Both the position numbers and the translations under genes were made by a program. This document shows, piece after piece, positions 1-64,000 of a stretch of 64,000 nucleotides of DNA (positions are counted from its first letter, which is position 1; each line of letters begins with the position of its first letter). The stretch comes from Nitrospirota bacterium (lineage in GTDB: Bacteria > Nitrospirota > Nitrospiria > Nitrospirales > Nitrospiraceae): positions 1 through 64,000 of the forward strand of contig JBFLWP010000015.1 in NCBI GenBank assembly GCA_040757595.1, written 5' to 3'. The notes beneath the pieces were generated by a model. That model saw only the letters and a program-made list of their open reading frames with translations. It ran no database searches and was not told where the DNA came from.

Positions 1-320
1 GCATGGCCTTTCATGGAAGACATTTTATCCGATTGAGTCAGAAAGGTCAAATTGAACTGATTCTTCAAGGCGACTCCGGCGAGGAGGACGGGCTCCCGCA
101 ACGGGACCAGACTCGAAGGAGGACAGCGCCCTTTTGCTCAAGCCCTGCTCTCCGGACGCCTTGCGCGCGAAAGTCCGCGAAGTCTTAGGCTCCTCAAGGC
201 AATAGGAACGAGGGGGAGGGCTGGTCCTTTCTAAAGGAAGGATCAACCCTCGTCCGATATGGAGCGCGAGCGGGGTTAAAACATTCCAGTCCACGTCCGC
301 TCTTTCGAGCGAGTGTACTA
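1..320. other. No recognisable gene
   Basis: This stretch precedes the left end of the IS remnant. Open frames on both strands are arginine/serine-rich and match no family I recognise. It is likely decayed flanking DNA of the mobile region. The N-terminal part of the neighbouring integrase is not visible here. Confidence 0.4.
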
Positions 321-595
321 CCCCACCTATTTTGGACAGGTCGTTTCGTGTTTTTGACTCTCCAGTCCGCATAGAACGCGGCCGGTGACTGCATTCCGAG
401 CGCACTGTGCGGCGCCTGCTGGTTGGAATGGTCGAGCCACACGGGGATCTGCCGTTCCACCGTCTCGAATGTCTCCAAGCAGGCCTGGGAGGGGATTCCG
501 TTCTTCCATTCCTGCAAGAGCGCGAGCTTCTGCTCAGCCGCCCGCCGCCGCTTCCGTCCACGCCCATTCTGGACAGGTTTGATCGTCGCTTCCAT
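194..595 (-). pseudogene. Transposase remnant, OrfA start fused in frame to integrase C-terminus
   Basis: The ATG at 595 begins a basic leader with a short HTH-like helix (EQKLALLQEWKNG). It passes directly into ETFETVERQIPVWLDH followed by the typical IS3/DDE integrase tail (PHSALGMQSPAAFYADWR). The catalytic DDE core is absent, so it cannot transpose by itself. The frame runs out through the left terminal repeat and stops at 194 in flanking DNA. Fusion in one frame could be chance or retained by end-to-end deletion. Its ends could still be mobilised by a full-length relative elsewhere in the genome. Confidence 0.65.
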
Positions 596-638
596 TATCC
601 CTCCTGACCTATTCTACCTGTCCAAATCTTAAGTGGGG
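321..638. mobile_element. Internally deleted IS3-like element (MITE-like remnant)
   Basis: Two imperfect inverted repeats bound about 318 bp. The left repeat is CCCCAC-N4-TTTGGACAGG at 321-340. The right repeat, read on the minus strand, is CCCCAC-N6-TTTGGACAGG at 638-617. Between them lies one minus-strand frame that joins the start of a transposase OrfA-like region to the last ~45 residues of a DDE integrase. A functional IS3 element is about 1.2-1.5 kb, so most of the transposase is deleted. The element sits directly against the broken integrase gene at its right end. Ends and deletion are seen directly; family assignment rests on the integrase C-terminus. Confidence 0.7.
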
Positions 639-1383
639 CACGACAACCCGGTGCTTCGGGTGTCGCGAGAGAAGGTGCACAACCAGATTGAACGCTGGTT
701 GACGCTGGACGAAGAGGCCCGGCTCCTAGCCGCGTCACCGAACTGGTTGAGGGAGATTCTACTCTTTGCCGTCAACACGGGTTGCGGCAGGGGGAGATCC
801 TCGATCTTCAATGGCCCCAGGTGGACCTGTTCCGGAGGACGATCACCTTGCTGGAGCAGAAGAACCGGTGCAAGGACACGCTCCCGGTGAACGCCACCGC
901 GTTGGAGGTCCTGAAAGAGAGGGCGAAGGTGCGGTCAGAGAAGACCGACTATGTCTTTTTCAACGGGGCCGAGAACCGGATGGACGCCAGGGACCTGCTT
1001 CGCGCCTTCTACGCGGCGCGGAAAAACGCCAAGATCGGGAAGTTCCGCTTCCATGACCTGCGGCACACCTTTGCGACCCGCTTCGTGCAAGCCGGTGTGG
1101 ACCTCTACGCGGTCCAGAAGCTGGGCCGGTGGAAGACGATCTCTATGGTGATATGGTGATGCGGTACGCGCACCATTACCCGGAAAGCCTGCGGGCGGGC
1201 ATCGAGGTATTGGACGGGGTGGGAAGCGGTAGGAGCACAAAATTAGCACAGTCGGGCGTCTGCGCGAACACCGTGCCGCTGCAAGTCGTTGAAAAAATGG
1301 TGCGCCCGGCAGGACTTGAACCTGCGACCTGCGGGTTCGAAGCCCGACGCTCTATCCAACTGAGCTACGGGCGCACCGGCTGA
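639..1383 (+). pseudogene. Tyrosine recombinase (phage-type integrase) pseudogene
   Basis: Three plus-strand frames together give the central and C-terminal catalytic domain of a phage-type integrase: WLTLDEEARLLAA, then GEILDLQWPQVDL, then FHDLRHTFATRF with the HxLR box, then RYAHHYPESLR with the catalytic Tyr. The lesions are identifiable. A one-base loss in the G-run near 779-781 would restore NTGLRQGE. A tandem 8-bp duplication ATGGTGAT at 1145-1152 and 1153-1160 would, if removed, restore ISMVMRYAHHY. The N-terminal SAM-like domain is missing; the gene abuts the IS right end. The restored frame would run antisense across tRNA-Arg and stop at 1381-1383. Position beside the tRNA 3' end fits tRNA-targeted integration. 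Confidence 0.85.
1298..1374 (-). tRNA. tRNA-Arg (anticodon TCG)
   Basis: The minus strand folds as a complete 77-nt cloverleaf with encoded CCA (1298-1300). The acceptor stem is GCGCCCG/CGGGCGC, the D arm GCTC...GAGC, the anticodon loop CTTCGAA and the T arm carries GGTTCAAGTCC. Anticodon TCG lies at 1340-1338 and reads CGA. The outermost anticodon-stem pair is a mismatch (T27/C43). A decayed integrase lies next to its 3' end, so it is a probable integration target. Confidence 0.96.
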
Positions 1384-1399
1384 GACGGCCGAAATGAAA

Positions 1400-1432
1400 C
1401 GGGGGACCGCTGCGTGAGCGAACGGTCCCCCG
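1400..1432 (-). terminator. Hairpin terminator of the RRM gene
   Basis: A perfect 10-bp inverted repeat (CGGGGGACCG at 1400-1409, complement at 1423-1432) has a 13-nt loop. On the minus strand it is followed by a T-rich stretch (GTTTCATTT). It lies 54 bp beyond the stop of the RNA-binding protein gene. Confidence 0.65.
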
Positions 1433-1485
1433 CGGTTGCCTTGACGGTTCATCTGCTCCCCGGCCAAGCGCCGGAGAGCCCACGT

Positions 1486-1782
1486 TCAGTAGCGGTCGCG
1501 GTCGCCGCCCCCGCCTCCACCGAACGGCCGCTTCTCCTGGGGTCGTGCCTCGTTCACCACGAGGGTCCGCCCGCCCAGGTTCGTTCCGTTCAGGCCCTGG
1601 ATCGCCTTCTGCGCTTCTTCGCTCGTGGCCATCTCCACGAAGCCGAAGCCCCTCGACTGCCCGGTATACCGGTCCGTGATCACCTTCGCGGACTGGACCG
1701 TGCCGTATTGCGCGAACAGCTCGCTTAGCTGTTGCTCGGTGGTGGAATAGGGAAGACTGCCCACGTATAATTTGTTTCCCAC
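1486..1782 (-). CDS. Small RRM RNA-binding protein (Rbp type)
   Basis: This is a single RNA-recognition-motif protein of about 98 residues, the bacterial Rbp/cold-responsive type that binds single-stranded RNA. RNP2 (KLYVGSL) is near the start and RNP1 (SRGFGFVEM) is mid-domain. It ends in a glycine-rich tail with RDRDRY-like charge. The GTG at 1782 is preferred because AGGAGG sits 5 nt upstream (1788-1793). Another in-frame GTG at 1797 lies upstream of that ribosome-binding site. The gene is monocistronic, with a hairpin beyond its stop. Role in post-transcriptional control is inferred from family; no target is visible. Confidence 0.9.
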   Translation of the reverse strand: MGNKLYVGSLPYSTTEQQLSELFAQYGTVQSAKVITDRYTGQSRGFGFVEMATSEEAQKAIQGLNGTNLGGRTLVVNEARPQEKRPFGGGGGGDRDRY

Positions 1783-2095
1783 GGCTACCTCCTGCACTGC
1801 TGTTGTCTTGAAGCGAGGGAACGGAGGGGAGAAGGAGAGATGCCACGGCGCGGGACGAACTGCACCATCAGGTCACTCAGCTTTCCGGCCAGCTTCCGCT
1901 CGCAAGGCAACATCGGTTCAGGGCCGCTCTGCCCGGCTCTCCATCACTCGGCCCCGTAGCGATGAATTGCGGCCCAAGCATAGCACGGGAGTCCGGGCAG
2001 ATCAACTCGGAGGGCCCGATCCGGCGGACCGACTCCCGACCCGCCGTCCGTCTTCCGATCCGGGCTCGGTCCAGGCCGCCGGGACGGTTGTCGCC
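1783..2095. other. Intergenic region, no gene seen
   Basis: About 310 bp separate the divergent RRM and acetyltransferase genes and presumably hold both promoters and a 5' leader for the RRM gene. Frames here are continuous with neighbours but show no conserved motif. I see no clear sigma-70 boxes or riboswitch. Confidence 0.4.
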
Positions 2096-2563
2096 ATGCT
2101 GACGGTGCGTCGGGCCGCGAAGAACGACTTTCCGGCTATCCTCCGGATCCAGCGGGAGGCCTTCTCGGAATATGCCCGGGTCTACGAGGTGAGCCCCTGG
2201 ACCACCGAGACGCTGGAGAGCCTCGAGTCGGACGCGGCCGACAAGGCGATCCTGGTGGCCGAATGGGACGGGGCGGTCATCGGGTCGGTGCGTTTCTGGG
2301 TCGTGGCCGGGGTCTGCGTGATCCGCCTCCTCTCGGTCAGCCCCTCGCACCAGGGCCGCGGCGCGGGCAAGGCCTTGATGCGGGAGATCGAGCGGCTGGC
2401 GGCCGGGGCGCACAAGCTCTACGTCTGCACCATGCTCAAAACGCCGCGCAACATCGGGCTGTTCCTGGGTCTGGGCTACAGGCCGGAGGCCCTCCTGCCC
2501 AACCACTACCACGGGCTGGATCTCATCTGCTTCGCCAAATACCGGGAGCTGGCCGCCTCGTAG
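2096..2563 (+). CDS. GNAT-family N-acetyltransferase
   Basis: This 155-residue protein has the acetyl-CoA-dependent N-acetyltransferase fold. Motif A is clear: VIRLLSVSPSHQGRGAGKAL contains the Q/R-x-x-G-x-G/A pyrophosphate-binding loop. A downstream NIGLFLGLGYRPE is the usual motif B. The ATG at 2096 begins MLTVRRAAKNDFPAI, a typical GNAT start. The frame is open further upstream but carries no family similarity. It converges on the LysR-type gene with only 12 bp between stops. Substrate cannot be predicted. Confidence 0.88.
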   Translation: MLTVRRAAKNDFPAILRIQREAFSEYARVYEVSPWTTETLESLESDAADKAILVAEWDGAVIGSVRFWVVAGVCVIRLLSVSPSHQGRGAGKALMREIERLAAGAHKLYVCTMLKTPRNIGLFLGLGYRPEALLPNHYHGLDLICFAKYRELAAS

Positions 2564-2575
2564 GTCGCCTCCGCC

Positions 2576-3526
2576 TCAGCCAGCGGCGCTGCGCAACGGG
2601 CGGCGCATCTTCGCCGCGCGGCTTGGACCCGCCTCCACGTCCAGCGTTTCCAGCGTGCTCCGGCAGAGGCGGATGAATTCCTGTGCCGCGATCCCCAGGC
2701 TCCGGTTGGCGAGGTGGACCAGCCCGACCGGATGGCGCGGCACCGGGTCGTAGAGCTCGATCACCCGCAGGGCGCCCCCCCGGTGCGTGTGGCGCACGTA
2801 CAGCTCCGGCAGGATCGTGAGACCGGCCCCCTGCTTGACCGCCTCCAGGATTCCTTCGGGGGAAGTCATCTCCACCGAAACCTGGGGCCGCACCCCCGCC
2901 TCCCGACATTCCTCCTCTACCATCTTGCGCAGACAGTAGTCGGCCGGCATGAGGACGAGCGGAAACCGGGCCAGGTCCTTCATCCGCAGGCGGGCCTTCG
3001 GCGGGCGGAAGCCGGCCGGTGCAACGAGCGCCAGCGTCTCGTGGAACAGAGGGATGGAGGCCAGACGCTCGTCCGGGACCGGCAGGAGGCAGAGGCCGAG
3101 GTCCAGCCGGTTCGCGAGCAGGTCGGCCACGATGTCTCCGGAAGGCCTGGCCTGCACCTGGAGGTGGACGTTGGGAAACCGTTCACGGAACCGGCAGACC
3201 AGCGGAGGGATGAGGTAGAGGTTCACGCTGGACAGGGTGCCGACGAGCAGCCGTCCACGCTCCCCGCCCGTGAGCTCGTGGACGGCCTGCACCCCCTGCT
3301 CCAGCTCGCGCAGGACCCGGAGGACATGCTCTCGGAAGACCTCGCCTGCTTCGGTCAGGGCCACCTGCTTGCCGAGCCGGTCGAACAGGGGCGTCCCCAG
3401 TTCCTCCTCCAGCGCGGCCACCTGGATCGAGAGCGATGGCTGGGAGACGTGCACCGCCTCGGCCGCACGGGTGAAGTGCCGGTGCTCGGCCACCGCCAAG
3501 AAGTAATGCAACTGCCGCATCTCCAT
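2576..3526 (-). CDS. LysR-type regulator resembling OxyR
   Basis: This 316-residue LysR-type activator has an N-terminal winged HTH (residues 1-60, MRQLHYFLAVAEHRHFTRAA) and a periplasmic-binding-like effector domain (about 90-300). It has Cys198 followed by LR and a second Cys at 207. E. coli OxyR has its redox pair at C199 and C208 in the context CLRDQAMGFC, so spacing and position almost match. The SELYV-like segment TILPEL also fits OxyR. Start ATG 3526 has GGGAGGG upstream. A divergent OxyR-like operator and a haemoglobin gene lie just upstream. A peroxide sensor is inferred; another LysR subgroup with chance cysteines is the alternative. Confidence 0.75.
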   Translation of the reverse strand: MEMRQLHYFLAVAEHRHFTRAAEAVHVSQPSLSIQVAALEEELGTPLFDRLGKQVALTEAGEVFREHVLRVLRELEQGVQAVHELTGGERGRLLVGTLSSVNLYLIPPLVCRFRERFPNVHLQVQARPSGDIVADLLANRLDLGLCLLPVPDERLASIPLFHETLALVAPAGFRPPKARLRMKDLARFPLVLMPADYCLRKMVEEECREAGVRPQVSVEMTSPEGILEAVKQGAGLTILPELYVRHTHRGGALRVIELYDPVPRHPVGLVHLANRSLGIAAQEFIRLCRSTLETLDVEAGPSRAAKMRRPLRSAAG

Positions 3527-3568
3527 TCGAGACCCTCCCCGAAGTTCTCCCGATCGCTCGGTCAGTTG

Positions 3569-3605
3569 ATAGGAATAAACTATCGTTTTTATCAAAACAA
3601 TATAT
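3569..3605. promoter_or_regulatory. OxyR-like operator between regulator and haemoglobin gene
   Basis: GATAG-N7-CTATC at 3568-3584 is a perfect dyad matching one OxyR half-site pair (ATAG-N7-CTAT). Exactly seven bases later, ATCA-N7-ATAT (3591-3605) occupies the expected second pair but is degenerate. The site lies 43 bp upstream of the regulator start and about 80 bp upstream of the haemoglobin gene. Binding is inferred from pattern and context only. Confidence 0.5.
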
Positions 3606-3686
3606 TGGACCTATGGCATCATAGCGGGGTATCGTCGGCCCGTCAACGATGATCCTGACCGTTCTCTCTTTTGTCATGGAGGTGCC

Positions 3687-4160
3687 ATGGTGAGCGGAAA
3701 TCTGAAAGACGTCAGCGGATGGGTTCTCTGGGCGGGCCTGGCGTGGTTCCTGGCGGGGGCCGCCGGCTGCGCGTCGGCGGGGCCGAGCGGCGCGCCTCCG
3801 GCCGCGTCGCTCTACGACAGGCTGGGCGGGAAGGCGGCGATCACGGCGGTGGTGGATCAGTTCGTGGCCAACGTGGCCGGCGACAAGCGGATCAACGGGC
3901 GCTTCGCCACGACCGACATCCCGAGGCTGAAGCGGCATCTGGTGGACCAGGTCTGCCAGGCCTCGGGCGGGCCCTGCGCCTACAAGGGCCGGGACATGAA
4001 GACGACGCACGCGGGCATGAGGATCTCGACGGCGGACTTCAACGCGCTGGTCGAGGACCTGGTCGGTGCGCTGAACCAGCTCAAGGTCCCGGCGAAGGAG
4101 CAGCAGGAATTGCTGGCCTTGCTGGGGCCGGCGCAGAAGGACATCGTCGAGGTGCCGTGA
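3687..4160 (+). CDS. Lipoprotein truncated haemoglobin (group I type)
   Basis: This 157-residue protein has a signal peptide ending in the lipobox LAGAAGC (lipidated Cys28), followed by a group-I truncated haemoglobin domain from about residue 41. Recognisable are SLYDRLGGKAAI at the start, the FATTDIPRLKRHL helix and proximal haem ligand His108 in THAGMRI. Such proteins bind O2 or NO; the periplasmic, membrane-anchored location suggests NO/O2 handling at the envelope. ATG 3687 follows GGAGG. It overlaps the next gene by 4 bp. The divergent OxyR-like regulator suggests redox control. Confidence 0.92.
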   Translation: MVSGNLKDVSGWVLWAGLAWFLAGAAGCASAGPSGAPPAASLYDRLGGKAAITAVVDQFVANVAGDKRINGRFATTDIPRLKRHLVDQVCQASGGPCAYKGRDMKTTHAGMRISTADFNALVEDLVGALNQLKVPAKEQQELLALLGPAQKDIVEVP

Positions 4161-4738
4161 CGTCGCCCATCACGGTCTACAGCGACTTCAACTGTCCCTT
4201 CTGTTACGCGCTGAACGAGCGGCTCCGATCACTGAGCGTCGAGGGGCAGGTGTCCTGGCGCGGCGTGCAGCATGCGCCGGGCCTGCCCGTGCCCCTGCGT
4301 CCGTGTCGCGGTGATCAGGCCGGCGAGCTAAAACGGGAGGTGGACGCGGTCCATCGGCTGGCCGCGGACCTGCCGATCACGGTGCCGCCGGGCAAGCCGA
4401 ACACGGCACGGGCCATCCAGGCCGCGGCTTTTGCGATGTCGGCGGACCCTTCCCGGGGACGAGAATTCAAGGACCTGCTGTATCGGGCCCTCTGGTGCGA
4501 GGGCGCGGACCTCTCCGATCCCTCGGTCCTGGACCTCGTGGCGTGGCAAGCCGGATTCGCCGGCCTCTCGTTCGCCGGTCTGGACCGGCACTTGACGGCG
4601 GCGACCGTGGGCCGCTGGCAGAACGACTGGGAGCGGACCGGCCGCCTGGCCGTCCCGCTCCTGCTCCATCAGAACGGCCAGAGCCTCGTCGGGCTGCCGA
4701 CAGCCGAGTCCCTGGCTTCCTTCCTCCGATCCGATTGA
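4157..4738 (+). CDS. DsbA-fold oxidoreductase (FrnE/HCCA-isomerase-like)
   Basis: This 193-residue thioredoxin-fold protein of the DsbA superfamily carries the redox motif CPFC near the N-terminus (YSDFNCPFCYALNERL). The layout, with a helical insertion and a C-terminal cis-Pro region (AVPLLLHQNG), matches FrnE or 2-hydroxychromene-2-carboxylate isomerase-like proteins. No signal peptide is seen, so it is probably cytoplasmic. GTG at 4157 overlaps the haemoglobin stop (GTGA), indicating translational coupling. A thiol oxidoreductase beside a haemoglobin and an OxyR-like gene suggests a redox-stress unit. Substrate is unknown. Confidence 0.8.
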   Translation: MTSPITVYSDFNCPFCYALNERLRSLSVEGQVSWRGVQHAPGLPVPLRPCRGDQAGELKREVDAVHRLAADLPITVPPGKPNTARAIQAAAFAMSADPSRGREFKDLLYRALWCEGADLSDPSVLDLVAWQAGFAGLSFAGLDRHLTAATVGRWQNDWERTGRLAVPLLLHQNGQSLVGLPTAESLASFLRSD

Positions 4739-4780
4739 TCTCGGAGCGGCTGATCGTCCGGTATGTGAGCGGGCGCGCGC

Positions 4781-5068
4781 TTAGGTGGGAAGGCTGGCTT
4801 CGAGGAGCAGTCGGGCGAGGATCTGTAACCGCGCGAAGTACTCGACCGCCTCGTCCGGCAGGTTCGGAAGGAGCGGCTCGAGGTCGGCCAGACAGCTCTC
4901 CAGGATCTCGACGCGCGGCTGGTCCAGCCCTCCCTCCGACTCCAGGTAAAAGGTCACGCAGCCGCTGATGACGGTGTCGAGCGTCATCAGCTCCCCTTCG
5001 CGGGGATCCGAGAAGCGGGGCCAGCCCGCGTTCCGGTGCTCGTCCCAGAGGGTCAGAAGCTCGCTCAC
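4781..5068 (-). CDS. Hypothetical 95-residue protein
   Basis: This is an acidic helical protein without a signal peptide or membrane segment. I recognise no domain. GTG at 5068 overlaps the stop of the upstream membrane-protein gene (GTGA), so it is the last gene of a small operon of three. An internal ATG at residue 28 is a possible later start. Coding character and tight coupling support it as real; function unknown. Confidence 0.6.
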   Translation of the reverse strand: MSELLTLWDEHRNAGWPRFSDPREGELMTLDTVISGCVTFYLESEGGLDQPRVEILESCLADLEPLLPNLPDEAVEYFARLQILARLLLEASLPT

Positions 5069-5454
5069 GGGGCTCCGCTGAAGGAATCAATGGCGAGCAG
5101 CGTGGCGAGGACGGTCAGCACCAAGCCGGCCGCCCGGTGGGTCCAGAGCGGGATGCGCGTCCACCAGTCCGTCAGGGCCGTGCGCAGCCGGTCCGGCAGG
5201 CCGAGCAGCAGCAGGGCCTTGGCAGCGGCCACCAGGCCGAGCGTCGCCCAGAGCCAGACTCCCCGCCGCTCCGGGGCTCCGAGCACGAGCACCAGCCCCA
5301 CCAGCAGCACCCCCTGCAGCAGGACAAATCGGCGAAGCGGATCGGACAGGACGGCCCGCATCCGCTCGATCCACCAAGCCGGCAAGGCGATCATGGCCAC
5401 CCCGGCGGCGAGCCAGAGCAGGCTGATCAGGCCGAAGAGCAGCAGCGTCACCAT
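5065..5454 (-). CDS. Small integral membrane protein, tandem paralogue A
   Basis: This protein of about 129 residues has four predicted membrane segments. The second half (GLVAAAKALLLLGLPDRLR, then W..R.P) closely parallels the following paralogue's AMVAKGLFLAAGPERLK. The shared A-K-x-L-x-L-x-G-x-P/-x-R-L pattern resembles small DUF2065-like inner-membrane proteins, though I cannot confirm family. ATG 5454 is chosen over 5499, which would overlap the upstream gene. The stop overlaps the 95-residue gene. Confidence 0.7.
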   Translation of the reverse strand: MVTLLLFGLISLLWLAAGVAMIALPAWWIERMRAVLSDPLRRFVLLQGVLLVGLVLVLGAPERRGVWLWATLGLVAAAKALLLLGLPDRLRTALTDWWTRIPLWTHRAAGLVLTVLATLLAIDSFSGAP

Positions 5455-5470
5455 CGGTACAGTCAACGCC

Positions 5471-5857
5471 TCACTCGTTGCCGAGCCAGCCGAGCGCATG
5501 GAGGAGCAGGAGGGCCAGCGTACAGAGGCCCAGGCCCCAGAACCGGTAATCCACGTCCTCCCGCTTGAGGCACCAGTCCAGCACGCCCTTCTTCAGTCGC
5601 TCCGGCCCCGCCGCCAGGAACAGGCCCTTCGCGACCATCGCGAGGCCCGTGACCGTCCAGAGGGGCTGGTAGTGCAGACCCTGCGCACCCAGGAGCAGCA
5701 GGAGGCCCAGGCCGGCCGCCGCCGCTTCCCAGCGCAGCACCGTCGGGGAGAGGGCGAGCGCGTCCCGCACCCGCTCCACCACCTGCCGGGGTGCGACCAA
5801 GAGCGCCAGCCCGTCGGCCATCCAGATGCCGGCGATCGCCGCCAGGACGTATTTCAT
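5471..5857 (-). CDS. Small integral membrane protein, tandem paralogue B
   Basis: This 128-residue protein has about four hydrophobic segments and a central charged hairpin (PERLKKGVLDWCLKRED). It is paralogous to the next gene downstream, and the pair probably arose by tandem duplication. ATG 5857 has no strong ribosome-binding site. It lies downstream of a heptamer-repeat spacer that separates it from glutamate dehydrogenase. Function unknown; membrane location is clear. Confidence 0.72.
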   Translation of the reverse strand: MKYVLAAIAGIWMADGLALLVAPRQVVERVRDALALSPTVLRWEAAAAGLGLLLLLGAQGLHYQPLWTVTGLAMVAKGLFLAAGPERLKKGVLDWCLKREDVDYRFWGLGLCTLALLLLHALGWLGNE

Positions 5858-5865
5858 CGCACACC

Positions 5866-5942
5866 GTGATCGGTGATGAGTGATCAGTGACGCGATAGGA
5901 ATAGTGGATGCAGCACGCAGCGCTCACCCATCACTTGTCACC
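5866..5942. repeat. Intergenic heptamer inverted array (locus 1)
   Basis: The left arm is imperfect 7-mers (GTGATCG, GTGATGA, GTGATCA, GTGACGC). The right arm carries the inverse complements (CTCACCC, ATCACTT, GTCACC). The whole could fold into a long imperfect hairpin. It lies immediately 3' of glutamate dehydrogenase. Confidence 0.8.
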
Positions 5943-5946
5943 TTAC

Positions 5947-7206
5947 TTATGGGTAGAGGCCGCGCGCCAGGTGCGCCTCGGCGACCTTGTCGATCCCGCT
6001 CATGAGGGCCGCCATCCGCATCGTCACCTTGCGGGTCCGGGCGAACTCCAGCGTGCGGTGGAAGGCGGCGACGATGATCTCGTGCAGCCGCTCGCGGATG
6101 TCCGCCTCCTTCCAGAAAAACCGCTGGACGTCCTGGACCCATTCGAAGTAGGACACGATCACGCCGCCGGAGTTGGCCAGGATGTCCGGGATGATGAAGA
6201 CCCCCTTGTCGGTCAGGATCCGGTCGGCCTCCAGGGTGGTCGGCCCGTTGGCCCCCTCCGCCAGGATCTTGCAGCGAACCCCGCCCGCGTTCTTCTCGGT
6301 AATCTGCTCCGACAGGGCGGCCGGCACGAGCACGGTGCATTCGAGCGCCAGGAGCTCCTCGTTGGTGATGGCCTCGCCCAACTCGGGGTGCGCAAGCGAA
6401 TGGCCGTCGGTGCGGTAGCACTTCAGCAGCGCGGGGATGTCCAGGCCCTTCGCGTTGTAGAGGCCGCTCGACTTGTCGCTGACCGCGATGACCTTGGCCC
6501 CGGCCTCCGCCATGATCCGGGCCGTGTGCGAGCCCACGTTCCCGAACCCCTGCACCGCCACGGTGGCCTGCTTCACGTCCAGCCCCAGGTGCCGCATGGC
6601 TTCCAGGGTCACGTTCACGACGCCGCGCCCCGTCGCTTCCTCGCGCCCCAGGCTCCCGCCGATCGAAAGCGGCTTGCCGGTCACGACCCCCGGCGACGCG
6701 TAGCCCACCTGCTGGCTGTAGGTGTCCATGATCCAGGCCATGACCTGGGCGTTGGTGCCGACGTCGGGCGCGGGCACGTCCTCGTCCGGCCCGATGATTG
6801 GGAAGATCTCGGACGCGTACCGGCGCGTCAGCCGCTGGAGCTCCCCGCGGGACAGCTTTTCCGGCGCCACCCGCACGCCGCCCTTGGCCCCGCCGTAGGG
6901 CAGGCCGGCCAGCGCGCACTTCCAGGTCATCCACATGGCCAGCGCAGCCACTTCGCCCAGGTTCACGTCCGGGTGGTAGCGGATGCCGCCTTTCGAGGGG
7001 CCGCGGGAGGAGTCGTGCTGCACGCGATAGCCGGTGAAGACTTTGACGGACCCGTCGTCCATCCGCACGGGTACGCTCACGATGAGCGAGCGCTCCGGCA
7101 GCTTCAGCCGCTCCCGCAAATTCGGATCCAGGTTCATGCGCTCCGCCGCCTCGTCAAACTGGGCGACGGCAAGCCGGTACGTATGGTTGTCGAGCTCGTT
7201 CACCAT
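5947..7206 (-). CDS. gdhA: Glutamate dehydrogenase (NAD(P)+)
   Basis: This is a 419-residue Glu/Leu/Phe/Val dehydrogenase that interconverts glutamate and 2-oxoglutarate plus ammonium. The dimerisation and catalytic domain has the substrate Lys motif LPYGGAKGGV and the GPDEDVPAPDVGT region. The C-terminal Rossmann domain carries VQGFGNVGSHTA and the conserved CEANGPTT-like AEGANGPTTLEAD. Length is that of hexameric bacterial GDHs. ATG 7206 overlaps lipB by 7 bp, so both genes are probably one transcript. The spacer beyond its stop is a heptamer hairpin array. Cofactor preference cannot be read with confidence. Confidence 0.95.
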   Translation of the reverse strand: MVNELDNHTYRLAVAQFDEAAERMNLDPNLRERLKLPERSLIVSVPVRMDDGSVKVFTGYRVQHDSSRGPSKGGIRYHPDVNLGEVAALAMWMTWKCALAGLPYGGAKGGVRVAPEKLSRGELQRLTRRYASEIFPIIGPDEDVPAPDVGTNAQVMAWIMDTYSQQVGYASPGVVTGKPLSIGGSLGREEATGRGVVNVTLEAMRHLGLDVKQATVAVQGFGNVGSHTARIMAEAGAKVIAVSDKSSGLYNAKGLDIPALLKCYRTDGHSLAHPELGEAITNEELLALECTVLVPAALSEQITEKNAGGVRCKILAEGANGPTTLEADRILTDKGVFIIPDILANSGGVIVSYFEWVQDVQRFFWKEADIRERLHEIIVAAFHRTLEFARTRKVTMRMAALMSGIDKVAEAHLARGLYP

Positions 7207-7970
7207 GTGTCCATCCCGATCGCGTTCCGCTCGGCCCGCTCGCCCGGGCCGGCCTCCTGCCCATCCGTCCCGTCCATCCACTCCAGGCCGAAGGTCCTGG
7301 CAAACTCCTCCGCGACCCGCCGCCGGACCAGCGTGATGTCCGGGACCGGCTGGCCGGCCCGGGCGAGCTCGGCCTGCATCGAGGTGACGCGGCAGCCGGC
7401 GATCCCGCAGGGGACGATCCGGTCGAACGGCGCGAGGTCCACGGTCACGTTCAACGCGAACCCGTGCATGGTCACGCCCCGCACGATCCGGACCCCCAGC
7501 GCCGCGATCTTCCTCGGCCGGCTCGCCGGATCGGACGGGTCCGGGTCCGTCCACACGCCCGGGAACTTTTCGACCCTTCGGCCGGTGAGGCCCCAGGCGG
7601 CGAGGGTGCGGATGAGCGCTTCCTCGATGAGCCTGACGTAGGCCTTGGGGCCGGGACAGAAGTCCGCCAGACGCAGGATCGGGTAGCCCACGACCTGGCC
7701 CGGCCCGTGATAGGTGACGGAGCCGCCCCGCTCCACGTGATAGAGGGGATAGCCGGCCGCGCTGAGCGCCTCGTCTCCGCCCCAGTGGCCGGCCTGTCCG
7801 CTCCGCCCGACCGTGAAGACCGGCTCATGCTCGAGGAGGAGCAGGCTGTCGGGCCGCCGGTCGGCGATCCGCTCCTCCACCAGCCGGTGCTGGAGGGCCC
7901 AGGCGTCGCCGTAGCGAAGCCGGTCATGCTGCACGAGCGCCGCGACGCGTGTCGTGGACGGGATGGGCAT
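7200..7970 (-). CDS. lipB: Lipoyl(octanoyl) transferase LipB
   Basis: This 256-residue enzyme transfers octanoyl from ACP to lipoyl domains as the first step of lipoate synthesis. Family motifs are present: RGGSVTYHGPGQ, the catalytic Lys in KIAALGVRIVRGVTMHG, and the catalytic Cys in VPCGIAGCRVTS. Its tail of about 30 residues (rich in G, E, R) is longer than usual. ATG 7970 gives a standard N-terminus. The end overlaps the glutamate dehydrogenase start. No lipA is visible nearby. Confidence 0.96.
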   Translation of the reverse strand: MPIPSTTRVAALVQHDRLRYGDAWALQHRLVEERIADRRPDSLLLLEHEPVFTVGRSGQAGHWGGDEALSAAGYPLYHVERGGSVTYHGPGQVVGYPILRLADFCPGPKAYVRLIEEALIRTLAAWGLTGRRVEKFPGVWTDPDPSDPASRPRKIAALGVRIVRGVTMHGFALNVTVDLAPFDRIVPCGIAGCRVTSMQAELARAGQPVPDITLVRRRVAEEFARTFGLEWMDGTDGQEAGPGERAERNAIGMDTW

Positions 7971-8213
7971 GGCGCAAGATCAAGACGAGGTGGTGATGCA
8001 ATGAAGAAACTATAGCACAGGCTCCGGGACCCCACAACGAGCCCTGTACCTCTCCTGGGCCCGAGACCCGGGCAGCCGGACCGGCCTCGCGGTCGCCTGT
8101 CGCCGTGGCGGTGACGGCTCCTCCGTGACTCCCGCCGGCCATTCTGCTACAACCGGCGTGATCCCCCTTGGCCCTTGCCGATGATGGGGAGCCATTTCCA
8201 AGGAGGACCTGCC

Positions 8214-8528
8214 ATGGCCTGGTCGCGCGGCATACCGGCTCTGATCGTGGCCATAACGTTCGGCGTTGGGAATACGTGGACGACCTTTGCCCAGGGACCA
8301 AAGCCGGAATCGCCGCCGCCTTCCGTGATCCTCGCAAAGACCGTGAGGGGACACCTGATCAGGATCGAACGAGAATCGTACGTGCTGAAAGATGACAGAG
8401 GTGAGGAAGTGCGGATCGAAGTGGGCAGAGACACCCTGCTCGACAAGACCGTCGCGGTCGGCGATCTCATCGAGGCCGAGGTGTCGCCGGATGGCCATGC
8501 CCGCTCGATCGTGAAGGCTCGCCAGTGA
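8214..8528 (+). CDS. Small exported protein, dispersed family member 1
   Basis: This 104-residue secreted protein has a signal peptide (to about residue 27) and a compact beta-rich domain: VRGHLIRIERESYVLKD, then VGDLIEAEVSPDGHA. Three relatives lie at 12.3, 22.1 and 23.8 kb on the other strand, sharing G-x-hydrophobic-x-I, YV[VL][KR]D, G-x-x-[IV]-E-A-x-V-x-x-[ND]-G. ATG 8214 has AAGGAGG 7 nt upstream, which decides the start over 8175. Spacing of strands suggests an OB-fold-like barrel (inference). Function unknown. Confidence 0.85.
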   Translation: MAWSRGIPALIVAITFGVGNTWTTFAQGPKPESPPPSVILAKTVRGHLIRIERESYVLKDDRGEEVRIEVGRDTLLDKTVAVGDLIEAEVSPDGHARSIVKARQ

Positions 8529-8615
8529 CAGGAGGGCGCTATCTCGGCGGCGCGCGTGCGTCGGAAGAGGGATGGACGGGGCGGAGCCGTTTCAAAGATC
8601 GCCGTCGCGGAGGGA

Positions 8616-9281
8616 TCAGGCGCCCTCCCGCGCCTGACGGTTCAGCTCCTTCATCCGTGCATCGGCGAGGAACTCCTGGAGACTTTCAAGGAGGGCCTTG
8701 TTCAACAGCGTCTCGACGCCGTGCCGGTCGAATCCGAACGTCCACTCCGACTTTTCCCCTTTGACGGTCAAGTCAATCGGCTTCTCCCTTCCTGCGCCCG
8801 AGAGCTCGAACGCCAGCTTGGTCCTGACCGTCATCGTCGTGATCGCGAGCCAGCCCCGTACCTCCACCGCGCACTCCAGCAAGCTCCCGGTCAGCGTGAC
8901 GTAGGGCCTCCCCTCGGGAGGGGCTACCCCTGGCTTCGCGAGCCACGCCCGCCATCCCTTCTCGTGCTTCAAATGGTCTATGAACACCTGCGCCGCGATG
9001 TCCCCGATCTCCCCTCCCTCGATGTTGAAGTAGGCCTTCGTCACCCAGAGCTGGGTGTGGCTTCCCAGCCTGCTCCCTTCCGGCCGCGCATCCCTGAGCG
9101 GCGCCACGGCAAACCCCAGCGTATCCCGTTCCGAAGGTGCGGCCTGCACTGCGGGGGGGAGTGCCCGGATTTCGAGCGGAATCACCCGGTCCGCGCCGGA
9201 GCACCCTCCGAGCAGCGAACCGACCAATCCCAGGGCTGCCGGAATCCACAAAGCGAGCCTCTCTCCCCCGCATCTCTTCAC
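8616..9281 (-). CDS. Predicted lipoprotein, YajG-like layout
   Basis: This 221-residue lipoprotein has a lipobox at LGSLLGGC, then a mixed alpha/beta domain (TLGFAVAPLRDARPEGSRLG..., IAAQVFIDHLKHEKGWRAWL). That sequence style resembles YajG-type outer-membrane lipoproteins; assignment is tentative. GTG at 9281 starts 3 bp after the stop of the preceding lipoprotein gene, so the two are coupled. It ends a minus-strand run that begins at the degenerate otsA. Role unknown. Confidence 0.75.
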   Translation of the reverse strand: MKRCGGERLALWIPAALGLVGSLLGGCSGADRVIPLEIRALPPAVQAAPSERDTLGFAVAPLRDARPEGSRLGSHTQLWVTKAYFNIEGGEIGDIAAQVFIDHLKHEKGWRAWLAKPGVAPPEGRPYVTLTGSLLECAVEVRGWLAITTMTVRTKLAFELSGAGREKPIDLTVKGEKSEWTFGFDRHGVETLLNKALLESLQEFLADARMKELNRQAREGA

Positions 9282-9284
9282 GAC

Positions 9285-9959
9285 CTAATTGGGGATCACA
9301 AGGTTGGTCATGCGGTACCCGATCACCACGAACACGGTGTACTGATTGAAGTGCGTTTCCCCCTCGTACCACCGGGTCGAGAGGATGTGCCGTCCGGTCT
9401 CCCGCTCGGACACGTCCAGCAACAAGCGGATGAGGGCCTGGTTGTGCTCCTCCTTGAACAACGCGATCTCCGGCGTGGAAATGGGCAAGAGCGCGCTTTG
9501 CATGGACGGCAGCCCGATAAGGTTCTTCCCCTGCTCGGTGCCCAGGCTTTGGGCCAGCACCCGCACCAGGTAGGCGGCGTCTCTCTCCTGTTTCTGGACG
9601 CGCAGTCCCTGGGCCCCGAGGCGTTTGGCCACCATGTCCCGGACGAACGAGAGAAGCAGGGGCGGGCTCGGCGCGACGACGTCGATGGAGACGGTGGCCC
9701 CCTCCGGCAGCGGAAGGCTGATCGGGGCGACGCTCCGTTCCACGGCCTGGCTGAAGAGCAATTGCTCGATCGCGGTGCGCTGCTCCATCCAGTGAGACGG
9801 GTCTCGGGACATGGCGCAGCCCGTCAGCAGCGCCAGCAGGAGTGCTCCCCAGCCGAGGGATCTGCCGGCGAACCCTGCCGGGCCGTCGGTCCCTCTCCGC
9901 ACGGACGTTCTCGGCAAGCCGGACGGCATGGTCTCGCGCGGCGCGCCCGCTCGTCCCAT
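9285..9959 (-). CDS. Predicted lipoprotein of unknown function
   Basis: This is an outer-membrane-type lipoprotein of about 224 residues with lipobox LLALLTGC. A soluble domain follows (VSIDVVAPSPPLLLSFVRDMVAKRLG) ending in FVVIGYRMTNLVIPN. The ATG at 9959 forms a TGATG overlap with the stop of the upstream otsA-like gene. An ATG at 9929 would give a more usual signal-peptide length and is a good alternative. It is followed closely by a second lipoprotein gene. No domain recognised. Confidence 0.7.
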   Translation of the reverse strand: MGRAGAPRETMPSGLPRTSVRRGTDGPAGFAGRSLGWGALLLALLTGCAMSRDPSHWMEQRTAIEQLLFSQAVERSVAPISLPLPEGATVSIDVVAPSPPLLLSFVRDMVAKRLGAQGLRVQKQERDAAYLVRVLAQSLGTEQGKNLIGLPSMQSALLPISTPEIALFKEEHNQALIRLLLDVSERETGRHILSTRWYEGETHFNQYTVFVVIGYRMTNLVIPN

Positions 9960-11407
9960 CACACGGCGACTCCGTCAGAAAGGGGCGGCAGGATCCCCGC
10001 CTCCCGAAGACAGCTCGCCGTCCACGCATGGATGTCGTGGATGCGCAGATACCCGCGCATCGCGCGCATCCGCCGCCGCCGCTCCTCCGTCGGCATTTCG
10101 AGCGCTTGCGCGATGGCGTCGGCCGTGCCTTCCAGGTCGTACGGATTGATGACCAGCGCGTCGGTCAATTCCTCGGCCGCCCCGGCCATCTGGCTCACGA
10201 GCAGGAGGCCGTTCCCGTCAAACTGGGACGCCACGTATTCTTTTGCCGTCAGGTTCATGCCGTCACATGCCGAGCTGGCCAGGGCCAGCTCCGCCATCCG
10301 GTAGTACGCCACGCGCTCGACGAAGCCGATGCGGCCTTCAAGATATTCGATCGGCCGCCAGCCGCCTCGACCGAAGCGGCCGTTGATCTCGGAGACGGCC
10401 TGACGGACCACTTCCCCGCCGCGACCGGCGGCGTCTGCTTCGCTTCGGGTCTGGATTCCAATCAGAAGGAACGTGAACTTCCCGACATGGTGAGCGTGGC
10501 GGTCGAAGAACGTCTCGAGAGCCCACAGACGCTTGAGCAGCCCTTCCGTGTAGTCCAGACGATCCAGGCCCAGACCGAGCCGCACGCCGGTGACGAGCCC
10601 GAGCCGTTCCCGGATCGGAGCCATGGCCCGTTTGACGGCGGGAGTGTTGGCGATGCGCGAGATGGCGCGGAGATCCACGCTGGCGGGGTGCGCGACGACG
10701 CCGGTCCGGTGCCCCTGGTAGGCGACGACCGTCCCGGCCTCGTCCGCCTCGGCGTTCAGAAATTGCCTGGCGCAGTCCACGAACAGCTTGGCGGCACCGT
10801 GGGTCTGGAAGACCAGGCTGTCCGCGGCCAGCAGGCCTTCCAAGACCTCACGGCCCTCGGGCAGGATGCGAAACACGTTCGGGCCTGGCCAGGGAATGGG
10901 CCAGAACACCGCCACGTTCGCGGCGGGCCGGGCCGCTCTGATCAGCCTGGGGAGCAGTGCGAGGCGGAAATCGCGCACCCAGACCAGCCCCGGCCGACCG
11001 CGCGATGCCTCCAGCACGGCCCTGGCGGAACGTTCGTTGGCGGCGACATAGCCGTCCCAGAGCGTCTTCCGGTAGGCGATCCGGTCCAGTGCGATGTGGC
11101 AGAGCGGCCAGAGCACCTGGGCGGCATAGCCCGGGTCGCCTCCTTTTTCCTCCTGGCTCCACCGGACGCGACGCAGGCGCCAAGCGGGCGCGTTGGGCGG
11201 ACCCTCGATCCCGTCACGGGCGACGGCCGTTTCCCGATCATCCTCCCCGTTCTCCCACGATACCCAGGTCTCTCCGAACTGCTCCAGGATCGGGTCGAGG
11301 GCGGTCGTCAGCCCTCCCTCGGCCCTCTCGGAGGGGGTCCGTTCCGGAGCCAGCCGGTGTTCGGACGGCCGGTGATTGGACGCGACGACGAGGGATGGAC
11401 TCGGCAT
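9959..11407 (-). CDS. Degenerate trehalose-6-phosphate synthase homologue (GT20)
   Basis: This 482-residue protein aligns end to end with the intact OtsA at 14.9-16.4 kb, keeping the overall fold and DGMNLTAKEYVAS. Several active-site positions differ. The Arg of the SNR motif is His12. The HDFHL box reads RDFRL (145-149). The His of FxHIP is Pro170. The catalytic Lys after DRLDYT is Glu288. In E. coli OtsA the matching residues contact glucose-6-phosphate or UDP-glucose. It is therefore probably not a normal synthase; a regulatory partner or a decaying copy are options. ATG 11407 follows GGAAG. It overlaps the next lipoprotein gene. Confidence 0.85.
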   Translation of the reverse strand: MPSPSLVVASNHRPSEHRLAPERTPSERAEGGLTTALDPILEQFGETWVSWENGEDDRETAVARDGIEGPPNAPAWRLRRVRWSQEEKGGDPGYAAQVLWPLCHIALDRIAYRKTLWDGYVAANERSARAVLEASRGRPGLVWVRDFRLALLPRLIRAARPAANVAVFWPIPWPGPNVFRILPEGREVLEGLLAADSLVFQTHGAAKLFVDCARQFLNAEADEAGTVVAYQGHRTGVVAHPASVDLRAISRIANTPAVKRAMAPIRERLGLVTGVRLGLGLDRLDYTEGLLKRLWALETFFDRHAHHVGKFTFLLIGIQTRSEADAAGRGGEVVRQAVSEINGRFGRGGWRPIEYLEGRIGFVERVAYYRMAELALASSACDGMNLTAKEYVASQFDGNGLLLVSQMAGAAEELTDALVINPYDLEGTADAIAQALEMPTEERRRRMRAMRGYLRIHDIHAWTASCLREAGILPPLSDGVAV

Positions 11408-11444
11408 CCTGCTTCCTTCTATCTCTTTCGCCGCCCCGTGCCGG

Positions 11445-12111
11445 TCACGGCGACGCCGCTTCCGGTTTCGCATACCGGATGGCGGTCCCCTTCAACGAAT
11501 TGATCGTCTCCTCGTACGGCACGGCCGCGTAAGCGGGCCCGTAGCCCAGACCGCCGTAGCCGACCCCGCCGTAACCCCAAGGATCAGGCCCGTAGTAGGG
11601 CATGATCCGCCCACTGCTCGCCGAGCCTGGCCCTTTGATCGGGGCTCTCCGCGGCCTGTCGGAGCAGCTCCCGAGCCAGCTCCAGATGGTCTCGCTGCAA
11701 CACCCACTGTTGCCGGCGAAGGCGCCAAGCGGACAGATCCAGGGCTTGCAGGTCGTTGAACGTGGAGCCGGCCCGGTCCGGCGGCCGCTCCAGGTCCGGC
11801 ATCCGCTTGTCGAGACCCTCGATGCTGGCCGTCAGTTGCGCGATTCGGCCCGCGTCGTCAGGGTCAGTCCGGAAAGCACGAGAGACTCTGTTGAGGGCAG
11901 CCATACCAGGTCGGCGGACCAGGATACGGGCTGCTCGGCAAGTCCCATGGCCCGATTTCCCGATAGTAGGGCCGCGGATAGACCGGATGTCTCCCGTACG
12001 GATAAGGACCCGGCGGCGGGGACACGCCGTCGCCGCCGCAGCCGGCCATGACCGCCACGAGAAGCCCGACGAGCAGCCCCGTGATGCTTGGAGACGTCGC
12101 GCAGTTTCCAT
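11445..12111 (-). pseudogene. Probable frameshifted Tyr/Gly/Pro-rich lipoprotein gene
   Basis: Fragments in all three frames line up. An ATG at 12111 follows GGAGG. Another frame gives a lipoprotein signal (GLLVGLLVAVMAGC) and a PYPYGRHPVYPRPYY-rich part ending at 11864. A third piece, MAALNRVSRAF, runs on as a coiled helical segment (11904-11584). A final YYGPDPWGYGGVGYGG segment of 52 codons ends at 11445. The pieces overlap slightly, as expected for small indels in one ancestral lipoprotein. Three genuine overlapping small genes are less likely. Sequence errors could also explain it. Confidence 0.45.
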
Positions 12112-12298
12112 ACGTCGCCTCCCTGGTGGCGCATCGGGACTCGCGGCCCCGTGATGTGCACGATGACCGTCCCATGAAGGGATCTGACGAAGAGTTGCAC
12201 GGAAGGATGATGGGAACCGACGCTCTGTGACGATCGAACCGGGCCCGCGAGGAATCCTGGCGACCCGGCGGAGCTAGGCCACCTCTCGCGAACCGGGC

Positions 12299-12661
12299 TC
12301 ACTTGACGGCCTTGAGCGAGACGGCGTTGCCGTTCGCGTCGACCTGGGCTTCGACGCGGGCGCCTTCCTTTACTTGGCCCTCGATCTTGGCGTTTTTCCC
12401 GAGGTTGAGGAGTTGGCTCTTCCCGGACGCGTCCTTGACGACGCACACGTCGGCGGAGATCATCATCACCTCGCCTCTCACGGTCTGGAGCGTCCCGTCG
12501 GCACCGGGGCCGGCCGAGCCGGCCTGCGTGCGGGAGCCCCCGTCCGGCGGCGTCGCGGCCGATGCGCCGTCGGGGCCTGGCCAGCAGGCCAGCGCCGCGG
12601 CGACCGCCGTCGTAGCGAGGCTTAGACGACGGACGGTCCATCCGATCCCCTCTTTCGCCAT
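12299..12661 (-). CDS. Small exported protein, dispersed family member 2
   Basis: This 120-residue protein has a signal peptide, a Gly/Ala/Pro linker, and the family domain: VRGEVMMISADVCVVKD, LLNLGKNAKIEG, ARVEAQVDANGNAVSLK. ATG 12661 has GGAGGAGGGAG just upstream and removes a basic extension present if read from 12706. It lies between the OtsA region and a glycosyltransferase. It is closest in sequence to the broken copy at 22.1 kb. Function unknown; export is clear. Confidence 0.85.
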   Translation of the reverse strand: MAKEGIGWTVRRLSLATTAVAAALACWPGPDGASAATPPDGGSRTQAGSAGPGADGTLQTVRGEVMMISADVCVVKDASGKSQLLNLGKNAKIEGQVKEGARVEAQVDANGNAVSLKAVK

Positions 12662-12740
12662 CTCCCTCCTCCGGTTTACGCGAACCGCGCGCGTCCCGCG
12701 CCTCATCCCTTGCCTTGGCAGCCCCTCGCGATCCCGACGC

Positions 12741-13817
12741 TCAGATCAGGTCGTGAGCCAACCGGCCGTTCGACGGGATGGCGACACGCTCCGTCGAGCC
12801 GACGAGCTGCTCGTACACGCGCAGGTAATCCTGCGCCATCCGCTCGACCGTGAACCGTTCATCAAACGCCCGCCGACACCGGGACCGGTCGATCTGCGAT
12901 ACTCGCTGCACGGCGTCGGCCATGCGGCCGAGATGGTCGCACACGAAGCCGGTGCAGCCGTCCTCGATGATCTCGGGTATCGAGCCGCGGCGGTACGCCA
13001 GCACGGGCGTCCCGCAGGCCAAGGCTTCGATGAAGACGATCCCGAACGGCTCGGGCCAGTCGTAGGGGCAGACAAGGGCGTAGGCGTCGCCGAGAAAGTC
13101 GTTTTTCTCGGCGTCCGTGATTTCGCCGACGTATTCCACCAGCGGGTGGTTCATGAGCGGCTCGATTTCGGCGCGGAAGTACTCACGGTCGGCCGGGTCC
13201 ACTTTCGCGGCGATGCGCAGGGGCATCCCCGTGCGCTTGGCGACCTCGATCGCATGGTCCGGCCGCTTCTCCGGCGAGATCCGTCCGAGAAAGGCCAAAT
13301 ATCGGCCCGGCCCGGAACGGAAGGTGTAGAGGTTCCGGGGCAGCCCGTGGTGCACCGTCGCCTGCCAGTTGGCCCACGGCATCGGCCGACGCTGGGCGTC
13401 GGAGATGGACACCAGGGGCATCTCGGCAAATTCCCGGAAGACCGGCTGCAGCTCGGGCAGGTCCAGCCGGCCGTGGAGGGTCGTCAGCACCGGCACGTGG
13501 CACCGCCGGGCCAAAGGGAAGCCCAGGAAGTCCAAGTGGGAGTGGATGACGTCGAAGTCGCCCGGCGACCCGAACGCCTGCTCGAGCAGCATGATCAGCG
13601 GCGCATCTCGGTTGAAGATCCCCGTGTTCAGACGGAGGGCTTGAGGACAGACGGCCCGAAGCTCGGCGTCCGTCACCGAGTCTCCGCTTGCAAACAGCAC
13701 GACCTCGTGCCCCAGCCGGGTCAGTTCTTCGGTGACGTAGGACACGATCCGCTCCGTGCCGCCGTAGAACCTTGGCGGAACGCTCTCCCATAAGGGCGAG
13801 ACCTGCGCGATTTTCAT
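12741..13817 (-). CDS. GT4-family glycosyltransferase
   Basis: This 358-residue GT-B retaining glycosyltransferase has an N-terminal acceptor domain (KIAQVSPLWESVPPRFYGGTER with the Gly-rich loop; HSHLD) and a C-terminal donor domain (YLAFLGRISPEKRPDHAIE, then EPFGIVFIEALACGTPV with the E-x7-E pattern). It resembles family members acting on sugar-nucleotides near trehalose genes. ATG 13817 follows AAGGAG. It is the last gene of the trehalose block on this strand. Acceptor is not predictable. Confidence 0.9.
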   Translation of the reverse strand: MKIAQVSPLWESVPPRFYGGTERIVSYVTEELTRLGHEVVLFASGDSVTDAELRAVCPQALRLNTGIFNRDAPLIMLLEQAFGSPGDFDVIHSHLDFLGFPLARRCHVPVLTTLHGRLDLPELQPVFREFAEMPLVSISDAQRRPMPWANWQATVHHGLPRNLYTFRSGPGRYLAFLGRISPEKRPDHAIEVAKRTGMPLRIAAKVDPADREYFRAEIEPLMNHPLVEYVGEITDAEKNDFLGDAYALVCPYDWPEPFGIVFIEALACGTPVLAYRRGSIPEIIEDGCTGFVCDHLGRMADAVQRVSQIDRSRCRRAFDERFTVERMAQDYLRVYEQLVGSTERVAIPSNGRLAHDLI

Positions 13818-14119
13818 CCCCTGTCTCCTTCACGTGGTGGTTCGCGCAGACTCCGGACCTTTCCCCTGCGTTCTCCGCGCGACGTGGTGATTGATCGAGC
13901 CGTCTGGGCGGCCTTCCGGGACGCTTTCCTCCTACACACTTAACAAACGGATTCCCCGCTTCCAATGGACAAGATTTGGTTGCGTACGTGAAAATGTCCA
14001 GTGGCGAGAGAGGGGAAAAACCCCAGGTGAAACGGGGGATTACGAGAGATTCCGAGAGACGGTCGGCGCGGTTGCCGGGACGCCCGCCTTCCGCGGGGAG
14101 GAGCCCTCGCCAGGGCCAG
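13818..14119. other. Intergenic region with structured repeat
   Basis: About 300 bp separate otsB from the glycosyltransferase gene. Apart from the GGACAA/TGTCCA repeat at 13967-14002, I see no gene or clear promoter. The segment just 5' of the repeat is locally AT-richer than the surrounding DNA. Confidence 0.5.
13967..14002. repeat. GGACAA-N18-AAAATGTCCAGT repeat, copy 1
   Basis: TGGACA and TGTCCA form an inverted pair with fixed spacing. A second copy in the same orientation lies at 24141-24176 with identical motif spacing (18 nt). Both are preceded by CCGCTT-TCC-like sequence. The pattern resembles repeated transposase-binding ends of IS21-type elements, but no transposase is nearby. Confidence 0.65.
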
Positions 14120-14902
14120 TCAGGGCTCTCGCGTGCTTCGCTCCGCCAGCCGGCGCAGCAACGAAAGGACGGTCGCCGGCCCCGGCACCCACGCCCCTTC
14201 GCCGGCCGCGTCTCGCCGCCCGCCGACCCGCACCGCCAGCCCCCGTCCCCGCACGACGCGGAAGGCGGGGAAGTCCGTGCGGTCGTCCCCGAAATAGACA
14301 GGCACGCGTCCGCGCGCCCACGGTTCCTTCAGCAGGCGGGCGACGGCGGTCCCTTTGTTCCACGGCCCAGGCGGCCTGGCCTCCAGCACGCGCTTGCCGC
14401 GGAGCAGCACTGCGGCTCCGCTTCGGAGCCAGGGGGCCAGGGCTTGCCGGGCCCGCCGCCTGAGGCGCCGGCGTCGGGCCGGGCTGACCGCGCGGTCGTG
14501 CAGGGCGACGCTGTGTTCCTTGTCCTCAATCAGGGCGCCCGGAACTTCGGCCGCCGCAGCCGCGAGCGCGCGGATCCACGAGCGGACCGTCTTCCGCGGG
14601 GCCGGACGTCCCAGCCAGCGGGCGGTCGAGCCGTCTTCCTGATAGAGGAGTCCGTGGCAAGCCACGTACCGGAGCTCCGGCAGCCCGACCCGCCGCCGCA
14701 AGTCGGAGAGTGCCCGGCCGCTGACGATCACGACCGGGATCGAGCGGGCCAGCCGGCGCAGGACCTGCCGGACGGAGGCGTGCAGTCGCGCGTCGCATGG
14801 CCGCCGAACGATCGGCGTCAACGTGCCGTCGTAGTCGAGAAACAGGAGCAGCCGGTGAAGCGGCAGGGCCGCCAGCCTGGCGCGGAGCGAGGGGCGCCTC
14901 AT
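14120..14902 (-). CDS. otsB: Trehalose-6-phosphate phosphatase OtsB
   Basis: This 260-residue HAD-superfamily phosphatase removes phosphate from trehalose-6-phosphate. Motif I is LFLDYDGTLTP (nucleophile Asp23, Asp25), motif II IVSGRALSDL, and motif IV VYFGDDRTDFPAF. The cap region contains EDKEHSVALHDR, typical of the family. ATG 14902 overlaps the otsA stop by 4 bp (ATGA), so it is translated with it. The protein is Arg-rich, reflecting very high local GC. It completes the OtsAB pathway. Confidence 0.95.
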   Translation of the reverse strand: MRRPSLRARLAALPLHRLLLFLDYDGTLTPIVRRPCDARLHASVRQVLRRLARSIPVVIVSGRALSDLRRRVGLPELRYVACHGLLYQEDGSTARWLGRPAPRKTVRSWIRALAAAAAEVPGALIEDKEHSVALHDRAVSPARRRRLRRRARQALAPWLRSGAAVLLRGKRVLEARPPGPWNKGTAVARLLKEPWARGRVPVYFGDDRTDFPAFRVVRGRGLAVRVGGRRDAAGEGAWVPGPATVLSLLRRLAERSTREP

Positions 14903-16353
14903 TCCGCAGCAGCTTCCTGGGGAATCGGCAGGACCAGGCCGGCCTCGCGCAGGCAGCGTACGACCCACATGTGGACATCGTTGGCCTGGAGATGTCTGCG
15001 CATCGCTTGCATCCGGCGGTGCCGCTCCGCCATCGGCATCGCGAGCGCTCGCGCAACGGCGTCGGCCGTGCCTTCCAGGTCGTAGGGATTGATGATGAGG
15101 GCTTCAGTCAACTCTTCCGACGCGCCGGCCATCTGGCTCACGAGCAGCGCGCCCTCTCCGTCCGTTTGAGAGGCCACGTACTCCTTCGCGACCAGATTCA
15201 TCCCGTCATAGACCGAGCTGACCAGGGCCAGGTCCGCCATGCGGTAGCAGGCGACCAGCGTCTCGAAGCTGATCCGGCCTTCCAGATAGGCGATGGGCCG
15301 CCAGCCGTCGCGACCGTACCGGCCGTTGATTTCGGCCACGGTCTGGCGGATCATCTCGCGATAGCGGCGGTAGGCCTCCACCTCGCTCCGCGTCGGGACT
15401 GCGATCTGGACGAAGGTGAACCGGCCCGCATACTGCGGGAAGCGGTCGAAAAACGTGTCCAGCGCCCCCAGGCGCTTGAGCAGCCCTTTCGTGTAGTCCA
15501 ACCGGTCCACGCCCAGCCCCAGCCGCACCTCCGGGCCGAGATGGAGCCGCTCCTTGATCTGGACCATCGCCCGCTTGACGGCCTGGGTCTCCGCCGTCTC
15601 GGAGAAGCTCCGGAAGTCCACGCTGATGGCGTGCGCGGCGAGGCTGGTCCGATGCCCCTTGTAGTCGATGGCGGTCCCGCCGTTTCCCACTTCGGCCTTC
15701 AGGAATTGCCGGGCGCAGTCGGCGAACAGCCGGACGGAGTCGGCGGTCTGGAAGACCAGGCTGTCCGCCGCCAGCAGTCCTTCCAAGATCTCGCGTCGTT
15801 GGGGCAGGATGCGGAACACGTCCGGGCCCGGCCAGGGGATGTGCCAAAACATCGCGATCGTGGTGCCGGGACGGGCGTTGCGGAGCAAGCCCGGCAGCAG
15901 GGCGAGGTGGAAATCGTGGCCCCAGACCAGCCCCGGACGCTCCCTCAGCTCGTCCAGCACGGCCTCGGCGAAGCGCCGGTTCATGGCGGCGTAGCTCTCC
16001 CAGAACGTCTTCCGGTAGGTCACCCGGTCCAACGTGATGTGACAGAGGGGCCAGAGCACTTGGTTCGCGTAGCCCAGGTATCCGCCCTTCACCTCGTCCT
16101 CGCCCAGCCAGACGCGATGGAGCCGGTAGGTCGGCGCCTCGGGCGGCACATCGAGACCCGCCCGGGCGTCCACCGGCTCCCGATCCCCGTCCCCGCTTCC
16201 CCACGCGACCCAGGTCCCGCCGAGCCGCCTGAGCACCGGGTCGAGGGCCGAGGTCAGGCCGCCGTCGGTCCGCTGGCACGTGAGCTGTCCCTTGACCCGC
16301 CGATGCTCGTACGGCTCGCGGTTCGACACGACGATGATGGGTGGGTTTGGCAT
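14899..16353 (-). CDS. otsA: Trehalose-6-phosphate synthase OtsA (intact copy)
   Basis: This 484-residue GT20 enzyme makes trehalose-6-phosphate from UDP- or ADP-glucose and glucose-6-phosphate. All signature sites are present: VVSNREPYEH, GHDFHLALLPG, FWHIPWPGPD, GVDRLDYTKGLLKR and YDGMNLVAKEYVAS. ATG 16353 follows GGGAG with good spacing; a GTG one codon upstream is also possible. It overlaps otsB at its 3' end and lies 34 bp after the debranching fusion gene. It is the obvious source of the altered paralogue at 10-11.4 kb. Confidence 0.95.
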   Translation of the reverse strand: MPNPPIIVVSNREPYEHRRVKGQLTCQRTDGGLTSALDPVLRRLGGTWVAWGSGDGDREPVDARAGLDVPPEAPTYRLHRVWLGEDEVKGGYLGYANQVLWPLCHITLDRVTYRKTFWESYAAMNRRFAEAVLDELRERPGLVWGHDFHLALLPGLLRNARPGTTIAMFWHIPWPGPDVFRILPQRREILEGLLAADSLVFQTADSVRLFADCARQFLKAEVGNGGTAIDYKGHRTSLAAHAISVDFRSFSETAETQAVKRAMVQIKERLHLGPEVRLGLGVDRLDYTKGLLKRLGALDTFFDRFPQYAGRFTFVQIAVPTRSEVEAYRRYREMIRQTVAEINGRYGRDGWRPIAYLEGRISFETLVACYRMADLALVSSVYDGMNLVAKEYVASQTDGEGALLVSQMAGASEELTEALIINPYDLEGTADAVARALAMPMAERHRRMQAMRRHLQANDVHMWVVRCLREAGLVLPIPQEAAAE

Positions 16354-16387
16354 CACGGTCTCCCTTGGGCTCCCCGCTCACTCCATT

Positions 16388-19300
16388 CTACTCGATCACC
16401 ACGATCTCGACGTCCCCTTCCCGGCGGGCCACGGCGATCTCGACATTCTGCTTGCCGCGCCTGAGGTAGAGGTCCACCGAGGCCGTTCCGACCCTGAGGT
16501 TCGCGATCTGAATCTCCGGCAGGAAGTCCGGCAGGACCGGGCGGAAGAAGGAGACTTTCCCCGGCTGCGCCTGGATCGAAAGGCCCAGGGCCGCCTGCAG
16601 GAGCAGGAACACCGCCGCGGCGGACCAAGCCTGCGGCGCGCAGGACACGGGATACAGGCAGGGCCCCTCGCCGTGCCTGCGGACAAATCCGCACAAGAGC
16701 TCGGGCAGCCGGTGCAGATCCAGAAACGCCGTTGCATCGAAGAGCCCGCGCAGGATGGCGAGGGCCTGGTCCTTGAATCCGTACCGGGCCAGCCCCATGG
16801 CGATCAGCGCATTGTCGTGCGGCCAGACCGAGCCGTTGTGGTAGGACATGGGGTTGTAGCGCGCCTCCGACTCGCCGACGGTGCGGATCCCCCATCCTGA
16901 GAACATCGCCGGCTCCAAAAGAGTGCCGGCGAGCTGCCGGGCCTGTTCGTCGGAGGCGATCCCGGCCCAGAGGCAATGTCCCGCATTGGAGGTCCGCACC
17001 GCACAGGGTTGTTTCTTGCCGTCGAGCGCCAACGCGTACGTGGAAATCCCTTCGCACCAAAAGGCCTTCTGGAACCGCTCCTTGAGGTCTTCGGCTTGAC
17101 GCAGCAGGTCCTCGGCCCGGTCCCCGTTTTCCAGCGCCACGGCCAGCGCCGCCGCGCTCCGCTTGGCGGCATAGACGTAGGCCTGGACCTCGCAGAGGGC
17201 GATCTGCCCTTCCGCCAGCGTGCCGTCCGCGTGGAACACCGCGTCGCGCGAGTCTTTCCATCCTTGATGCGTCAGGCCCCGCGAGGAGTGCCGGACATAC
17301 TCCACAAAACCGTCCGCGTCGCGGTCGCCGTAGGTGTCCATCCAGCGCAGCGCGAGGTCCAGGTTGGGCCAGATGGCCTCGATGAGCGCGCGGTCGCCGG
17401 TCCGCTCATAGTAGGCGCCGGCCAGCATCACGAAGAGCGGGGTCGCGTCCACGCTGCCGTAATACCGTCCGAACGGGACCTCCCCGAGCGCGGGCACCTC
17501 CCCCTTGCGGGTTTCGTGGAGGATTTTGCCCGGTTCGGCGTCCTGCTCGGGAATCTCTTCCCTGGCCTGCGTCGCCGCGAGGAAACCGAGAACCCCTCTG
17601 GCCAGTTCGGGGTTGACCCACAGGTACTCCAGCGCCGTGACGATGCCGTCGCGTCCGAACGGGGTGCTGAACCAGGGAATCCCGGCGAAGGGATAGGGGC
17701 CTTCGAGGGTCTCCGTAACCATCATGTGGAGATCCGGGCGGGCTCGATTGAGCCAATCATTGAATTGCTCGTTGGCGGTCTGAATGTGGCAACCCCGGGC
17801 CACAGCCGTGTCCAGGGATGTTCTGGCCTCGAAGAAGGCTTGATCGTAGGCCAACGGGGGGGAGGGCGGTCGGCCACCAAGCTCGCAGGAAATGGTCAGA
17901 AAGAACTCGGTACGTTCCCTCGGCTGCAGAAGGGCCTCGAAGACCACCTGGGACGGAGACAGACTCGCCGGTTGCGGCGTGCAGGCGACACGGGTCTGCC
18001 GAGTGACTCCGTCGAGCCCCTCGTAGCCGAGAAGCAGCGTCCCGTCCTGGACCGGATCGGCCAGGCGGCGGCCTCGTCGAGCCCGTTTCAGGCCCCGGAC
18101 TTCAAAGATGTCGGCGAAGTCCGCGTCGAGCTTGCAAGTAAGCCTGGCGGGGAGCGGTACGGGCCCGTAATTGGCGATCCGAAACCGCTCATAGCAGACG
18201 CCCCGCCACAGGAATTTCGACCGGAACAGGTGTACGGTGTCTCGCTGGATCGACATGTGGCTGTCGGTGCGGATGTCCGGGTTCGTCAGATCGACGGTGA
18301 ACAGCGTGTTGTCTTCCTTGACCGTGGAGCCCAGCAGCAGGGGACGGCGGTCGTTCAGGGTGAGCTCCAAGCGCGAGAGGAACCGAGTCCCCTCGTGGTA
18401 CAGCCCTTGATAGCCGAGTCCCACGGGATGGATGTCCCCGGCCCGGTTGAAGACGGCGAACGTCTCGCCTTGCTTGAGCACGCGGGTGCGGTCGTCCACG
18501 ATGGTGGAAGTGGCGAGAATATAGTACCCGTCTTGCGCCCGGACGATGTCGTCGGTGAGGGCTCCCGTTCGGAAGGGCCGGGAGGCGGCATCGGCCGTCG
18601 CGGTTTTCCGACGGCTGAAGCGGTGGCAACAGAGACCGCCTCCGAGGAGGAAGAATCCGACGCCGATGAGGCAAAGGCGAGCGCCCAGCGTATCGGCGAT
18701 CCATCCAAAGCCCGTCATCCCGGCCATCGCCGAGACCGTCCCGCCGGTGTTGAACGTGGTGAACATGCGGCCGCGCAGGTTCGTGGGGGTCAGCTCCTGA
18801 AGCAACGACCACACGACGGGCATGAACAGGCCCGTGCTCACCCCGATGACGGCGACCGCCATGGCCGCGAGGAGCGGAGCCTGGAGCAGGCTGAGTCCCC
18901 AGACCGCCGCGCCGCCGACGGCCATGGAAGCGGAAAGAACGCGGAGTCGGCTGGCGAGGGCCCGGGGCTTCATCCACAGCAGCCAGGCCGACGCGGCCAG
19001 CATGCCGGCGCCCAGGGCCGACCAGATCGCTCCCAACTCGATGGGGCCGATGTGCAGCAGTTGCTTGGCGTACACGGGGAGCAGGAAGATGAAGCCGCTG
19101 GCCGCCAGACTGTAAAGGGCGGCCGCGATCATCAGGGTGGAGATGATGCGCTGCTGGACGAACACGAAACGAAAGCCGGCGAGCAGATCCTGCCAGACCG
19201 TTCGTGACGCGGCCTCCCTGGCCGGCACCACGGCTTCCCGCATCCGAATCGACATCAAGAATGCGGCGGAGGCAAAGTTGCAGGCGGCGTCCAGGTACAG

Positions 19301-19867
19301 CACGTTCTGGGCGCCGACGAACGCGATCCCAAGACCGGCGATGGCGGGTCCCGCCAGCACCCCGATGTTCGTCGTGATCTGCAGAAAGGCGTTTGCCGCC
19401 GTCAGCCGCTGCCGGTCGACGATCAGCGGGACAGCCGATGCCAGCGCGGGACCGAAGGCCGAGCCGAGGATCGCGATCAGCAGGACCAAGAGATACAGCC
19501 GTTTCAGGGTGAGCGCGTCGAGGGCGTAGAGGACGGGGATCAGCAGGATCAAGGTCCCCTGAATGAGATCGATGGCGATCATGATCCGTTTTTTCGGCAT
19601 CCGGTCCAGGTAGACCCCGATGAGCGGGCCGAGCACCAGCGGAGGGAGCGTCTCGAGCAAGCCGACCACGGCCATCTTCAGCGCCGATCCGGTCAGCTCG
19701 TAGACGAACCAGAGGAGCGCGACCTTGACCAGCCCGTCTCCGATCTGGGAGATGGACTGTCCCACGAAGAGCAGGCGGAAGTCGCGTGCCTTGAGCAGGC
19801 GCCAGCCGACATCCCGTGCTTCAGTCGGAGACGGGCAACCCTCGTCCGCAGGCGCGGCGCGCCTCAT
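16388..19867 (-). CDS. MFS transporter fused to glycogen-debranching amylo-alpha-1,6-glucosidase
   Basis: This is a single 1159-residue frame. Residues about 24-430 are a complete MFS_3-type transporter with 10-12 membrane segments (ARDFRLLFVGQSISQIGDG at the start, GMTGFGWIADTLG near the end). It is very close to the free MFS at 22.4-23.7 kb. Residues about 445-1159 are a COG3408-type debranching enzyme: N-terminal beta domain (YYILATSTIVDDRTRVLK) and alpha/alpha barrel (WFSTPFGRDGIVTALEYLW, WKDSRDAVFHADGTLAEGQ, YNPMSYHNGSVWPHDN). No stop or frameshift separates them. ATG 19867 overlaps the upstream MFS stop. If expressed as read, the enzyme domain is held at the inner membrane, probably on the cytoplasmic side. 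The transported solute is unknown. Confidence 0.93.
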   Translation of the reverse strand: MRRAAPADEGCPSPTEARDVGWRLLKARDFRLLFVGQSISQIGDGLVKVALLWFVYELTGSALKMAVVGLLETLPPLVLGPLIGVYLDRMPKKRIMIAIDLIQGTLILLIPVLYALDALTLKRLYLLVLLIAILGSAFGPALASAVPLIVDRQRLTAANAFLQITTNIGVLAGPAIAGLGIAFVGAQNVLYLDAACNFASAAFLMSIRMREAVVPAREAASRTVWQDLLAGFRFVFVQQRIISTLMIAAALYSLAASGFIFLLPVYAKQLLHIGPIELGAIWSALGAGMLAASAWLLWMKPRALASRLRVLSASMAVGGAAVWGLSLLQAPLLAAMAVAVIGVSTGLFMPVVWSLLQELTPTNLRGRMFTTFNTGGTVSAMAGMTGFGWIADTLGARLCLIGVGFFLLGGGLCCHRFSRRKTATADAASRPFRTGALTDDIVRAQDGYYILATSTIVDDRTRVLKQGETFAVFNRAGDIHPVGLGYQGLYHEGTRFLSRLELTLNDRRPLLLGSTVKEDNTLFTVDLTNPDIRTDSHMSIQRDTVHLFRSKFLWRGVCYERFRIANYGPVPLPARLTCKLDADFADIFEVRGLKRARRGRRLADPVQDGTLLLGYEGLDGVTRQTRVACTPQPASLSPSQVVFEALLQPRERTEFFLTISCELGGRPPSPPLAYDQAFFEARTSLDTAVARGCHIQTANEQFNDWLNRARPDLHMMVTETLEGPYPFAGIPWFSTPFGRDGIVTALEYLWVNPELARGVLGFLAATQAREEIPEQDAEPGKILHETRKGEVPALGEVPFGRYYGSVDATPLFVMLAGAYYERTGDRALIEAIWPNLDLALRWMDTYGDRDADGFVEYVRHSSRGLTHQGWKDSRDAVFHADGTLAEGQIALCEVQAYVYAAKRSAAALAVALENGDRAEDLLRQAEDLKERFQKAFWCEGISTYALALDGKKQPCAVRTSNAGHCLWAGIASDEQARQLAGTLLEPAMFSGWGIRTVGESEARYNPMSYHNGSVWPHDNALIAMGLARYGFKDQALAILRGLFDATAFLDLHRLPELLCGFVRRHGEGPCLYPVSCAPQAWSAAAVFLLLQAALGLSIQAQPGKVSFFRPVLPDFLPEIQIANLRVGTASVDLYLRRGKQNVEIAVARREGDVEIVVIE

Positions 19868-21162
19868 CGCTCGCCCAGGTGCGCCGTCTCAGGGACTGCC
19901 AGCGGCGCCGGCGCCGGCCGCCGGAGGCTGGCCCAGTGGCTGAGGGCCGAGGCGGCGAGCGCCGTGATGAAGAGCATCGCTCCGATGCCGACCACGCTCA
20001 CCCGTTCGCCGAACTCGCGGGTGGTCCATCCGAAGAAGGTCATGCCCGCCACCGCCGAGGCCATGGCTCCGGTCGAATAGACCGCCAGCGCCCGCCCGAC
20101 GATGCCCGACGGGGAGATCTCCTGCAGCACGCCCCAGGCGATCGGGGTCAGGGCCCCGAAGCCGATCCCGATGACGCTCATCAGCAGGCCGGCGAGAATC
20201 CGGTCCTGGACCCAGACGAGCCCGCAGAGGGCCGCCCCGCTGACCGCGCTCGAAGTCGAGATGACCCGCACCCGGCTCGGCAGATCCCATTCGGTCAGCC
20301 GGACGAGCCCGAACGAAGCGATCAGCAGCCCGACCCCCAGGGCCGACCACAGGTACCCCACCTCCACCGGTCCCAGGTCCAGCATTTTTCTGCCGAACAC
20401 CGGAAAGAGCGTCGTGAAGGCGCTGGTTCCGAACGTGTACAGAGCGGCGGTGCCGGTGAGGACCAGGATCGTCGGCTGCTCCACCAGCGCGAACCGAATC
20501 CCCTCGATCAGGTCCTGCGTCATGGAGGACGGAGCAGCCCGTTCGCCGGCGGGCGCCGCACGGGCGAAGCGGACCGGCACGAAGCAGGCGGCGGAGGTCA
20601 GGTAGGAAGCCACGTTCACGCAGAGGACCTCCTGTGGACCCAGCACCGCAATTCCCAGCCCGCTCAGCGCAGGTCCCACGATGATGCCGAGGCTCGTGGT
20701 GCTCTGGAGCAGCGCGTTGGCGGCGGTGAACTGGGGCCGGGCGACGATCAGGGGCACGGACGCGGAAAGGGCCGGCCCGAAGATCGCGGACGCGACCGAG
20801 TGGAGGAACACGAGGAGATACAGGTTCTCCACGGTGAAAGTTTGCACCGATACCAGGCAGGGAATCAAGCCGAGCACCAGCGCGCGGAGTACGTCCATCG
20901 AGATCAGGATCGGCTTCTTGGGCAGCCGGTCGACGAAGACTCCGATCAGAGGGCCGAAGAGGATCGGCGGGATCGTCTGCAGGAGGCCGATTACCGTGGT
21001 CTTGATGGGGGAACCGGTGACCGAGTACACGAACCAGAGGAGCGCCAGCTTGGAGACGCCGTCCCCGACCTGTGCGATCATCTGCCCCCACCAGACCAGG
21101 CTGAAATCCCGCGTGAGCAAGCGGCGTCGCCGGCTCGGAGCGTCCTCCTGCGTCCATCCCAA
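19864..21162 (-). CDS. MFS transporter (MFS_3 / enterobactin-exporter-like fold)
   Basis: This 432-residue 12-helix permease begins with LTRDFSLVWWGQMIAQVGDGVSKLALLWF, and the A-motif region GVFVDRLPKKPIL follows helix 2. It is paralogous to the MFS half of the fusion and to the MFS at 22.4 kb, but is the most divergent of the three. TTG at 21162 is chosen because GGGAGG lies 6 nt upstream; the nearby ATG at 21157 is in another frame. The stop overlaps the fusion gene start (ATGA). Substrate unknown; sugar or siderophore-type export is possible by family. Confidence 0.88.
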   Translation of the reverse strand: MGWTQEDAPSRRRRLLTRDFSLVWWGQMIAQVGDGVSKLALLWFVYSVTGSPIKTTVIGLLQTIPPILFGPLIGVFVDRLPKKPILISMDVLRALVLGLIPCLVSVQTFTVENLYLLVFLHSVASAIFGPALSASVPLIVARPQFTAANALLQSTTSLGIIVGPALSGLGIAVLGPQEVLCVNVASYLTSAACFVPVRFARAAPAGERAAPSSMTQDLIEGIRFALVEQPTILVLTGTAALYTFGTSAFTTLFPVFGRKMLDLGPVEVGYLWSALGVGLLIASFGLVRLTEWDLPSRVRVISTSSAVSGAALCGLVWVQDRILAGLLMSVIGIGFGALTPIAWGVLQEISPSGIVGRALAVYSTGAMASAVAGMTFFGWTTREFGERVSVVGIGAMLFITALAASALSHWASLRRPAPAPLAVPETAHLGER

Positions 21163-21219
21163 TTGCAGCCTCCCTGATCTCCAGCGATGCGGCCCGCGGC
21201 GGTTGCCCGCCCTCGCCGG

Positions 21220-21960
21220 TCAGTCCCCGGCGCTCACGCGCACCGCGTCCGTGTGCACGGCCCTGACCCCCGGGACCTGCCGCGCGGCTTCCGCCGCTTC
21301 GAGCACGATCACCTGGAAGCGCGTGGTGCCGCTCAACGAGACGATCCCGTTCTCGGTCTTCACGTCGAAGTTGGCCGCCTCCAGGGTCTTGCTCTTGGCA
21401 AACCGGTCCTTGACGTACTGGGTGATGATCTCGTCCTGCTTCCGCGCCAGCGTGGCGTGCAGCCCCTTGGCGACCTCCAGCAGGTTCGAGACCGACTTGA
21501 CGCCGCCCACGCGGGACGCGACCTCCGTGGCCGCCAGTTTCTCCTCCTGGCTCGACACCTTCCCCGCGAGCACGGCCTCAGAGCCGTGCAGGTCCACGTC
21601 GATCTCGTAGGGAAACAGGCGGGAATCCGCCATCAGGGCCAGTTTGACCTTCAAGATCGTCGAGCCGGCGGGCCACGGGGGCGTCGGCTCCCGGGTTTTC
21701 GCGGGAGTACCGGCCGGGACGTCTGGTTTCGGTGTCCCGTCCGGCTTCGCTTGCCCTTCGGGTTTGGCCGCGGGAGCCTCGGGGCTCTTGGACTCCGGCT
21801 GCCTCTGCTCGATCACCCGTTGTTCGCCCGAAGGCGCCTTGGAAGACTCGGGTGCCGGTGCGGGACCGGGATCGGCGGCCGGGGCGGGCAGGGCCAGGGC
21901 CAGGAGGACGATCGGCATTGTCGTCAGACAGGACGCTCGCGCGCGACGCTGTGTCATCAT
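21220..21960 (-). CDS. Exported BON-domain protein
   Basis: This protein of about 246 residues has a signal peptide (ALALPAPAA), a Pro/Ala/Lys-rich linker of about 80 residues, and two BON domains: LKVKLALMADSRLFPYEIDV...VGGVKSVSNLL and VKDRFAKSKTLEAANFDVKTENGIVSLSG...VPGVRAVHTD. BON domains bind membranes or lipids and occur in osmotically induced OsmY-like periplasmic proteins, which fits the trehalose context. Tandem ATGs at 21960/21957 are plausible starts. It lies 57 bp upstream of the MFS gene. Confidence 0.88.
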   Translation of the reverse strand: MMTQRRARASCLTTMPIVLLALALPAPAADPGPAPAPESSKAPSGEQRVIEQRQPESKSPEAPAAKPEGQAKPDGTPKPDVPAGTPAKTREPTPPWPAGSTILKVKLALMADSRLFPYEIDVDLHGSEAVLAGKVSSQEEKLAATEVASRVGGVKSVSNLLEVAKGLHATLARKQDEIITQYVKDRFAKSKTLEAANFDVKTENGIVSLSGTTRFQVIVLEAAEAARQVPGVRAVHTDAVRVSAGD

Positions 21961-22090
21961 GTCGTCTTCTCTGTGGAAGAACCGGGCGGGGAGGAGGCAG
22001 GCGCCGATCCTACGGCGCAAGCCCGGACGCGTCCGCGGCCGTCGTCGCCGCGGCGGGATCGGGCCGGTCCGCCAACCGGAAGCGGTCTGC

Positions 22091-22305
22091 TTACTGCATC
22101 GCCTTCACCGGCACGGCTGTCCCGTTCGCCGCCACCTTCGCTTCGATCTTCGTGTCCTTCTCCAGGTTGAGCAGGTGCTCTTCCTTGACGCTTCCTTCAC
22201 GACGCGCGCGTTGGCGGTGATCATCATCACCGCGTCCTTGACGGTCTGCGAGTCGGAGTTTGCCGAAGTCCGGATCGGGTGGACCGTCGCGCGATCGCCG
22301 AACAC
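22091..22305 (-). pseudogene. Small exported protein family, frameshifted copy (member 3)
   Basis: GTG 22305 lies just after AGGAGG. One frame gives TVKDAVMMITANARVVKEAS; the next gives KEEHLLNLEKDTKIEAKVAANGTAVPVKAMQ to a stop at 22091. Inserting one base near 22188 would join them into the family domain seen at 12.3 kb. It also lacks a hydrophobic signal and has lost about 8 residues before the last strand. A broken duplicate is the simplest reading. Confidence 0.75.
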
Positions 22306-22370
22306 GCCTCCTCCCTCCGCGCCGCGAGACCCGGAACGGCGTCATCGGCCCGGTCCTCGGTGAACGGGCG

Positions 22371-23663
22371 TCAGCGGGAGGCCAGGGGGCTGGGGGCAGG
22401 CCCGCTCCGTCGGCTCAACTGGGCCGCAACGGTGGCTGTTCCGAACAGGATCAGGCTGATGCCCAAAAGACTGGCGGTCGGGCCGATCGCATCCGCCGCC
22501 CACCCGAACCCGGCCATTCCGGCCATGGCGGACGACATCCCGCCCGTGCTGAACGCCGTGAACACGCGTCCCAGGAGATGGTTCGGAGTGAGTTCCTGCA
22601 GGACGCCCCAGACGACGGGGATCAGCATGGCCGTGCTGCCCCCGATCACCATGATCAGCAGGGTGGCCAGGAGGGGAGTCTCGAGGACGCTCAGGCCGCA
22701 GACCGCCAGCCCGCCCACGGCCATGGAACGGGAGACGATCCGCATGCGCTCGCGCAGGCCGCTGTGCCGCGCCCAGGCCAGCCAGGCCGACGCGGCCAGC
22801 ATGCCGCCGCCCAGCGCCGACCAGAGCAGGCCGAGCTCCAGCGGCCCGAAGCGCAGCAGCTCCTTGGCGAACACCGGCAGCAGGAAGACGAACGCGCTCG
22901 TGCCCAGGCTGTAGAGGGTCGCGATGAGCATGAGCGTGAAGACCGTCCGGTGCTGCACGAACACGAACCGGAATCCCACCGTCAGCTCCTGGAACAGGGA
23001 ACCGGAGGTCCGGGCCGTGCGGGCCGCGCGGGATTCACCGACCCTGATCGGGATCAGGCAGAGGGCGGAGATCAGGAAGGTGGCGGCGTCGAGATAGAGG
23101 ACGTTCTGGGCCCCCGCCAGCACGATGCCCAGGCCGCTGACGGCCGGCCCCACGATCATCCCGATGTTGGCCGTCCCCTGCAGCAGGGCGTTGGCCGCGG
23201 TGAGCTGGGTCGGGCGCACGATCAGGGGGACGGCCGAGGCCAGCGCGGGACCGAACACCGTCGAGACGACCGCGATCACGAAGACCAGCACGTACAGGAT
23301 CTCGAGGGTCAGGGCGTCCAGGGCATAGAGGAAGGGGATCAGCAGGACGAGGAACGTCCGGGCCACGTCCACCCAGATCATGACCCGCTTCTTGGACAGC
23401 CGGTCCAGGTAGACGCCGATCAACGGGCCGAAGACCAGGGGGGGAACGGTCTGCAGGAGCCCGATCGCCGTCATCTTGAGCGCCGATCCGGTCAGCTCGT
23501 AGACGAACCAGAGCAGCGCGACCTTGTTGAGGCTGTCGCCGATCTGGGAGATCAGCTGTCCGCTGAACAGCAAGCCGAAGTCGCGGGTCTTGAGCAGGTG
23601 CGGCGCAAGCGGCTGTCCGGACCGGTTCTCTCGGCCTGCGCTCTCCGCAACACCCTCCAGCAT
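22371..23663 (-). CDS. MFS transporter (MFS_3), close paralogue of the fusion's transporter half
   Basis: This 430-residue 12-helix permease begins with KTRDFGLLFSGQLISQIGDSLNKVALLWF. The region FGPLIGVYLDRLSKKRVM nearly repeats the fusion protein's GPLIGVYLDRMPKKRIM. It ends without any enzyme domain. ATG 23663 is preceded by a purine-rich GGGGCGG. The resemblance suggests the fusion arose by duplicating this gene next to a debranching-enzyme gene. Substrate unknown. Confidence 0.9.
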   Translation of the reverse strand: MLEGVAESAGRENRSGQPLAPHLLKTRDFGLLFSGQLISQIGDSLNKVALLWFVYELTGSALKMTAIGLLQTVPPLVFGPLIGVYLDRLSKKRVMIWVDVARTFLVLLIPFLYALDALTLEILYVLVFVIAVVSTVFGPALASAVPLIVRPTQLTAANALLQGTANIGMIVGPAVSGLGIVLAGAQNVLYLDAATFLISALCLIPIRVGESRAARTARTSGSLFQELTVGFRFVFVQHRTVFTLMLIATLYSLGTSAFVFLLPVFAKELLRFGPLELGLLWSALGGGMLAASAWLAWARHSGLRERMRIVSRSMAVGGLAVCGLSVLETPLLATLLIMVIGGSTAMLIPVVWGVLQELTPNHLLGRVFTAFSTGGMSSAMAGMAGFGWAADAIGPTASLLGISLILFGTATVAAQLSRRSGPAPSPLASR

Positions 23664-23763
23664 GGTCCGCCCCTATTCGTACATCCGGAATAGGCCTGCA
23701 TCATGCGCTCGACCGTAGGCCGTTCCTCGAAGACCCGGCGGCCGCGGCGAAGGGCGGATCCTG

Positions 23764-24075
23764 CTACGACGCCGGCTTGATCGACAGCGCCAGACCGTTG
23801 GCCGAGACTTCCGCCTCGATCTTTTCCCCGGGGACGATCATGCGGTCGAGCTTCGTGTTCTTGTCCGTCCGGAGGCGTATGAACCGTCCCTGCAGATCCC
23901 TGACGACGTAAATGTCCGCCTCGATCTTCAGGAGCTCGCCCTTGAGGATGTAGGACGAGGCCGCCGGCTGCCCGGCGGCCGAAGCGGCCAGCACACCCCG
24001 GATGCAGCACGCCGCCAGGAAGGCCAGCGGACGAGGGAACGCCTTGTCCGCCCTGACCGGTTCAGGAGAGCCCAT
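23764..24075 (-). CDS. Small exported protein, dispersed family member 4
   Basis: This 103-residue protein has a signal peptide ending near VLAASAAG and the family domain (LKGELLKIEADIYVVRD, LDRMIVPGEKIEAEVSANGLALSIK). ATG 24075 is chosen because the upstream part of the open frame is the translation of the 24.1-kb repeat and so unlikely to be coding; the ribosome-binding site is weak. It sits between TreT and the MFS gene. Function unknown. Confidence 0.8.
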   Translation of the reverse strand: MGSPEPVRADKAFPRPLAFLAACCIRGVLAASAAGQPAASSYILKGELLKIEADIYVVRDLQGRFIRLRTDKNTKLDRMIVPGEKIEAEVSANGLALSIKPAS

Positions 24076-24140
24076 GGGCCGCAACCCGCTTTCGCCATCA
24101 CGCTTTTGGACCTTATCAATCCGCTCCGCTTTCCTCCAGT

Positions 24141-24176
24141 GGACAAAATCGGAATGGTGGCCGGAAAATGTCCAGT
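24141..24176. repeat. GGACAA-N18-AAAATGTCCAGT repeat, copy 2
   Basis: Same orientation and spacing as copy 1 at 13967-14002; the similarity extends about 10 bp further upstream. The two copies enclose 10.2 kb carrying otsB, otsA, the MFS-debranching fusion, both MFS genes, the BON gene and two small exported-protein loci. Confidence 0.65.
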
Positions 24177-24262
24177 CGGCGGGAGGCTGGCGCTCCACGG
24201 TCGACACTTCCACCGCCGTGGGCCCTCCTCAGGGGCGGGCCGGTTCCGGGTTTCCGGACCGG

Positions 24263-25462
24263 TCAGCGGCAGAGGTGGATCATCAGTCCCAGGTAGTCTT
24301 GCAGATGGCGGGTGATGAGGAATCGGTGGCGGGCGTACTCCCTCCCCCGGCGGCCGATGGCTGCCATCCAGTCGGGCTCGTTCAGGAGGCGTTTGGCGTA
24401 GAATGCGGCTCCTTCGGGGGAATTCACCGTGTAACCCGTCGTGCCGGGGATGATCTGCACCATGATGCCGCCGGTTTGCCCGCCGATCACGGGCTTTCCC
24501 TTCCAGAGGGCTTCCGCCACGGTCAGCCCGAACCCCTCCCTGGTGGATTTCTGGAACACGATCGCGGCAGCCCGCTGCAGGGCGTTGATTTCGACGTTCG
24601 CGGTCGGCGGCAGGAGCAGGATGTGGACGTCGGGATCGGTCCCGGCCGCTTGCTGCACCTCCGCCAGCACTTCCGCCCCTTCCGGGTCGTCGGCCGCGGT
24701 GCCGCCCGCCAGGACCAGCCGGCAGTCGTGGCTCTTCTTCACGAGCCGATAGGCCTCGACGACGCCGACCGGGTCCTTGAACCGGTCGAACCGGGAGACC
24801 TGCAACAGGATCGGCTTGTCGCGCGGGATACCCAGCCGGCGCAGGATCCGATCCACCTCCTCGGCCGGCAGCTCGCGGTTCTTGTCGCTGAGCGGGTCAA
24901 TGGAGGGGTAGACCAAAACCTGCGGGATGGGCAGGCGCTGCGCGAACTTGGGGAGCGAGACGACCGCGGCGTCGTAGCGGACCACGTAGGGGCGGAGAAA
25001 CTGCCAGACCGACCGCTGGGGCGTCGAAAGGTCGATGTGGCACCGCCAGATCCACTTGGCCCCGGGCTTGCGAACCTCGATCAGGGGAGCCGGCTGGGGA
25101 TCGTGGATCATGACCACGTCCGCGCTCAGGTCCAAGCGCTCCGCGTTCTCGCGGTTGCACGCCAGGTAGGCCTCGTACATGTCGGCCGTGATGTGCTGTC
25201 TGGTCCCCTGGAGCGCGTTGTGGAAGCTCTTGGTCGTCCGGTAGAAGGCGTCCGACCCCGTGACCACCTCCCATCGGGCCTCGATTCCCAGTTCCTGGAA
25301 CATCGGCACCATGCGCTGGAGGATCTCCGCCACCCCACCGCCGTACCGAGTCGAGTTGACGTGAAGCATCCGCTTCCGTTTGAGGCTGCGGGCCAGCCGT
25401 TTCAGGAAATCCACGGTCCCCTGAGGTGCGACCTCCCGATAGTCTTCGAGAGTGATGCCCAT
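24263..25462 (-). CDS. treT: Trehalose glycosyltransferring synthase TreT
   Basis: This 399-residue GT4 enzyme forms trehalose directly from NDP-glucose and glucose, and can work reversibly. Diagnostic segments are LHVNSTRYGGGVAEIL, WEVVTGSDAFYRTTKSFHNALQG, HDPQPAPLI, and the donor-site QVSRFDRFKDP plus STREGFGLTVAEALWKGKPVI. ATG 25462 has GGGAGG 7 nt upstream; the long upstream extension is shadow sequence. The next gene 5' is a DUF5752-like partner. It gives a second trehalose route beside OtsAB. Confidence 0.94.
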   Translation of the reverse strand: MGITLEDYREVAPQGTVDFLKRLARSLKRKRMLHVNSTRYGGGVAEILQRMVPMFQELGIEARWEVVTGSDAFYRTTKSFHNALQGTRQHITADMYEAYLACNRENAERLDLSADVVMIHDPQPAPLIEVRKPGAKWIWRCHIDLSTPQRSVWQFLRPYVVRYDAAVVSLPKFAQRLPIPQVLVYPSIDPLSDKNRELPAEEVDRILRRLGIPRDKPILLQVSRFDRFKDPVGVVEAYRLVKKSHDCRLVLAGGTAADDPEGAEVLAEVQQAAGTDPDVHILLLPPTANVEINALQRAAAIVFQKSTREGFGLTVAEALWKGKPVIGGQTGGIMVQIIPGTTGYTVNSPEGAAFYAKRLLNEPDWMAAIGRRGREYARHRFLITRHLQDYLGLMIHLCR

Positions 25463-25485
25463 CGCCGGTCCTCCCGTTCCTCCGT

Positions 25486-26154
25486 CTATCGTGCCGCCAG
25501 CGCCTGGTCGCACAGTCGCACGACGCGTTCCCGGACCCCCTCCAATCCCAATCCCAGGCGCCCCACCTTCACCACCTGCTCGGCCAGCTCCGGCATGTCC
25601 AGCCCCTCCTTGGCCAGGAACCAACAGGCAAAGTCGCCCGGCAAGCGCCCTTTGCGCATGCGCGCCTCACAGACGTGATTGTAGATCGCGCCGGCTTCCA
25701 CCCTCGCCAGGCCGTCGCGGAATTCCTGGAGCGTCCAGACCTCCATCCCCAGGTCCACCTCGATGACGTGCGAGCGGATGAACTCGAAGGGCTCGCCCGC
25801 CACGATGCGGGGGATGGTTTTCAGCCGGCTCAGATGCTCCGCGACGATGCCCGCGATCTCCGCGCGGAGGGCTTCCAGGCCTTCGTGTTCGAACGGATCG
25901 ATTGCGGCCAACCGCTCCCCCAGGATGGGGTCCTGCACCTGGACGGCGACCCAGGTGGCGAAATCGTTGGGGTAGAGGCCCCGGAGGTAGGCGTGCCGCA
26001 GGAAATAGCTGTGGGTATGGTAATAGATCGAATCGAGCGGCACCTCCTCGATCAGCTCTAATAGACGCTGCTCGTCGTGGGCGCGGACGCCCATGATCTC
26101 GCGCAGTTCCATGCAACTGACGAACCGGAAGGGTGTCTGTGCGCGCCTGCCCAT
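25486..26154 (-). CDS. DUF5752-like conserved protein next to TreT
   Basis: This 222-residue cytoplasmic protein begins FRFVSCMELREIMGVRAHDEQRLLELIEEVPLDSIYYHTHSYFLRH. It contains a repeated pattern SHVIEVDLGMEVWTLQEFRDGLARV... and ends with a helical tail. It fits the family annotated as DUF5752, often found beside trehalose synthases; I rely on memory of that layout. His-rich IYYHTH and conserved acidic residues may form a metal or sugar site (inference). ATG 26154 has AAGGAGG upstream. It is 23 bp upstream of treT. Confidence 0.8.
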   Translation of the reverse strand: MGRRAQTPFRFVSCMELREIMGVRAHDEQRLLELIEEVPLDSIYYHTHSYFLRHAYLRGLYPNDFATWVAVQVQDPILGERLAAIDPFEHEGLEALRAEIAGIVAEHLSRLKTIPRIVAGEPFEFIRSHVIEVDLGMEVWTLQEFRDGLARVEAGAIYNHVCEARMRKGRLPGDFACWFLAKEGLDMPELAEQVVKVGRLGLGLEGVRERVVRLCDQALAAR

Positions 26155-26169
26155 CGAGTCCCCTCCTTT

Positions 26170-27090
26170 TCACCGACGATCCGCGTCGGACCGAACCTCG
26201 ACTCTGACCGGCCTTTCCGCCTCCGCCAGGAGCAGGGACCGGTGCGGGAACGGGATCTCGATCCCCTGTGCGTCGAAGGCCTTCTTGAGCCGCCGCCGGT
26301 ACTCGCGCCCGACGGTCCATTGCTCGATGGGTCTCGTCTTCAGTCGCGCCTTGATCACCACCGCCGAGTCCCCGAACTCGTCCACCCCGAGGATCTCGAT
26401 GGGCTCGAGGAACTTGTCCGCGTAGGCGCGATCTTGCCGGAGCTCCTCCGCCACCTGCCGCATCACCTCGACCACCCGGTCCGTGTCCTCCTTGTACGCC
26501 ACGCCGACGTCGATGACGTAGGCCGACCAGCCCTTCGTCATGTTGGACAAGGTGGTGATCGTGCCGTTCGGAAAGACGTGGACGGTGCCGGCCAGGTCGC
26601 GGAGCGTGATCGTGCGGAACGTGATCGCTTCCACGAGCCCGCCGGTGCCGTTGACGACGGCGACGTCCCCGACCCGCACCTGGTCCTCCAGGATGATGAA
26701 GAACCCGCTGATCAGGTCGCGCACGAGGTTCTGCGCGCCGAAGCCCACTGCGAGCCCCACGATCCCCGCGCCGGCCAGAATGGGCCTGATGTCCAGCCCG
26801 AGCTGCGCCAGGGCGAGGACGACGACAATCGCCCAAATCATCGCCGAGGCCAGTGTCCGCAGCAGGCTCGTCAGCGTGGCGATCCGCTGACTGGCCGCGC
26901 CCGGCACCAGCTCCTTGGCCTCCCCGGCCTTGATCAGCAAGGCCTCCAGTCGTCCGATCCCGGCGCGAAGGAACCGCAGGGCGACGACGCCGGCCACGAT
27001 GACCAGCGCGACGTGGAGCCCGACCTGGCCCAGGCCCACGGCCGAATCGAAGAGCCAGGCGGTGAAGGACGACAGCGAAAAGCTCGGCAT
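26170..27090 (-). CDS. mscS: Small-conductance mechanosensitive channel (MscS family)
   Basis: This 306-residue channel opens on membrane tension to release solutes on hypo-osmotic shock. After N-terminal membrane helices, the pore helix and junction are clear (AGAGIVGLAVGFGAQNLVRDLISGFFIILED). The beta domain follows with the FPNG motif (VHVFPNGTITTLSN) and the C-terminal alpha/beta region to IPFPHRSL. ATG 27090 has GGGAGG 8 nt upstream. It is 2 bp from the ABC ATPase stop and 15 bp from the DUF5752-like gene, so it sits inside a trehalose/osmoprotection operon. Confidence 0.95.
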   Translation of the reverse strand: MPSFSLSSFTAWLFDSAVGLGQVGLHVALVIVAGVVALRFLRAGIGRLEALLIKAGEAKELVPGAASQRIATLTSLLRTLASAMIWAIVVVLALAQLGLDIRPILAGAGIVGLAVGFGAQNLVRDLISGFFIILEDQVRVGDVAVVNGTGGLVEAITFRTITLRDLAGTVHVFPNGTITTLSNMTKGWSAYVIDVGVAYKEDTDRVVEVMRQVAEELRQDRAYADKFLEPIEILGVDEFGDSAVVIKARLKTRPIEQWTVGREYRRRLKKAFDAQGIEIPFPHRSLLLAEAERPVRVEVRSDADRR

Positions 27091-27092
27091 GG

Positions 27093-28232
27093 TCAGGACC
27101 TCCCGCAAGTCCGCTTGAGCGCGGCCGGCTCGCCGGTCAGGCGCAGACCCGTTCCGGCGTCGAACAGGTGCAGCGACATGGCCTCAATCCACAGCGAAGC
27201 CCGCTCCCCCGGTTTTCCCGAGAATTCCTTGTCCCCACGGCCCGTGAGGATGACGCCCGTTTCCATCTCCAGCTCCAGGGTCACCCAGGTCTGGCCACCC
27301 ATGGGCTCGACCAGCCGGACGATGCCGGTCGGCGCCCCGGCTGCGGGAACGGAGGCCGACACGCGGAGGCCTTCCGGTCTGAGGCCGAGCGTCACCGCGG
27401 CGCCCTCGAGAAGCCCGCTGGCCGCCGCGAGATCGGTCGGACAGGGGAGCTGAAGCGGACCGGCTACGATCCGTCCGCGCGCGAGGCGTGCCGGCAGCAG
27501 GTTCATGCTCGGATACCCGATGAACCCGGCCACGAACGCATTGCCCGGCGCCTCGTACAGGTCCCGGGGCGTGCCGACCTGCTGCAGGCGCCCGTCGCGC
27601 AGGACTGCGAGACGGTCGGCCAGCGTCATGGCCTCGGTCTGGTCGTGCGTGACGTAGATCATCGTGATGCCCTCACGGTCGTGGAGCCGTCGCAGCTCAG
27701 CCCGCATGTCGGCCCGCAGTTGCGCATCGAGGTTCGACAACGGCTCGTCCAGGAGGAACACGCGGGGCCTCCGGATCAGGGCCCGGCCCAGGGCCACCCG
27801 CTGCCGCTGGCCGCCGGAGAGCTCCCCCGGCCGCCGGTCCAGGAGCGGCTCGAGCCCGAGGAGGCCGGCCACGCGACGGACCTCGCGCTCCCTGACCGCC
27901 CGATCCGGCCGGCTCCGGCGCGGGGCGACGCGCAAGGGGAAGGCCAGGTTGTCCGCCACGGTCATGTGCGGGTAGAGCGCGTAGCTCTGAAACACCAGGG
28001 CCACGTCCCGCTCCCGGGGCTCCCACGACGTGACGTCCTGCCCGTCGAAGAGGAGGCACCCGGCCGTGGGTCTCTCGAGGCCCGCGATCAGGTGGAGCAG
28101 GGTGGACTTGCCGCAGCCCGAAGGCCCCACGATCGTGAACAGCTCCCCGTCCCGCACGGTGAGCGTGATCCCGGCGAGGATCTCGGAGCCTCCCAGGACC
28201 TTGCGCAGCCCTTCCAGCCTGACTTCAGCCAT
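27093..28232 (-). CDS. Sugar ABC transporter ATPase (MalK/SugC type)
   Basis: This 379-residue ATPase drives carbohydrate import. Walker A is GPSGCGKST, signature LSGGQRQRVALGRAL, Walker B VFLLDEPLSNLD, H-loop YVTHDQTEA. A C-terminal TOBE/OB domain (about 240-370) with LGLRPEGL marks the MalK/UgpC/SugC class. ATG 28232 is in a standard position. It is separated from the second permease by a heptamer array but otherwise follows the SBP-permease-permease order. It probably energises trehalose or maltose uptake. Confidence 0.94.
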   Translation of the reverse strand: MAEVRLEGLRKVLGGSEILAGITLTVRDGELFTIVGPSGCGKSTLLHLIAGLERPTAGCLLFDGQDVTSWEPRERDVALVFQSYALYPHMTVADNLAFPLRVAPRRSRPDRAVREREVRRVAGLLGLEPLLDRRPGELSGGQRQRVALGRALIRRPRVFLLDEPLSNLDAQLRADMRAELRRLHDREGITMIYVTHDQTEAMTLADRLAVLRDGRLQQVGTPRDLYEAPGNAFVAGFIGYPSMNLLPARLARGRIVAGPLQLPCPTDLAAASGLLEGAAVTLGLRPEGLRVSASVPAAGAPTGIVRLVEPMGGQTWVTLELEMETGVILTGRGDKEFSGKPGERASLWIEAMSLHLFDAGTGLRLTGEPAALKRTCGRS

Positions 28233-28240
28233 CTCAACCC

Positions 28241-28371
28241 GTGACGCGTGATGCGTGATGCGTGATCAGCATGATGAGTCCGAAAACGCGCAAAGCCTTT
28301 TCTCTATAGATTGCGCCGCATCCTTTCTGTTGTCTCTCTTTTTTCCACTCGTCACCCATCACCCGTCACGT
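28241..28371. repeat. Intergenic heptamer inverted array (locus 2)
   Basis: The left arm GTGACGC, GTGATGC, GTGATGC, GTGATCA (28241-28268) is mirrored by right-arm TCGTCAC, CCATCAC, CCGTCAC near 28349-28370. About 80 bp of unrelated, AT-richer sequence lies between. It is directly 3' of the permease stop and 5' of the ATPase gene. Confidence 0.8.
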
Positions 28372-28375
28372 CTCC

Positions 28376-29224
28376 CTACCCTTTCACGCTTCCCGCCGTG
28401 AGCCCGGCCACGAGGTGCCGTTGGAACAGGACGGCCAGCAGGACCACCGGGGCCATGACCAGCACCGACGCGGCCGCGAGGTCGCCCCAGGGGATCTCGT
28501 GGAGCCCGGGAAACAGGGCCAGGGCGACGGGAGCCGTTCGCGCAGCCTCGCTGGCGGTCAAGGTCAGGGCGAACATGAATTCGTTCCAGGAAAAAATGAA
28601 GACGAGAAGGGCGGCCACGGCCAGCGCGGGCCTCGCCAGCGGCAGAATCACCAGGGCCAGGGCGCGCCAGGGACTGCATCCGTCCACCCGCGCGGCCCGG
28701 TAGAGATCCGTCGGGATCTGCCGGAAAAAGCTCGTCAGGATCCAGACGGTCAGCGGGAGCGCGTAGGCGGCGTGGGTCAGGATCAGCGCGGTGAGGGTGT
28801 CCCGCAATCCCAGGGCCCGCACGAGCAGATAGAGGGGGCTGATGACGGCGATCGGCGGGAACATGGACGCGCAGAGCACGACGGCCAGGATCGCACGCTT
28901 CCCGCCGACCGGCAGCCTCGCCAGCGCGAAGGAACAGAGCCCGCCGAGGCCGACCGCCAGGACCGTGGCGCCGGTGGCCACGAGCGCGCTGTTGAGAAGC
29001 GCCCGCGGAAGCGAGGGCTCCCCCACGGCCGCCCGGTAGTGGCTGGCCGTGGGCTCCCCTGGCAGCAGCGGCGGAAGCCGGATCAACTCGGCGTCCGGCT
29101 TGAGAGAGGTGACCGCTTGCCACACGGCCGGGCCGACGCAGAAGACGCAGGCGAGGGCCAGGAGCGCGCGCCCGATCTGGACCTTGGCCGCGTTGGTGCC
29201 TCTGTGGCTTCGCCCCTCGGTCAT
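28376..29224 (-). CDS. Sugar ABC transporter permease (MalG/SugB type)
   Basis: This 282-residue inner-membrane permease has six membrane helices and the EAA loop RAARVDGCSPWRALALVILPLARP. The FSWNEFMFALTLT segment is typical of MalG-like subunits. ATG 29224 overlaps the preceding permease stop (ATGA). It is likely a heterodimer partner with the upstream permease. The heptamer array follows its stop. Confidence 0.93.
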   Translation of the reverse strand: MTEGRSHRGTNAAKVQIGRALLALACVFCVGPAVWQAVTSLKPDAELIRLPPLLPGEPTASHYRAAVGEPSLPRALLNSALVATGATVLAVGLGGLCSFALARLPVGGKRAILAVVLCASMFPPIAVISPLYLLVRALGLRDTLTALILTHAAYALPLTVWILTSFFRQIPTDLYRAARVDGCSPWRALALVILPLARPALAVAALLVFIFSWNEFMFALTLTASEAARTAPVALALFPGLHEIPWGDLAAASVLVMAPVVLLAVLFQRHLVAGLTAGSVKG

Positions 29225-30153
29225 GATGCTATCTCCCTCAGGTGCCGGCGCAGCAGCAGGAGATAGCCGGCTGTCAGGGCCAGAACGACCAGGAACATGG
29301 CCGTGGCGAGCGTCGAGCCGTAGCCGAACTGCAGGGTTTGGAACAGGGTCTTGTACGCGTAGATCGAAAGCGTTTCCGTGCCGTTCCCCGGGCCGCCGCC
29401 CGTCAGCACGTACACCGCGTCGAAGATCCGGACCGCGTCCATCGTGCGGAAGACGAGCACGATCAGGATCACCGGCAGGAGCAACGGCAGCGTCAGGTGC
29501 CGGAAGACGGCCCATCGGCCGGCCCCGTCGGCCCGGGCGGCCAGGTACAGGTCGCGCGGAATCGTCTTCAGCCCGGCGAGCAGGAGGAGCGCCGCGAAAG
29601 GCGTGGTCTTCCAGACGTCCATCAGGACGGCGGCATGGAGGGCCCGGACCGGGTCGTCGAGCCAGTTGATCGGCGAGGACACGAGGCCTGTCGCCTGCAG
29701 GAGATAATTGAGCAACCCGTAGTCGGGATGGTACAGCCAGCTCCACATCTGGGCCGAGACCACGGTGGGAACCGCCCAGGGGATCAGCACGGCCGCCTGG
29801 ACCCACCGTGCCTCCGCGGCGCGGCCGTTCAGCACGCGGTCCAGCAACAGGGCCAGGCCGAGCCCAAGAAACAGCTCCGCCGCAACCGAGAGCCCCGTGA
29901 AGTGGAGCGTCGTCCGGCAGGCGGCCCAGAATCGCTCGTCCCCCCACAGGAGCCAGTAGTTGCGCGCGCCCGCGAACTCGCTGATCCCGAAGATCGGCAG
30001 CCGCCGATGGAAGCTCAGCCAGACGGCGCCGAGGAGCGGGGCGAGAGCCAGCAATCCCACGAGGAACAGGGCCGGCCCGGCGAAGAGGGCTCCCCAGGCT
30101 CTCTCCGAGATCCCCCGGCGCGACGCGCCCCGATGGCCGTCCCTTCCGTTCAT
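29221..30153 (-). CDS. Sugar ABC transporter permease (MalF/SugA type)
   Basis: This 310-residue permease has six membrane helices. The EAA loop is LAARADGAGRWAVFRHLTLPLLLP, and the TGGGPGNGTETLSIYAYKTLF segment is the hallmark of MalF/SugA-type subunits. ATG 30153 overlaps the substrate-binding-protein stop. Order SBP-MalF-MalG-MalK matches LpqY-SugABC and ThuEFG-K trehalose importers. Confidence 0.94.
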   Translation of the reverse strand: MNGRDGHRGASRRGISERAWGALFAGPALFLVGLLALAPLLGAVWLSFHRRLPIFGISEFAGARNYWLLWGDERFWAACRTTLHFTGLSVAAELFLGLGLALLLDRVLNGRAAEARWVQAAVLIPWAVPTVVSAQMWSWLYHPDYGLLNYLLQATGLVSSPINWLDDPVRALHAAVLMDVWKTTPFAALLLLAGLKTIPRDLYLAARADGAGRWAVFRHLTLPLLLPVILIVLVFRTMDAVRIFDAVYVLTGGGPGNGTETLSIYAYKTLFQTLQFGYGSTLATAMFLVVLALTAGYLLLLRRHLREIAS

Positions 30154-31427
30154 CCCCTCTCCCACGGTCTCGAGCCCAGCAGCGCCCCGACCTGCCGCTT
30201 GGCCGAGGCCAGCGCCTCCTCCGGCGACTTCGCGGCGACCAGGGCGGCGCTCAGCTCCGGCTGCAGGATGTGCGACAGGGTGAGGTAATAGGGAGTCACG
30301 GGTCTGGATCTGGCCGCGGACAGCACCGGGAGCAGGTCGCGCAGCCAGGGCTTGGCCTCCATCAGCGCCGCGTCGCGGTAGAGGTCGCGGCGGGCCGGCT
30401 GGTATCCCAGATCGAGCGTCAAGCGCCGCTGGACCTCCGGCGAGGTCAGGTACCGGATCAGGGCCTGGGCCTCGCGGGGGTGCGCGGCGCGCTTCGGCAC
30501 GGCCAGCAGCCAGCCGCCGAGCGCTGAGACCGACTCGTGTCCCGGGAACGCCGGCAGCGGGGCCAGCCCCACCTTGTCCCGCACCGGCGAGCCGTCCTGC
30601 TGCAGGAGTGTCCAGGCGTACGACCAGTTCCGCATGAAGATCGCGCGGCCGGCCCCGAACAGGCGGCGGGTCGTCTCCTCGTCCGCCGTGGCCACGGACG
30701 CGGGAGAGACCGCCTCGCCGACCAGCCGGCGCATGAACGAGACCGCCTGCGCGGCGTCCGCCCCGCCTTCCAGGAGGTCCGCTCCCCCTCCCCATGCCAA
30801 TTCGTGCGCCACGCAGACCAGCCCCTCATACTGCTTTCCCTGCCAGAGGAACCCTTGCAAGCCCGGATCGCGCTCGCCTCGCTGGATCGCGTGGACGGCC
30901 GCGACCAGCTCCGGCCAGGTCCTCGGCGGCGCGAGCCCGTACCGTTCCAGGAGATCGCGCCGGTAGTACAACAGGCCCGCCTCCATGTACCAAGGGATCG
31001 CGTACAGCCGTCCTGCGTAGGTCGCCGCCCGGATCATCTCAGGAAACTGGTCCTCGCGCTCCGCAGGCTGCAACAGGTGGTCCAACTCGGCGAGCCAGCC
31101 GGCCCGCGCGAACTCCTGTGCCCAGATCACGTCGACCGCCAGGAGGTCGAAGGCCACGCTACGACCCTCCAGATTGACCACGTAGAACTGGTGCTGCTGA
31201 TCGGTGGAGGCGGGCAGCACCTCCTCCTTGACGACGACTCCCGGAGTGCGCCGCTCGAAGTCCCGCAGGAGGGCCGTGAAGGCTTCGGGATCGCCGGCGA
31301 ATTTGCCGTGCTTGAACACGATCGTGATCGTCCCGGAATCCTGGGGCGGGGGCGCAGAGCCGGCGGTGCAGCCGGCGAGGAGCGCCAGCGCGACAAGCAG
31401 CACCCCTTGGCTGGAGAAGGTTGACAT
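30150..31427 (-). CDS. ABC sugar-binding lipoprotein (trehalose/maltose class)
   Basis: This 425-residue lipoprotein has signal and lipobox LALLAGC, then a two-lobed type-1 extracellular solute-binding domain. Markers include ITIVFKHGKFAGDPEAFTALLRDFE, DLLAVDVIWAQEFA, YAIPWYMEAGLLYYRRDLL and NWSYAWTLL. That style matches LpqY/ThuE proteins that bind trehalose or related disaccharides; the exact ligand is inferred from the adjacent trehalose genes. ATG 31427 has GGAG 7 nt upstream. It is first in the importer operon. Confidence 0.9.
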   Translation of the reverse strand: MSTFSSQGVLLVALALLAGCTAGSAPPPQDSGTITIVFKHGKFAGDPEAFTALLRDFERRTPGVVVKEEVLPASTDQQHQFYVVNLEGRSVAFDLLAVDVIWAQEFARAGWLAELDHLLQPAEREDQFPEMIRAATYAGRLYAIPWYMEAGLLYYRRDLLERYGLAPPRTWPELVAAVHAIQRGERDPGLQGFLWQGKQYEGLVCVAHELAWGGGADLLEGGADAAQAVSFMRRLVGEAVSPASVATADEETTRRLFGAGRAIFMRNWSYAWTLLQQDGSPVRDKVGLAPLPAFPGHESVSALGGWLLAVPKRAAHPREAQALIRYLTSPEVQRRLTLDLGYQPARRDLYRDAALMEAKPWLRDLLPVLSAARSRPVTPYYLTLSHILQPELSAALVAAKSPEEALASAKRQVGALLGSRPWERG

Positions 31428-31796
31428 GGGACTGCTCCGCGAGGGTGGGGTTTCCCGATAATCTGCCGTCACCTTGGACGACCTTATTCCGTCACCGACC
31501 GGTGCGTCAACCGGTTCCTGGTCTGGGCCGGGGGGAGCGGTCTCGCCGGGGCTCGTTCCTCGTTCGAGGAGGGACGCGAGGATGCTGGCGGCGCTTCGTT
31601 CCCGACGATGGCGGATGGCGCAAGGGAAGTGCCGGCGAGATGCGGGCGGACGGGGCGGATTGGCCCGCCGCTCCCCCTTTCTGGCGAGCGGGCGGCCTGA
31701 CCAATCCCGTTGGGTCCCGGAGGGGGAAACGGTCGAGCCGGCCTTCGCCTGAGCGCGTGCCGGCTCGACCGATGTCCCGCGACGAAGCGGAGCGGC
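31428..31796. other. Intergenic region, no gene seen
   Basis: About 370 bp lie between the importer operon and the next minus-strand gene. The region must carry the importer promoter; I see no convincing boxes. It contains the hairpin at 31731-31770. Confidence 0.45.
31731..31770 (-). terminator. GC-rich hairpin 3' of the coiled-coil gene
   Basis: A perfect 12-bp stem (GGTCGAGCCGGC and its complement) has a 16-nt loop, 27 bp beyond the stop at 31797. There is no U-tract, so it may be a stability element or a factor-aided terminator. Confidence 0.5.
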
Positions 31797-33191
31797 TTAC
31801 TTCCCTGCCGGTCCGTTTCTCGTCAGGGTGACCGCCTTGACGATCTTCTCCCGCTTGAGCGACTCGAAGAAGCCTTCGGGCGTCTGAGGCTTGGGCAGGT
31901 TGACCTCGACGTTGTACCACCCGGCGTTGGTCGGCCCGCGGCGGCCCTGGATGGCGTGGATCAGCCGCTCGATGTTCTCCTCGGAGGTGCCGTCCTGGAA
32001 GGAGACCCAGAAGGTGAAGGGCTGCGCTTCCACCTCTCCCGCCTTGGCCGGGACCGAGGTGGGGCCGGGCAGGACCGTGACCTCCGCCACCTCGGCGGTC
32101 TTGCGCTCCGCCTCCTGCGGCGACAGGATCCGGGCCATGACGACCGCCTGCTGCTTGAGCCCCTGCTCGACTTCCCGGCTTTTGAGCGCCGCGACTTCGC
32201 GGCTCAGCACGTCCCTGGCGGCCACCAGTTGCTGGACTTGGCTCCGGAGCTGCGCGCGCTCCTTCTCGTCGCCGATTTGAGCCAGGCGCACATGCCGCTC
32301 GACGGCGTCCTCGAATCCTTTCCTCGAATCGCCGACGAGTTGCCGCAGGGCCGCGGCGTCGGTCCGGACCCGTTGATCCATCGCCTCCACCGCCTGGTGC
32401 ACTTGAGCGATCTGCTGTTGCTGGGCCTGGAGGGTCTGGGTCGAAGCCTGCTGGGCCTGCGCCAGCCTCGCCACGGCCCGGTGCACCTGCGCGGCCTCCT
32501 GCTGGGCCTCGGAGGCTTGGGTCGAGACCTGTTGAGCCTGCGCCAACCTGGCCAGCACCTGCTCCTGCCTGGCGATGGTCTCCTCCATCGCCGCCAGCTT
32601 CTGGGTGGTGGATTCGACGATGGGCAGGATACGGGCGGTCTGGCCTCCGGGCTCGGACCTGGTGGTCAGCCGGTCGGCCACCAGAAAGGCGACCGCCGTC
32701 GCCAGCACCACCTGGGCGGCGAGGGAGAGGCCCGGCCGGAATCCGAGAACCCTGGCATCCGTCTGGCCGTCCCACCGACCGCCAGTGGCAACCCCCGTCA
32801 CCAGACTTCTGATGCGCTGCCGCGCCGGGCTGACCGCGTGACAGGCCACCTGCAGGATCCCCCGATCCGATTGGTTTCGCAGATGCGCTTCGACCAGGAA
32901 GCGTCCGGCGTGGAACCGCTCCTGCTTCACGCCGGTTCCGTCCAGGCAGAGGGCGCCGGCCAGCCGGCCCGCCGCCGTCCGGATTTCCACCAGGTGGATG
33001 GGCCGCTCCTGGCTCGTGAACGCCAGCGTCACGCGTGACTCGCTGCACTCCAACGTGCCCACGCACTCTTGGTTGACGAAGACCTGGAGCGAGCCGGGCT
33101 CCTCCTGCCGCACCAGGTTCACGTCCGTGCGGAGTTGCTCAAGCAGATGTTCCCGATAGATGCTGAGCTCGTCGTCCCGTTTCGTTTCCAT
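31797..33191 (-). CDS. Coiled-coil protein with one membrane segment, unknown function
   Basis: This 464-residue protein has three parts. The first ~150 residues form a beta-rich domain (GSLQVFVNQECVGTLECSESRVTLAF). One membrane helix follows (LSLAAQVVLATAVAFLVAD). Then comes a long Gln/Ala coiled coil with repeats of LARLAQAQQ[AV]STQ. The C-terminal ~90 residues (FTFWVSFQDGTSEENIERLIHAIQG) form a small alpha/beta domain. ATG 33191 follows GGAGG. The start overlaps the preceding regulator gene by 53 bp, suggesting coupled expression. A membrane-anchored partner of the regulator is an inference. Confidence 0.72.
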   Translation of the reverse strand: METKRDDELSIYREHLLEQLRTDVNLVRQEEPGSLQVFVNQECVGTLECSESRVTLAFTSQERPIHLVEIRTAAGRLAGALCLDGTGVKQERFHAGRFLVEAHLRNQSDRGILQVACHAVSPARQRIRSLVTGVATGGRWDGQTDARVLGFRPGLSLAAQVVLATAVAFLVADRLTTRSEPGGQTARILPIVESTTQKLAAMEETIARQEQVLARLAQAQQVSTQASEAQQEAAQVHRAVARLAQAQQASTQTLQAQQQQIAQVHQAVEAMDQRVRTDAAALRQLVGDSRKGFEDAVERHVRLAQIGDEKERAQLRSQVQQLVAARDVLSREVAALKSREVEQGLKQQAVVMARILSPQEAERKTAEVAEVTVLPGPTSVPAKAGEVEAQPFTFWVSFQDGTSEENIERLIHAIQGRRGPTNAGWYNVEVNLPKPQTPEGFFESLKREKIVKAVTLTRNGPAGK

Positions 33192-34158
33192 TGTTTCCTC
33201 CGGTCTCTCCCAGGACAAGGGTCAGGAATCGGCCCTTCACGAGCGGGCGCACGTGAAGGTCAACCTGGGGCGCTGGTCTGCGTTCCGTCCCGTCCGTCCG
33301 CAGCGCATGAACCTCCAAGAGACAGTTCCGGCACATCGCCAGGTGCCAGATCCGGTAGTCGAGTCCGTAGCCTTCCTTGAACAGGTCGGCCCATTCCTCG
33401 CGCGACCGGCAGGGGAAGTGCTGGGGCTCGCTCTTCCGGTAGTGGGTCTGGACGACCAGGAGGAGCCGCTCGGCCTCGCCTTTGAGCCGGTCCGGATGCT
33501 GTTGCTTCTGCGTTTCGATCTCTTGAAGGTCCTGGTCCGTGAGCCCGATCTCCTCGATCGTCCTCTGCCAACCGGTCCGGCGCCATCGCTCGAAATTCTT
33601 GTAGACGCGCTGGCTCTCGACGGAACCGAGCCCGAGCAGCCGCGCCACCTGGCCCTGGCCCAATCCGTAGAAGTGGTAGAACAGGGCGATCAACGCGTCC
33701 CGGCTGATCACGGCCCGCGACGCGAGGCCGTCGAGGAAGCGGCCCAGCGGAGACAGGAGGTCCTTGTGGTAGCAGAGCGGCTCCGGCTGACTGAAGTACT
33801 TGGTGACCAGGCTTTCCAGCAGCAGGAAGGGACGGCACGGGACTTCGGAGCGCCCGCAGGCGAGGAATCGCTCCACGAGGTCGTAGCCCCACCGGAGAGC
33901 CAACTTCTCGTGGGCGACGTCCTCCTGCCACTGTCCGGTCTCGCGCAGGAACCGCCTGGTCTGGGCGGTGGCCCGGTCGAGGAGCTCCGGCAGGGCCTCG
34001 GTTGCGACCCGGTCGAACTCCTCGGCGGTGGTCACCAGCATGCTGAGCGGGGAAGATAGACCCATTATGGTTCCCACGGGCACCTTTTCCCAATCCGCTT
34101 TAGTATGCCATAACTTGCCGCCATCAGCTATTCGGCGAAGATCGTGAGCTTTGGACAT
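33139..34158 (-). CDS. Putative regulator with sigma-70 region-4-like HTH
   Basis: This 339-residue cytoplasmic protein has a helical N-terminal part. The central segment ALIALFYHFYGLGQGQVARLLGLGSVESQRVYKNFERWR looks like a region-4/LuxR-type HTH. The C-terminal portion has the Cys pair MCRNC. I do not recognise an exact family. Start is uncertain: ATG 34158 has AGGTAG upstream, ATG 34065 (MGLSSPLSML) is an alternative. It extends 53 bp into the next gene, a membrane coiled-coil protein, the layout seen for sigma/anti-sigma pairs. Confidence 0.6.
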   Translation of the reverse strand: MSKAHDLRRIADGGKLWHTKADWEKVPVGTIMGLSSPLSMLVTTAEEFDRVATEALPELLDRATAQTRRFLRETGQWQEDVAHEKLALRWGYDLVERFLACGRSEVPCRPFLLLESLVTKYFSQPEPLCYHKDLLSPLGRFLDGLASRAVISRDALIALFYHFYGLGQGQVARLLGLGSVESQRVYKNFERWRRTGWQRTIEEIGLTDQDLQEIETQKQQHPDRLKGEAERLLLVVQTHYRKSEPQHFPCRSREEWADLFKEGYGLDYRIWHLAMCRNCLLEVHALRTDGTERRPAPQVDLHVRPLVKGRFLTLVLGETGGNNGNETGRRAQHLSGTSA

Positions 34159-34366
34159 TTTGGACTACCTGGCAGAGGTTTTGTCCATATCGGCGTGTAT
34201 TGTGAAGGCCCCTTCGATGCCCATGTTCTCTCAGAAAAAGAGAGGATGCCGTCGTTTTTCCCCTTGACCTTGCGCGGGTATCCTGCTATCACTGACGGCC
34301 CGATTAGGCGACCGAGGGGCTCCATCCCCGGATCAATCACATTCATCTTTCTAAGGAGGGCTCGAC

Positions 34367-34552
34367 ATGAAGAAGCTCGTTGGCATGATGGCGCTGGCGC
34401 TGGCGTTGACCTTCGGCATGGGGACCGTCACCACCTTCGCGGGCAACCCGGCTCCGGCTGGCGACAAAGAGAAGAAGGATAAGAAGGGCGGCAAGCTCGT
34501 CTTCGCGGGCGACAAGAAGGACGAGAAGAAGGACAAGAAGGGCGGCAAGTAA
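34367..34552 (+). CDS. Lysine-rich exported microprotein
   Basis: This 61-residue protein has a textbook signal peptide (KKLVGMMALALALTFGMGTVTTFAG) followed by a mature ~35-residue Lys/Asp/Gly peptide. The mature part is two imperfect repeats around DKKGGK (GDKEKKDKKGGK and DEKKDKKGGK, joined by LVFA). SD AAGGAGG precedes ATG 34367 and a strong terminator follows, so it is a complete small transcription unit. Highly basic composition suggests binding to polyanions (DNA, LPS, polyphosphate) or an antimicrobial or envelope role; none is shown. Confidence 0.88.
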   Translation: MKKLVGMMALALALTFGMGTVTTFAGNPAPAGDKEKKDKKGGKLVFAGDKKDEKKDKKGGK

Positions 34553-34561
34553 TAACGTTAT

Positions 34562-34586
34562 GGGGCGCGGCCCCGCGCCGCGCCCC
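34562..34586 (+). terminator. Rho-independent-type terminator of the microprotein gene
   Basis: A 10-bp perfect GC stem (GGGGCGCGGC and complement) has a 5-nt loop and is followed by a pyrimidine-rich TTCCCTTCT tract. It begins 9 bp after the microprotein stop codon. Confidence 0.8.
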
Positions 34587-34731
34587 TTCCCTTCTCCCCC
34601 ACGTCCCGTTTTTTCCTCTCCCCTTAGCCCAGCGTTTTCGACTGCTGGATTATCTCCTGAAAGCCGGGCGAAACCGGGCAGCGATCACCTTGCGTCGCGC
34701 TGGTTCATCGATCGGGCGCGTTGCCGTCGGG

Positions 34732-35748
34732 TCAGGGTCCGGGTAGGACGTGCAACTCGATGCGGCGGTTGTTCCGCCGGTCCGCCTCGGTCCGCTCGGC
34801 CTTCAGCGGCTTCGTGTCCGCGAAGCTGACGATGCGGAGACGGTCCGGTGCCAGGCCGGGTGGCTCCAACAGGTAAGCCGCCACCTTGCCGCCGCGCAGG
34901 GCCGCCAGTTCCCAGTTGGACCGGGGCCGGCCCGGCTTTCGCCCGACGACGGGTCGGCCGTCCGTATGGCTGCGGACCTCGACCGTGGCCTGAGGCATGG
35001 AAGCCAGAACCAGCTTGATCGGCGCAAGCACCTGCCGGCCGGCGGGCGTGAGGTCCTGCTCGGGCGAGAAGAGCGCGTCGGTCTGGAGGAGGATGACCAA
35101 GGGGGCCGCCTCGCCGTCGGTCCGGCGCGGTACGACCGCTGCCACAATCTCTTGAAGACTCTGCCGCGCCACTGGCGGCTCCGCCGCAGAGGGCTCCTTC
35201 GGGAGGGCCGTTTCCTGGGACATGTCCCGGCAAGCGGTGGACGCGGTGGAGAGGGGCGCCGCCCCCGGTTGGACCGGGGCTTCTGATTGAACGGGCTTCG
35301 CCGGCTCCTGAGTCTGCGATGGCTGCAGCGGCTGTTCCACCGGCGCGACCTGTTTGCTCAAGGCGCGCACCTGCTCCTCGGCCGCCCGCTGCGCCGCCAC
35401 CGCCTGCTCCCGCTGGGTCTCGCTGTTCTTGAGCTGTTGCTCCAGTGAGGCGATCCGGTCGGCCAGCTCTTTCATCTGATCGTCCGCCGCCCCGCGGGCG
35501 ACCATCGCCTCTTCCTGGACCCTGCGCGCCGTGTCGAGCGCGAACCGGGCGGCGTCGAGCTGCTTCCGCAAACGGCCCAACTCTTCCTCGCACGGCACCG
35601 GGCCATGAGAGGCCTGCTGGACTGCCTGGGGTGCGTGGGGAGACGGATCGGGCTGCCCGGTGCCGGAGGTCGCGCAGCCGGCCGCCAGGCCGGCGGTCAG
35701 AAGCAGGAGCGGACCGGTGAGAAGGAAGAAGCGGATAAAGCCGTTCAT
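34732..35748 (-). CDS. OmpA-like peptidoglycan-binding lipoprotein with coiled coil
   Basis: This 338-residue lipoprotein has lipobox LAAGC near residue 25. A coiled coil ([21 protein letters not shown]...[17 protein letters not shown]) and a Pro/Gln-rich linker follow. The C-terminal OmpA-type domain has [12 protein letters not shown]...[17 protein letters not shown] and the closing NNRRIELHV. Such domains clamp the outer membrane to peptidoglycan. ATG 35748 begins [10 protein letters not shown]. It is a single gene between the microprotein and tRNA-Leu. Confidence 0.9.
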
Positions 35749-35858
35749 GAAAACCTGCCCGTATGACCCGTATGAATGGGTCCAGGCTAGGCGGTCCGCC
35801 CGGGCGAGTCAAGTCGTCGCCCGCTCGAGGGCCGGGAGTGAAGGAGTTCAGGGAGGGA

Positions 35859-35943
35859 TGGTGCCGAAGGCGGGACTTGAACCCGCACGGGTTACCCCAC
35901 ACGCCCCTCAAACGTGCGCGTCTGCCAATTCCGCCACTTCGGC
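35859..35943 (-). tRNA. tRNA-Leu (anticodon GAG)
   Basis: An 85-nt class II tRNA with encoded CCA (35859-35861). The acceptor stem is GCCGAAG/CTTCGGC, the anticodon stem CACGT/GCGTG with loop TTGAGGG (anticodon GAG). There is a long variable arm (TGGGGTAACCC) and a T-loop GTTCAAGTCC. Confidence 0.96.
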
Positions 35944-36080
35944 GCCGGGCGCATTATAGGGAGGGGTCAAAAGGCTTGTCAATGAACGAACCCCTTCGGT
36001 AGAATCCCCTCCATCGTGGGCATCAACGTTCTGCCTGAACCCTGTCGCCCGCCCGACCTCACCCGATTCAGGATCACGAC

Positions 36081-36779
36081 GTGACCGTGCAGCCAGCCCA
36101 GAGCCACGCGCCCGCCCTCGGTTCCGACCCGGGTGCGGCCGCGATCTTCGACGTGGACAACACGCTCATCGCCGGGTCCGCCATCGAGATCCGGTTCTTC
36201 CGGTATCTCTGGCGCAGGGGGTTGGTCGGGGCCCGCGAGGCGGCCGGCAGCCTCCTCCATTTGCTCGGCCAGGTGCCGCCGGTCTCCCTGCATCCGCTCC
36301 GCGAGCGGAAGGTCTATTTGGTCGGGAAGCGGTCGGCGGACATCGAGCCGCAGGCCCGGACGTTCGTCCAGACCGAGGTCTGCCCGTTTCTCTCGGCGAC
36401 GGCGCTGGCCTCGCTGGAGCGGCACCGGCGGGCGGGACATCGGCTGATTCTGGTCACCGGCACGCCGGAGTTTCTGGCGGCGCCCCTCGGCGAGTTCCTG
36501 AAGGTGGACCTGGTGCTGGCGGCCCGTTTGGAGCGGAGCGGAGGCCTGTATACGGGCCGGGTCCTGCCGCCGCTCCCGTACGGAGAGGGAAAATTGCGGC
36601 TGATCGAGACGTTGGTGGCCCGTGAGGGGCTCGACCTGAAGAACAGTTATGCTTACGGCGACAGTCCGGGCGACGCGGACCTCCTGCGTCTCGTCGGCCA
36701 TCCGCTGGTTGTCAACCCGATCCGTGGCATGGGCCGCATCGCTCGCCGCGAGGGCTGGCCGGTCGCGAAATGGACGTAG
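36081..36779 (+). CDS. HAD-superfamily (IB) phosphatase, SerB-like
   Basis: This 232-residue phosphatase has motif I AAIFDVDNTLIAGS (nucleophile Asp in DVDNT), motif II ILVTGTPEF, and motif III/IV KLRLIET...YAYGDSPGDADLL. The cap and the GTPEFL region place it in HAD-IB, with phosphoserine phosphatase-like and lysophosphatidate phosphatase-like members. GTG 36081 is the first in-frame start; GTG 36087 is also possible. It lies 35 bp upstream of queE. Substrate cannot be fixed from sequence. Confidence 0.9.
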   Translation: MTVQPAQSHAPALGSDPGAAAIFDVDNTLIAGSAIEIRFFRYLWRRGLVGAREAAGSLLHLLGQVPPVSLHPLRERKVYLVGKRSADIEPQARTFVQTEVCPFLSATALASLERHRRAGHRLILVTGTPEFLAAPLGEFLKVDLVLAARLERSGGLYTGRVLPPLPYGEGKLRLIETLVAREGLDLKNSYAYGDSPGDADLLRLVGHPLVVNPIRGMGRIARREGWPVAKWT

Positions 36780-36780
36780 A

Positions 36781-36803
36781 ATCGTGACGCATCACGCGTC
36801 GCC
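36781..36803. repeat. Short heptamer-type inverted repeat
   Basis: CGTGACGC followed by ATCACGCGTC is a minimal, two-unit version of the larger heptamer hairpins. It lies between the HAD phosphatase stop and queE. Confidence 0.4.
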
Positions 36804-36814
36804 GCTTCTGAGCC

Positions 36815-37450
36815 ATGCGCGTCACCGAGATTTTCAAGAGCATCCAGGGCGAGTCCAGCTACGCCGGGCTGCCCTGTGTCTTCGTCCGCCTGACCGGCTG
36901 CCCGCTCCGGTGTACCTGGTGCGACAGCGAATACACCTTCTCCGGCGGGACGGACGTGACGCTCGAGGAGATCCTGGCCCGCGTGAAGGCCTGCGCATGT
37001 CCCCTGGTGGAAGTCACCGGCGGGGAGCCGCTCCACCAGCCGGAGGCGTTCGTCCTGATCGAGAAGCTCTGTGTCGAGGGTTACCAGGTGCTGGTCGAGA
37101 CCAGCGGGGCCATTGACATCGCGCCGGTGGACAAGCGGGCCCACGTGATCCTGGACGTGAAGTGCCCCGGGAGCGGCATGACGGACCGGATGGACTGGAA
37201 GAATCTTGACCGGGTCTCGTCCAAGGACGAGGTCAAGTTCGTGATCAAAGACCGAAAGGACTATGAGTGGGCGAAAGCGCTCGTCCGACAGCATGACCTG
37301 GCCGGGCGGTGCACGGTCCTCTTCGGTCCGGTCTTCGGAACCCTGGAGCCGCGCCTGCTGGCCGAATGGATCCTGGGCGACCGGCTTCCCGTGCGGTTCC
37401 AACTCCAGCTCCACAAATACATTTGGGATCCTGAGATGCGCGGGGTGTGA
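36815..37450 (+). CDS. queE: 7-carboxy-7-deazaguanine synthase QueE
   Basis: This 211-residue radical-SAM enzyme converts carboxy-tetrahydropterin to 7-carboxy-7-deazaguanine for queuosine. The Fe4S4 cluster Cys are C29, C33 and C36 (GCPLRCTWCDS), with FVRLTGCPLRC and VTGGEP marking the SAM site. The start ATG 36815 gives the family N-terminus MRVTEIFKSIQGES. Only queE is here; other que genes are not in the window. Confidence 0.96.
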   Translation: MRVTEIFKSIQGESSYAGLPCVFVRLTGCPLRCTWCDSEYTFSGGTDVTLEEILARVKACACPLVEVTGGEPLHQPEAFVLIEKLCVEGYQVLVETSGAIDIAPVDKRAHVILDVKCPGSGMTDRMDWKNLDRVSSKDEVKFVIKDRKDYEWAKALVRQHDLAGRCTVLFGPVFGTLEPRLLAEWILGDRLPVRFQLQLHKYIWDPEMRGV

Positions 37451-37476
37451 AAATGCATGAGGATGAGGAGACTTGA

Positions 37477-39039
37477 ATGGACGTCGTTGACGTGAAGGTG
37501 AAGCAAGGAAAGATCGAGAGGGAGCCGGCCGAGGTCCTGGTCCTCGGCCATTACGAGGATGATCGAGGGCTGCAGGGCGAGGCCGCCGCAGTGGACCGGG
37601 CCTTGAAGGGCCTGTTGCGCGACCTCCTCAAGAGCGGAGAGTTCGAAGGCAAGAGCTGCCAGACGGTGGTGGTCCACACCCAGGGGCGGGTTCCGGCAAA
37701 GAGGGTCCTGCTCGTGGGCCTGGGTCAGAAGAAGGAGGCGCGGCTGGACACGGTCCGGCAGGCCCTCGCGACGGTCACGAAACGGGTTCGCCAGACCGGA
37801 GCGAAAAGCTTTACGGTCCCGCTGCTCGGCCGGACGACGACGAAGGCCTCAGCGGTCGAGACCGCGCAGGCCATGGTCGAGGGGGCGGTCCTGGGCGGCT
37901 ACCGGTTCACCGAATATCGCAGCGACAACCATGACGAGCCGAGGGGCCTGCAGCGCGTCACGCTGGTTCCGTCGAAGGACGAGCCGCTCGCCTCCGTCAA
38001 GGAGGGAGTCCGGCGGGGGCTGGCGAGCGCCGAGGCGACCATGTACGTCCGCGACCTCTGCAACCACCCCTCGAACGTGATGACGCCGTCCCGCATCGCC
38101 GCCGAGGCGAGGAAGATCGGGGCCGAGCGCGGAGTGCGGGTGCGGGTCCTGGAGCGGCGGGACGCGGAGCGGCTGGGCATGGGGGCCTTCATCGGCGTCG
38201 CGCGGGGGAGCCACGAGCCGCCCAAGTTCATCGTGCTGGAGTACCAGGGACAGGCGCGGGGCGCGGGGCGCGGGGCGCGGGGCCCGGGTGAGGGGGGGAA
38301 TGCCAGGCCGATCGTGCTGGTCGGCAAGACCATCACGTTCGACACGGGCGGCATCTCGCTCAAGCCGGCCGAGAACATGGAGCAGATGAAGGCCGACATG
38401 ACCGGCGGCGCGGAGGTGCTGGCGACGGTCCGGGCGGCCGCCCGGCTCCGCCTGCCCCTCCACCTGGTCGGCATCCTGCCGGCCACGGAGAACATGCCGG
38501 GGGGCCGCGCGATCAAGCCCGGCGACATCCTGAAGACCCTCTCGGGCAAGACCGTGGAGGTGCAGAACACCGACGCGGAGGGCCGCCTGATCCTCGCGGA
38601 CGGGCTGGCCTACGCCACCCGCTACAAACCGGCGGCGATCGTCGACGTGGCCACGCTCACCGGTGCCTGCGTCGTGGCGCTCGGGCAGTTCGCGATCGGG
38701 ATGTTCAGCAACGACGAGCGGCTGAAGGGCCGCATCCAGCAGGCGGGGGCGAGGGCGGGCGAGCGGGTCTGGGAGATGCCGCTCTGGGAGGAGTACTTCG
38801 AGCAGCTCCGGAGCGACGTGGCCGACATGCGGAACATCGGCGGGCGAGGCGGCGGCATGATCACGGCCGCCCTGTTCCTGAGCAAGTTCGTGGGGGACTG
38901 TCCCTGGGTGCACCTGGACATCGCCAGCACCGACTGGAGCGAGCGGGAGCGGGCCTACATCGCCAAGGGCCCGACGGGCATCGGCACGCGTCTCTTGCTC
39001 CAGTACCTGCTGCACGAAGCCGAATCTCGTGATGAGTGA
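37477..39039 (+). CDS. pepA: Leucyl aminopeptidase PepA (M17)
   Basis: This 520-residue M17 dinuclear-metal aminopeptidase releases N-terminal residues from peptides. The catalytic C-terminal domain has the Lys/Asp site in VGKTITFDTGGISLKP and the NTDAEGRLILADGL motif. A low-complexity insertion (QARGAGRGARGPGEGG, coded by heptamer repeats at 38254-38288) lies just before that catalytic strand. SD GAGGAG precedes ATG 37477. The last codons and stop lie within a heptamer array, so the C-terminus is repeat-derived. Confidence 0.95.
   Translation: MDVVDVKVKQGKIEREPAEVLVLGHYEDDRGLQGEAAAVDRALKGLLRDLLKSGEFEGKSCQTVVVHTQGRVPAKRVLLVGLGQKKEARLDTVRQALATVTKRVRQTGAKSFTVPLLGRTTTKASAVETAQAMVEGAVLGGYRFTEYRSDNHDEPRGLQRVTLVPSKDEPLASVKEGVRRGLASAEATMYVRDLCNHPSNVMTPSRIAAEARKIGAERGVRVRVLERRDAERLGMGAFIGVARGSHEPPKFIVLEYQGQARGAGRGARGPGEGGNARPIVLVGKTITFDTGGISLKPAENMEQMKADMTGGAEVLATVRAAARLRLPLHLVGILPATENMPGGRAIKPGDILKTLSGKTVEVQNTDAEGRLILADGLAYATRYKPAAIVDVATLTGACVVALGQFAIGMFSNDERLKGRIQQAGARAGERVWEMPLWEEYFEQLRSDVADMRNIGGRGGGMITAALFLSKFVGDCPWVHLDIASTDWSERERAYIAKGPTGIGTRLLLQYLLHEAESRDE
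38254..38288. repeat. In-frame GCGCGGG heptamer repeat inside pepA
   Basis: Four exact copies of GCGCGGG (38254-38281) are followed by one variant GCCCGGG. Heptamers shift the codon phase each copy, giving a RGAG/RGARG-type sequence. The site is a surface loop just before the catalytic strand, where length variation could be tolerated. Confidence 0.9.
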
Positions 39040-39126
39040 CGCGTGACGGGTGACAAGCGATGACGAAAAGACTCAGAGACGCTTCCGATTCTTTACGCGT
39101 CACGTGTCACGCATCACCTGTCACGG
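39029..39126. repeat. Intergenic heptamer inverted array (locus 3)
   Basis: Left arm GTGATGA, GTGACGC, GTGACGG, GTGACAA, GCGATGA; right arm GCGTCAC, GTGTCAC, GCATCAC, CTGTCAC. The pepA stop (39037-39039) lies in the second unit. A long stem could form between the arms. Confidence 0.85.
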
Positions 39127-39142
39127 TCTGGTGTGGCTGCCG

Positions 39143-40258
39143 ATGACCGCCCTGCGCGACCAGATCGGCCAACTCTTCATGCTGGGGTTCGCCGGCACTT
39201 CGGTGTCGGCTGAACTGGCGGACCTGCTGCGGGAGTACAAGCCCGGCGGCGTCATCCTGTTCGCGCGGAACCTCGAAAGAGTCGAGCAGATCGTCGCTCT
39301 CACGAACGGGCTGCAGAAACTCTCGCCGGACTCCCCCCTCCTGATCGCGATCGATCAGGAGGGCGGGCGCGTCTCCCGGCTGCCGGCCGGCTTCACGATC
39401 TTCCCCCCCTGCGCCCTCCTGGGGAGCTGCCAACCGACCGAACGGGCCTTGGACCTGGCCTACCGGGCTGCGGCCGTGACTGCGAGCGAATTGCGCGCCG
39501 TCGGCGTCAACATGAACATGGCGCCGGTCCTGGACGTGAACACGAATCCGGCCAATCCGATCATCGGGGACCGGGCTTTCAGCGCCGATCCGGCCGCGGT
39601 CTCCGAACTGGGGCTGGCAACCCTGCGGGGGCTCCAGGACCGCCGGGTCGTGGCCTGCGGCAAGCACTTCCCCGGCCACGGGGACACGGAAGCGGATTCC
39701 CACAAGGAGCTGCCCGTCGTCAGAGCTTCGCGCGAACGGCTCCAGACGGTCGAGCTGCTCCCCTTCCGCCACGCGATCCGGCACGGGCTTGCAACTATCA
39801 TGACGGCCCACGTCCTCTATCCGGCCTTGGACGAAAACGCCCCCGCCACCCTGTCCGCGCCGATCCTGACCGGCCTCCTGCGGAACGAGCTGGGCTTCGA
39901 CGGAGTGGTGCTGACGGACGACCTGGAAATGCAGGCGATCGGCGACCATTATGGCGTCGGCGAGGCGGCGGTCCTCGCGTTGCAGGCCGGCGCGGACCTG
40001 CTCCTGATCTGCCAGGAGCGCGAGCGGCAGGTTGCGGCCATGCAAACGGTGCGGCGGGCGGTGGAGGACGGTACGATCGCGCCGTCCAGTCTGGAGGCCT
40101 CGCTCCGCCGGATCGCAGCCCTCAAGCAGCGCTTCCTCCATCCCTATGCACCGGCCGACCCGGTTGCTGCGCGGCTGATGGTCGGGAGCCAGGCGCACCG
40201 CTCGGTGCTCGAGGCCCTCGTGCGGACCAGTCCCCCGTCCGTGAAGACGCCTGCGTGA
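39143..40258 (+). CDS. nagZ: Beta-N-acetylhexosaminidase NagZ (GH3)
   Basis: This cytoplasmic enzyme of 371 residues removes GlcNAc from anhydromuropeptides in peptidoglycan recycling. GH3 markers are IAIDQEGGRVSRL, KHFPGHGDTEADSHKELPVV (with the His-Asp proton relay of NagZ) and the nucleophile in VVLTDDLEM. ATG 39143 is chosen because the open upstream frame is heptamer repeat. The end overlaps the MFS start (GTGA), so the two are coupled. Confidence 0.93.
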   Translation: MTALRDQIGQLFMLGFAGTSVSAELADLLREYKPGGVILFARNLERVEQIVALTNGLQKLSPDSPLLIAIDQEGGRVSRLPAGFTIFPPCALLGSCQPTERALDLAYRAAAVTASELRAVGVNMNMAPVLDVNTNPANPIIGDRAFSADPAAVSELGLATLRGLQDRRVVACGKHFPGHGDTEADSHKELPVVRASRERLQTVELLPFRHAIRHGLATIMTAHVLYPALDENAPATLSAPILTGLLRNELGFDGVVLTDDLEMQAIGDHYGVGEAAVLALQAGADLLLICQERERQVAAMQTVRRAVEDGTIAPSSLEASLRRIAALKQRFLHPYAPADPVAARLMVGSQAHRSVLEALVRTSPPSVKTPA

Positions 40259-41547
40259 ACGGTCCAGCCACCGGCAAGGTCGGACCGGCCGGGCCCAGGG
40301 AGATCTGGGCCTGGTGCATGTATGATTTCGCCAACTCCTCCTTCACCACCCTGATCGTCACGGTCGCCTACAGCGTGTACTTCGTCCAGGTGGTCGCCCG
40401 GGACGTCGGGCTAGCCGGCTCGGCGGAGCGCGTCTGGTTCTGGGGCTACGCGGTCTCGATGCTGCTCGCGGCGGTCCTCTCCCCGTCCCTGGGCGCCGTG
40501 GCGGACGCGCGCGCCGCCAAGCGGGCCTTCCTGATCGGCTCGACCCTGGTCTGCGTCGCCTGCACCGCGCTCCTCTACGTCGTCCAGGCCGGGGATGTCT
40601 GGGCCGGGCTGGTCCTGTTCGGCGCCGCCAACGTCGCCTTCGAGTTGGGCTTCCTCTTCTGCAGCGCGTTCCTGGTCGAGATCGCCACCACGGAGACGAT
40701 GGGCCGGATTTCCGGCTACGGCTGGGGCCTCGGTTACGCCGGAGGGCTCCTCTCGTTGGCCCTCGCCTACCCGTTCATCAAGAACGGGTTCGCGGAGAGC
40801 AACCTCTCCCAGTACCGGCTCAGCTTCGTCGTGACTGCCGCTTTTTTCCTGGTTGCGGCCCTGCCGACGTTCTGGCTGCTCAAGGAGCGGGCGGTGCCGC
40901 AACCGGACCGCGGAGTCTCCTTCTGGGAGCAGGCCTTCTCCAGGCTGGCCGCCACCGCGCGGCAACTCCGCCGCTACCGGGACCTGGCCGCCTACCTCGT
41001 CGCGTACCTGATTTATACGGATGCCATCAACACGGTCATCGTCGCGTCGGCCATCTTCGCGAACAAAGTCCTGGACTTTTCGCCGGGCGATCTGATTATC
41101 TACTTCCTCATTACGCAGGTGACGGCCGGGCTGGGCGCCGTGGGCTTCGGCCGGCTGGCGGACCGGATCGGCGCCAAGCGGACGATCAGCGTGACCCTGC
41201 TCATCTGGATCGCGCTGGCCGTTGCCGCCTCGCTGGTCAGGACCCACGCCCAGTTCTACGCGATCGGTCTCCTGGCCGGCTCGGTCCTGGGCGCGAACCA
41301 GACGGCCAGCCGCACGCTGCTCGGCCAGTTCACGCCGGTCGGCCGGCAGGCGCAGTTCTTCGGCTTCTTCTCGGTCACCGGCAAGTTCGCGGCGGTGTTG
41401 GGGCCGGTGATCTACGGGGAGGTGACGGCCCGGACCGGCAGCCAGCGCTGGGCCGTCCTGTCCATGGCCGTCCTGTTCGCGATCGGGCTGCTGGCGTTCC
41501 AGACGGTGGACGAGGCGCGGGGAAAGGCCGCCGCATCAAACACGTGA
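40255..41547 (+). CDS. MFS permease, UMF1/Atg22-like
   Basis: This 430-residue 12-helix permease begins PREIWAWCMYDFANSSFTTLIVTVAYSVYFV, the UMF1 (Atg22-type) signature. The family includes yeast vacuolar amino-acid effluxers and bacterial members of unknown substrate. Coupling to nagZ suggests transport of a peptidoglycan fragment or amino sugar (inference). It starts with GTG at 40255; its stop lies inside a heptamer array. Confidence 0.88.
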   Translation: MNGPATGKVGPAGPREIWAWCMYDFANSSFTTLIVTVAYSVYFVQVVARDVGLAGSAERVWFWGYAVSMLLAAVLSPSLGAVADARAAKRAFLIGSTLVCVACTALLYVVQAGDVWAGLVLFGAANVAFELGFLFCSAFLVEIATTETMGRISGYGWGLGYAGGLLSLALAYPFIKNGFAESNLSQYRLSFVVTAAFFLVAALPTFWLLKERAVPQPDRGVSFWEQAFSRLAATARQLRRYRDLAAYLVAYLIYTDAINTVIVASAIFANKVLDFSPGDLIIYFLITQVTAGLGAVGFGRLADRIGAKRTISVTLLIWIALAVAASLVRTHAQFYAIGLLAGSVLGANQTASRTLLGQFTPVGRQAQFFGFFSVTGKFAAVLGPVIYGEVTARTGSQRWAVLSMAVLFAIGLLAFQTVDEARGKAAASNT

Positions 41548-41620
41548 GACGTGGAGCGCGCTGCAAGCTGGGCCTCTTCTCATCCTTTCGCCTCACGTCT
41601 CACCTCGTGCATCTCACGGG
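41541..41620. repeat. Intergenic heptamer inverted array (locus 4)
   Basis: Left arm CACGTGA, GACGTGG; right arm TCACGTC, TCACCTC, GTGCATC, TCACGGG. The MFS stop codon is in the left arm; the next start codon follows just after the right arm. Confidence 0.7.
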
Positions 41621-41626
41621 ATTTTT

Positions 41627-42013
41627 ATGGCGTTGAAGAAGGGCGACATCATTGACGAGCGGAAGCGGCACCCGGACGGGTGCGGCCTGGTCGTGAAGAT
41701 CATGGGCGGGGGCGAGGGGTTCGAAAAGATCGTCTGCTGCGGACACGAGCTGACCGAGGAGGATGTCGTCACGCAGCTCGGCTCGCCCCTGGGACGCAGG
41801 AAGGGAGGCCTGCCGGTCGGCTGCGTGCTCGACGAGAAGAGGCTGCACCCCGGCTCCTGCGGCCTCCGGGTCATGGTCCTGGACGGGGGAGCCGGCTTTC
41901 AGGAGATCGTCTGCTGCGGCCATTCGCTCACGGTCACGTCGGTGCAGGACCTGCGGTTCGGGCAGATGCGCGGCACGCCGCCGGGCGAGACGGGTCAGCA
42001 GGGAACGGCATGA
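41627..42013 (+). CDS. Duplicated Cys-Cys-Gly-His protein, unknown function
   Basis: This 128-residue protein consists of two similar halves. Each has a charged start with Asp/Glu, a Cys (HPDGCGLVVKIMGGG or HPGSCGLRVMVLDGG) and IVCCGH[ES]LT. The spacing of Cys, Cys and CGH resembles a metal-binding ribbon in each half. No signal peptide. I recognise no named family; internal duplication is directly visible. A heptamer array follows. Confidence 0.75.
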   Translation: MALKKGDIIDERKRHPDGCGLVVKIMGGGEGFEKIVCCGHELTEEDVVTQLGSPLGRRKGGLPVGCVLDEKRLHPGSCGLRVMVLDGGAGFQEIVCCGHSLTVTSVQDLRFGQMRGTPPGETGQQGTA

Positions 42014-42150
42014 AGACGTGAAACGTGAACCGTGAGACGTGAAACGTAAATAGTGAAGGAGGGGTCAGTTTTCAGGTGTCAGTGCCGGAAACTGAGAACT
42101 GAGAACTTCTTTGCGACCGGCGTCACGAGCCACGAACGACGAGTCACGGG
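42014..42150. repeat. Intergenic heptamer array (locus 5)
   Basis: Left arm GACGTGA, AACGTGA, ACCGTGA, GACGTGA, AACGTAA, ATAGTGA; middle ACTGAGA repeats (42090-42104); right arm GTCACGA, GCCACGA, ACGACGA, GTCACGG. More degenerate than others but same 7-bp period. Confidence 0.75.
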
Positions 42151-42156
42151 GGCCCT

Positions 42157-42645
42157 ATGCGCGACCGGACCGAGGCGATGAAGGATTGGCTGACCAGGAT
42201 GGAATGGCTGGATCGGTGGGGCTACATCACCGCCGGCTTCAGCCTGCTCATCCTGGGCATGCTGATTTTCGCCTACAGCTGGTACACGTTCATCCACGGT
42301 GCGTTCAAGGTCGGACTGCTCGTGGCCGGCCTCAAGCTGTTGAACGACCTCCTGCTGGTCATCATCCTGCTCGAGCTTTTTCGTACGGTCGTCCGCTTCC
42401 TCCAGACCGAGATCCTGGCCCTCGAGCCCTACCTGGCCGTCGGCATCATCGCCTGCACGAGGCGGATCCTGACGGCCAGCGCCGAATTGTCGCACCAGCC
42501 GGACATCACCAGCGAGCTGTTCAACCGGTACCTGATGGACGTCGGGGTCAACGTCGGGGTCATCATCGTCCTGGTCGTCGGCGTCTTCGTCATCCGCAAG
42601 CGGCCGGCGCAAGCGGACGCGACGAGTCTCGCGCCCCGGCCATGA
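42157..42645 (+). CDS. PsiE-family membrane protein
   Basis: This 162-residue protein has four membrane helices (YITAGFSLLILGMLIFAYSWYTF, LLLVIILLELFRTVVRF, IACTRRIL..., VGVNVGVIIVLVVGVFVI). The pattern LLNDLLLVIILLELFRTVV matches PsiE (phosphate-starvation-inducible) proteins, whose biochemical role is unknown. ATG 42157 lies 45 bp ahead of the DASS transporter gene with little spacing between them; they may be cotranscribed. Confidence 0.85.
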   Translation: MRDRTEAMKDWLTRMEWLDRWGYITAGFSLLILGMLIFAYSWYTFIHGAFKVGLLVAGLKLLNDLLLVIILLELFRTVVRFLQTEILALEPYLAVGIIACTRRILTASAELSHQPDITSELFNRYLMDVGVNVGVIIVLVVGVFVIRKRPAQADATSLAPRP

Positions 42646-42689
42646 CCCTCGTCCACCGCCGTCGCCAGTCTGTCTTTCCCTGACCGTCG

Positions 42690-44198
42690 ATGCCGACGCC
42701 TCTCGCGCCCGTGGATGAGCCGGACAAGCCGGCGGAGCAGTGGAAGCAGGTTGTCGGGCTGACCCTCGGGCCGGTCGTGGCCGGACTCGTCTACCTGGCC
42801 CCGCTGCCGGCCCTTTCCCCGGCCGCCCATACGCTGGCGGCGATCCTGACCTGGGTCGTCCTCTTTTGGATCGCCGAGCCGATCCCGCTGCCGGTCACGG
42901 CCTTGCTCGGCACGGCGCTCTGCGTTCTGGCGGGCCTGGGCTCAGCCAAAAGCATCTTCGCCTCCTACGCCCATCCGATCATCTTCCTGTTCATCGGAAG
43001 CTTTTTTCTGGCTGAGGCCATGGCCGCCCACGGCGTGGACCGTCGGTTCGCCACGTGGATGCTCGGCCTCTCCTGGGTCCAGGCCCGTCCCTCGCGGGTG
43101 CTCCTGGCCATGGGCCTCGTCACCGCCGTGATCTCGATGTGGATCAGCAACACCGCCGCCACGGCCCTGATGCTGCCGGTGGCGCTGGGCGTCTGCGCCA
43201 CGCTCCGCGGGACCGAAGTGGATCACTTGGGCGAATGCCGGATCGCCCTGATGCTCATGCTCTCCTACGCCGCGACGGCGGGTGGGGTGGCCACGATCAT
43301 CGGCACGCCGCCGAACCTGATCGGGGCGGGACTCCTCGCGCAACAGACCGGCGCGGCCGTTCCCTTCCTGACCTGGATGGTGTTCGGTCTGCCGCTGGCG
43401 ATCCTGATGCTCGCCGTCTGCTGGAGCCTGCTCCTCAAGCTCCATCCCCCTGAGACGCCGGTCCTGCCGGACTTCGCTCACCAACTTCACGAGCAGCGCC
43501 GCGCGCTCGGCCCATGGACCAGGGGGCAGGTCAACGCCTGCCTGGTCTTCGGCCTCGCCCTGCTGCTCTGGATCGGGCCCGGGTTGCTCGCGGCGTGGCT
43601 CGGCTCGGAGAATCCCCTCGTGGCTTGGTTCGACCGGCGCCTGCCGAACGAGCTGGTCGCGTTGTTGGCCGCCTGCCTGCTGTTCATCCTCCCGACGGAT
43701 TTCAAGCAGGGGCGCTTCACCCTCTCCTGGCGGCAGGCGAGCGACATCAACTGGGGCACGATCCTGCTGTTCGGCGGCGGGCTGGCCTTCGGGGACCTCA
43801 TGGTCAAGACGGAACTCTCGAACACGGTCGGAAGGGGTTTCGTCGAGTACTTCGGCGTGAGCACGCTGTGGAGCCTCACGGCGGTCTCGATTGCGGCGTC
43901 GGTGCTCGTCAGCGAACTGGCCTCCAATACCGCCTCGGCCAGCATGCTCGTGCCGCTGGCGATCGCGATCGCCCAGTCCGCCGGAGTCTCGCCGGTCCCG
44001 CCGGCCCTGGGGGCCTGCCTGGGCGCGAGTCTCGGCTTCGCCCTGCCCGTCTCCACCCCGCCCAACGCGCTGGTCTACGGGACCGGTCTCGTCCCGATGC
44101 GGAGCATGGTCCAGGCCGGCATCCTCTTCGATTTGCTCGGCGCCGTCCTGATCTGGGTGACGCTCCGTCTCTTCTGCCCGCTCCTCGGCCTGGCGTAG
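42690..44198 (+). CDS. DASS-family (SLC13) anion transporter
   Basis: This 502-residue Na+-coupled divalent-anion symporter has two Ser-Asn-Thr motifs: MWISNTAATALMLPVALGV and SELASNTASASMLVPLAIAIAQ. Segments ATIIGTPPNLIGAGL and GAC...LGFALPVSTPPNALVYGTG form the second half. Substrates in the family are sulfate, phosphate, succinate or citrate; which one cannot be said. It follows psiE by 44 bp, possibly phosphate-related. Confidence 0.93.
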   Translation: MPTPLAPVDEPDKPAEQWKQVVGLTLGPVVAGLVYLAPLPALSPAAHTLAAILTWVVLFWIAEPIPLPVTALLGTALCVLAGLGSAKSIFASYAHPIIFLFIGSFFLAEAMAAHGVDRRFATWMLGLSWVQARPSRVLLAMGLVTAVISMWISNTAATALMLPVALGVCATLRGTEVDHLGECRIALMLMLSYAATAGGVATIIGTPPNLIGAGLLAQQTGAAVPFLTWMVFGLPLAILMLAVCWSLLLKLHPPETPVLPDFAHQLHEQRRALGPWTRGQVNACLVFGLALLLWIGPGLLAAWLGSENPLVAWFDRRLPNELVALLAACLLFILPTDFKQGRFTLSWRQASDINWGTILLFGGGLAFGDLMVKTELSNTVGRGFVEYFGVSTLWSLTAVSIAASVLVSELASNTASASMLVPLAIAIAQSAGVSPVPPALGACLGASLGFALPVSTPPNALVYGTGLVPMRSMVQAGILFDLLGAVLIWVTLRLFCPLLGLA

Positions 44199-44297
44199 AG
44201 AAGCGTCGTTCGTCACCCGCTCTTGCCTAGGGTCTTCGGTTATGGCATCATGCCACCCCTCGGATTCTTCTCCGTTTTCTCTTTTGGAGTCATTGAG

Positions 44298-44723
44298 GTG
44301 GCGCCGCTCTTGGAATACGTCGGCTGCATCCATATCTTTCTCGGACCCTACCGCGGGAATCCCATCGCGCTGTATCTGAAGCGGACGGATCACGGCTGCG
44401 AGATCGGGCCGCGGTTCTATCCGTGGAACGACGTGGTGGGGAAGGGCGAGACGCCGAACAAGGCGGCGGCCGACTTCGAGGAGAAGTGGAAGACCAAAGG
44501 GCTCGCCTCGGAGATGTACGACGGGCCGTCTTGGGAGAGCGGGATCAAGCCGGAGAAACCCGCCCCGCCGAAGCCGCCCGCCGCCCCGAAGCCTCCCACG
44601 GGTGCCGCTCCGACCGGCGGGGCCTCGCCGGCGCCGGCCAAACCGGCAGCCGCTCCCGCTCCGAAACCCGAATCGGCTGAGACCCCCGCCGAAAAGGCCG
44701 CGCCGGCCGGCGACGCGAGCTGA
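44298..44723 (+). CDS. Hypothetical protein with Pro/Ala-rich tail
   Basis: A protein of about 141 residues. The N-terminal ~75 residues (LLEYVGCIHIFLGPYRGNPIALYLKRTDHGCEIGPRFYPWNDVVG) look like a small beta domain. The last ~60 residues are a Pro/Ala/Lys linker without cargo. GTG 44298 is preferred because GGAG lies 8 nt upstream; in-frame TTG/ATG codons at 44223 and 44250 are further from any SD. Unknown function. Confidence 0.55.
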   Translation: MAPLLEYVGCIHIFLGPYRGNPIALYLKRTDHGCEIGPRFYPWNDVVGKGETPNKAAADFEEKWKTKGLASEMYDGPSWESGIKPEKPAPPKPPAAPKPPTGAAPTGGASPAPAKPAAAPAPKPESAETPAEKAAPAGDAS

Positions 44724-44732
44724 TCTCTCGCA

Positions 44733-44821
44733 GGCGAGAGGCCCGAGGCGCGGGGCTAGAGGATGCTCCCTTCGCCGGAAGCTTTTTCCCTTGCCCCTCG
44801 CCCCTCGCCTCTTGCCCCCTG
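44733..44821. repeat. Intergenic heptamer inverted array (locus 6)
   Basis: Left arm GGCGAGA, GGCCCGA, GGCGCGG, GGCTAGA; right arm CCTTGCC, CCTCGCC, CCTCGCC, TCTTGCC. The array codes the C-terminus of the converging amino-acid permease, giving Gly/Arg/Glu-rich residues. It lies between two convergent genes. Confidence 0.8.
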
Positions 44822-46225
44822 TTCCGCCAGCCGACTGTGCCTCATCCCGTACCCCAGGTACAGGGCGGTGCCGATGACGGTCCAGACCCCGAACCGGATC
44901 CAGGTGATCAGCGGGAGGAAGGCCATCAGGCCGAGGCAGGCGGCCATGCCCAGGATGGGGACCCAGGGCATGAACGGAATGCGGAACGGCCGGGGGTGGG
45001 ACGGGCGGGCCCGCCGCAGCACGATGACGCTGGCGCAGACGAGCACGAAGGCGAAGAGAGTGCCGATGTTGGTCATGTCGGCGGCCTCGCCGATCGGCAC
45101 CAGGGCGGCCAGCACGGCCACGCCGACGCCCGTGAGGAGCGTCGCGTGGTGCGGCGTGCCGAAGCGCGGATGCACGGTCGAGAGCCAGGGCCACAGGAGC
45201 CGGTCGCGCGACATGGCGAAGAAGACGCGGATCTGCCCGATCATCATCACGAACAGCACGCTCGTGATCCCCGCCAGGGCGCCGGTGGCCACCAGCGCCG
45301 CCCCCCAGTTGAACCCCACCAGACGCAGCGCCTCCGCGACCGGGGCGTGCACGTCGATTTTCGCGTAGGGGACGATGCCGGTCAGGACCGCCGCGACGGC
45401 CACGTAAAGCACGGTGCAGATCCCCAGCGACGCGATGATGCCGATTGGCAGGTCCCGCTGCGGGTTGCGCGCCTCCTCCGCCGTCGTGGACACGGCGTCG
45501 AAGCCGATGTAGGCGAAGAAGACGATGGCGGCGGCGGCGCCCACCCCCTGATACCCGTAGGGCATGAAGGGCGTCCAGTTGGCCGGCTCGACCCACCGCA
45601 GCCCGACGAAGATGAAGAACAGGATGACCGCAATCTTGACGAGCACGATCAGGCCGGTGGTCCGCGCGCTCTCTTTCACGCCGATCACCAGCACGATCGT
45701 CACCAGCAGGACGATGATCGCCGCGGGCAGGTTGACCAGGCCGCCGTCCACGCCGGGCGGGTGGATCGCCCAGGCCGGCAGGTGGAGGCCCAGGGTTTTC
45801 AGGATGTTGTTGAAGTAGCCGGACCAGCCGATCGAGACCACGACGCAGGCCACCCCGTATTCCAGGATCAGGTTCCAGCCGGTGATCCAGGCCAGGAACT
45901 CGCCGAGCGTGGCGTAGGAATAGGTGTAGGCGCTGCCGGCCACCGGCAGCATGGCGGCCAGCTCTGCATAGCAGAGGGCGGCGAGCGTGCAGGTCAGGCC
46001 CGAGAGGACAAACGAGAGCACGATGCCCGGCCCCGCCCCGGGCCGGTTGCCGTCGCCGACCGTGGCGGTCCCCACCAGCACGAAGATGCCGGTGCCGATG
46101 ATCCCGCCGATGCCGAGCGCGGTCAGGTCCCAGGCCGTCAGCGTCTTCTTGAGCCGGTGAGTCGGATGGTTGCAGTCCTCCAGGATCTGCTCGACGCTCT
46201 TGGTGCGGAACAGGGACGACAACAT
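44756..46225 (-). CDS. Cationic amino-acid permease (APC superfamily, CAT type)
   Basis: This 489-residue 12-14-helix permease begins LTAWDLTALGIGGIIGTGIFVLVGT, the APC signature. It ends in a low-complexity tail EQGARGEGRGAREKASGEG that is translation of the neighbouring heptamer array. The YATLGEFLAWITGWNLILEYGVA segment and VSTTAEEARNPQRDLPIG mark the CAT subgroup. ATG 46225 is the first standard start after TTG 46231. Transport direction is import by family; specificity unknown. Confidence 0.92.
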   Translation of the reverse strand: MLSSLFRTKSVEQILEDCNHPTHRLKKTLTAWDLTALGIGGIIGTGIFVLVGTATVGDGNRPGAGPGIVLSFVLSGLTCTLAALCYAELAAMLPVAGSAYTYSYATLGEFLAWITGWNLILEYGVACVVVSIGWSGYFNNILKTLGLHLPAWAIHPPGVDGGLVNLPAAIIVLLVTIVLVIGVKESARTTGLIVLVKIAVILFFIFVGLRWVEPANWTPFMPYGYQGVGAAAAIVFFAYIGFDAVSTTAEEARNPQRDLPIGIIASLGICTVLYVAVAAVLTGIVPYAKIDVHAPVAEALRLVGFNWGAALVATGALAGITSVLFVMMIGQIRVFFAMSRDRLLWPWLSTVHPRFGTPHHATLLTGVGVAVLAALVPIGEAADMTNIGTLFAFVLVCASVIVLRRARPSHPRPFRIPFMPWVPILGMAACLGLMAFLPLITWIRFGVWTVIGTALYLGYGMRHSRLAEQGARGEGRGAREKASGEGSIL

Positions 46226-46239
46226 GGTCAACGGAGTCC

Positions 46240-46319
46240 GTGAAGGGTGATGGGCGACGGGTGACGGGTGAGACGCGCGGCGAGTTTACTCATCACGCAC
46301 CACTCGTCACGCGTCACGA
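46240..46319. repeat. Intergenic heptamer inverted array (locus 7)
   Basis: Left arm GTGAAGG, GTGATGG, GCGACGG, GTGACGG, GTGAGAC; right arm CTCATCA, CGCACCA, CTCGTCA, CGCGTCA. It lies directly 3' of the amidotransferase gene and includes its stop codon at 46314-46316. Confidence 0.85.
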
Positions 46320-47060
46320 ACTGAGGCGGGCGGCGGCGAGGAAGGCCAGGAACAGCCGGCGCTGGGTTTCGTCCCGGTCGTAGAGGAACTCCGGATGCCA
46401 TTGGACGCCCAGCAGGAACGGATGGCGGGACGCATCCGCAGCCTCGACGGCTTCGATGATCCCGTCCGGTGCCTCGGCGCTGACGGTCAGGGCCGCCGCC
46501 GGTTTTTTCACCGACTGGTGGTGCGAGCTGTTCACCAGGATTCGAGCCCCGCGCGTGATCCGACGCAGGAGGCTGCGGGGCGCCACCTGCACCGGATGGG
46601 CCGCCTTGGTCGCCGGCCCGGGCGCCCGATGCTGGAGCGCCGACGGGCATTGCGCGGCGATGTCCTGCACGAGGCTGCCTCCCAGCGCGACGTTGAGCAC
46701 CTGCATCCCGCCGCAGACGCCCAGGATCGGCACGCGGGCCTTGACGGCCAGCCGCGCCACCCCCAGCTCGAATTCATACCGCTGACGGCTCATCACCCGG
46801 AACCGGTACCGCTGACGCTCCCCGTACAGACGGGGCGGCAGATCCGGGCCGCTGCCGGTGAGCAGCAGTCCGTCCAGGCCCTTGAGCAGCCGGCGCTGCA
46901 GGGCCGGGTCGGAAGTGAGCGGCAGGATGACGGGCAGGCCGCCCAGGTCCTCCACCGCGCGCACGTACCGGGCGCGCAGGAAGTAGGTCGGCTCCTTGCC
47001 GCCCCATTCCTTCCTGTCGCCCGCGTTGAAGTCCGGCGTGACGCCGATGAGGGGTTTCAT
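46314..47060 (-). CDS. Class-I glutamine amidotransferase, PuuD-like peptidase C26
   Basis: A 248-residue gamma-glutamyl hydrolase of the PuuD/peptidase C26 class. The catalytic Cys is in GVCGGMQVLNVALGGSLVQDI, and the His-Glu part in GVQWHPEF. The MKPLIGVTPDF start is the family N-terminus. PuuD removes gamma-glutamyl from gamma-glutamyl-GABA; related enzymes act on other amides, so the substrate is uncertain. No other puu genes are seen. Confidence 0.9.
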   Translation of the reverse strand: MKPLIGVTPDFNAGDRKEWGGKEPTYFLRARYVRAVEDLGGLPVILPLTSDPALQRRLLKGLDGLLLTGSGPDLPPRLYGERQRYRFRVMSRQRYEFELGVARLAVKARVPILGVCGGMQVLNVALGGSLVQDIAAQCPSALQHRAPGPATKAAHPVQVAPRSLLRRITRGARILVNSSHHQSVKKPAAALTVSAEAPDGIIEAVEAADASRHPFLLGVQWHPEFLYDRDETQRRLFLAFLAAARLSS

Positions 47061-47114
47061 GGTTGGTCCGTCGAGCGGGGCGCTCCCGCCGCACCGGGCC
47101 GGGGCGGTCGGCGG

Positions 47115-47510
47115 TCACTTCGTGCCCGAGGCATCGTTCGCCGGCACCCCCAGGAAGCGGACCGACCGGTCGCCCGTCAGATGCTCCGGCGTGATGACGT
47201 ACGTGCCGTACACGCTCGTCCCGACGACGCTCATGGCCGCCTCGTTGTTGCCGCCGGAAAAAACCCAGGTGAGGCCGCCGGTCACGCCGCCCAGGATGGC
47301 GAAGGCGATCTTGACCGCTCCGTACGGAAGCGTGACGAGCCAACTGGCGGCTCCCAATCCGGCGCCACTGAGGGTGCCGGCGTTAGGATCCTCCGTTGAG
47401 ACGCTCGACGTCTTGGCAGGCTCGGCCGCCCACCCAGTCGGAGTCACGGTCAGGTGAGCCAGGGCTAGGATCATCACAACCACCACCGCCTTCGTCCATG
47501 AACTACGCAC
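47115..47510 (-). CDS. Small exported membrane-associated protein
   Basis: This 131-residue protein has a signal peptide (VVVVMILALAHLTVTPTGWAA) and a hydrophobic glycine-rich helix pair (WLVTLPYGAVKIAFAILGGVTGGLTWVFSGG). It ends in VSVYGTYVITPEHLTGDRSVRFLG. GTG 47510 has AGGAGG 8 nt upstream. Not recognised. The helix with spaced glycines looks like a packed transmembrane hairpin. Confidence 0.7.
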   Translation of the reverse strand: MRSSWTKAVVVVMILALAHLTVTPTGWAAEPAKTSSVSTEDPNAGTLSGAGLGAASWLVTLPYGAVKIAFAILGGVTGGLTWVFSGGNNEAAMSVVGTSVYGTYVITPEHLTGDRSVRFLGVPANDASGTK

Positions 47511-47630
47511 GGGAAGTGCCTCCTTTCTTCACTTGTTGGCTAAGACCGAGCCTGTGGGGGATGAGGGACAGGCAGGCCACAGCATGTAGTGTCTTATAGC
47601 AGATTTCCCAGCCGATGCAACCCTAACTTT

Positions 47631-47664
47631 CAGAAGGATGAAGTTTCCTAACTTCATCCTTCTG
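47631..47664. terminator. Perfect 15-bp hairpin overlapping a stop codon
   Basis: CAGAAGGATGAAGTT is followed by TCCT and its exact complement. The stop of the minus-strand gene 47654-48112 is within the stem. It may terminate that gene; no U-tract is obvious. Confidence 0.55.
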
Positions 47665-48112
47665 CTTTCTGCGGGATGTCGAGTTCCGCCAGGATCTGCG
47701 ACATGATCCGATCGGACTGCTCCCGCACGGCTTGATCCAGCTCGCCGGCGAGGATGGTGTCGTCGAGGATCCGGTTCTCCTGCTGAAGACCGGCCTCGAT
47801 CGCTAGGTCCAGCTTGAGACAGCAGATCGCTTGTACGAAGAGGTCTCCGGCACGGTGCCGATAGTCCGCCCGCTCGTCGTCCGGTATGTGGGCCATGGTC
47901 CGTTCCAGCCGGGCGGCAAGCCCGAGCGCCTGCTTCACCCGTTCCATCTGGGGTTCGGCCATCTCGACGACGACCTGCACGCCGCCCTTCCAACTGCGCT
48001 TCTTCACGTTGAAAACGCAGCGCAGGACCTCCGGCTTCCCCTCAACGGGCTCGGGGCCGTAGAAGAGCGTCACCCGATACTGCGGCAGTTGGGGCGAGGG
48101 AAGAAAAGACAT
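47654..48112 (-). CDS. Conserved hypothetical protein (152 residues)
   Basis: This cytoplasmic protein has an N-terminal beta part (QYRVTLFYGPEPVEGKPEVLRCVFNVKKRSWKGGVQVVVEMAE) and a helical second half (ERVKQALGLAARLERTMAHIPDDERADYRHRAGDLFVQAICCLKLDLAIEAGLQQENRILDDT cut short here only for description). SD GAGGAA supports ATG 48112. It is not recognised as a known family. It reads away from the large intergenic region ahead of the lipoprotein island. Confidence 0.7.
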   Translation of the reverse strand: MSFLPSPQLPQYRVTLFYGPEPVEGKPEVLRCVFNVKKRSWKGGVQVVVEMAEPQMERVKQALGLAARLERTMAHIPDDERADYRHRAGDLFVQAICCLKLDLAIEAGLQQENRILDDTILAGELDQAVREQSDRIMSQILAELDIPQKAEG

Positions 48113-48475
48113 ACCGTGTTCCTCTGACTCCCCTTATGGCACAAAAGGCCGTGTAAGGAATAGGGCTCGTTCTCCGCCGACTGGCCAATTTAACACACAG
48201 TTGCGTCAATCCCACAGACCAGAGGGGGCAAAAATTACCTGAATCATCTCCGAAATGACGGGGCGATCTGCTTTCGTACGAAATACCTAAACTGGCTTCG
48301 TGGTTACGGTTGATTTTAGGAACACCTTCGAAGCGGATATCGAAGAAATCACCCCCTGAGATGGCATAAGGCTTGCCTAACCAACCGAAAGCTGCTTTAC
48401 AGGTTCCTCCTGCTCCGCTACACTGTGCGCCCTTAACCGCTGCACCATGAAACTTCTTAGGCAAGGAGGATCATC
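48113..48475. other. Long, AT-richer intergenic region upstream of the lipoprotein island
   Basis: About 363 bp separate divergent genes and contain no open frame of note. The right part carries the sigma-54-like promoter at 48362. The left side presumably has the promoter of 48112. No repeats seen. Confidence 0.5.
48362..48377 (+). promoter_or_regulatory. Sigma-54-type -24/-12 promoter candidate
   Basis: TGGCATA-AGGC-TTGCC matches the sigma-54 consensus TGGCACR-N4-TTGCW. The essential GG and GC are separated by exactly 10 bases. It sits 98 bp upstream of the first lipoprotein start. If used, the island needs an enhancer-binding protein; none is in the window. Confidence 0.5.
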
Positions 48476-48802
48476 GTGGCAACCGAACGAAAGACGATCA
48501 GCCGGCACGTATTGACCACGGGGAAAGCAGGGCTCCTCTTGTGTGCGGGACTGTTGGCCGGCTGCGCCTCCTCCGGCGACCTGGAACAGATCCGCCAGGA
48601 GGCGAGGCAAGGGGAGAGCGCCTTGCGGGCCGACTTGATGAAGGAGCAGACACAGTTCTCCGCCTTGGCCAAGGAGAATGAAGCCTTGCGTGCCGCCCAT
48701 GCCAAGATTTCCCAGTCCGTCAAAGAATATTTAAAAGCGGAAGAAGCACGACACGTGGACGCCCTCAATCAAGTCCGGGCCGCCATGAAAAACCTTGAAT
48801 AG
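48476..48802 (+). CDS. Stalk-only lipoprotein (island lipoprotein 1)
   Basis: This 108-residue outer-membrane-type lipoprotein has the lipobox LLAGC (Cys30), then SSGDLEQIRQEARQG and a continuous coiled coil to the end. The same lipobox-plus-coil module begins the next two genes, which carry enzymatic domains. Here there is no cargo, making it Lpp-like. GTG 48476 has AAGGAGG upstream. It may pack with the others or act as spacer. Confidence 0.9.
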   Translation: MATERKTISRHVLTTGKAGLLLCAGLLAGCASSGDLEQIRQEARQGESALRADLMKEQTQFSALAKENEALRAAHAKISQSVKEYLKAEEARHVDALNQVRAAMKNLE

Positions 48803-48854
48803 AGAGTGGCGCATGGGGCGCGCACACTGACACGAACCGGGAGGGAGAGAGCCC

Positions 48855-51188
48855 ATGGCACGCACGACCGCAATGAACGGTTTCCTCTGGGCGGGAAGCG
48901 TCCTGCTCTCCGCGCTCGTGCTGTTGGCTGGCTGCGCCTCCTCCGGCGATGTGGAGCAGGCGCGGCGCGAGTCCGAGCAGGCGAAAGCCAAGATGCGCGC
49001 CGAACTCCAGCAGGAGCGTGCGCTTGCCTCTTCGATGGAAAAAGAAAGTGAAGCCCAAAAAGCTAAGGCGGAGAAGCTGGCGAAGGCCCTGGGGGGCGGC
49101 GCGTCGGATGGGAAGGCGCTGAGGGCGCCGACCGTCTGCCCGCCGAATACGAATCCCCATGCGCTCGCCATCCAGGTGGTCAATGACAGCGACCAGTCCG
49201 ACAGCGACGTCTATCTGCTCTTGACGGGCAAGGGCATTGGCTGGCCGACCGGTCCCCCTAACGGTCTTTCCTATCTGGATATCGGCAGCAACCCCACGGG
49301 ATCGGCGGCGGCCAAACCCGTGAGCAAGCTACCGGCGCTGGCCTGCACCGTGATCTCGCCCTACACCGGCCGCTCGCTCCAGGTGTATCAATTCTCGGTC
49401 GCGGCGATCAGCGGCGGGCGGCTCATGGTCTCCTATAAGACCCCGGTTGCCGTCTCCAACGGCAATTTCCCCACCGGCACCGAATCCTTCCGTTGGGACA
49501 AGATGGAGTTCGGCTATCCCGGGAGCGGCGCGGACCTGACCTCCATGGACTTCTTCGGGATCCCGATGCAGTTCGACTACCTGGACGGCGCCAACACCGT
49601 GCTGAACACCATGACCTATTACGCCTCGACGGGCACCATCCTGAACCAGCTTTACGGGCTCAGCCCCGCGATGGGCCAGGCCTTCCAGGCGATCGGCTCG
49701 ACGAAGACCGGCACCTGGACGCCGAGCCAGGGCCTCACGCAGTTTTCCCGCGTCATGGGCCCCTCCCTGCTGGCGTCCGCTTCGTCAAACGGCTCACCGG
49801 CCCCCTATCCCAGCTTCGGGCCTTACCTGACCACCCTGGTCGGACAGCCATTCACGGTCAGCGGAGCCGGGAATGCCGGGTGTCCCAACGCCGTCCCATA
49901 CACCTACTCGGCGAGCTTTGCCTCGGATGGGAAGGGCGGCTATGTCGTAACCTTGACGGGCGCGACGAATGGGACGCCCTGCGGAATCACACCCGGTCCC
50001 AATCCCCAAACCGTGACGCTCCCGCAGAATCTGACCGTCACGGTCAAGCTGCCGGCCCCTTCCAAGGATGCGGGATACGACGTCAACCTCTATGGCGCGC
50101 CGGCGACGGCCTTCTCAGTGCCGACCACTGGCATGACGTCGGCGCAGATCAGAGCCGTCCCCAACAGCCTCTATGCGGTGATCGCCGGGGATTTCATGGC
50201 CGGGATCAACTTCGGCTACGTGGGCAAAGGGAGCAACGCCCCGCAGAATAGCGCGAATTGGTACAGTAACCCGCCGATCCTCTACCCCTTCGGTGGCGCG
50301 CGGAAGAAAAACGACGGCCATTACAATGCCTATGCGGCGGTCTTTTACAACCTGTCGGATGCCTATGGGTTTGCCTACAGCGACCGCGGCGGACGGCCCA
50401 GCCCCTACGTGCCGCTGCCGAGCAACGTGCCCACGATGCGCATCACCATTCTGAACGACAACCGGTTGAACGCCCCGCAGGTCACCGTGTCGAATCCGAC
50501 CAGCTCCTCGCTGACGATTTCGTGGCCGGCCGTTAGCGGCGCGACGGGCTATACGGTCAACATAAGTTACGGTGGGGGTATTCCGGTCCCCGGAGTCACA
50601 CTCACCCCAGCCATGCCCAGTCCAAGTGGAACCACGATCTCAGGCCTGAGCCCCGGCACCACCTATCAAATCAGCGCCACCGCCACGGGCACAAACAATG
50701 ACCATGCCATTCAATCCTACGTTGTCCCTGTCTACGGGACAACGGCCGGCGCGCTCCCGTCTCTCACCGGCGGTTCCATCTCCTTCGGCACCGGCCTCAA
50801 TTGGTCCGTGGGCACATCCAAGACCCCGCCGTCGAACTACACCTTCGCCATCAATGGCTCCTCCTACACCGTGGGCGGCTCGCAGAACGCTGCGATCGCC
50901 GGCGCCCCGGGGATCAACGTCTACGGGCTCACCATCACTAACGGGACCAAGACCCTGTATCAGGGGAATTATGTCGTCAACCTGACCAGCGCCAGCGGAC
51001 AGTATTATGTCGAGAACGCCTTCCTGACCCCCCCCAACTCCAATCTCCTGACGACGGCCTGGAGCAAAGGAGGCGGAAACGGCTTCCCGGCCGGACCTTT
51101 TCCGAATAACGGCTCCCTCGTCATCGGCACCCCCTTCGCGCCGGTGGCGACCAAGCAAACCGCGCCGGTCGTCTTTCCAACACCGTGA
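48855..51188 (+). CDS. GH64-type beta-1,3-glucanase lipoprotein with FnIII domain (island lipoprotein 2)
   Basis: This 777-residue lipoprotein has lipobox LVLLAGC (Cys27) and a coiled stalk to about 85. The enzyme domain (about 95-480) shows the GH64 layout: IQVVNDSDQSDSDVYLLLTGKG, FRWDKMEFGYPG, TSMDFFGIPMQFDYLD, PYTYSASFASDGKGGYVVTL, SLYAVIAGDFMAGINFG. An FnIII-like domain (about 525-620, VTVSNPTSSSLTISWPAV) and a beta-rich tail follow. GH64 enzymes hydrolyse laminarin-type beta-1,3-glucan. ATG 48855 is standard. GC is visibly lower than flanks. Confidence 0.85.
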   Translation: MARTTAMNGFLWAGSVLLSALVLLAGCASSGDVEQARRESEQAKAKMRAELQQERALASSMEKESEAQKAKAEKLAKALGGGASDGKALRAPTVCPPNTNPHALAIQVVNDSDQSDSDVYLLLTGKGIGWPTGPPNGLSYLDIGSNPTGSAAAKPVSKLPALACTVISPYTGRSLQVYQFSVAAISGGRLMVSYKTPVAVSNGNFPTGTESFRWDKMEFGYPGSGADLTSMDFFGIPMQFDYLDGANTVLNTMTYYASTGTILNQLYGLSPAMGQAFQAIGSTKTGTWTPSQGLTQFSRVMGPSLLASASSNGSPAPYPSFGPYLTTLVGQPFTVSGAGNAGCPNAVPYTYSASFASDGKGGYVVTLTGATNGTPCGITPGPNPQTVTLPQNLTVTVKLPAPSKDAGYDVNLYGAPATAFSVPTTGMTSAQIRAVPNSLYAVIAGDFMAGINFGYVGKGSNAPQNSANWYSNPPILYPFGGARKKNDGHYNAYAAVFYNLSDAYGFAYSDRGGRPSPYVPLPSNVPTMRITILNDNRLNAPQVTVSNPTSSSLTISWPAVSGATGYTVNISYGGGIPVPGVTLTPAMPSPSGTTISGLSPGTTYQISATATGTNNDHAIQSYVVPVYGTTAGALPSLTGGSISFGTGLNWSVGTSKTPPSNYTFAINGSSYTVGGSQNAAIAGAPGINVYGLTITNGTKTLYQGNYVVNLTSASGQYYVENAFLTPPNSNLLTTAWSKGGGNGFPAGPFPNNGSLVIGTPFAPVATKQTAPVVFPTP

Positions 51189-51269
51189 ATGGAGATCCGC
51201 GCGGGATGTCGCGCGGGCGTGACACGTTCCAACAACGGAATGTCCATGACCAGCTTGAGGAGGACCGAC

Positions 51270-54200
51270 ATGTACGGCAGCCGGGGAGCAGGACGTGTCA
51301 CACTGATCGCCGTCGTCATGCTGGCCGGCTGCGCCACCTCCGGCGACGTGGAGCAGGTCCGGCAAGAGCGCGAGCAGGCGAGTGCCAAGATGCGCGCGGA
51401 GCTGGAGCAGGAGCGGACACTCGCCGCCTCGATGGAGAAGGAAAGCCAGGCCAAGCGGGCCGAGGCGGACAAGCTGGCCGCGGCTCTGGGAGGCGGGGCG
51501 GTCGCAGGCAGGCCCCTAGCAAAGGCTCCAGCCGCCGGGCAAGGTATGAGCCTGACCACGGCGCTGGCCACTTCGAGCTGCATACAAGCGATTCAGGCAC
51601 AGGGCCACAACCCCCCTGTGCCAAAAGCACTTTTTATCAACAGCGGTACGTCCTGCGGCAACGTCACGGTGAGCACCGCGGATACGACGGCGTTCACAGC
51701 CCAGACTCCCCTGATCCCTGTCGTCGTCGGAGCCGGCGGCACCCTGGCATTTCAGGATCCGGGCGCGGGCAATTCGACGACGCTCTATGCCAGCTCGTTT
51801 CTCATTCAGAACGCCGGGATCATGCAAGCCGGATCGGCGGCTAGTCCGATCCAAGGTCAAATCACCATCGTCATGGCCGGGAATCAATCGGCAGCCTTGG
51901 CCCCTACTGCCACAGGCTCTGCTGCGATCGTGAGCACCTCGAACACCACGCCCAACTCGCGCGATATCACCGTGATGGACGGGGGGGTGTTGCAACTGTA
52001 CGGGAGCAAGGGGCTGTCGGCGGCGCCAGGCACCATGAACAACGACATTGTGGGCGGCACGAAGAGTTGGACCTACCTGACCGCGCCGGCCGGTCCGGCG
52101 ACATATAACGATGCGGAAAACGTCAGCGCCCCCGTACCGGCGACCAATCCGGCTACCACCCTCACCCTGGCGACCACGGTGGACTGGCAGAAAAACGACT
52201 GGATCTCCGTCGCCACGACCAGCTTTTCATCCCATCAGACGGAGATCGTGCAGATTTGCGCGATCTCATCCGTCACCAACCCAGACCCACAGGCGTCTGC
52301 ACTGGGATTGCCCACCAGCGTGAGCCAGATCACCTTGTGTTCAACCACCCCACTCAAGCATTACCACTATGGTGGCCTGGCACCCACGCCGGGGTTCTTC
52401 CCGGCCAACACGACGCAGACGGTCGTGACCGGCGGTAAGCCGATCAACGTGAGCTATCAGGCGAAAAGCTTCTATGACGATCACACCCGCAACTACGGCA
52501 TTGACGAGCGGGCGGAAGTGGCTCTGCTGTCCCGGAACATCAAGCTGACCTCGGTGGCCGGCCAAACCACCGACGCCAACAATTTCATCGGTGGCCACTT
52601 GGTTGCGATGGTCACCAGCGCGACATACCCCACCCTCAAACTGGTAGGAGTGGAGATCGAAAAATTCGGGCAAGGGCTTACAGGACGGTACCCGGTTCAT
52701 CTGCACATGCTGCAACAACTACCCAGCGGGAACGTGCTGGTCCAGGATGTGAGTGTCCACCATAGTTACAACAAGTGTTATGTGCCCCACCAGACTCCCA
52801 ACGCCAAGTTCTATAACAATGTCTGCGTCCGCACGGTCGGCCAGGGGATGTACCTGGAAGACGGCAGCCATATCACTGGCAACCAGTTCATGCGGAACCA
52901 TATCGCCGGCACCATGACGGCCCAGACTACCTATTCCTATCCGCCGCAGCCGCCCAGCATCTACTGGGATGGGGATAATTTACAAAGCGCGCAGGCATCC
53001 AACAGCAACTGGTACAACGTCAAGAACATCCCGGACACCGCCCAATCCAATGCCAATGCGAATCCTCTGGACTCGACACACCCAGGTGGGTTCTGGATCA
53101 CCAACCTCGGCAACACCTTCGTCAACAATTCGGTGGCCGGGTGCCAGAGCTTAGGCCGAGGCTATTGGCTCTTGGCCCAGGGCACGGGAAGCACTAACTA
53201 CCCGGAATTCACAGGCAATCGCGTCCACGGATGTTACAACGGGATCGACAACGATGATGAGACGGGCAACACCCAGCAGCCCTACCCCATGTTGTCAAAC
53301 TCGTCACAATACGCTCCTGTGCTCGTGCTGACCGACAACACGATCACCCGTTCGCGCAATAAGGCAGCCTGGTTCCGAAACTGGTATGTCACTCTTCACA
53401 ATCATCGGTTTGCCACGAACCTGCGCGGGTTCTCGCTGCTAGTGGGTGGCGGGCCTGAAGGGACCTTCCCCGGCTTCTGGGGTCTCGTCTACCAAAACGT
53501 GATCGCCGGGATGACCAGGAATAACGTGGAGCGGTATCCGGTCTGTAAACTCGGTTCCGCGCCCGCCGCCACCACCTGGCAAACAGAATGTACCGATGTG
53601 CAATTATTGGGATCAGGCGCCACGTGGGGCAATTACCCGAGCTCCAATACGAACGTCCAGGGCTACAGTTATTATGATGGCCCGGCCAGGATCGAGCACA
53701 ACCGCTTCCTCAATTTCCGCTTCGATCCCACAGGCATTCATGCGACCGATCAGGCCGCCCGGTTGCTGACCAAGACCGACATTCAGAACATCGCCACCTA
53801 CGGAACGCAAGGCCAACTCGAGGGCCTTGTGACCCAGGCTGCAGCGAATGCCGCTCCGTCCTCGAACTACAAAGGCTATGTCGGCGACGTGGCCAACGGG
53901 TGGCAAACATCCAACGCGCAAACCGTTCCGCCGACGCAATATATCCGCGACAGCATTTGGGACAATGTGGACTTCAAGCACCAGGTCTATACGGAGGCGG
54001 TCAACATGGGCCCCTTCAACGACGGGGACAAGACGACCGTGATCCGCGATCTGGATAGTCAACTGAGCGGCCTGAGGGTCGTGGACGGCGGCGGCCATTC
54101 CGATCCCAATGTCGTGCCGATCTCGCTCAACAGCGTGGACTACTTTGCCACAGATTTCACCGTGGACGAGCCCCATTCGCGAGGCCCGAACGATTTCCGC

Positions 54201-55628
54201 TCAACCTCGCTCATGAGCCCGCACAAGTATGCCACGCTGAACATCGAATCGGTGAACAACCCGCCGTATGGCGGCACGGGAACGTGCCCAGCGAGCAATG
54301 CAGGTGCTAATTATATCCCCACGTGCTTTCGCGTGGTGGTTCAGCGGGACATGCCCGCCTACGGCGATACAGTCTTTCCGAGCCTGTTTCTGAATGGTCG
54401 CGGCCAATTACCGATCTATGAACCCTTTGTCATGGATCGGATGGGCTACGTGGTTTACGGGGCGCAAGGCACTGAAAACAATCCGCCGTATACTCTCACG
54501 GCCCTTCAGAATCAGCTTCTCTTCAGCTATACCGACCCGGGCGTGAAGAAGACGGGGGAGTTTTTCGTCAATCGCGTCGCGGTCTATCAACCGGTGACGA
54601 CGCCGGCCAACATCAAGGTCTATCGGATTCGCCGTCAGTGGGGAGGGCAACTCTACGGGAACTCGCCGTTGTCGTACCCGCCCAATTTCATTCCGCCGGG
54701 GGGCGCCGGCAATACCTGTGATGGCATATTCAGTCAAAACCAAAGCACGAAGGAGACGAAGTGGCAAGATTGTCTCAACCGCGCCAGGAACGTATCGCCG
54801 TATGCCGGTGGGATGACTATACCGGCAGCAATGGGTGCAACCCAGGCGGATCAATGGAAGAACTTTGAGGCGCCCTACAAGACCCTGATGGCAATCAAGA
54901 ACCCGCAGTCGTCCGACATAGCGACCTTCATCGCCAATCAGACTTTCTTCTACGACACCACCAGCGGCCTGCTGTACTTCTACATGATCGAGGATAAACC
55001 GGTGCAGAGCCAGTATTCCCCTTTTGGCACCTGCGATGCGGCCAATTACAATACCGGCAACAATTACGTCTCGCAAATACAGAAGATCAAGGCATTTAGC
55101 GATCCGAACAGCGTGCAAGCCGCCTTGGATGCTTCCTGCCTGGTCAGCGGCGGTGCACCCCATCACAATGACCTATTTGTGTGCAATGAAAACGGCTGCG
55201 CGGCCTATCTGGTCGATTTTTCCACGGCTGTCGTAACGACTCCTACCGTATTACCGTCCACACCGCCGCACCCCATATCCAGGACCGACTACAGCGCCTG
55301 GAACCAGTACCACCTCGTCTATGGCACACCAGCACAACAGCCCAACGGAGTGCCGGTCCCGGCCACAGCGCCGACTGACGGCACAGCCTTGCCCGCCTTC
55401 AAGGCACCGGTTGATGGAACGGCTCCCCCAACCGGAAACAACATTACCTATAACTTTTTGCCGCTATCGGGCGGACCGAATAATGGCGGTCCGTTCCCGG
55501 TCACGGAAAATTTCCGCTATCATTGCGTCATCACGCCGCCTTGGGCGCCGGTAAACGCCAGAGGCACCTATCCCGCCGGAGGGGGCACGAACTATCACCT
55601 CGCGCAGTTGGTTTGCCAGTCACCTTAG
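51270..55628 (+). CDS. Large G8/CEMIP-like parallel-beta-helix lipoprotein (island lipoprotein 3)
   Basis: This 1452-residue lipoprotein has lipobox VMLAGC (Cys21) and the shared coiled stalk to about 75. The rest is Asn/Thr/Gly-rich and matches the architecture of G8-domain/CEMIP (TMEM2) proteins: VMDGGVLQLYGSKGLS, DWISVATTSFSSHQTEIVQI, NYGIDERAEVALLSRNI, GGHLVAM, GVEIEKFGQGLTGRYPVHLHM, DVSVHHSYNKC. In animals these are hyaluronan depolymerases. It is much larger than its neighbours. ATG 51270 follows GAGGAGG with good spacing. Activity on any polysaccharide is inferred. Confidence 0.85.
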   Translation: MYGSRGAGRVTLIAVVMLAGCATSGDVEQVRQEREQASAKMRAELEQERTLAASMEKESQAKRAEADKLAAALGGGAVAGRPLAKAPAAGQGMSLTTALATSSCIQAIQAQGHNPPVPKALFINSGTSCGNVTVSTADTTAFTAQTPLIPVVVGAGGTLAFQDPGAGNSTTLYASSFLIQNAGIMQAGSAASPIQGQITIVMAGNQSAALAPTATGSAAIVSTSNTTPNSRDITVMDGGVLQLYGSKGLSAAPGTMNNDIVGGTKSWTYLTAPAGPATYNDAENVSAPVPATNPATTLTLATTVDWQKNDWISVATTSFSSHQTEIVQICAISSVTNPDPQASALGLPTSVSQITLCSTTPLKHYHYGGLAPTPGFFPANTTQTVVTGGKPINVSYQAKSFYDDHTRNYGIDERAEVALLSRNIKLTSVAGQTTDANNFIGGHLVAMVTSATYPTLKLVGVEIEKFGQGLTGRYPVHLHMLQQLPSGNVLVQDVSVHHSYNKCYVPHQTPNAKFYNNVCVRTVGQGMYLEDGSHITGNQFMRNHIAGTMTAQTTYSYPPQPPSIYWDGDNLQSAQASNSNWYNVKNIPDTAQSNANANPLDSTHPGGFWITNLGNTFVNNSVAGCQSLGRGYWLLAQGTGSTNYPEFTGNRVHGCYNGIDNDDETGNTQQPYPMLSNSSQYAPVLVLTDNTITRSRNKAAWFRNWYVTLHNHRFATNLRGFSLLVGGGPEGTFPGFWGLVYQNVIAGMTRNNVERYPVCKLGSAPAATTWQTECTDVQLLGSGATWGNYPSSNTNVQGYSYYDGPARIEHNRFLNFRFDPTGIHATDQAARLLTKTDIQNIATYGTQGQLEGLVTQAAANAAPSSNYKGYVGDVANGWQTSNAQTVPPTQYIRDSIWDNVDFKHQVYTEAVNMGPFNDGDKTTVIRDLDSQLSGLRVVDGGGHSDPNVVPISLNSVDYFATDFTVDEPHSRGPNDFRSTSLMSPHKYATLNIESVNNPPYGGTGTCPASNAGANYIPTCFRVVVQRDMPAYGDTVFPSLFLNGRGQLPIYEPFVMDRMGYVVYGAQGTENNPPYTLTALQNQLLFSYTDPGVKKTGEFFVNRVAVYQPVTTPANIKVYRIRRQWGGQLYGNSPLSYPPNFIPPGGAGNTCDGIFSQNQSTKETKWQDCLNRARNVSPYAGGMTIPAAMGATQADQWKNFEAPYKTLMAIKNPQSSDIATFIANQTFFYDTTSGLLYFYMIEDKPVQSQYSPFGTCDAANYNTGNNYVSQIQKIKAFSDPNSVQAALDASCLVSGGAPHHNDLFVCNENGCAAYLVDFSTAVVTTPTVLPSTPPHPISRTDYSAWNQYHLVYGTPAQQPNGVPVPATAPTDGTALPAFKAPVDGTAPPTGNNITYNFLPLSGGPNNGGPFPVTENFRYHCVITPPWAPVNARGTYPAGGGTNYHLAQLVCQSP

Positions 55629-55649
55629 AGCCCGCTCAAGGAGGATTGC

Positions 55650-56306
55650 ATGCAAGGTTACGAATGGATAAGACCTGCGGCTCTCGCCGGGCTGCTCTGC
55701 GCGGCGGCGGGTATTTCGGCGGTCCCCGTCCAGGCCGAGTGGTACGTGGGCGGCACGATCGGCGCGACCATCCCCAACGGCCTGACCGACACAACCGGCA
55801 CGGGACAGCAAGGCGGCACCTTGACCACCTTCACCCAGCAGACGACGCTCTCCTACGGGGGCAAGGTGGGCTATTTCTTCGAGAGCCACAAGTGGCTGGG
55901 CGTGGACATGGACGTCTCCAATTCGACGCCGCACATCAATCCCAAACAGACGGCGGTGACCGGTGGTACAGGCTTGGGTGCGAACGGCGGGCAGAATCTG
56001 CGCATGACGGTCTGGTCCACGAATCTGGTGGCCCGCTATCCGGGCGAGAGGTTTCGTCCCTACGTCGGCGGCGGGCTCGGCGTCTTTTTCGCCAATGCCG
56101 ACGGGGTCTCGTCATCGAACTGGACGCCGGGCGCCAACGCCTTCGGAGGGCTCAACATCCTGCTGATCGAGCACGTGTCCATGTCTCTCGAATACCGGTA
56201 CCACTATGCGCGCCTCAGCTTCGACAACGTGCTGGGACCGGGACGGGGCTTTGAAGCCAATTACTCCGCGAACACGCTGAACCTCGGGCTCAACTACCAC
56301 TTCTGA
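55650..56306 (+). CDS. Outer-membrane beta-barrel protein (OmpA/OprF-like, small barrel)
   Basis: This 218-residue protein has a signal peptide (ALAGLLCAAAGISAVPVQA) and alternating strands typical of an eight-stranded barrel (EWYVGGTIGATIP, YRYHYARLSFD, LNLGLNYHF with C-terminal Phe). SD AAGGAGG precedes ATG 55650. It follows the lipoprotein island by 22 bp and is likely co-expressed, perhaps a surface or assembly partner. Confidence 0.85.
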   Translation: MQGYEWIRPAALAGLLCAAAGISAVPVQAEWYVGGTIGATIPNGLTDTTGTGQQGGTLTTFTQQTTLSYGGKVGYFFESHKWLGVDMDVSNSTPHINPKQTAVTGGTGLGANGGQNLRMTVWSTNLVARYPGERFRPYVGGGLGVFFANADGVSSSNWTPGANAFGGLNILLIEHVSMSLEYRYHYARLSFDNVLGPGRGFEANYSANTLNLGLNYHF

Positions 56307-56331
56307 AAATTGTCTCAGTCAGGGGGACGTT

Positions 56332-56808
56332 ATGACGACACCGACGCCGGTCTCTTTCACGCGACACATGACAGCCGCGCTGGTTTCCATCATGGGCCTG
56401 CTCCTGTTGCTGCAAGGCTGCGGCAGCAGCGACGAGGTGCAGATCAAGGGGGAGTACTGCCCGCTCCCGCCCAGCGTGGCGGATGAGGACCGGAATAACA
56501 TCAAGAAATTCAGCGCGGACGTCAGCGGGATTATCAAGTCGGTGGCCGGCATCAACGCCGCCGGGGACATTCAGGGCGCGCTGGAGAAGTATTATCCGGC
56601 CGCGCACGACGTGAACCGGGTCTACGCATTGAGCTACGCCGCCTGCGTAGCCTGCCGCCTCGACCCCACAGACGTGAAGGGCTGCGCCCAGCGGTTTGAC
56701 CAGATTATCAACGCGAACAATGCCAAGCGCGAGGAAAGCGCGCGGACGGCGGACGCCTACCGCAAGCAGGTGCTCGACCCGATTCAAGGCACGCCAGGGA
56801 CGAAGTAG
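56332..56808 (+). CDS. Small lipoprotein following the beta-barrel gene
   Basis: This 158-residue lipoprotein has lipobox LLLLQGC (about residue 30). The mature domain is helical (DRNNIKKFSADVSGIIKSVAGINAAGDIQGALEKYYPAAHDVNRVYALSYAACVACRLD shortened) with two close cysteines. ATG 56332 follows a purine-rich GGGGGACG. It ends the lipoprotein/barrel set. No recognised domain. Confidence 0.75.
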   Translation: MTTPTPVSFTRHMTAALVSIMGLLLLLQGCGSSDEVQIKGEYCPLPPSVADEDRNNIKKFSADVSGIIKSVAGINAAGDIQGALEKYYPAAHDVNRVYALSYAACVACRLDPTDVKGCAQRFDQIINANNAKREESARTADAYRKQVLDPIQGTPGTK

Positions 56809-57052
56809 TCCGTCCGGAAGAGGGGCTCCGTCTCCGCCACGCCCTCCTGCATCTGGGAATCACGTTGAGATGTGCTCGGCCGGACGTCGCCGTTTCGCAC
56901 GTCCGAGCCGGGAGCCGCGTCGGCCAGCACGAACCGCTTTCCAACAGTCAGACGGAGTAGTTCACGGTTTCCTGGTTGAGGACTTTTTCGCTCAACCCCG
57001 TCACTTCCGTGGTCCGGCCAGGGATGGGAATTCCCGCTCGATTCAGGGTATG

Positions 57053-58276
57053 ATGTTCGCCGTTATGGCCGGGACACAGCGCCCTCATCACCAGCGCATC
57101 GCAGACATTCAGAAAGCCCTCCAAGAGACATCGGACCTCGACGGCTGGCTGTTCTACGATTTCCGCGGGAGCGATCCGCTCGCCTACCGGGTGCTCCGGC
57201 TCGATCCGGCCAGACACGTGACCCGGCGCTGGTACTACTGGGTGCCGGCGACCGGCGAGCCGGTCAAGCTGATGCACAAGATCGAGCCCCACGTGCTGGA
57301 GGAGCTGCCCGGCGAGACCCAATTCTACATGTCCTGGCAGTCGCTCGGCGCCTGCCTGTCGCGCGTCCTCGCCGGCGTCAAGCGGGCGGCGATGCAGTAC
57401 TCCCCGCAGAACGCGATCCCCTACGTCTCCCGGGTGGACGCGGGCACCGTCGAGCAGGTTCGCGGCTTCGGGGTCGAGGTGGTCACCTCGGCGGACCTCG
57501 TCCAGCGGTTCGAAGCGGTCTGGGACGACCAACAGTTGGCCACGCACCGGGTCGCGGCCGAAGCGCTGCGCCGGATCGTGGACGAGGCCTTCCGGCACGT
57601 GGGCGCTTCCATCGCGGCGCACCGCTCCCTCACGGAGTACGACCTCCAGCAGTTCATCCTTTCCCGGTTCAAGGAGTACGGGCTGGTGACCGCCACCCCG
57701 CCGATCGCGGCGGTCAACGCCCACAGCGCCGACCCCCACTATAGTCCGGCGCCGCAGGGGGCCTCCGTGATCGCCGAGGGGGATCTGGTGCTGATTGACT
57801 TGTGGGCCAAGCAGCCGGCGCCGCGGTCGGTCTATGCGGACATCACCTGGACCGGCTACGTGGGCCGCACGGTTCCGCCCAGGCAGAGCGAGATCTTCGC
57901 AATCGTGCGCCGGGCCCGCGACGCCGCCCTGGAGTTCGTCAAGGCGAGGGTCGCCGCCGGAGACTTCCCCTGCGGCTGGGAGGTGGACGAGGTCAGCCGG
58001 AACGTGATCCGCGACGCCGGCTACGGCGTGAAGTTCTTCCATCGGACCGGCCATTCGATCGGCGAGGAAGTGCACGGCAACGGCGCGAACATCGACAATC
58101 TGGAGACGCGCGACGGCCGGCGCCTCCTGCCCCGCACCTGCTTCTCGATCGAGCCCGGAATCTACCTGGAAGGCCAGTTCGGCATCCGCAGCGAGCTGGA
58201 CGTCTACCTGTCGGACCGGGAGGCGGTCGTCTACGGGCTCCCGCTGCAGACCGAAATCGTCGCCATGCTGGCGTAG
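57053..58276 (+). CDS. M24-family metallopeptidase (Xaa-Pro aminopeptidase-like)
   Basis: This protein of about 407 residues has the creatinase-type N-domain and the pita-bread C-domain. Metal and catalytic residues are in the usual order: LIDLWAK, FFHRTGHSIG (His), FSIEPGIY (Glu), SELDVYL. N-terminal HQRIADIQKALQETSDLDGWLFYDFRG is typical. Start may be ATG 57053 (with AGGG just upstream) or 57065. About 240 bp upstream has no gene. Expected role: cleaves X-Pro peptides. Confidence 0.88.
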   Translation: MFAVMAGTQRPHHQRIADIQKALQETSDLDGWLFYDFRGSDPLAYRVLRLDPARHVTRRWYYWVPATGEPVKLMHKIEPHVLEELPGETQFYMSWQSLGACLSRVLAGVKRAAMQYSPQNAIPYVSRVDAGTVEQVRGFGVEVVTSADLVQRFEAVWDDQQLATHRVAAEALRRIVDEAFRHVGASIAAHRSLTEYDLQQFILSRFKEYGLVTATPPIAAVNAHSADPHYSPAPQGASVIAEGDLVLIDLWAKQPAPRSVYADITWTGYVGRTVPPRQSEIFAIVRRARDAALEFVKARVAAGDFPCGWEVDEVSRNVIRDAGYGVKFFHRTGHSIGEEVHGNGANIDNLETRDGRRLLPRTCFSIEPGIYLEGQFGIRSELDVYLSDREAVVYGLPLQTEIVAMLA

Positions 58277-58280
58277 GCCC

Positions 58281-58356
58281 GAGGCTAGAGGTCCGCGGCG
58301 AGAGGTTATAGCTCTCCCTTCATAACCTAGAGCCTCTCGCCCCTTGCCCTTGACCC
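58281..58356. repeat. Intergenic heptamer inverted array (locus 8)
   Basis: Left arm GAGGCTA, GAGGTCC, GCGGCGA, GAGGTTA; right arm CATAACC, TAGAGCC, TCTCGCC, CCTTGCC. It lies directly 3' of the M24 gene. Confidence 0.75.
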
Positions 58357-58432
58357 GCTCCGCTTGACACCATTCCGCTCCACCGGCTAGAGTTTGCCTG
58401 GGCGCAATGGCCGCGCCAAAGGACGTACGCCC

Positions 58433-59326
58433 ATGTTCGGCACACTCGGATTCTCAGAGCTCATCATCATCCTAGCCATCGTCCTGATCATCTTCGGCGC
58501 CGGGCGGCTGCCGCAGATCGGCGAGGGGCTCGGCAAGGCCCTCAAGAGCTTCAAGAAAGAGGTGCACGAGGCGCCGCCTCCCGTGGACCCCGGCGCCGCC
58601 CAGCCCCAACCGGCACCGATCGAAGAGGCCCAGGTGGTACAGACGCCCGCTGCCTCCTCGGCGACTGGCTCGCCCGCTCCGGCAGCGGCCCAGCCGGCCG
58701 CCGCCAAGCCGTACGTGCCCGGTCCGGAGCTGACGCCGGGGACGACCGCGGCATTGATGGCCCAAGCCGCGCCCCAGCCCTACCAGCCCCCGAAGCCGAA
58801 GGTCGCTCCGCAGCCGGCCGCAAGGCCGGCGGCTCCCGCCGCGTCGGCGGGTGGGGGACGCGCTGAAGGGGAGACACGGGGACAGGGTGTGGCTCCGCCT
58901 CCACCGACGATGGAACAGCGGACGACGCAGCCCCCGCCGGTGCAGCGGGCTCAGTATCCTCCCCTGCCTCCGACCGCCCAGGCCAAGCCTCAGCAGAAGC
59001 GGCCGTCGGCTGTCGTGAACAGGGATGCCGTGGCCCGGGTCATGGCCCAGCAGGCCGCGCTCAAACAGAAAGCGGCGCAACCGGCGGGGGCCAAGTCGGC
59101 TCAGGGTAGCGGGTTGTCTTCGCAGGACATGCAGAGCCTCGGCGAAGGGCTCGGCGATGCGCTGCGCACGTTCCGCCAGGCCGTCTCGGACGTGCGGGGC
59201 ACGATTGATCCCGAGATGCGGACGATTCAGGCCGAGATGGATGCGGCGCAGAAAGAGATTGAGCAGTCAATCGAGGCCGCCAAGCAGATGCCCGACGTGC
59301 AGGAAGAGCCCCCCAAGCAGTCGTAA
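58433..59326 (+). CDS. tatA: Long TatA-like protein with second amphipathic helix
   Basis: This 297-residue protein begins as Tat[31 protein letters not shown] with the hinge and [17 protein letters not shown] amphipathic helix. It continues with a ~170-residue Pro/Ala/Gln linker. Near the C-terminus a second helix [20 protein letters not shown] mirrors the first, then a charged coil follows. Normal TatA is 60-90 residues. ATG 58433 follows AAAGGA. A role in the twin-arginine pore is likely; the tail function is unknown. No tatC here. Confidence 0.9.
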
Positions 59327-59327
59327 T

Positions 59328-59404
59328 TCGTCATCCGTCAATCGTCAATTGGTTAGAGTTTTCCCCGCACGAATGACGGACGACGAATGACGAGCAACGA
59401 CTCG
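59328..59404. repeat. Intergenic heptamer inverted array (locus 9)
   Basis: Left arm CGTCATC, CGTCAAT, CGTCAAT; right arm GAATGAC, GGACGAC, GAATGAC, GAGCAAC. It lies immediately 3' of the TatA-like gene. Confidence 0.8.
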
Positions 59405-59418
59405 CCGTGCCGCGCTGC

Positions 59419-60174
59419 ATGACCCCCAGTGCCATTCTCGCCGGTCTCCTCTGCTCCCTGTTTGCTGGCTGCGAGGTGCAGTCGCCCCCGCCCGATTCCG
59501 GATCGGTGGTGCCGCGGCTCGTGGGGTTGTTGAAGGACCGCGAGCCGGAAGTGCGGCGCATGGCCGCCCTCTCTCTGGGCAAGGTTGCCGAGCCGGAGGC
59601 CGCGCCCGCCCTCGTGGGAGGGCTGGGAGACCCCGATCCCCTCGTGCGTCAGCACAGTGCCTGGGCGCTGGGCCACCTGGGTGACGCGGTGCTCGATCAG
59701 GCTGGCCCGGCGCTGATCCGCAGCCTGCACGATCCGATCCCCGCTGTGAAGGAGGAGGCGGCGCGGGCCATCGGCCGGATCGGCGCGACGCGGGACATGG
59801 TCGAATTGTTGATGGACGAGATGGACGGGCCGGACGCGGCGACGCGACGCGCCGCAGTGCAGGCCCTGACCTGGCTGGAAGCCCCCGCCGCGGTGCCGGC
59901 CCTCTTCACGGCACTGGGGGATGAAGACGCGTTGGTCCGTCAGGGGGCGGTGGCGGCGCTGGGAGAGCTGGCCGAGCCGGACGCCATCCCGGCCTTGCGA
60001 AATCGCTTGCTCCGGGACGAAGCCCCCGGCGTCCGCGCGGAGGCGGCCTTTCGCCTCGGCAAGATCGGCGACGAGTCCATCCTGCCCCTCCTCCGGTACA
60101 TCTCCACGAAGGACGAGGACCCTGGCGTCCGCCGCTGGGCGGCCTGGGCGGTGACGGCGCTTACGCAAGGATGA
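59419..60174 (+). CDS. HEAT-repeat lipoprotein
   Basis: This protein of about 251 residues has lipobox SLFAGC then HEAT/PBS-lyase-like repeats: VPRLVGLLKDREPEVRRMAALSLGKVAEP, ...ALVGGLGDPDPLVRQHSAWALGHLGD, ...VPALFTALGDEDALVRQGAVAALGELAEP, ...ILPLLRYISTKDEDPGVRRWAAWAV. Helical solenoids bind partner proteins. ATG 59419 is preferred; GTG 59407 is within the heptamer region. Envelope location from the lipobox. Confidence 0.9.
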   Translation: MTPSAILAGLLCSLFAGCEVQSPPPDSGSVVPRLVGLLKDREPEVRRMAALSLGKVAEPEAAPALVGGLGDPDPLVRQHSAWALGHLGDAVLDQAGPALIRSLHDPIPAVKEEAARAIGRIGATRDMVELLMDEMDGPDAATRRAAVQALTWLEAPAAVPALFTALGDEDALVRQGAVAALGELAEPDAIPALRNRLLRDEAPGVRAEAAFRLGKIGDESILPLLRYISTKDEDPGVRRWAAWAVTALTQG

Positions 60175-60191
60175 AGTAGGAAGGATGAATG

Positions 60192-60261
60192 CAGAACGAT
60201 GAACGAGGAACGATCGAGCCCCCCATTCATCGTTCAGCATTGATCGTTCATCGTTGTCGAG
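60192..60261. repeat. Intergenic heptamer inverted array (locus 10)
   Basis: Left arm GAACGAT, GAACGAG, GAACGAT; right arm CATTCAT, CGTTCAG, CATTGAT, CGTTCAT. It lies between convergent genes and contains the FGE-domain stop codon at 60248-60250. Confidence 0.85.
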
Positions 60262-61033
60262 GGGACGCGTCCATGGCGCAGCGGAAGCCGAGGGTGTTGA
60301 GTTGGGTGTCCGGATCGTCCCGGTTCCGCAGCGCGGCTTGCGCCAGAAAGCCTTCGTAGTTCCAGCCCCCGCCGCGATAGACCTTCTCTTCCCCCTTCTC
60401 CGGGCCGGTGGGATTCTTGCGAGGGCTCCGGGCATAGTAGTCCTTGTCGTACCAGTCCGCCACCCATTCCCAGACGTTCCCCGCCAGGTCGTAGACTCCG
60501 TAGGGGCTTCGGCCGGATGCGAAGCTGCCGACCGGGGCCAGGGTCTCGTAGCCGATCCAGCGCGCCTTCCCGAACAGCCCGTACTGGTCCGTCGGCGGCT
60601 CGTTCCCCCACGGATAGAGGCGTCCGTCCGTGCCCCGCGCGGCCTTCTCCCACTCGGCCTCCGTCGGCAACCGCTTGCCGACCCACCGGCAGTAGGCGTC
60701 GGCGCTGAGCCAGCTCACGCCGACGATGGGCCGATGTTTGTCCCGGGCGAGGTTGATCTCGTCGAAATGGCGCGGCGGCTGCCGGCCGGTCGATTCGAGG
60801 AACGTGATGTATCGTCCCACCGTGACCTCGTGCCGATCGAGGTGGAACGAATCCAGGTAGACCCGGTGGACGGGGGCGGCGCCGGCCAGCTCCGCACTGC
60901 CCATCGTGAACTCGCCGGCCGGGATCAGGACCATCGGCGCCCCGTCCTTGCCGGCAGGCTCGCGGGGGGCGGCGACGGGAGCCAGCAGGAGCACGGTGAG
61001 CAGGCAGCCGACCCAGACGGCGGCGCGTGTCAC
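60248..61033 (-). CDS. Exported FGE-sulfatase-type (SUMF1-like) domain protein
   Basis: This 261-residue protein has a signal peptide (VWVGCLLTVLLLAPVAA) and a formylglycine-generating-enzyme-type domain: MVLIPAGEFTMGS, HEVTVGRYITFLE, PIVGVSWLSADAYCRWVGKRLPTEAEWEKAARG, GVYDLAGNVWEWVADW, RGGGWNYEG. The catalytic Cys pair of true FGEs is not evident, so it may be a non-catalytic or other-type member. GTG 61033 overlaps the PilZ gene stop. Its end lies in a heptamer array. Confidence 0.87.
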   Translation of the reverse strand: MTRAAVWVGCLLTVLLLAPVAAPREPAGKDGAPMVLIPAGEFTMGSAELAGAAPVHRVYLDSFHLDRHEVTVGRYITFLESTGRQPPRHFDEINLARDKHRPIVGVSWLSADAYCRWVGKRLPTEAEWEKAARGTDGRLYPWGNEPPTDQYGLFGKARWIGYETLAPVGSFASGRSPYGVYDLAGNVWEWVADWYDKDYYARSPRKNPTGPEKGEEKVYRGGGWNYEGFLAQAALRNRDDPDTQLNTLGFRCAMDASPRQR

Positions 61034-61578
61034 CGTTTGCCCTCGTCGGTGCGTTGGAGGGAGGCGACCAGCGCCTGCACCCGCTCGCGGACGCCTGCCG
61101 CGATCTGCGTGAAGCGCACGCCCATGCCGGGAAAGAAGGTGTAGTGGTCCGACTTTGGGCAGACCCAGGCCACCGCGCCCTTTGCGGACAGCCATTCGGT
61201 GGGACGATCGGGCAGAGCGAACTCCAACGCCAGCTCCGTGCCGACCGGCAGCGGGGAGGTGCTCTCGATGAAGAGCCCGCCGCCCCCGATGCCCGAGGCG
61301 CGGGTTTCGGCCTCCACGCCGGCGGCGGTTCGGTAACGGACGCGGATGACGAGGGAGACGCGGGGATGGGCACGCGCCTCGGTCCGCGGAGGCGGGTAGG
61401 TTTCCTGGATCAGCTCGATGACGGCGGCCCAGGTCACCGTGCCCAGATTTTCTCCGGAGGGCCCGATCAACGAGATCGTTTCCTTGGCGACGTCCACCTC
61501 CAGCGACTTGCCCTGGTGGGCCTCGCTCACGGCCACCGGCCAGCGTTTGCGCGGGCCGTTCGCGTTCTTCTGTTTCAT
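61030..61578 (-). CDS. PilZ-like domain protein with altered ligand motif
   Basis: This 182-residue cytoplasmic protein has a PilZ-type barrel (RAHPRVSLVIRVRYR; GGGGLFIESTSPLPVGTELALEFALP; KGAVAWVC; GMGVRFTQI). The RxxxR part is RAHPR, but the usual D/NxSxxG is GIGGGG, losing the Asp and Ser. Cyclic-di-GMP binding is therefore doubtful; it may be a protein-binding PilZ. ATG 61578. Coupled to the FGE-domain gene. Confidence 0.82.
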   Translation of the reverse strand: MKQKNANGPRKRWPVAVSEAHQGKSLEVDVAKETISLIGPSGENLGTVTWAAVIELIQETYPPPRTEARAHPRVSLVIRVRYRTAAGVEAETRASGIGGGGLFIESTSPLPVGTELALEFALPDRPTEWLSAKGAVAWVCPKSDHYTFFPGMGVRFTQIAAGVRERVQALVASLQRTDEGKR

Positions 61579-61653
61579 GGCCGCCCAGTATAGCGCAGAC
61601 CGCGCCGTTGGCGAAGCGGCGGCGCGGTTTTGAACGACTTGGGCTCCAACGAA

Positions 61654-61679
61654 AAGGGGCGCCCGGCTGGGCGCCCCTT
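61654..61679 (-). terminator. Terminator downstream of clpX
   Basis: An 11-bp stem (AAGGGGCGCCC and complement) has a 4-nt loop. On the minus strand it is followed by TTTTCG. It lies 32 bp beyond the clpX stop. Confidence 0.85.
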
Positions 61680-61710
61680 GACCACGCTCGTCGCCCGTAC
61701 TCGGTCGTCG

Positions 61711-62961
61711 CTACGCGCTCTTCATCTCCTTGTCCTGCTCGAAGAGGCGGATCGGCTGGCTCTTCCCGAGGATGACCTCCTCGGTGATCACGACCTCCTT
61801 GATCAGTTTCTGGGAAGGCACGTCATACATCAGCTCGAGCATCACTTCCTCGAGGATCGCCCGGAGGCCGCGGGCCCCGGTCCGCTGGGTGTAGGCCTTG
61901 CGCGCGATCGCCCCCAGGGCCCCCTCGGTGAACTTGAGCTTGACCTTCTCGAAGGACAGCAGCTTCTCGTACTGCTTGGTCAGGGCGTTGCGCGGCTCGG
62001 TCAGGATGCGGATGAGCGCCTTCTCGTCCAGGTCCTCGAGCGTCGCCACGACCGGCAGCCGCCCGACGAACTCGGGGATCAGCCCGTACTTCAAAAGGTC
62101 CTCCGGCTGGACTTGGGCCAGCATCTCGCCCAGACGGCTCTCGTGTTTCCCGCGCACCTCGGCGCCGAAGCCCATCGTTTTTTTGTTGAGCCGCTGTTCG
62201 ATGATCGTTTCGAGCCCCACGAAGGCGCCGCCGCAGATGAAGAGGATGTTGCTCGTGTCCACCTGGATGAATTCCTGGTGGGGATGCTTCCGGCCGCCCT
62301 GCGGAGGGACGTTCGCCACGGTGCCCTCGATCAGCTTGAGAAGGGCCTGCTGCACGCCCTCGCCCGACACGTCGCGCGTGATCGAAGGGCTGTCGCTCTT
62401 GCGGCTGATCTTGTCGATCTCGTCGATGTAGACGATGCCGCGCTCCGCCCGCTCCACGTCGTAGTCGGCGGCCTGCAGCAGCTTGAGGATGATGTTCTCG
62501 ACGTCCTCGCCCACGTAGCCGGCCTCGGTCAGCGTGGTCGCGTCGGCCAGCGTGAAAGGCACGTCCAGGTAGCGGGCCAGCGTCTGGGCCAGCAGGGTCT
62601 TCCCCGTGCCGGTCGGCCCGACCATGAGGATGTTGCCCTTCTGAAGCTCGACGTCGTCCACCTCGTTGGCCGAGATGCGCTTGTAATGGTTGTGGACGGC
62701 GACCGAGAGGATCTTCTTCGCCCGATCCTGGCCGATGACGTACTGGTCCAGATGGTGCTTGATCTCGGCGGGCTTGCGGAGCTTGGACGAAATCTCCTCC
62801 TTGGCTTCCTCCCAGTCCTCCGCGATGATGTCGTTGCAGAGGTTGACGCACTCGTCGCAGATGTAGACCGTGGGTCCGGCGATCAGCTTGCGGACCTCGT
62901 CCCGGCTCTTGCCGCAGAAGGAGCACCGCAGGTGGCGATCCGTCTTCTCCTGTTTAGGCAT
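61711..62961 (-). CDS. clpX: ATP-dependent protease ATPase ClpX
   Basis: This 416-residue AAA+ unfoldase feeds substrates to ClpP. The zinc-binding domain has [11 protein letters not shown]...CDECVNLC; Walker [16 protein letters not shown]; pore loop [10 protein letters not shown]; Walker [14 protein letters not shown]-type loop KTMGFGAEV; sensor 2 and C-terminal domain [14 protein letters not shown] 62961 standard. The gene follows clpP by 26 bp on the same strand, with a terminator after. Confidence 0.98.
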
Positions 62962-62987
62962 GCCGCCTCCCCTCGCCCGGTTGGCCG

Positions 62988-63635
62988 CTACTTGTCTTTG
63001 GAGCCGTCCCGATCCGATTCCTTGCCCGCGTCCTTCAACAGTTCCTTGGCCACCTTGGGCGCGCGCGTGATCACTTCGTCAATGAGCCCGTACCGCTTGG
63101 CCTCGTCGCCGGACATGAAATAGTCCCGTTCCGTGTCCTGGGCGATCTTGTCGAGCGGCTGGCCCGTGTGCTTGGCCAAGATATCGTTCAGCCGCTCGCG
63201 AATCTTGAGGATCTCGCGGGCGTGGATGTCGATCTCGGTGGCCTGCCCCTGGAACCCGCCCATGGGCTGGTGGATCATGATGCGGGCGTTGGGCAGCGCG
63301 AAGCGCTTCCCCTTGGTGCCGGCCGCCAGCAGCAGCGCGCCCATGCTGGACGCCTGCCCCAGGCAGATCGTGTTGATCGGCGGCTTGACGTACTGCATGG
63401 TGTCGTAGATGCCCAGGCCGGCCGTCACGCTGCCGCCGGGGGAATTGATGTAGAGGTTGATGTCCTTCTCCGGGTCCTCGGCCTCCAGGAACAGCAACTG
63501 GGCGATGATGAGGTTGGCGAACACGTCGTCGACCGGTGCGCCGAGGAAGATGATCCGGTCCTTGAGCAGGCGCGAATAGATGTCGTAGGCGCGCTCGCCG
63601 CGGTTGGTCTGTTCAATGACGATGGGCACTAACAT
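62988..63635 (-). CDS. clpP: ATP-dependent Clp protease proteolytic subunit ClpP
   Basis: This 215-residue serine peptidase forms the 14-mer chamber. Ser is in [16 protein letters not shown], His in MIHQPMGG, Asp in the downstream [11 protein letters not shown] region. ATG 63635 begins [27 protein letters not shown] as expected. It follows tig by about 100 bp and precedes clpX, the usual tig-clpP-clpX order. Confidence 0.98.
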
Positions 63636-63737
63636 AATCCCGACCTGTCCTTTCTTCTCGGTTCAGGAAACCGGCACAATCTTACCACATTTTTCGTTTT
63701 TCGCCGCACGCCGCGCGATCACGTCGCCGAGACCGAG

Positions 63738-64000
63738 CTACCCCTGGATGACGGCGTGACGGTAGACGAAGTCCAGGGTCTTGTCGGCCAGAATCCGGCC
63801 GCGGAGCTCGTCCAGGGAGTCCTCGCCGCCCGCCTGGATCAGTCGCTGAAGCTCTTCCACGGACAGCCGGAGGTCCTTCGCCAGCCGCTGGAGCTCGGCC
63901 GCCACGTCTTCCTGGTTGACCGTCAGCCCTTCCTTTTCTGCGATCGCCTCCAGGATCAGGCCGACCTTCACGCGGCGGGTTGCCTCGGGGCGCAGCTCCT
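63738..64000 (-). CDS. tig: Trigger factor, C-terminal part (5' end beyond window)
   Basis: The last ~87 codons of the ribosome-bound chaperone are here: RPEATRRVKVGLILEAIAEKEGLTV followed by the helical C-terminal domain and stop at 63738. The rest lies past 64000. Identity comes from the C-domain motif plus the conserved tig-clpP-clpX order. Confidence 0.9.
   Translation of the reverse strand, partial: ELRPEATRRVKVGLILEAIAEKEGLTVNQEDVAAELQRLAKDLRLSVEELQRLIQAGGEDSLDELRGRILADKTLDFVYRHAVIQG

Follow-up and report, generated by a model that had tools for sequence, protein, structure and literature searches.

A predicted fusion of an MFS transporter and a debranching-type glucosidase encoded beside trehalose genes in a Nitrospiraceae genome

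Introduction

Proteins that combine an MFS transporter with an enzyme are already known as a kind. In the LplT-Aas system, an MFS lysophospholipid flippase and an acyltransferase are encoded by neighbouring genes in many genomes and are fused in some (PMC11416262). In E. coli, the two proteins have been shown to associate in a complex, and a local coupling between them has been proposed (PMC11416262). Gene fusions are good evidence of functional partnership, and the fusion described here suggests that its transporter and its enzyme work together.

The fusion joins an MFS transporter to a debranching-type glucosidase (GDE) and is encoded in a 64,000-nucleotide stretch of DNA, referred to below as the window, from an uncultured bacterium within the Nitrospiraceae. 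An earlier note on this DNA stated that no described example of such a combination was known. This holds for the pairing itself, since no MFS–glycoside hydrolase fusion, MFS–GDE included, was described in the open-access papers searched, where a search for GDE_N_bis likewise returned nothing relevant. It does not hold for MFS–enzyme fusions in general, of which LplT-Aas is an example. What we report is the MFS–GDE combination, for which no report was found, in a single genome.

Results

One frame encodes a complete transporter and a complete glucosidase

The reverse strand of the window contains one open frame of 1159 codons at positions 16388-19867, with an ATG start, a stop codon at 16388-16390 and zero internal stops. 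The encoded protein consists of a complete 12-helix MFS transporter (residues ~24-427; 18587-19798) and, joined to it by a short flexible linker, a complete GDE_N_bis/MGH1-like debranching-type glucosidase (residues ~446-1159; 16391-18532), the latter composed of a GDE_N_bis beta domain and an (alpha/alpha)6-type glucosidase domain. Both halves are matched by Pfam models above their cut-offs: MFS_3 (residues 24-436; 126.4 bits, cut-off 27) and MFS_1 (residues 33-383; 101.4 bits, cut-off 33.4) in the transporter half, and GDE_N_bis (residues 464-657; 203.4 bits, cut-off 22.1), MGH1-like_GH (residues 743-1044; 91.9 bits, cut-off 27) and GDE_C (residues 726-1086; 37.8 bits, cut-off 21) in the enzyme half. 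The latter has the layout of COG3408-type debranching enzymes, GDE_N_bis followed by a glucosidase domain, each over its cut-off. The initial reading of a transporter and a debranching enzyme continuous in a single frame is thus confirmed.

The structure of the fusion was predicted with AlphaFold2 from an alignment of 32 sequences that included read-through tandem MFS-GDE pairs. The model (mean pLDDT 84.5, pTM 0.63) comprises two well-predicted halves with a low-confidence stretch between them (residues 422-459, pLDDT <50); a pTM of this size gives no prediction of how the halves are placed relative to each other. Twelve long helices lie within residues 28-427, and the C-terminal half forms a beta domain followed by a helical barrel. 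The best fold match of the enzyme half is 7vma (Z 49.5, rmsd 2.8, 610 aligned residues, 35% identity), and the MFS half matches MFS antiporters including SotB, NorA and VMAT2 (Z 34-38).

Because the number of helices in the MFS half is even, both of its termini, and hence the enzyme half, are expected to face the cytoplasm. For the same reason, the trimming of an oligosaccharide at the mouth of the channel, raised as a possibility at the outset, would be feasible on the cytoplasmic side only. Since the free GDEs also have no evident leader at the N end, the fusion would not move the enzyme out of the free GDE's compartment but would tether it there to the membrane.

The fusion lies in a cluster with two free transporters and trehalose genes

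In the direction of transcription, the cluster begins with a TreT-like trehalose synthase (GT4; 24263-25624), followed by a free MFS, here called P0002 (22371-23663), a BON-domain protein (21220-22020), a second free MFS, P0003 (19864-21162), the fusion, otsA (GT20, trehalose-6-phosphate synthase type; 14899-16356), otsB (trehalose-phosphatase; 14120-14968) and a GT4 glycosyltransferase (12741-13817), all on the reverse strand. The fusion is directly upstream of otsA-otsB, in agreement with its original placement in an ots operon. A sugar ABC importer of the MalK/BPD/BPD/SBP type is encoded at 27093-31472 on the same strand. In consensus promoter and terminator scans of positions 13900-25700, hits were about as numerous as in shuffled sequence, and none of the sites split the genes of the cluster. 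In the BON-domain protein, the hydrophobic N-terminal stretch after MMTQRRARA, judged by eye, suggests a putative signal peptide. P0003 starts with TTG, an ATG alternative (19889-21157) lying in another frame and not being the gene; its TGA overlaps the ATG of the fusion by 4 bases (ATGA).

Several further genes of the window were noted. A second OtsA-like GT20 gene (9959-11473, reverse strand) belongs to the same cluster as the one at 14899-16356 and TreT, and these three genes appear to offer redundant routes to trehalose or a related glucoside. A GH3 glycoside hydrolase gene (39050-40258, forward strand), immediately preceded by an M17 aminopeptidase gene, overlaps an MFS gene of the Atg22/MFS_1 type (40255-41547, forward strand) by 4 bases, forming another glycosidase-MFS neighbour pair, unfused. 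At 51189-55628 (forward strand), a 1479-aa protein is encoded after a 777-aa fn3-domain protein; it combines a G8 domain with a CEMIP-type beta-helix, a content unusual for a relative of Nitrospira.

The closest paralogue of the fused MFS half in the genome is P0002. The two had been described as nearly the same; they are 61% identical. P0003, which the earlier note did not mention, is 45% identical to the fused half.

Every residue that does not vary among the other 31 aligned GDEs is kept in the enzyme half, including GWKDS (870-873), E893, WPHD (1015-1018) and LPE (1056). The MFS half retains a motif-A-like DRMPKKR and 118 of the 133 positions invariant among 40 P0002-type MFS proteins (89%, with ~11% changed); at least 95% were kept in leave-one-out controls. 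Judged by this retention of invariant residues, neither half is decayed, and the MFS half is, at the sequence level, a constrained yet faster-evolving duplicate. Because it evolves fast and 11% of otherwise invariant positions are changed, its transport function may be changed or lost. The nearest named subfamily is the TIGR00900 / 2A0121 'H+ antiporter' model, to which the fusion scores 209.9 bits, below the cut-off of 319.6; this proximity suggests efflux and proves no substrate.

These observations bear on the possibility that the MFS half is a mere membrane anchor for the GDE, its own transport lost or irrelevant and the work done by the free P0002 and P0003. Both free transporters are still intact in the same operon, and the fused half sits on a long branch and has lost 15 of the 133 clade-invariant positions, as an anchor might. 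However, its complete fold, the preserved DRMPKKR and the retention of most invariant positions are more than an anchor needs, and we regard this explanation as rather unlikely.

The GDE is a separate gene in relatives and the fused transporter is an additional copy

A family-wide search detected GDE_N_bis in 99 of 175 Nitrospiraceae genomes; the counts were 76 of 246 for Nitrospirota, 33 of 299 for the phylum to which Aromatoleum belongs and 8 of 199 for that of an Acidobacteria record. The MFS-GDE fusion was found in the window only, with none other among the 175 Nitrospiraceae genomes or the wider phylum samples. Each of the 20 regions read whole (that of G049 on a short contig) and each of the best 80 loci of a scan of GTDB r220 has the GDE as a gene of its own. 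Among plasmids, the enzyme half has 231 matching records, none of which covers 80% of the query. Absence from all close relatives had been named beforehand as an argument against the fusion; it is indeed absent from every relative examined, its genus being represented by one genome, a single assembly in 36 contigs.

Several candidates for further fusions were rejected. Apparent full-length fusions in six genomes (G034, G040, G049, G024, G032 and G056), with 53% identity over the whole length, are two genes with one in-frame stop between them that was read through by the search. Frames able to hold both halves, of at least ~1050 codons, occurred in the window and in G030, G441 and G645. The long GDE frames of G030 (1087 codons), G441 (1109), G645 (1054) and also G131 (939) are GC-rich and over-extended: they run across the upstream gene in a different frame and are not MFS fusions.

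In Nitrospiraceae relatives, the GDE belongs to a conserved cassette with the order GT4-MFS(P0002 type)-BON-MFS(P0003 type)-GDE. Outside Nitrospirota, the loci read contain a GT4-GDE pair without an MFS; the orthologue of the window's GT4 gene at 12741-13817 precedes the P0002-type MFS in relatives and the GDE itself outside the phylum. Orthologues of P0003 lie directly upstream of the GDE: where the start assignment was clear, the spacing ranged from an overlap of 4-20 bases to ~150 bases, as read from 60-odd locus records, several of them from the same genomes. Because a P0003-type MFS adjoins the GDE upstream in these records, MFS and GDE are conserved partners. A complete Nitrospira-type GT4-MFS-BON-MFS-GDE cassette was also observed on a 14.9 kb contig of Nitrosomonas communis Nm44 (NZ_FOUB01000077.1), with horizontal transfer or short-contig contamination as alternatives.

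The window differs from this arrangement by an additional MFS between P0003 and the GDE; this extra copy is the one joined to the GDE. In a maximum-likelihood (ML) tree of 89 MFS proteins, the fused half lies inside the P0002-type clade with support of 100/100, which rules out the P0003 type, the usual upstream MFS, as its donor and upholds the duplication origin proposed earlier from an MFS of the kind found at 22.4 kb. Its end branch is long (1.18 vs 0.43 for P0002 and P0003), and the grouping with G021 as its sister is uncertain (88/83). One alignment, whose MFS-only rows had been misplaced on the enzyme half, was set aside.

The enzyme half, for its part, sits on an ordinary branch. Its nearest relative with a readable start, G030/L063, is unfused; the free GDEs of the Nitrospira cassette are 58-70% identical to it, and the highest local identity, 70%, is to the GDE of G021 (L135, G021:C226). 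The G021:C226 contig begins inside the GDE gene and has a P0002-type MFS downstream. By sequence, the enzyme half is native. The tree placement, the position of the extra MFS and the codons at the joint together point to a duplication of a P0002-type MFS into the gap between P0003 and the GDE, followed by the loss of a stop and a start codon.

A further explanation is that gene crowding produced the fusion as a neutral accident, in which adjacent, co-translated genes merged and the halves work as before with nothing gained from proximity. In relatives, the preceding MFS and the GDE often share a frame and are separated by a single stop and 9-15 bases, and the fusion was found in one species only, both of which are in keeping with such an accident. 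Simple stop loss is nevertheless insufficient, because the fused partner is a new copy of the other MFS type, and we consider a neutral merger unlikely.

The joint has lost the start codon of the enzyme

Free Nitrospira GDEs start with MNDVIRLKDQYYIL, four codons past the in-frame stop of the preceding MFS, where the window reads TDDIVRAQDGYYIL. The codon aligned with their start ATG is ACC (Thr438; 18554-18556), a two-base difference that replaces the start methionine by threonine. The joint as a whole (residues 420-446, FSRRKTATADAASRPFRTGALTDDIVRAQD; 18530-18610), predicted with low pLDDT, contains no stop in any frame and no in-frame ATG, GTG or TTG. No such start codon occurs in the enzyme's frame over residues 385-456 (~70 codons), and stop codons are absent from all three frames over residues 395-474, so that an indel at the joint would not end the MFS.

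Two products could be made after all, by initiation at a non-canonical or distant internal start or by proteolysis of the linker, which is basic and predicted to be unstructured. GTG codons are present at 457 and 463. Neither is preceded by a Shine-Dalgarno-like sequence, and starting at either would remove the YILA-SS segment conserved at the N end of free GDEs, which makes separate products improbable.

A sequencing error at the joint had also been listed as a possible undoing of the fusion. Given the ACC in place of the start ATG, the lack of an in-frame canonical start and the lack of a stop in any frame, a single error is unlikely by this sequence reading, and a frameshift or missed stop was rejected as a single event. 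An artefact in general, whether a missed stop, an indel or a chimeric join, would fit with a single metagenome-type assembly and with the absence of the fusion from all relatives examined, but appears very improbable: one base change cannot restore both the MFS stop and a canonical GDE start, the genome contains a single copy of the joint DNA, the MFS half and P0002 are too dissimilar for a repeat-driven misjoin, and the GDE is native.

Discussion

We consider it likely that the frame represents a genuine, lineage-specific fusion in which an efflux-type MFS carries a cytosolic alpha-glucosidase tethered on its cytoplasmic side. A P0002-type MFS copy would have come between the P0003-type MFS and the GDE of the conserved cassette, and loss of the intervening stop and of the GDE's own start codon would have yielded the single 1159-residue protein. 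The product would be an inner-membrane protein with a 12-helix transporter, both of whose termini are cytoplasmic, and with the C-terminal alpha-glucosidase hanging on the cytoplasmic face via the flexible linker. Such tethering would impose a 1:1 stoichiometry and membrane localisation on the enzyme. The neighbouring glycosyltransferases may make a glucoside or oligosaccharide that is cut beside the transporter, before export of the product or just after import.

Because otsA, otsB, TreT and the sugar ABC importer adjoin the fusion, trehalose-linked or maltooligosaccharide-like alpha-glucosides would be the first substrate candidates; substrate and transport direction are here suggested by the gene neighbourhood. 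The likely gain is a local coupling of glucoside hydrolysis to transport, by analogy with LplT and Aas. A more far-reaching possibility, which we put forward tentatively and regard as doubtful, is that the protein is the first bifunctional MFS-glycosidase, whose two halves have evolved to function together and physically link, at the membrane, the transport of a trehalose-related or maltooligosaccharide-like glucoside to its cleavage, and that the conserved separate MFS-GDE pair of Nitrospira works as the same complex.

The fusion ties together an efflux-type MFS and a debranching-type glucosidase, which many Nitrospira encode in separate, neighbouring genes. This leads to the hypothesis that MFS and GDE share a glucoside as their substrate, which is testable in cultured Nitrospira with the unfused cassette.

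Among known systems, LplT-Aas resembles the fusion in that its MFS precedes an enzyme, soluble or peripheral, located at the cytoplasmic face, with single-ORF fusions represented by NCBIfam NF006386/NF005291. Its enzyme is an acyltransferase/acyl-ACP synthetase and not a glycosidase, and its substrates are of another class; the MFS half of the fusion matches the two models weakly (50.1 vs a cut-off of 1221 for NF006386 and 40.4 vs 1349 for NF005291). The cyclic beta-1,2-glucan synthase (8rf0/8rfe, ~2770-residue chains in nanodisc), a weak fold match, is likewise a membrane protein with an (alpha/alpha)6 carbohydrate-active domain in the chain, but it is not an MFS, and its domain is of the GT/phosphorylase type and makes glucan. 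The closest solved structure to the enzyme half, the amylo-alpha-1,6-glucosidase of T. gammatolerans (7vma), is a soluble, stand-alone enzyme without a transporter. The GT4-MFS-BON-MFS-GDE cassette of Nitrospira shares both its gene families and its neighbourhood with the fusion locus; there, however, MFS and GDE are separate, and the MFS before the GDE is of the P0003 type, whereas the fused one is of the P0002 type.

Follow-up and report, generated by a model that had tools for sequence, protein, structure and literature searches.

One and the same lipoprotein stalk is clearly reused, as far as sequence can tell, on at least four unrelated enzyme-like proteins in a small set of Nitrospirota, most of these proteins being of carbohydrate-cutting kinds. 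We encountered it in a window of 64,000 nucleotides, the whole stretch of DNA analysed here, from a 3.37-Mb Nitrospirota genome. Our preferred reading, to which we give a probability of roughly 0.55, is that the stalk is a lineage-specific outer-membrane lipoprotein anchor that has spread by domain shuffling and presents carbohydrate-active enzymes on the envelope. Open-access literature searches returned no description of such a module.

Three consecutive genes on the forward strand share the stalk, each with a ribosome-binding site near its start codon. Gene 1 (48476-48802), which starts with GTG and has AAGGAGG upstream, encodes a small unfused stalk lipoprotein of 108 aa, in which an LLAGC lipobox leads into CASSGDLEQ and the C-terminus is helical and conserved. 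Gene 2 (48855-51188, 777 aa) joins the stalk (residues 27-82) to a GH64-like region (about 96-535), an FnIII domain (541-611) and a C-terminal beta region. Gene 3 (51270-55628, 1452 aa), whose ATG is preceded by GAGGAGG, joins the stalk (residues 21-76) to a G8 domain, a CEMIP beta-helix and a conserved C-terminal half. All three N-termini consist of a signal peptide, a lipobox ending in GC and the sequence CA[ST]SGD[LV]EQ. After the lipobox comes a block of ~55 charged, Ala-rich, helical residues, closed by the Gly-rich linker LA[KA]ALGGGA, beyond which genes 2 and 3 have no similarity. From the lipidated Cys onwards, the sequences read CASSGDLEQIRQEARQG in gene 1, CASSGDVEQARRESEQA in gene 2 and CATSGDVEQVRQEREQA in gene 3. 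The blocks of genes 2 and 3, counted from Cys to Gly linker, lie at 48933-49100 and 51330-51497 (matches to profile A5 of 6.9e-31 and 8.5e-31), and the diverged block of gene 1 lies at 48563-48718 (4.5e-9), all on the forward strand.

The earlier note on this DNA had described three neighbouring genes with a common lipobox and block, and the alignments bear this out. In shuffle tests on 75 residues counted from the Cys, genes 2 and 3 scored 225 against 42 ± 7 (z 27), and gene 1 reached a z of 16 with gene 2 and of 14 with gene 3. With the first 10 residues removed, the pair scores (181, 75 and 73) still exceeded the maxima of 2000 heptad-preserving shuffles (86, 65 and 58). As the three genes outscored all shuffles, the common block goes beyond generic coiled-coil likeness, and the objection foreseen in the earlier note, an alignment no better than that of random coiled coils, does not apply. 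Over the 55 residues of the block, identity between genes 2 and 3 is 75% in protein and 77% in DNA. By alignment, this pair is a true close duplicate, to which gene 1 is genuinely but remotely related (40% identity).

The stalk is narrowly distributed. In whole-genome searches, it was found in the window's genome (G000) and in G018, G030 and G038, which represent one other genus of the same family; a third genus has a decayed copy in G019. A profile search placed the block in 5 of 235 genomes of the order, counting the decayed copy of G019, and found no clear carrier among the others. An earlier stalk profile found it in 3 of 245 genomes sampled across the phylum. The block is thus lineage-specific among the genomes of the order and the phylum sample. 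A sixth candidate, G033, was discounted for its borderline match (0.0066), and G010 gave only weak matches, to a CpoB-like protein and a small helical lipoprotein. In G025, from the same family, a histidine acid phosphatase (L033:2816-4474, reverse strand; His_Phos_2 1.5e-22) begins with a similar lipobox and charged helix (CASTGAVEQVRQEAQ). Its leader is only weakly akin to the stalk (2.3e-4) and may represent a separate, or else a very ancient, instance of this design.

Downstream of gene 3, the beta-barrel and the further lipoprotein named in the earlier note are present. A small outer-membrane beta-barrel (OMP_b-brl, PF13505 8.7e-15) begins 21 nt past gene 3 (55650-56306, forward strand), followed by a lipoprotein with QGCGSSDEV and no stalk block (56332-56808, forward strand). 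The bare stalk, the two fused genes, the barrel and the lipoprotein run on one strand with intergenic gaps of 21-81 nt and probably form one operon. A barrel also lies beside the CEMIP gene in G018 and in G030, apparently the close relative Nitrospirota MAG REEB37 (JAGWTI010000031.1, locus L004), which in addition has a counterpart of the further lipoprotein (L004:7074-7595).

The cargo of gene 3, which had been read as a G8/CEMIP-like helix, is secure in its family membership by domain and sequence matches. G8 (2.4e-10, 40.8 bits) and CEMIP_beta-hel (2e-27, 96.8 bits) both exceed their cut-offs, and human TMEM2 (8c6i) is matched with an E-value of 2.8e-16. Gene 3 and TMEM2 have several motifs in common (GRYPVHLHM/GRYPVHFHL, VSVHHSYNKC/LSIHHSFSRC and YLEDG/FLEDG, respectively), and TMEM2 is a reported hyaluronidase (PMC10474455). 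Homologues of gene 3 are 61-77% identical to it. Those of Thalassospira and of the BD1-7 gammaproteobacterium (61-63%) have no stalk: the Thalassospira alkalitolerans protein has a plain Sec signal without a lipobox, and the BD1-7 protein has a short lipoprotein leader. An AlphaFold2 model of the cargo from five sequences reached a pLDDT of only 28.8. Six homologues (L005:8914-14580, L006:5581-10926, L007:9001-14253, L030:1044-6284, L026:4063-9744 and L028:6506-12007) carry extra modules of ~70 residues (ATNASPIVVTS..VTISGVxGNTAANGTWTVT..TFSLNGSTGNG; E1_FCCH up to 1.6e-16). These stand singly or in runs near window residues 342, 485, 572, 670, 769 and 1331 and at the C-terminus. Gene 3 itself has none, and since several insertion sites are common to different phyla, the window protein may have lost them.

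For gene 2, a GH64-type glucanase with FnIII had been proposed; the FnIII domain stands (1.6e-6), but GH64 stays below threshold and is a weak assignment. Residues 96-295 scanned alone match GH64 (PF16483) with an E-value of 0.002 and 17.9 bits, under the cut-off of 27, and whole-protein Pfam, PDB sequence and profile searches gave nothing above threshold for GH64 in this protein. A genome-wide family search (E 10) found no GH64 in the window's genome, nor were relatives of gene 2 found in viral and plasmid collections. The catalytic pair of GluY, Glu153/Asp169, is about 16 residues apart (PMC8394091). In gene 2, E218 and D232 (WDKMEF...MDFFGIP) are 14 apart and invariant in the one orthologue, and we infer from spacing and motif alone that they are a candidate catalytic pair. 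A single-sequence AlphaFold2 model of the cargo gave a pLDDT of 33.5. Relative to gene 2, the GH64-like protein of G018 (L026:9677-12496) contains two insertions of a second type of repeat (VTNPGSGYTSPPTVTITPP..AQGTATI..GSVTGVTVTNGG), which also occurs at the C-terminus of the L026 and L030 CEMIP proteins. The Thalassospira genome of L005, which has a CEMIP homologue, contains an FnIII stretch (L048, G328:C69:139519-139755) that shares 46% identity with the one in gene 2 and lies within a 1255-aa open frame.

With the relatives included, the number of fused cargo kinds rises from two to four, in three genera. We found nine full fused copies and four full small ones, each with Ala at +2 after an xGC lipobox. 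Orthologues of gene 1 in three relatives are 87-91% identical over 55 residues and lie directly 5' of fused genes. The gene order of G018 is that of the window (small stalk, stalk with GH64-like region and FnIII, stalk with G8/CEMIP, barrel), and its orthologue of gene 2 is 70% identical. The second slot is occupied in G038 by a protein of 430 aa that has IPT/TIG (3.6e-11) and a sub-threshold thaumatin-like match (PF00314, E-value of 0.0049). This protein is 72% identical to gene 2 over 68 residues, covering the end of the signal peptide and the stalk (E-value of 1e-26); the similarity ends at the linker, with nothing meaningful after it. The folds of GH64 and thaumatin-like proteins are related, so the second slot may hold one superfamily. 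The small gene of G030 directly precedes the CEMIP gene, and because this locus is split across contigs, a slot gene may sit on the missing piece.

The fourth cargo kind, a GH141-type beta-helix, is encoded by an unlinked stalk gene in G018 and G038. It matches BT_1002 (PDB 5mqp) with an E-value of 4.7e-55 and GH141_M (PF21231) with 33.1 bits, above the cut-off of 27; a GH141_M match was not found in the window's own genome. The G018 copy is intact, and that of G038 (L029:144-2702) has an in-frame TAG shortly past the stalk. In G019 (L032:4499-5216), an internal deletion has left ~24 stalk residues that run out of frame into the middle of a GH141 domain. The search of other genomes that the earlier note had suggested thus turned up thaumatin-like/TIG and GH141 domains behind the same block. 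The note's claim of polysaccharide-active cargo is well supported by homology for the CEMIP-like protein (8c6i) and the GH141 proteins of relatives (5mqp), and only weakly for GH64/thaumatin.

Borders, age, selection and lineage restriction are, like the reuse itself, read from the sequences. Paralogous stalks within a genome (GH/CEMIP and TLP/CEMIP) have a dS of 0.60-0.87, about equal to that of orthologous stalks between the two genera (0.6-0.9), and GH/TLP/CEMIP stalk pairs have a dN/dS of 0.13-0.32; all are rough estimates over 55 codons, and phylogenies built from such a short block have little resolution. The similar dS of paralogues and cross-genus orthologues suggests that the stalk was shared out before or near the genus split. 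The stalk has since been under purifying selection on different cargoes. Recent gene conversion is ruled out by the dS of 0.6-0.9 together with this constraint.

The GC content at 50-56 kb is 0.585-0.632, compared with 0.65-0.70 over nearly all of the remaining window. Together with the homologues of gene 3 in another phylum, this fits a transfer of the cargo and the addition of a resident stalk. The GH gene of the window (gene 2) lacks the GC3 contrast between a native-like stalk and an imported cargo that is seen in the CEMIP genes of the window, G030 and G038, so that by GC3 the picture of a native stalk on a foreign cargo is mixed.

By established rules, the Cys of a lipobox becomes diacylated, and in E. 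coli-like systems an Ala at +2 allows the Lol pathway to sort the protein to the outer membrane. All copies combine an xGC lipobox with the absence of Asp at +2, as expected of bacterial outer-membrane lipoproteins, and the inner-membrane retention signal that the earlier note had seen as a possible objection is thus missing. The sequences fit outer-membrane sorting of the stalk proteins under a rule that comes from E. coli and may not hold in Nitrospirota, and display of the cargo at the cell surface seems plausible. As an export route, type II secretion is unsupported: neither GspD nor GspG was found above cut-off in G000, G018 or G038, three of the four carriers. The carrier G030 and the non-carriers G015 and G002 each have GspG above cut-off and a strong GspD-like match (G030:C44, G015:C24 and C52, G002:C17). 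Canonical type II secretion genes are accordingly patchy in this family, G030 having them and its congeners G018 and G038 yielding none. The window's genome has one secretin near a PEP-CTERM-type ATPase and another beside a PilM-like gene (C1), which we take as PilQ from the PilM-like protein and the gene order. Slam is a 14-strand barrel with TPR; the adjacent barrel at 55650 is a 218-aa OMP_b-brl protein and is not Slam-like. The Bacteroidota lipoprotein export signal (LES) is an acidic signal right after the Cys; in CA[ST]SGD[LV]E, acidic residues occur at +6 and +8 only.

The anchor reading has several rivals. Genes 2 and 3 are adjacent and their block is 77% identical in DNA, as would be expected if the similarity were a by-product of recent duplication, in which a neighbour's N-terminus was captured as a generic lipoprotein leader without further role. 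We regard this as highly improbable, because the synonymous divergence of the paralogues equals that between genera, the block is under purifying selection (dN/dS well below 1) and the GH141 copies are unlinked. The joint assembly as mixed coils proposed in the earlier note has also lost ground. Here, unfused and fused stalks would co-oligomerise into a heteromeric Lpp-like scaffold carrying several enzymes, and the small gene retained beside the fused genes would make sense. Bulky hydrophobics do show heptad-range periodicity (P 0.002-0.03 in the fused stalks, <0.001 in the small one), and the Lpp/OprI family NF040598 is weakly matched (16.9, 25.2 and 21.4 bits for genes 1-3, 1.8e-5 at best, below the cut-off of 43). 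However, the periodicity of the fused stalks is not significant with Ala included (P 0.2-0.7) or on the Eisenberg scale, unlike that of an Lpp control, which was significant in every version (<0.001 with Ala included). The best a/d register of the fused stalks (V V R A M E E L M E K E L A) is half polar or charged, and small and fused stalks are just 27-42% identical. Of the coiled coil rich in Glu/Gln/Ala that had been described, the composition thus stands and the heptad pattern is weak, and we think mixed coils unlikely.

The export step is a gap in the anchor reading, so that a periplasm-facing location of the cargo stays a serious rival, as does a role of the block as a recognition tag. 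Facing the periplasm is the default fate of Lol-sorted lipoproteins and would agree with the missing GspD/GspG in three of four carriers. Against it speak the ordinary Sec signal, without a lipobox, of the Thalassospira CEMIP relative, and the large, FnIII- or TIG-bearing cargo of extracellular enzyme kinds, although neither fixes the topology; we hold this location to be possible but doubtful. A comparable, tentative standing is given to the block being a tag instead of a spacer, that is, an N-terminal signal for sorting or assembly that a partner such as the barrel at 55650 or another translocator would recognise, with C-terminal sorting tags and the Bacteroidota lipoprotein export signal as analogues. 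Whatever the cargo, the block is conserved beyond the needs of a spacer (over the four cargo kinds, 24 of its 56 columns are invariant; dN/dS 0.11-0.35), and the barrel and lipoprotein genes are kept beside the cluster. Then again, the GH141 copies sit away from the barrel, so small a barrel is not known as a translocator, and the whole helix is conserved, not just its Cys-proximal part. Somewhat more speculative still is a dedicated N-terminal tag for both surface sorting and assembly, with its own export partner independent of type II secretion in these Nitrospirota, serving as a plug-in by which imported glycan enzymes would be mounted on the cell surface.

Under the anchor reading, the module would comprise a signal peptide and lipobox, a charged amphipathic helix of ~50 residues and a Gly-rich hinge, and would have been duplicated and then shuffled onto different extracytoplasmic enzymes. 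We infer lipidation, outer-membrane location, outward display and the enzyme activities as follows. The Cys would be lipidated and the +2 Ala would direct the protein to the outer membrane by the Lol rule; the helix, about 7.5 nm if fully helical, would space the enzyme a few nanometres off the membrane; and the linker would act as a hinge, with the enzymes facing outwards. The window locus would then supply the stalk on its own, a GH64/thaumatin-type protein probably active on beta-glucan, a glycan-active beta-helix of G8/CEMIP type, a small barrel and a lipoprotein. In relatives, the second cargo is swapped and a GH141 enzyme added elsewhere.

In a phylum with little-studied surface proteins, the stalk is a naturally occurring anchor module that has defined borders and is interchangeable between several cargoes. 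Should the cargo prove to be displayed, the module would provide a handle on how lipoproteins cross the outer membrane of these bacteria when canonical type II secretion is lacking, as well as a ready-made display stalk. The CEMIP/TMEM2-type protein, which has hyaluronan-degrading animal relatives, also becomes available in a bacterium, where its substrate is open to testing.

Each part of the system has known counterparts. Gene 3 shares G8, the beta-helix, GRYPVH[LF]H and [VL]S[VI]HHS with the CEMIP/TMEM2 family but is bacterial, about 1450 aa long and has a long conserved C-terminal half. The GH141 protein of G018 and G038 resembles BT_1002 (5mqp) in its beta-helix and GH141 insertion domain and differs in being fused to the stalk. 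Like Lpp/OprI alanine-zipper lipoproteins, the stalk has an Ala-rich helix right after the lipidated Cys of a short lipoprotein; its match to them is sub-threshold, its heptads are weaker and its helix runs on into large cargo, and the small stalk protein differs further in having no C-terminal Lys/Arg. If display holds, the system would be akin to PulA, a substrate of type II secretion, and to Bacteroidota glycan-utilisation lipoproteins, where carbohydrate enzymes are lipid-anchored on the envelope. It differs from these in placing one helical block on unrelated cargoes, with no clear LES consensus and, unlike PulA-type systems, with canonical GspD/GspG missing from three of the four carriers. 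With MYXO-CTERM, PEP-CTERM and GlyGly-CTERM, the stalk shares the principle of one tag for many cargoes, although it is N-terminal, lipobox-based and carried by just two to four proteins per genome.
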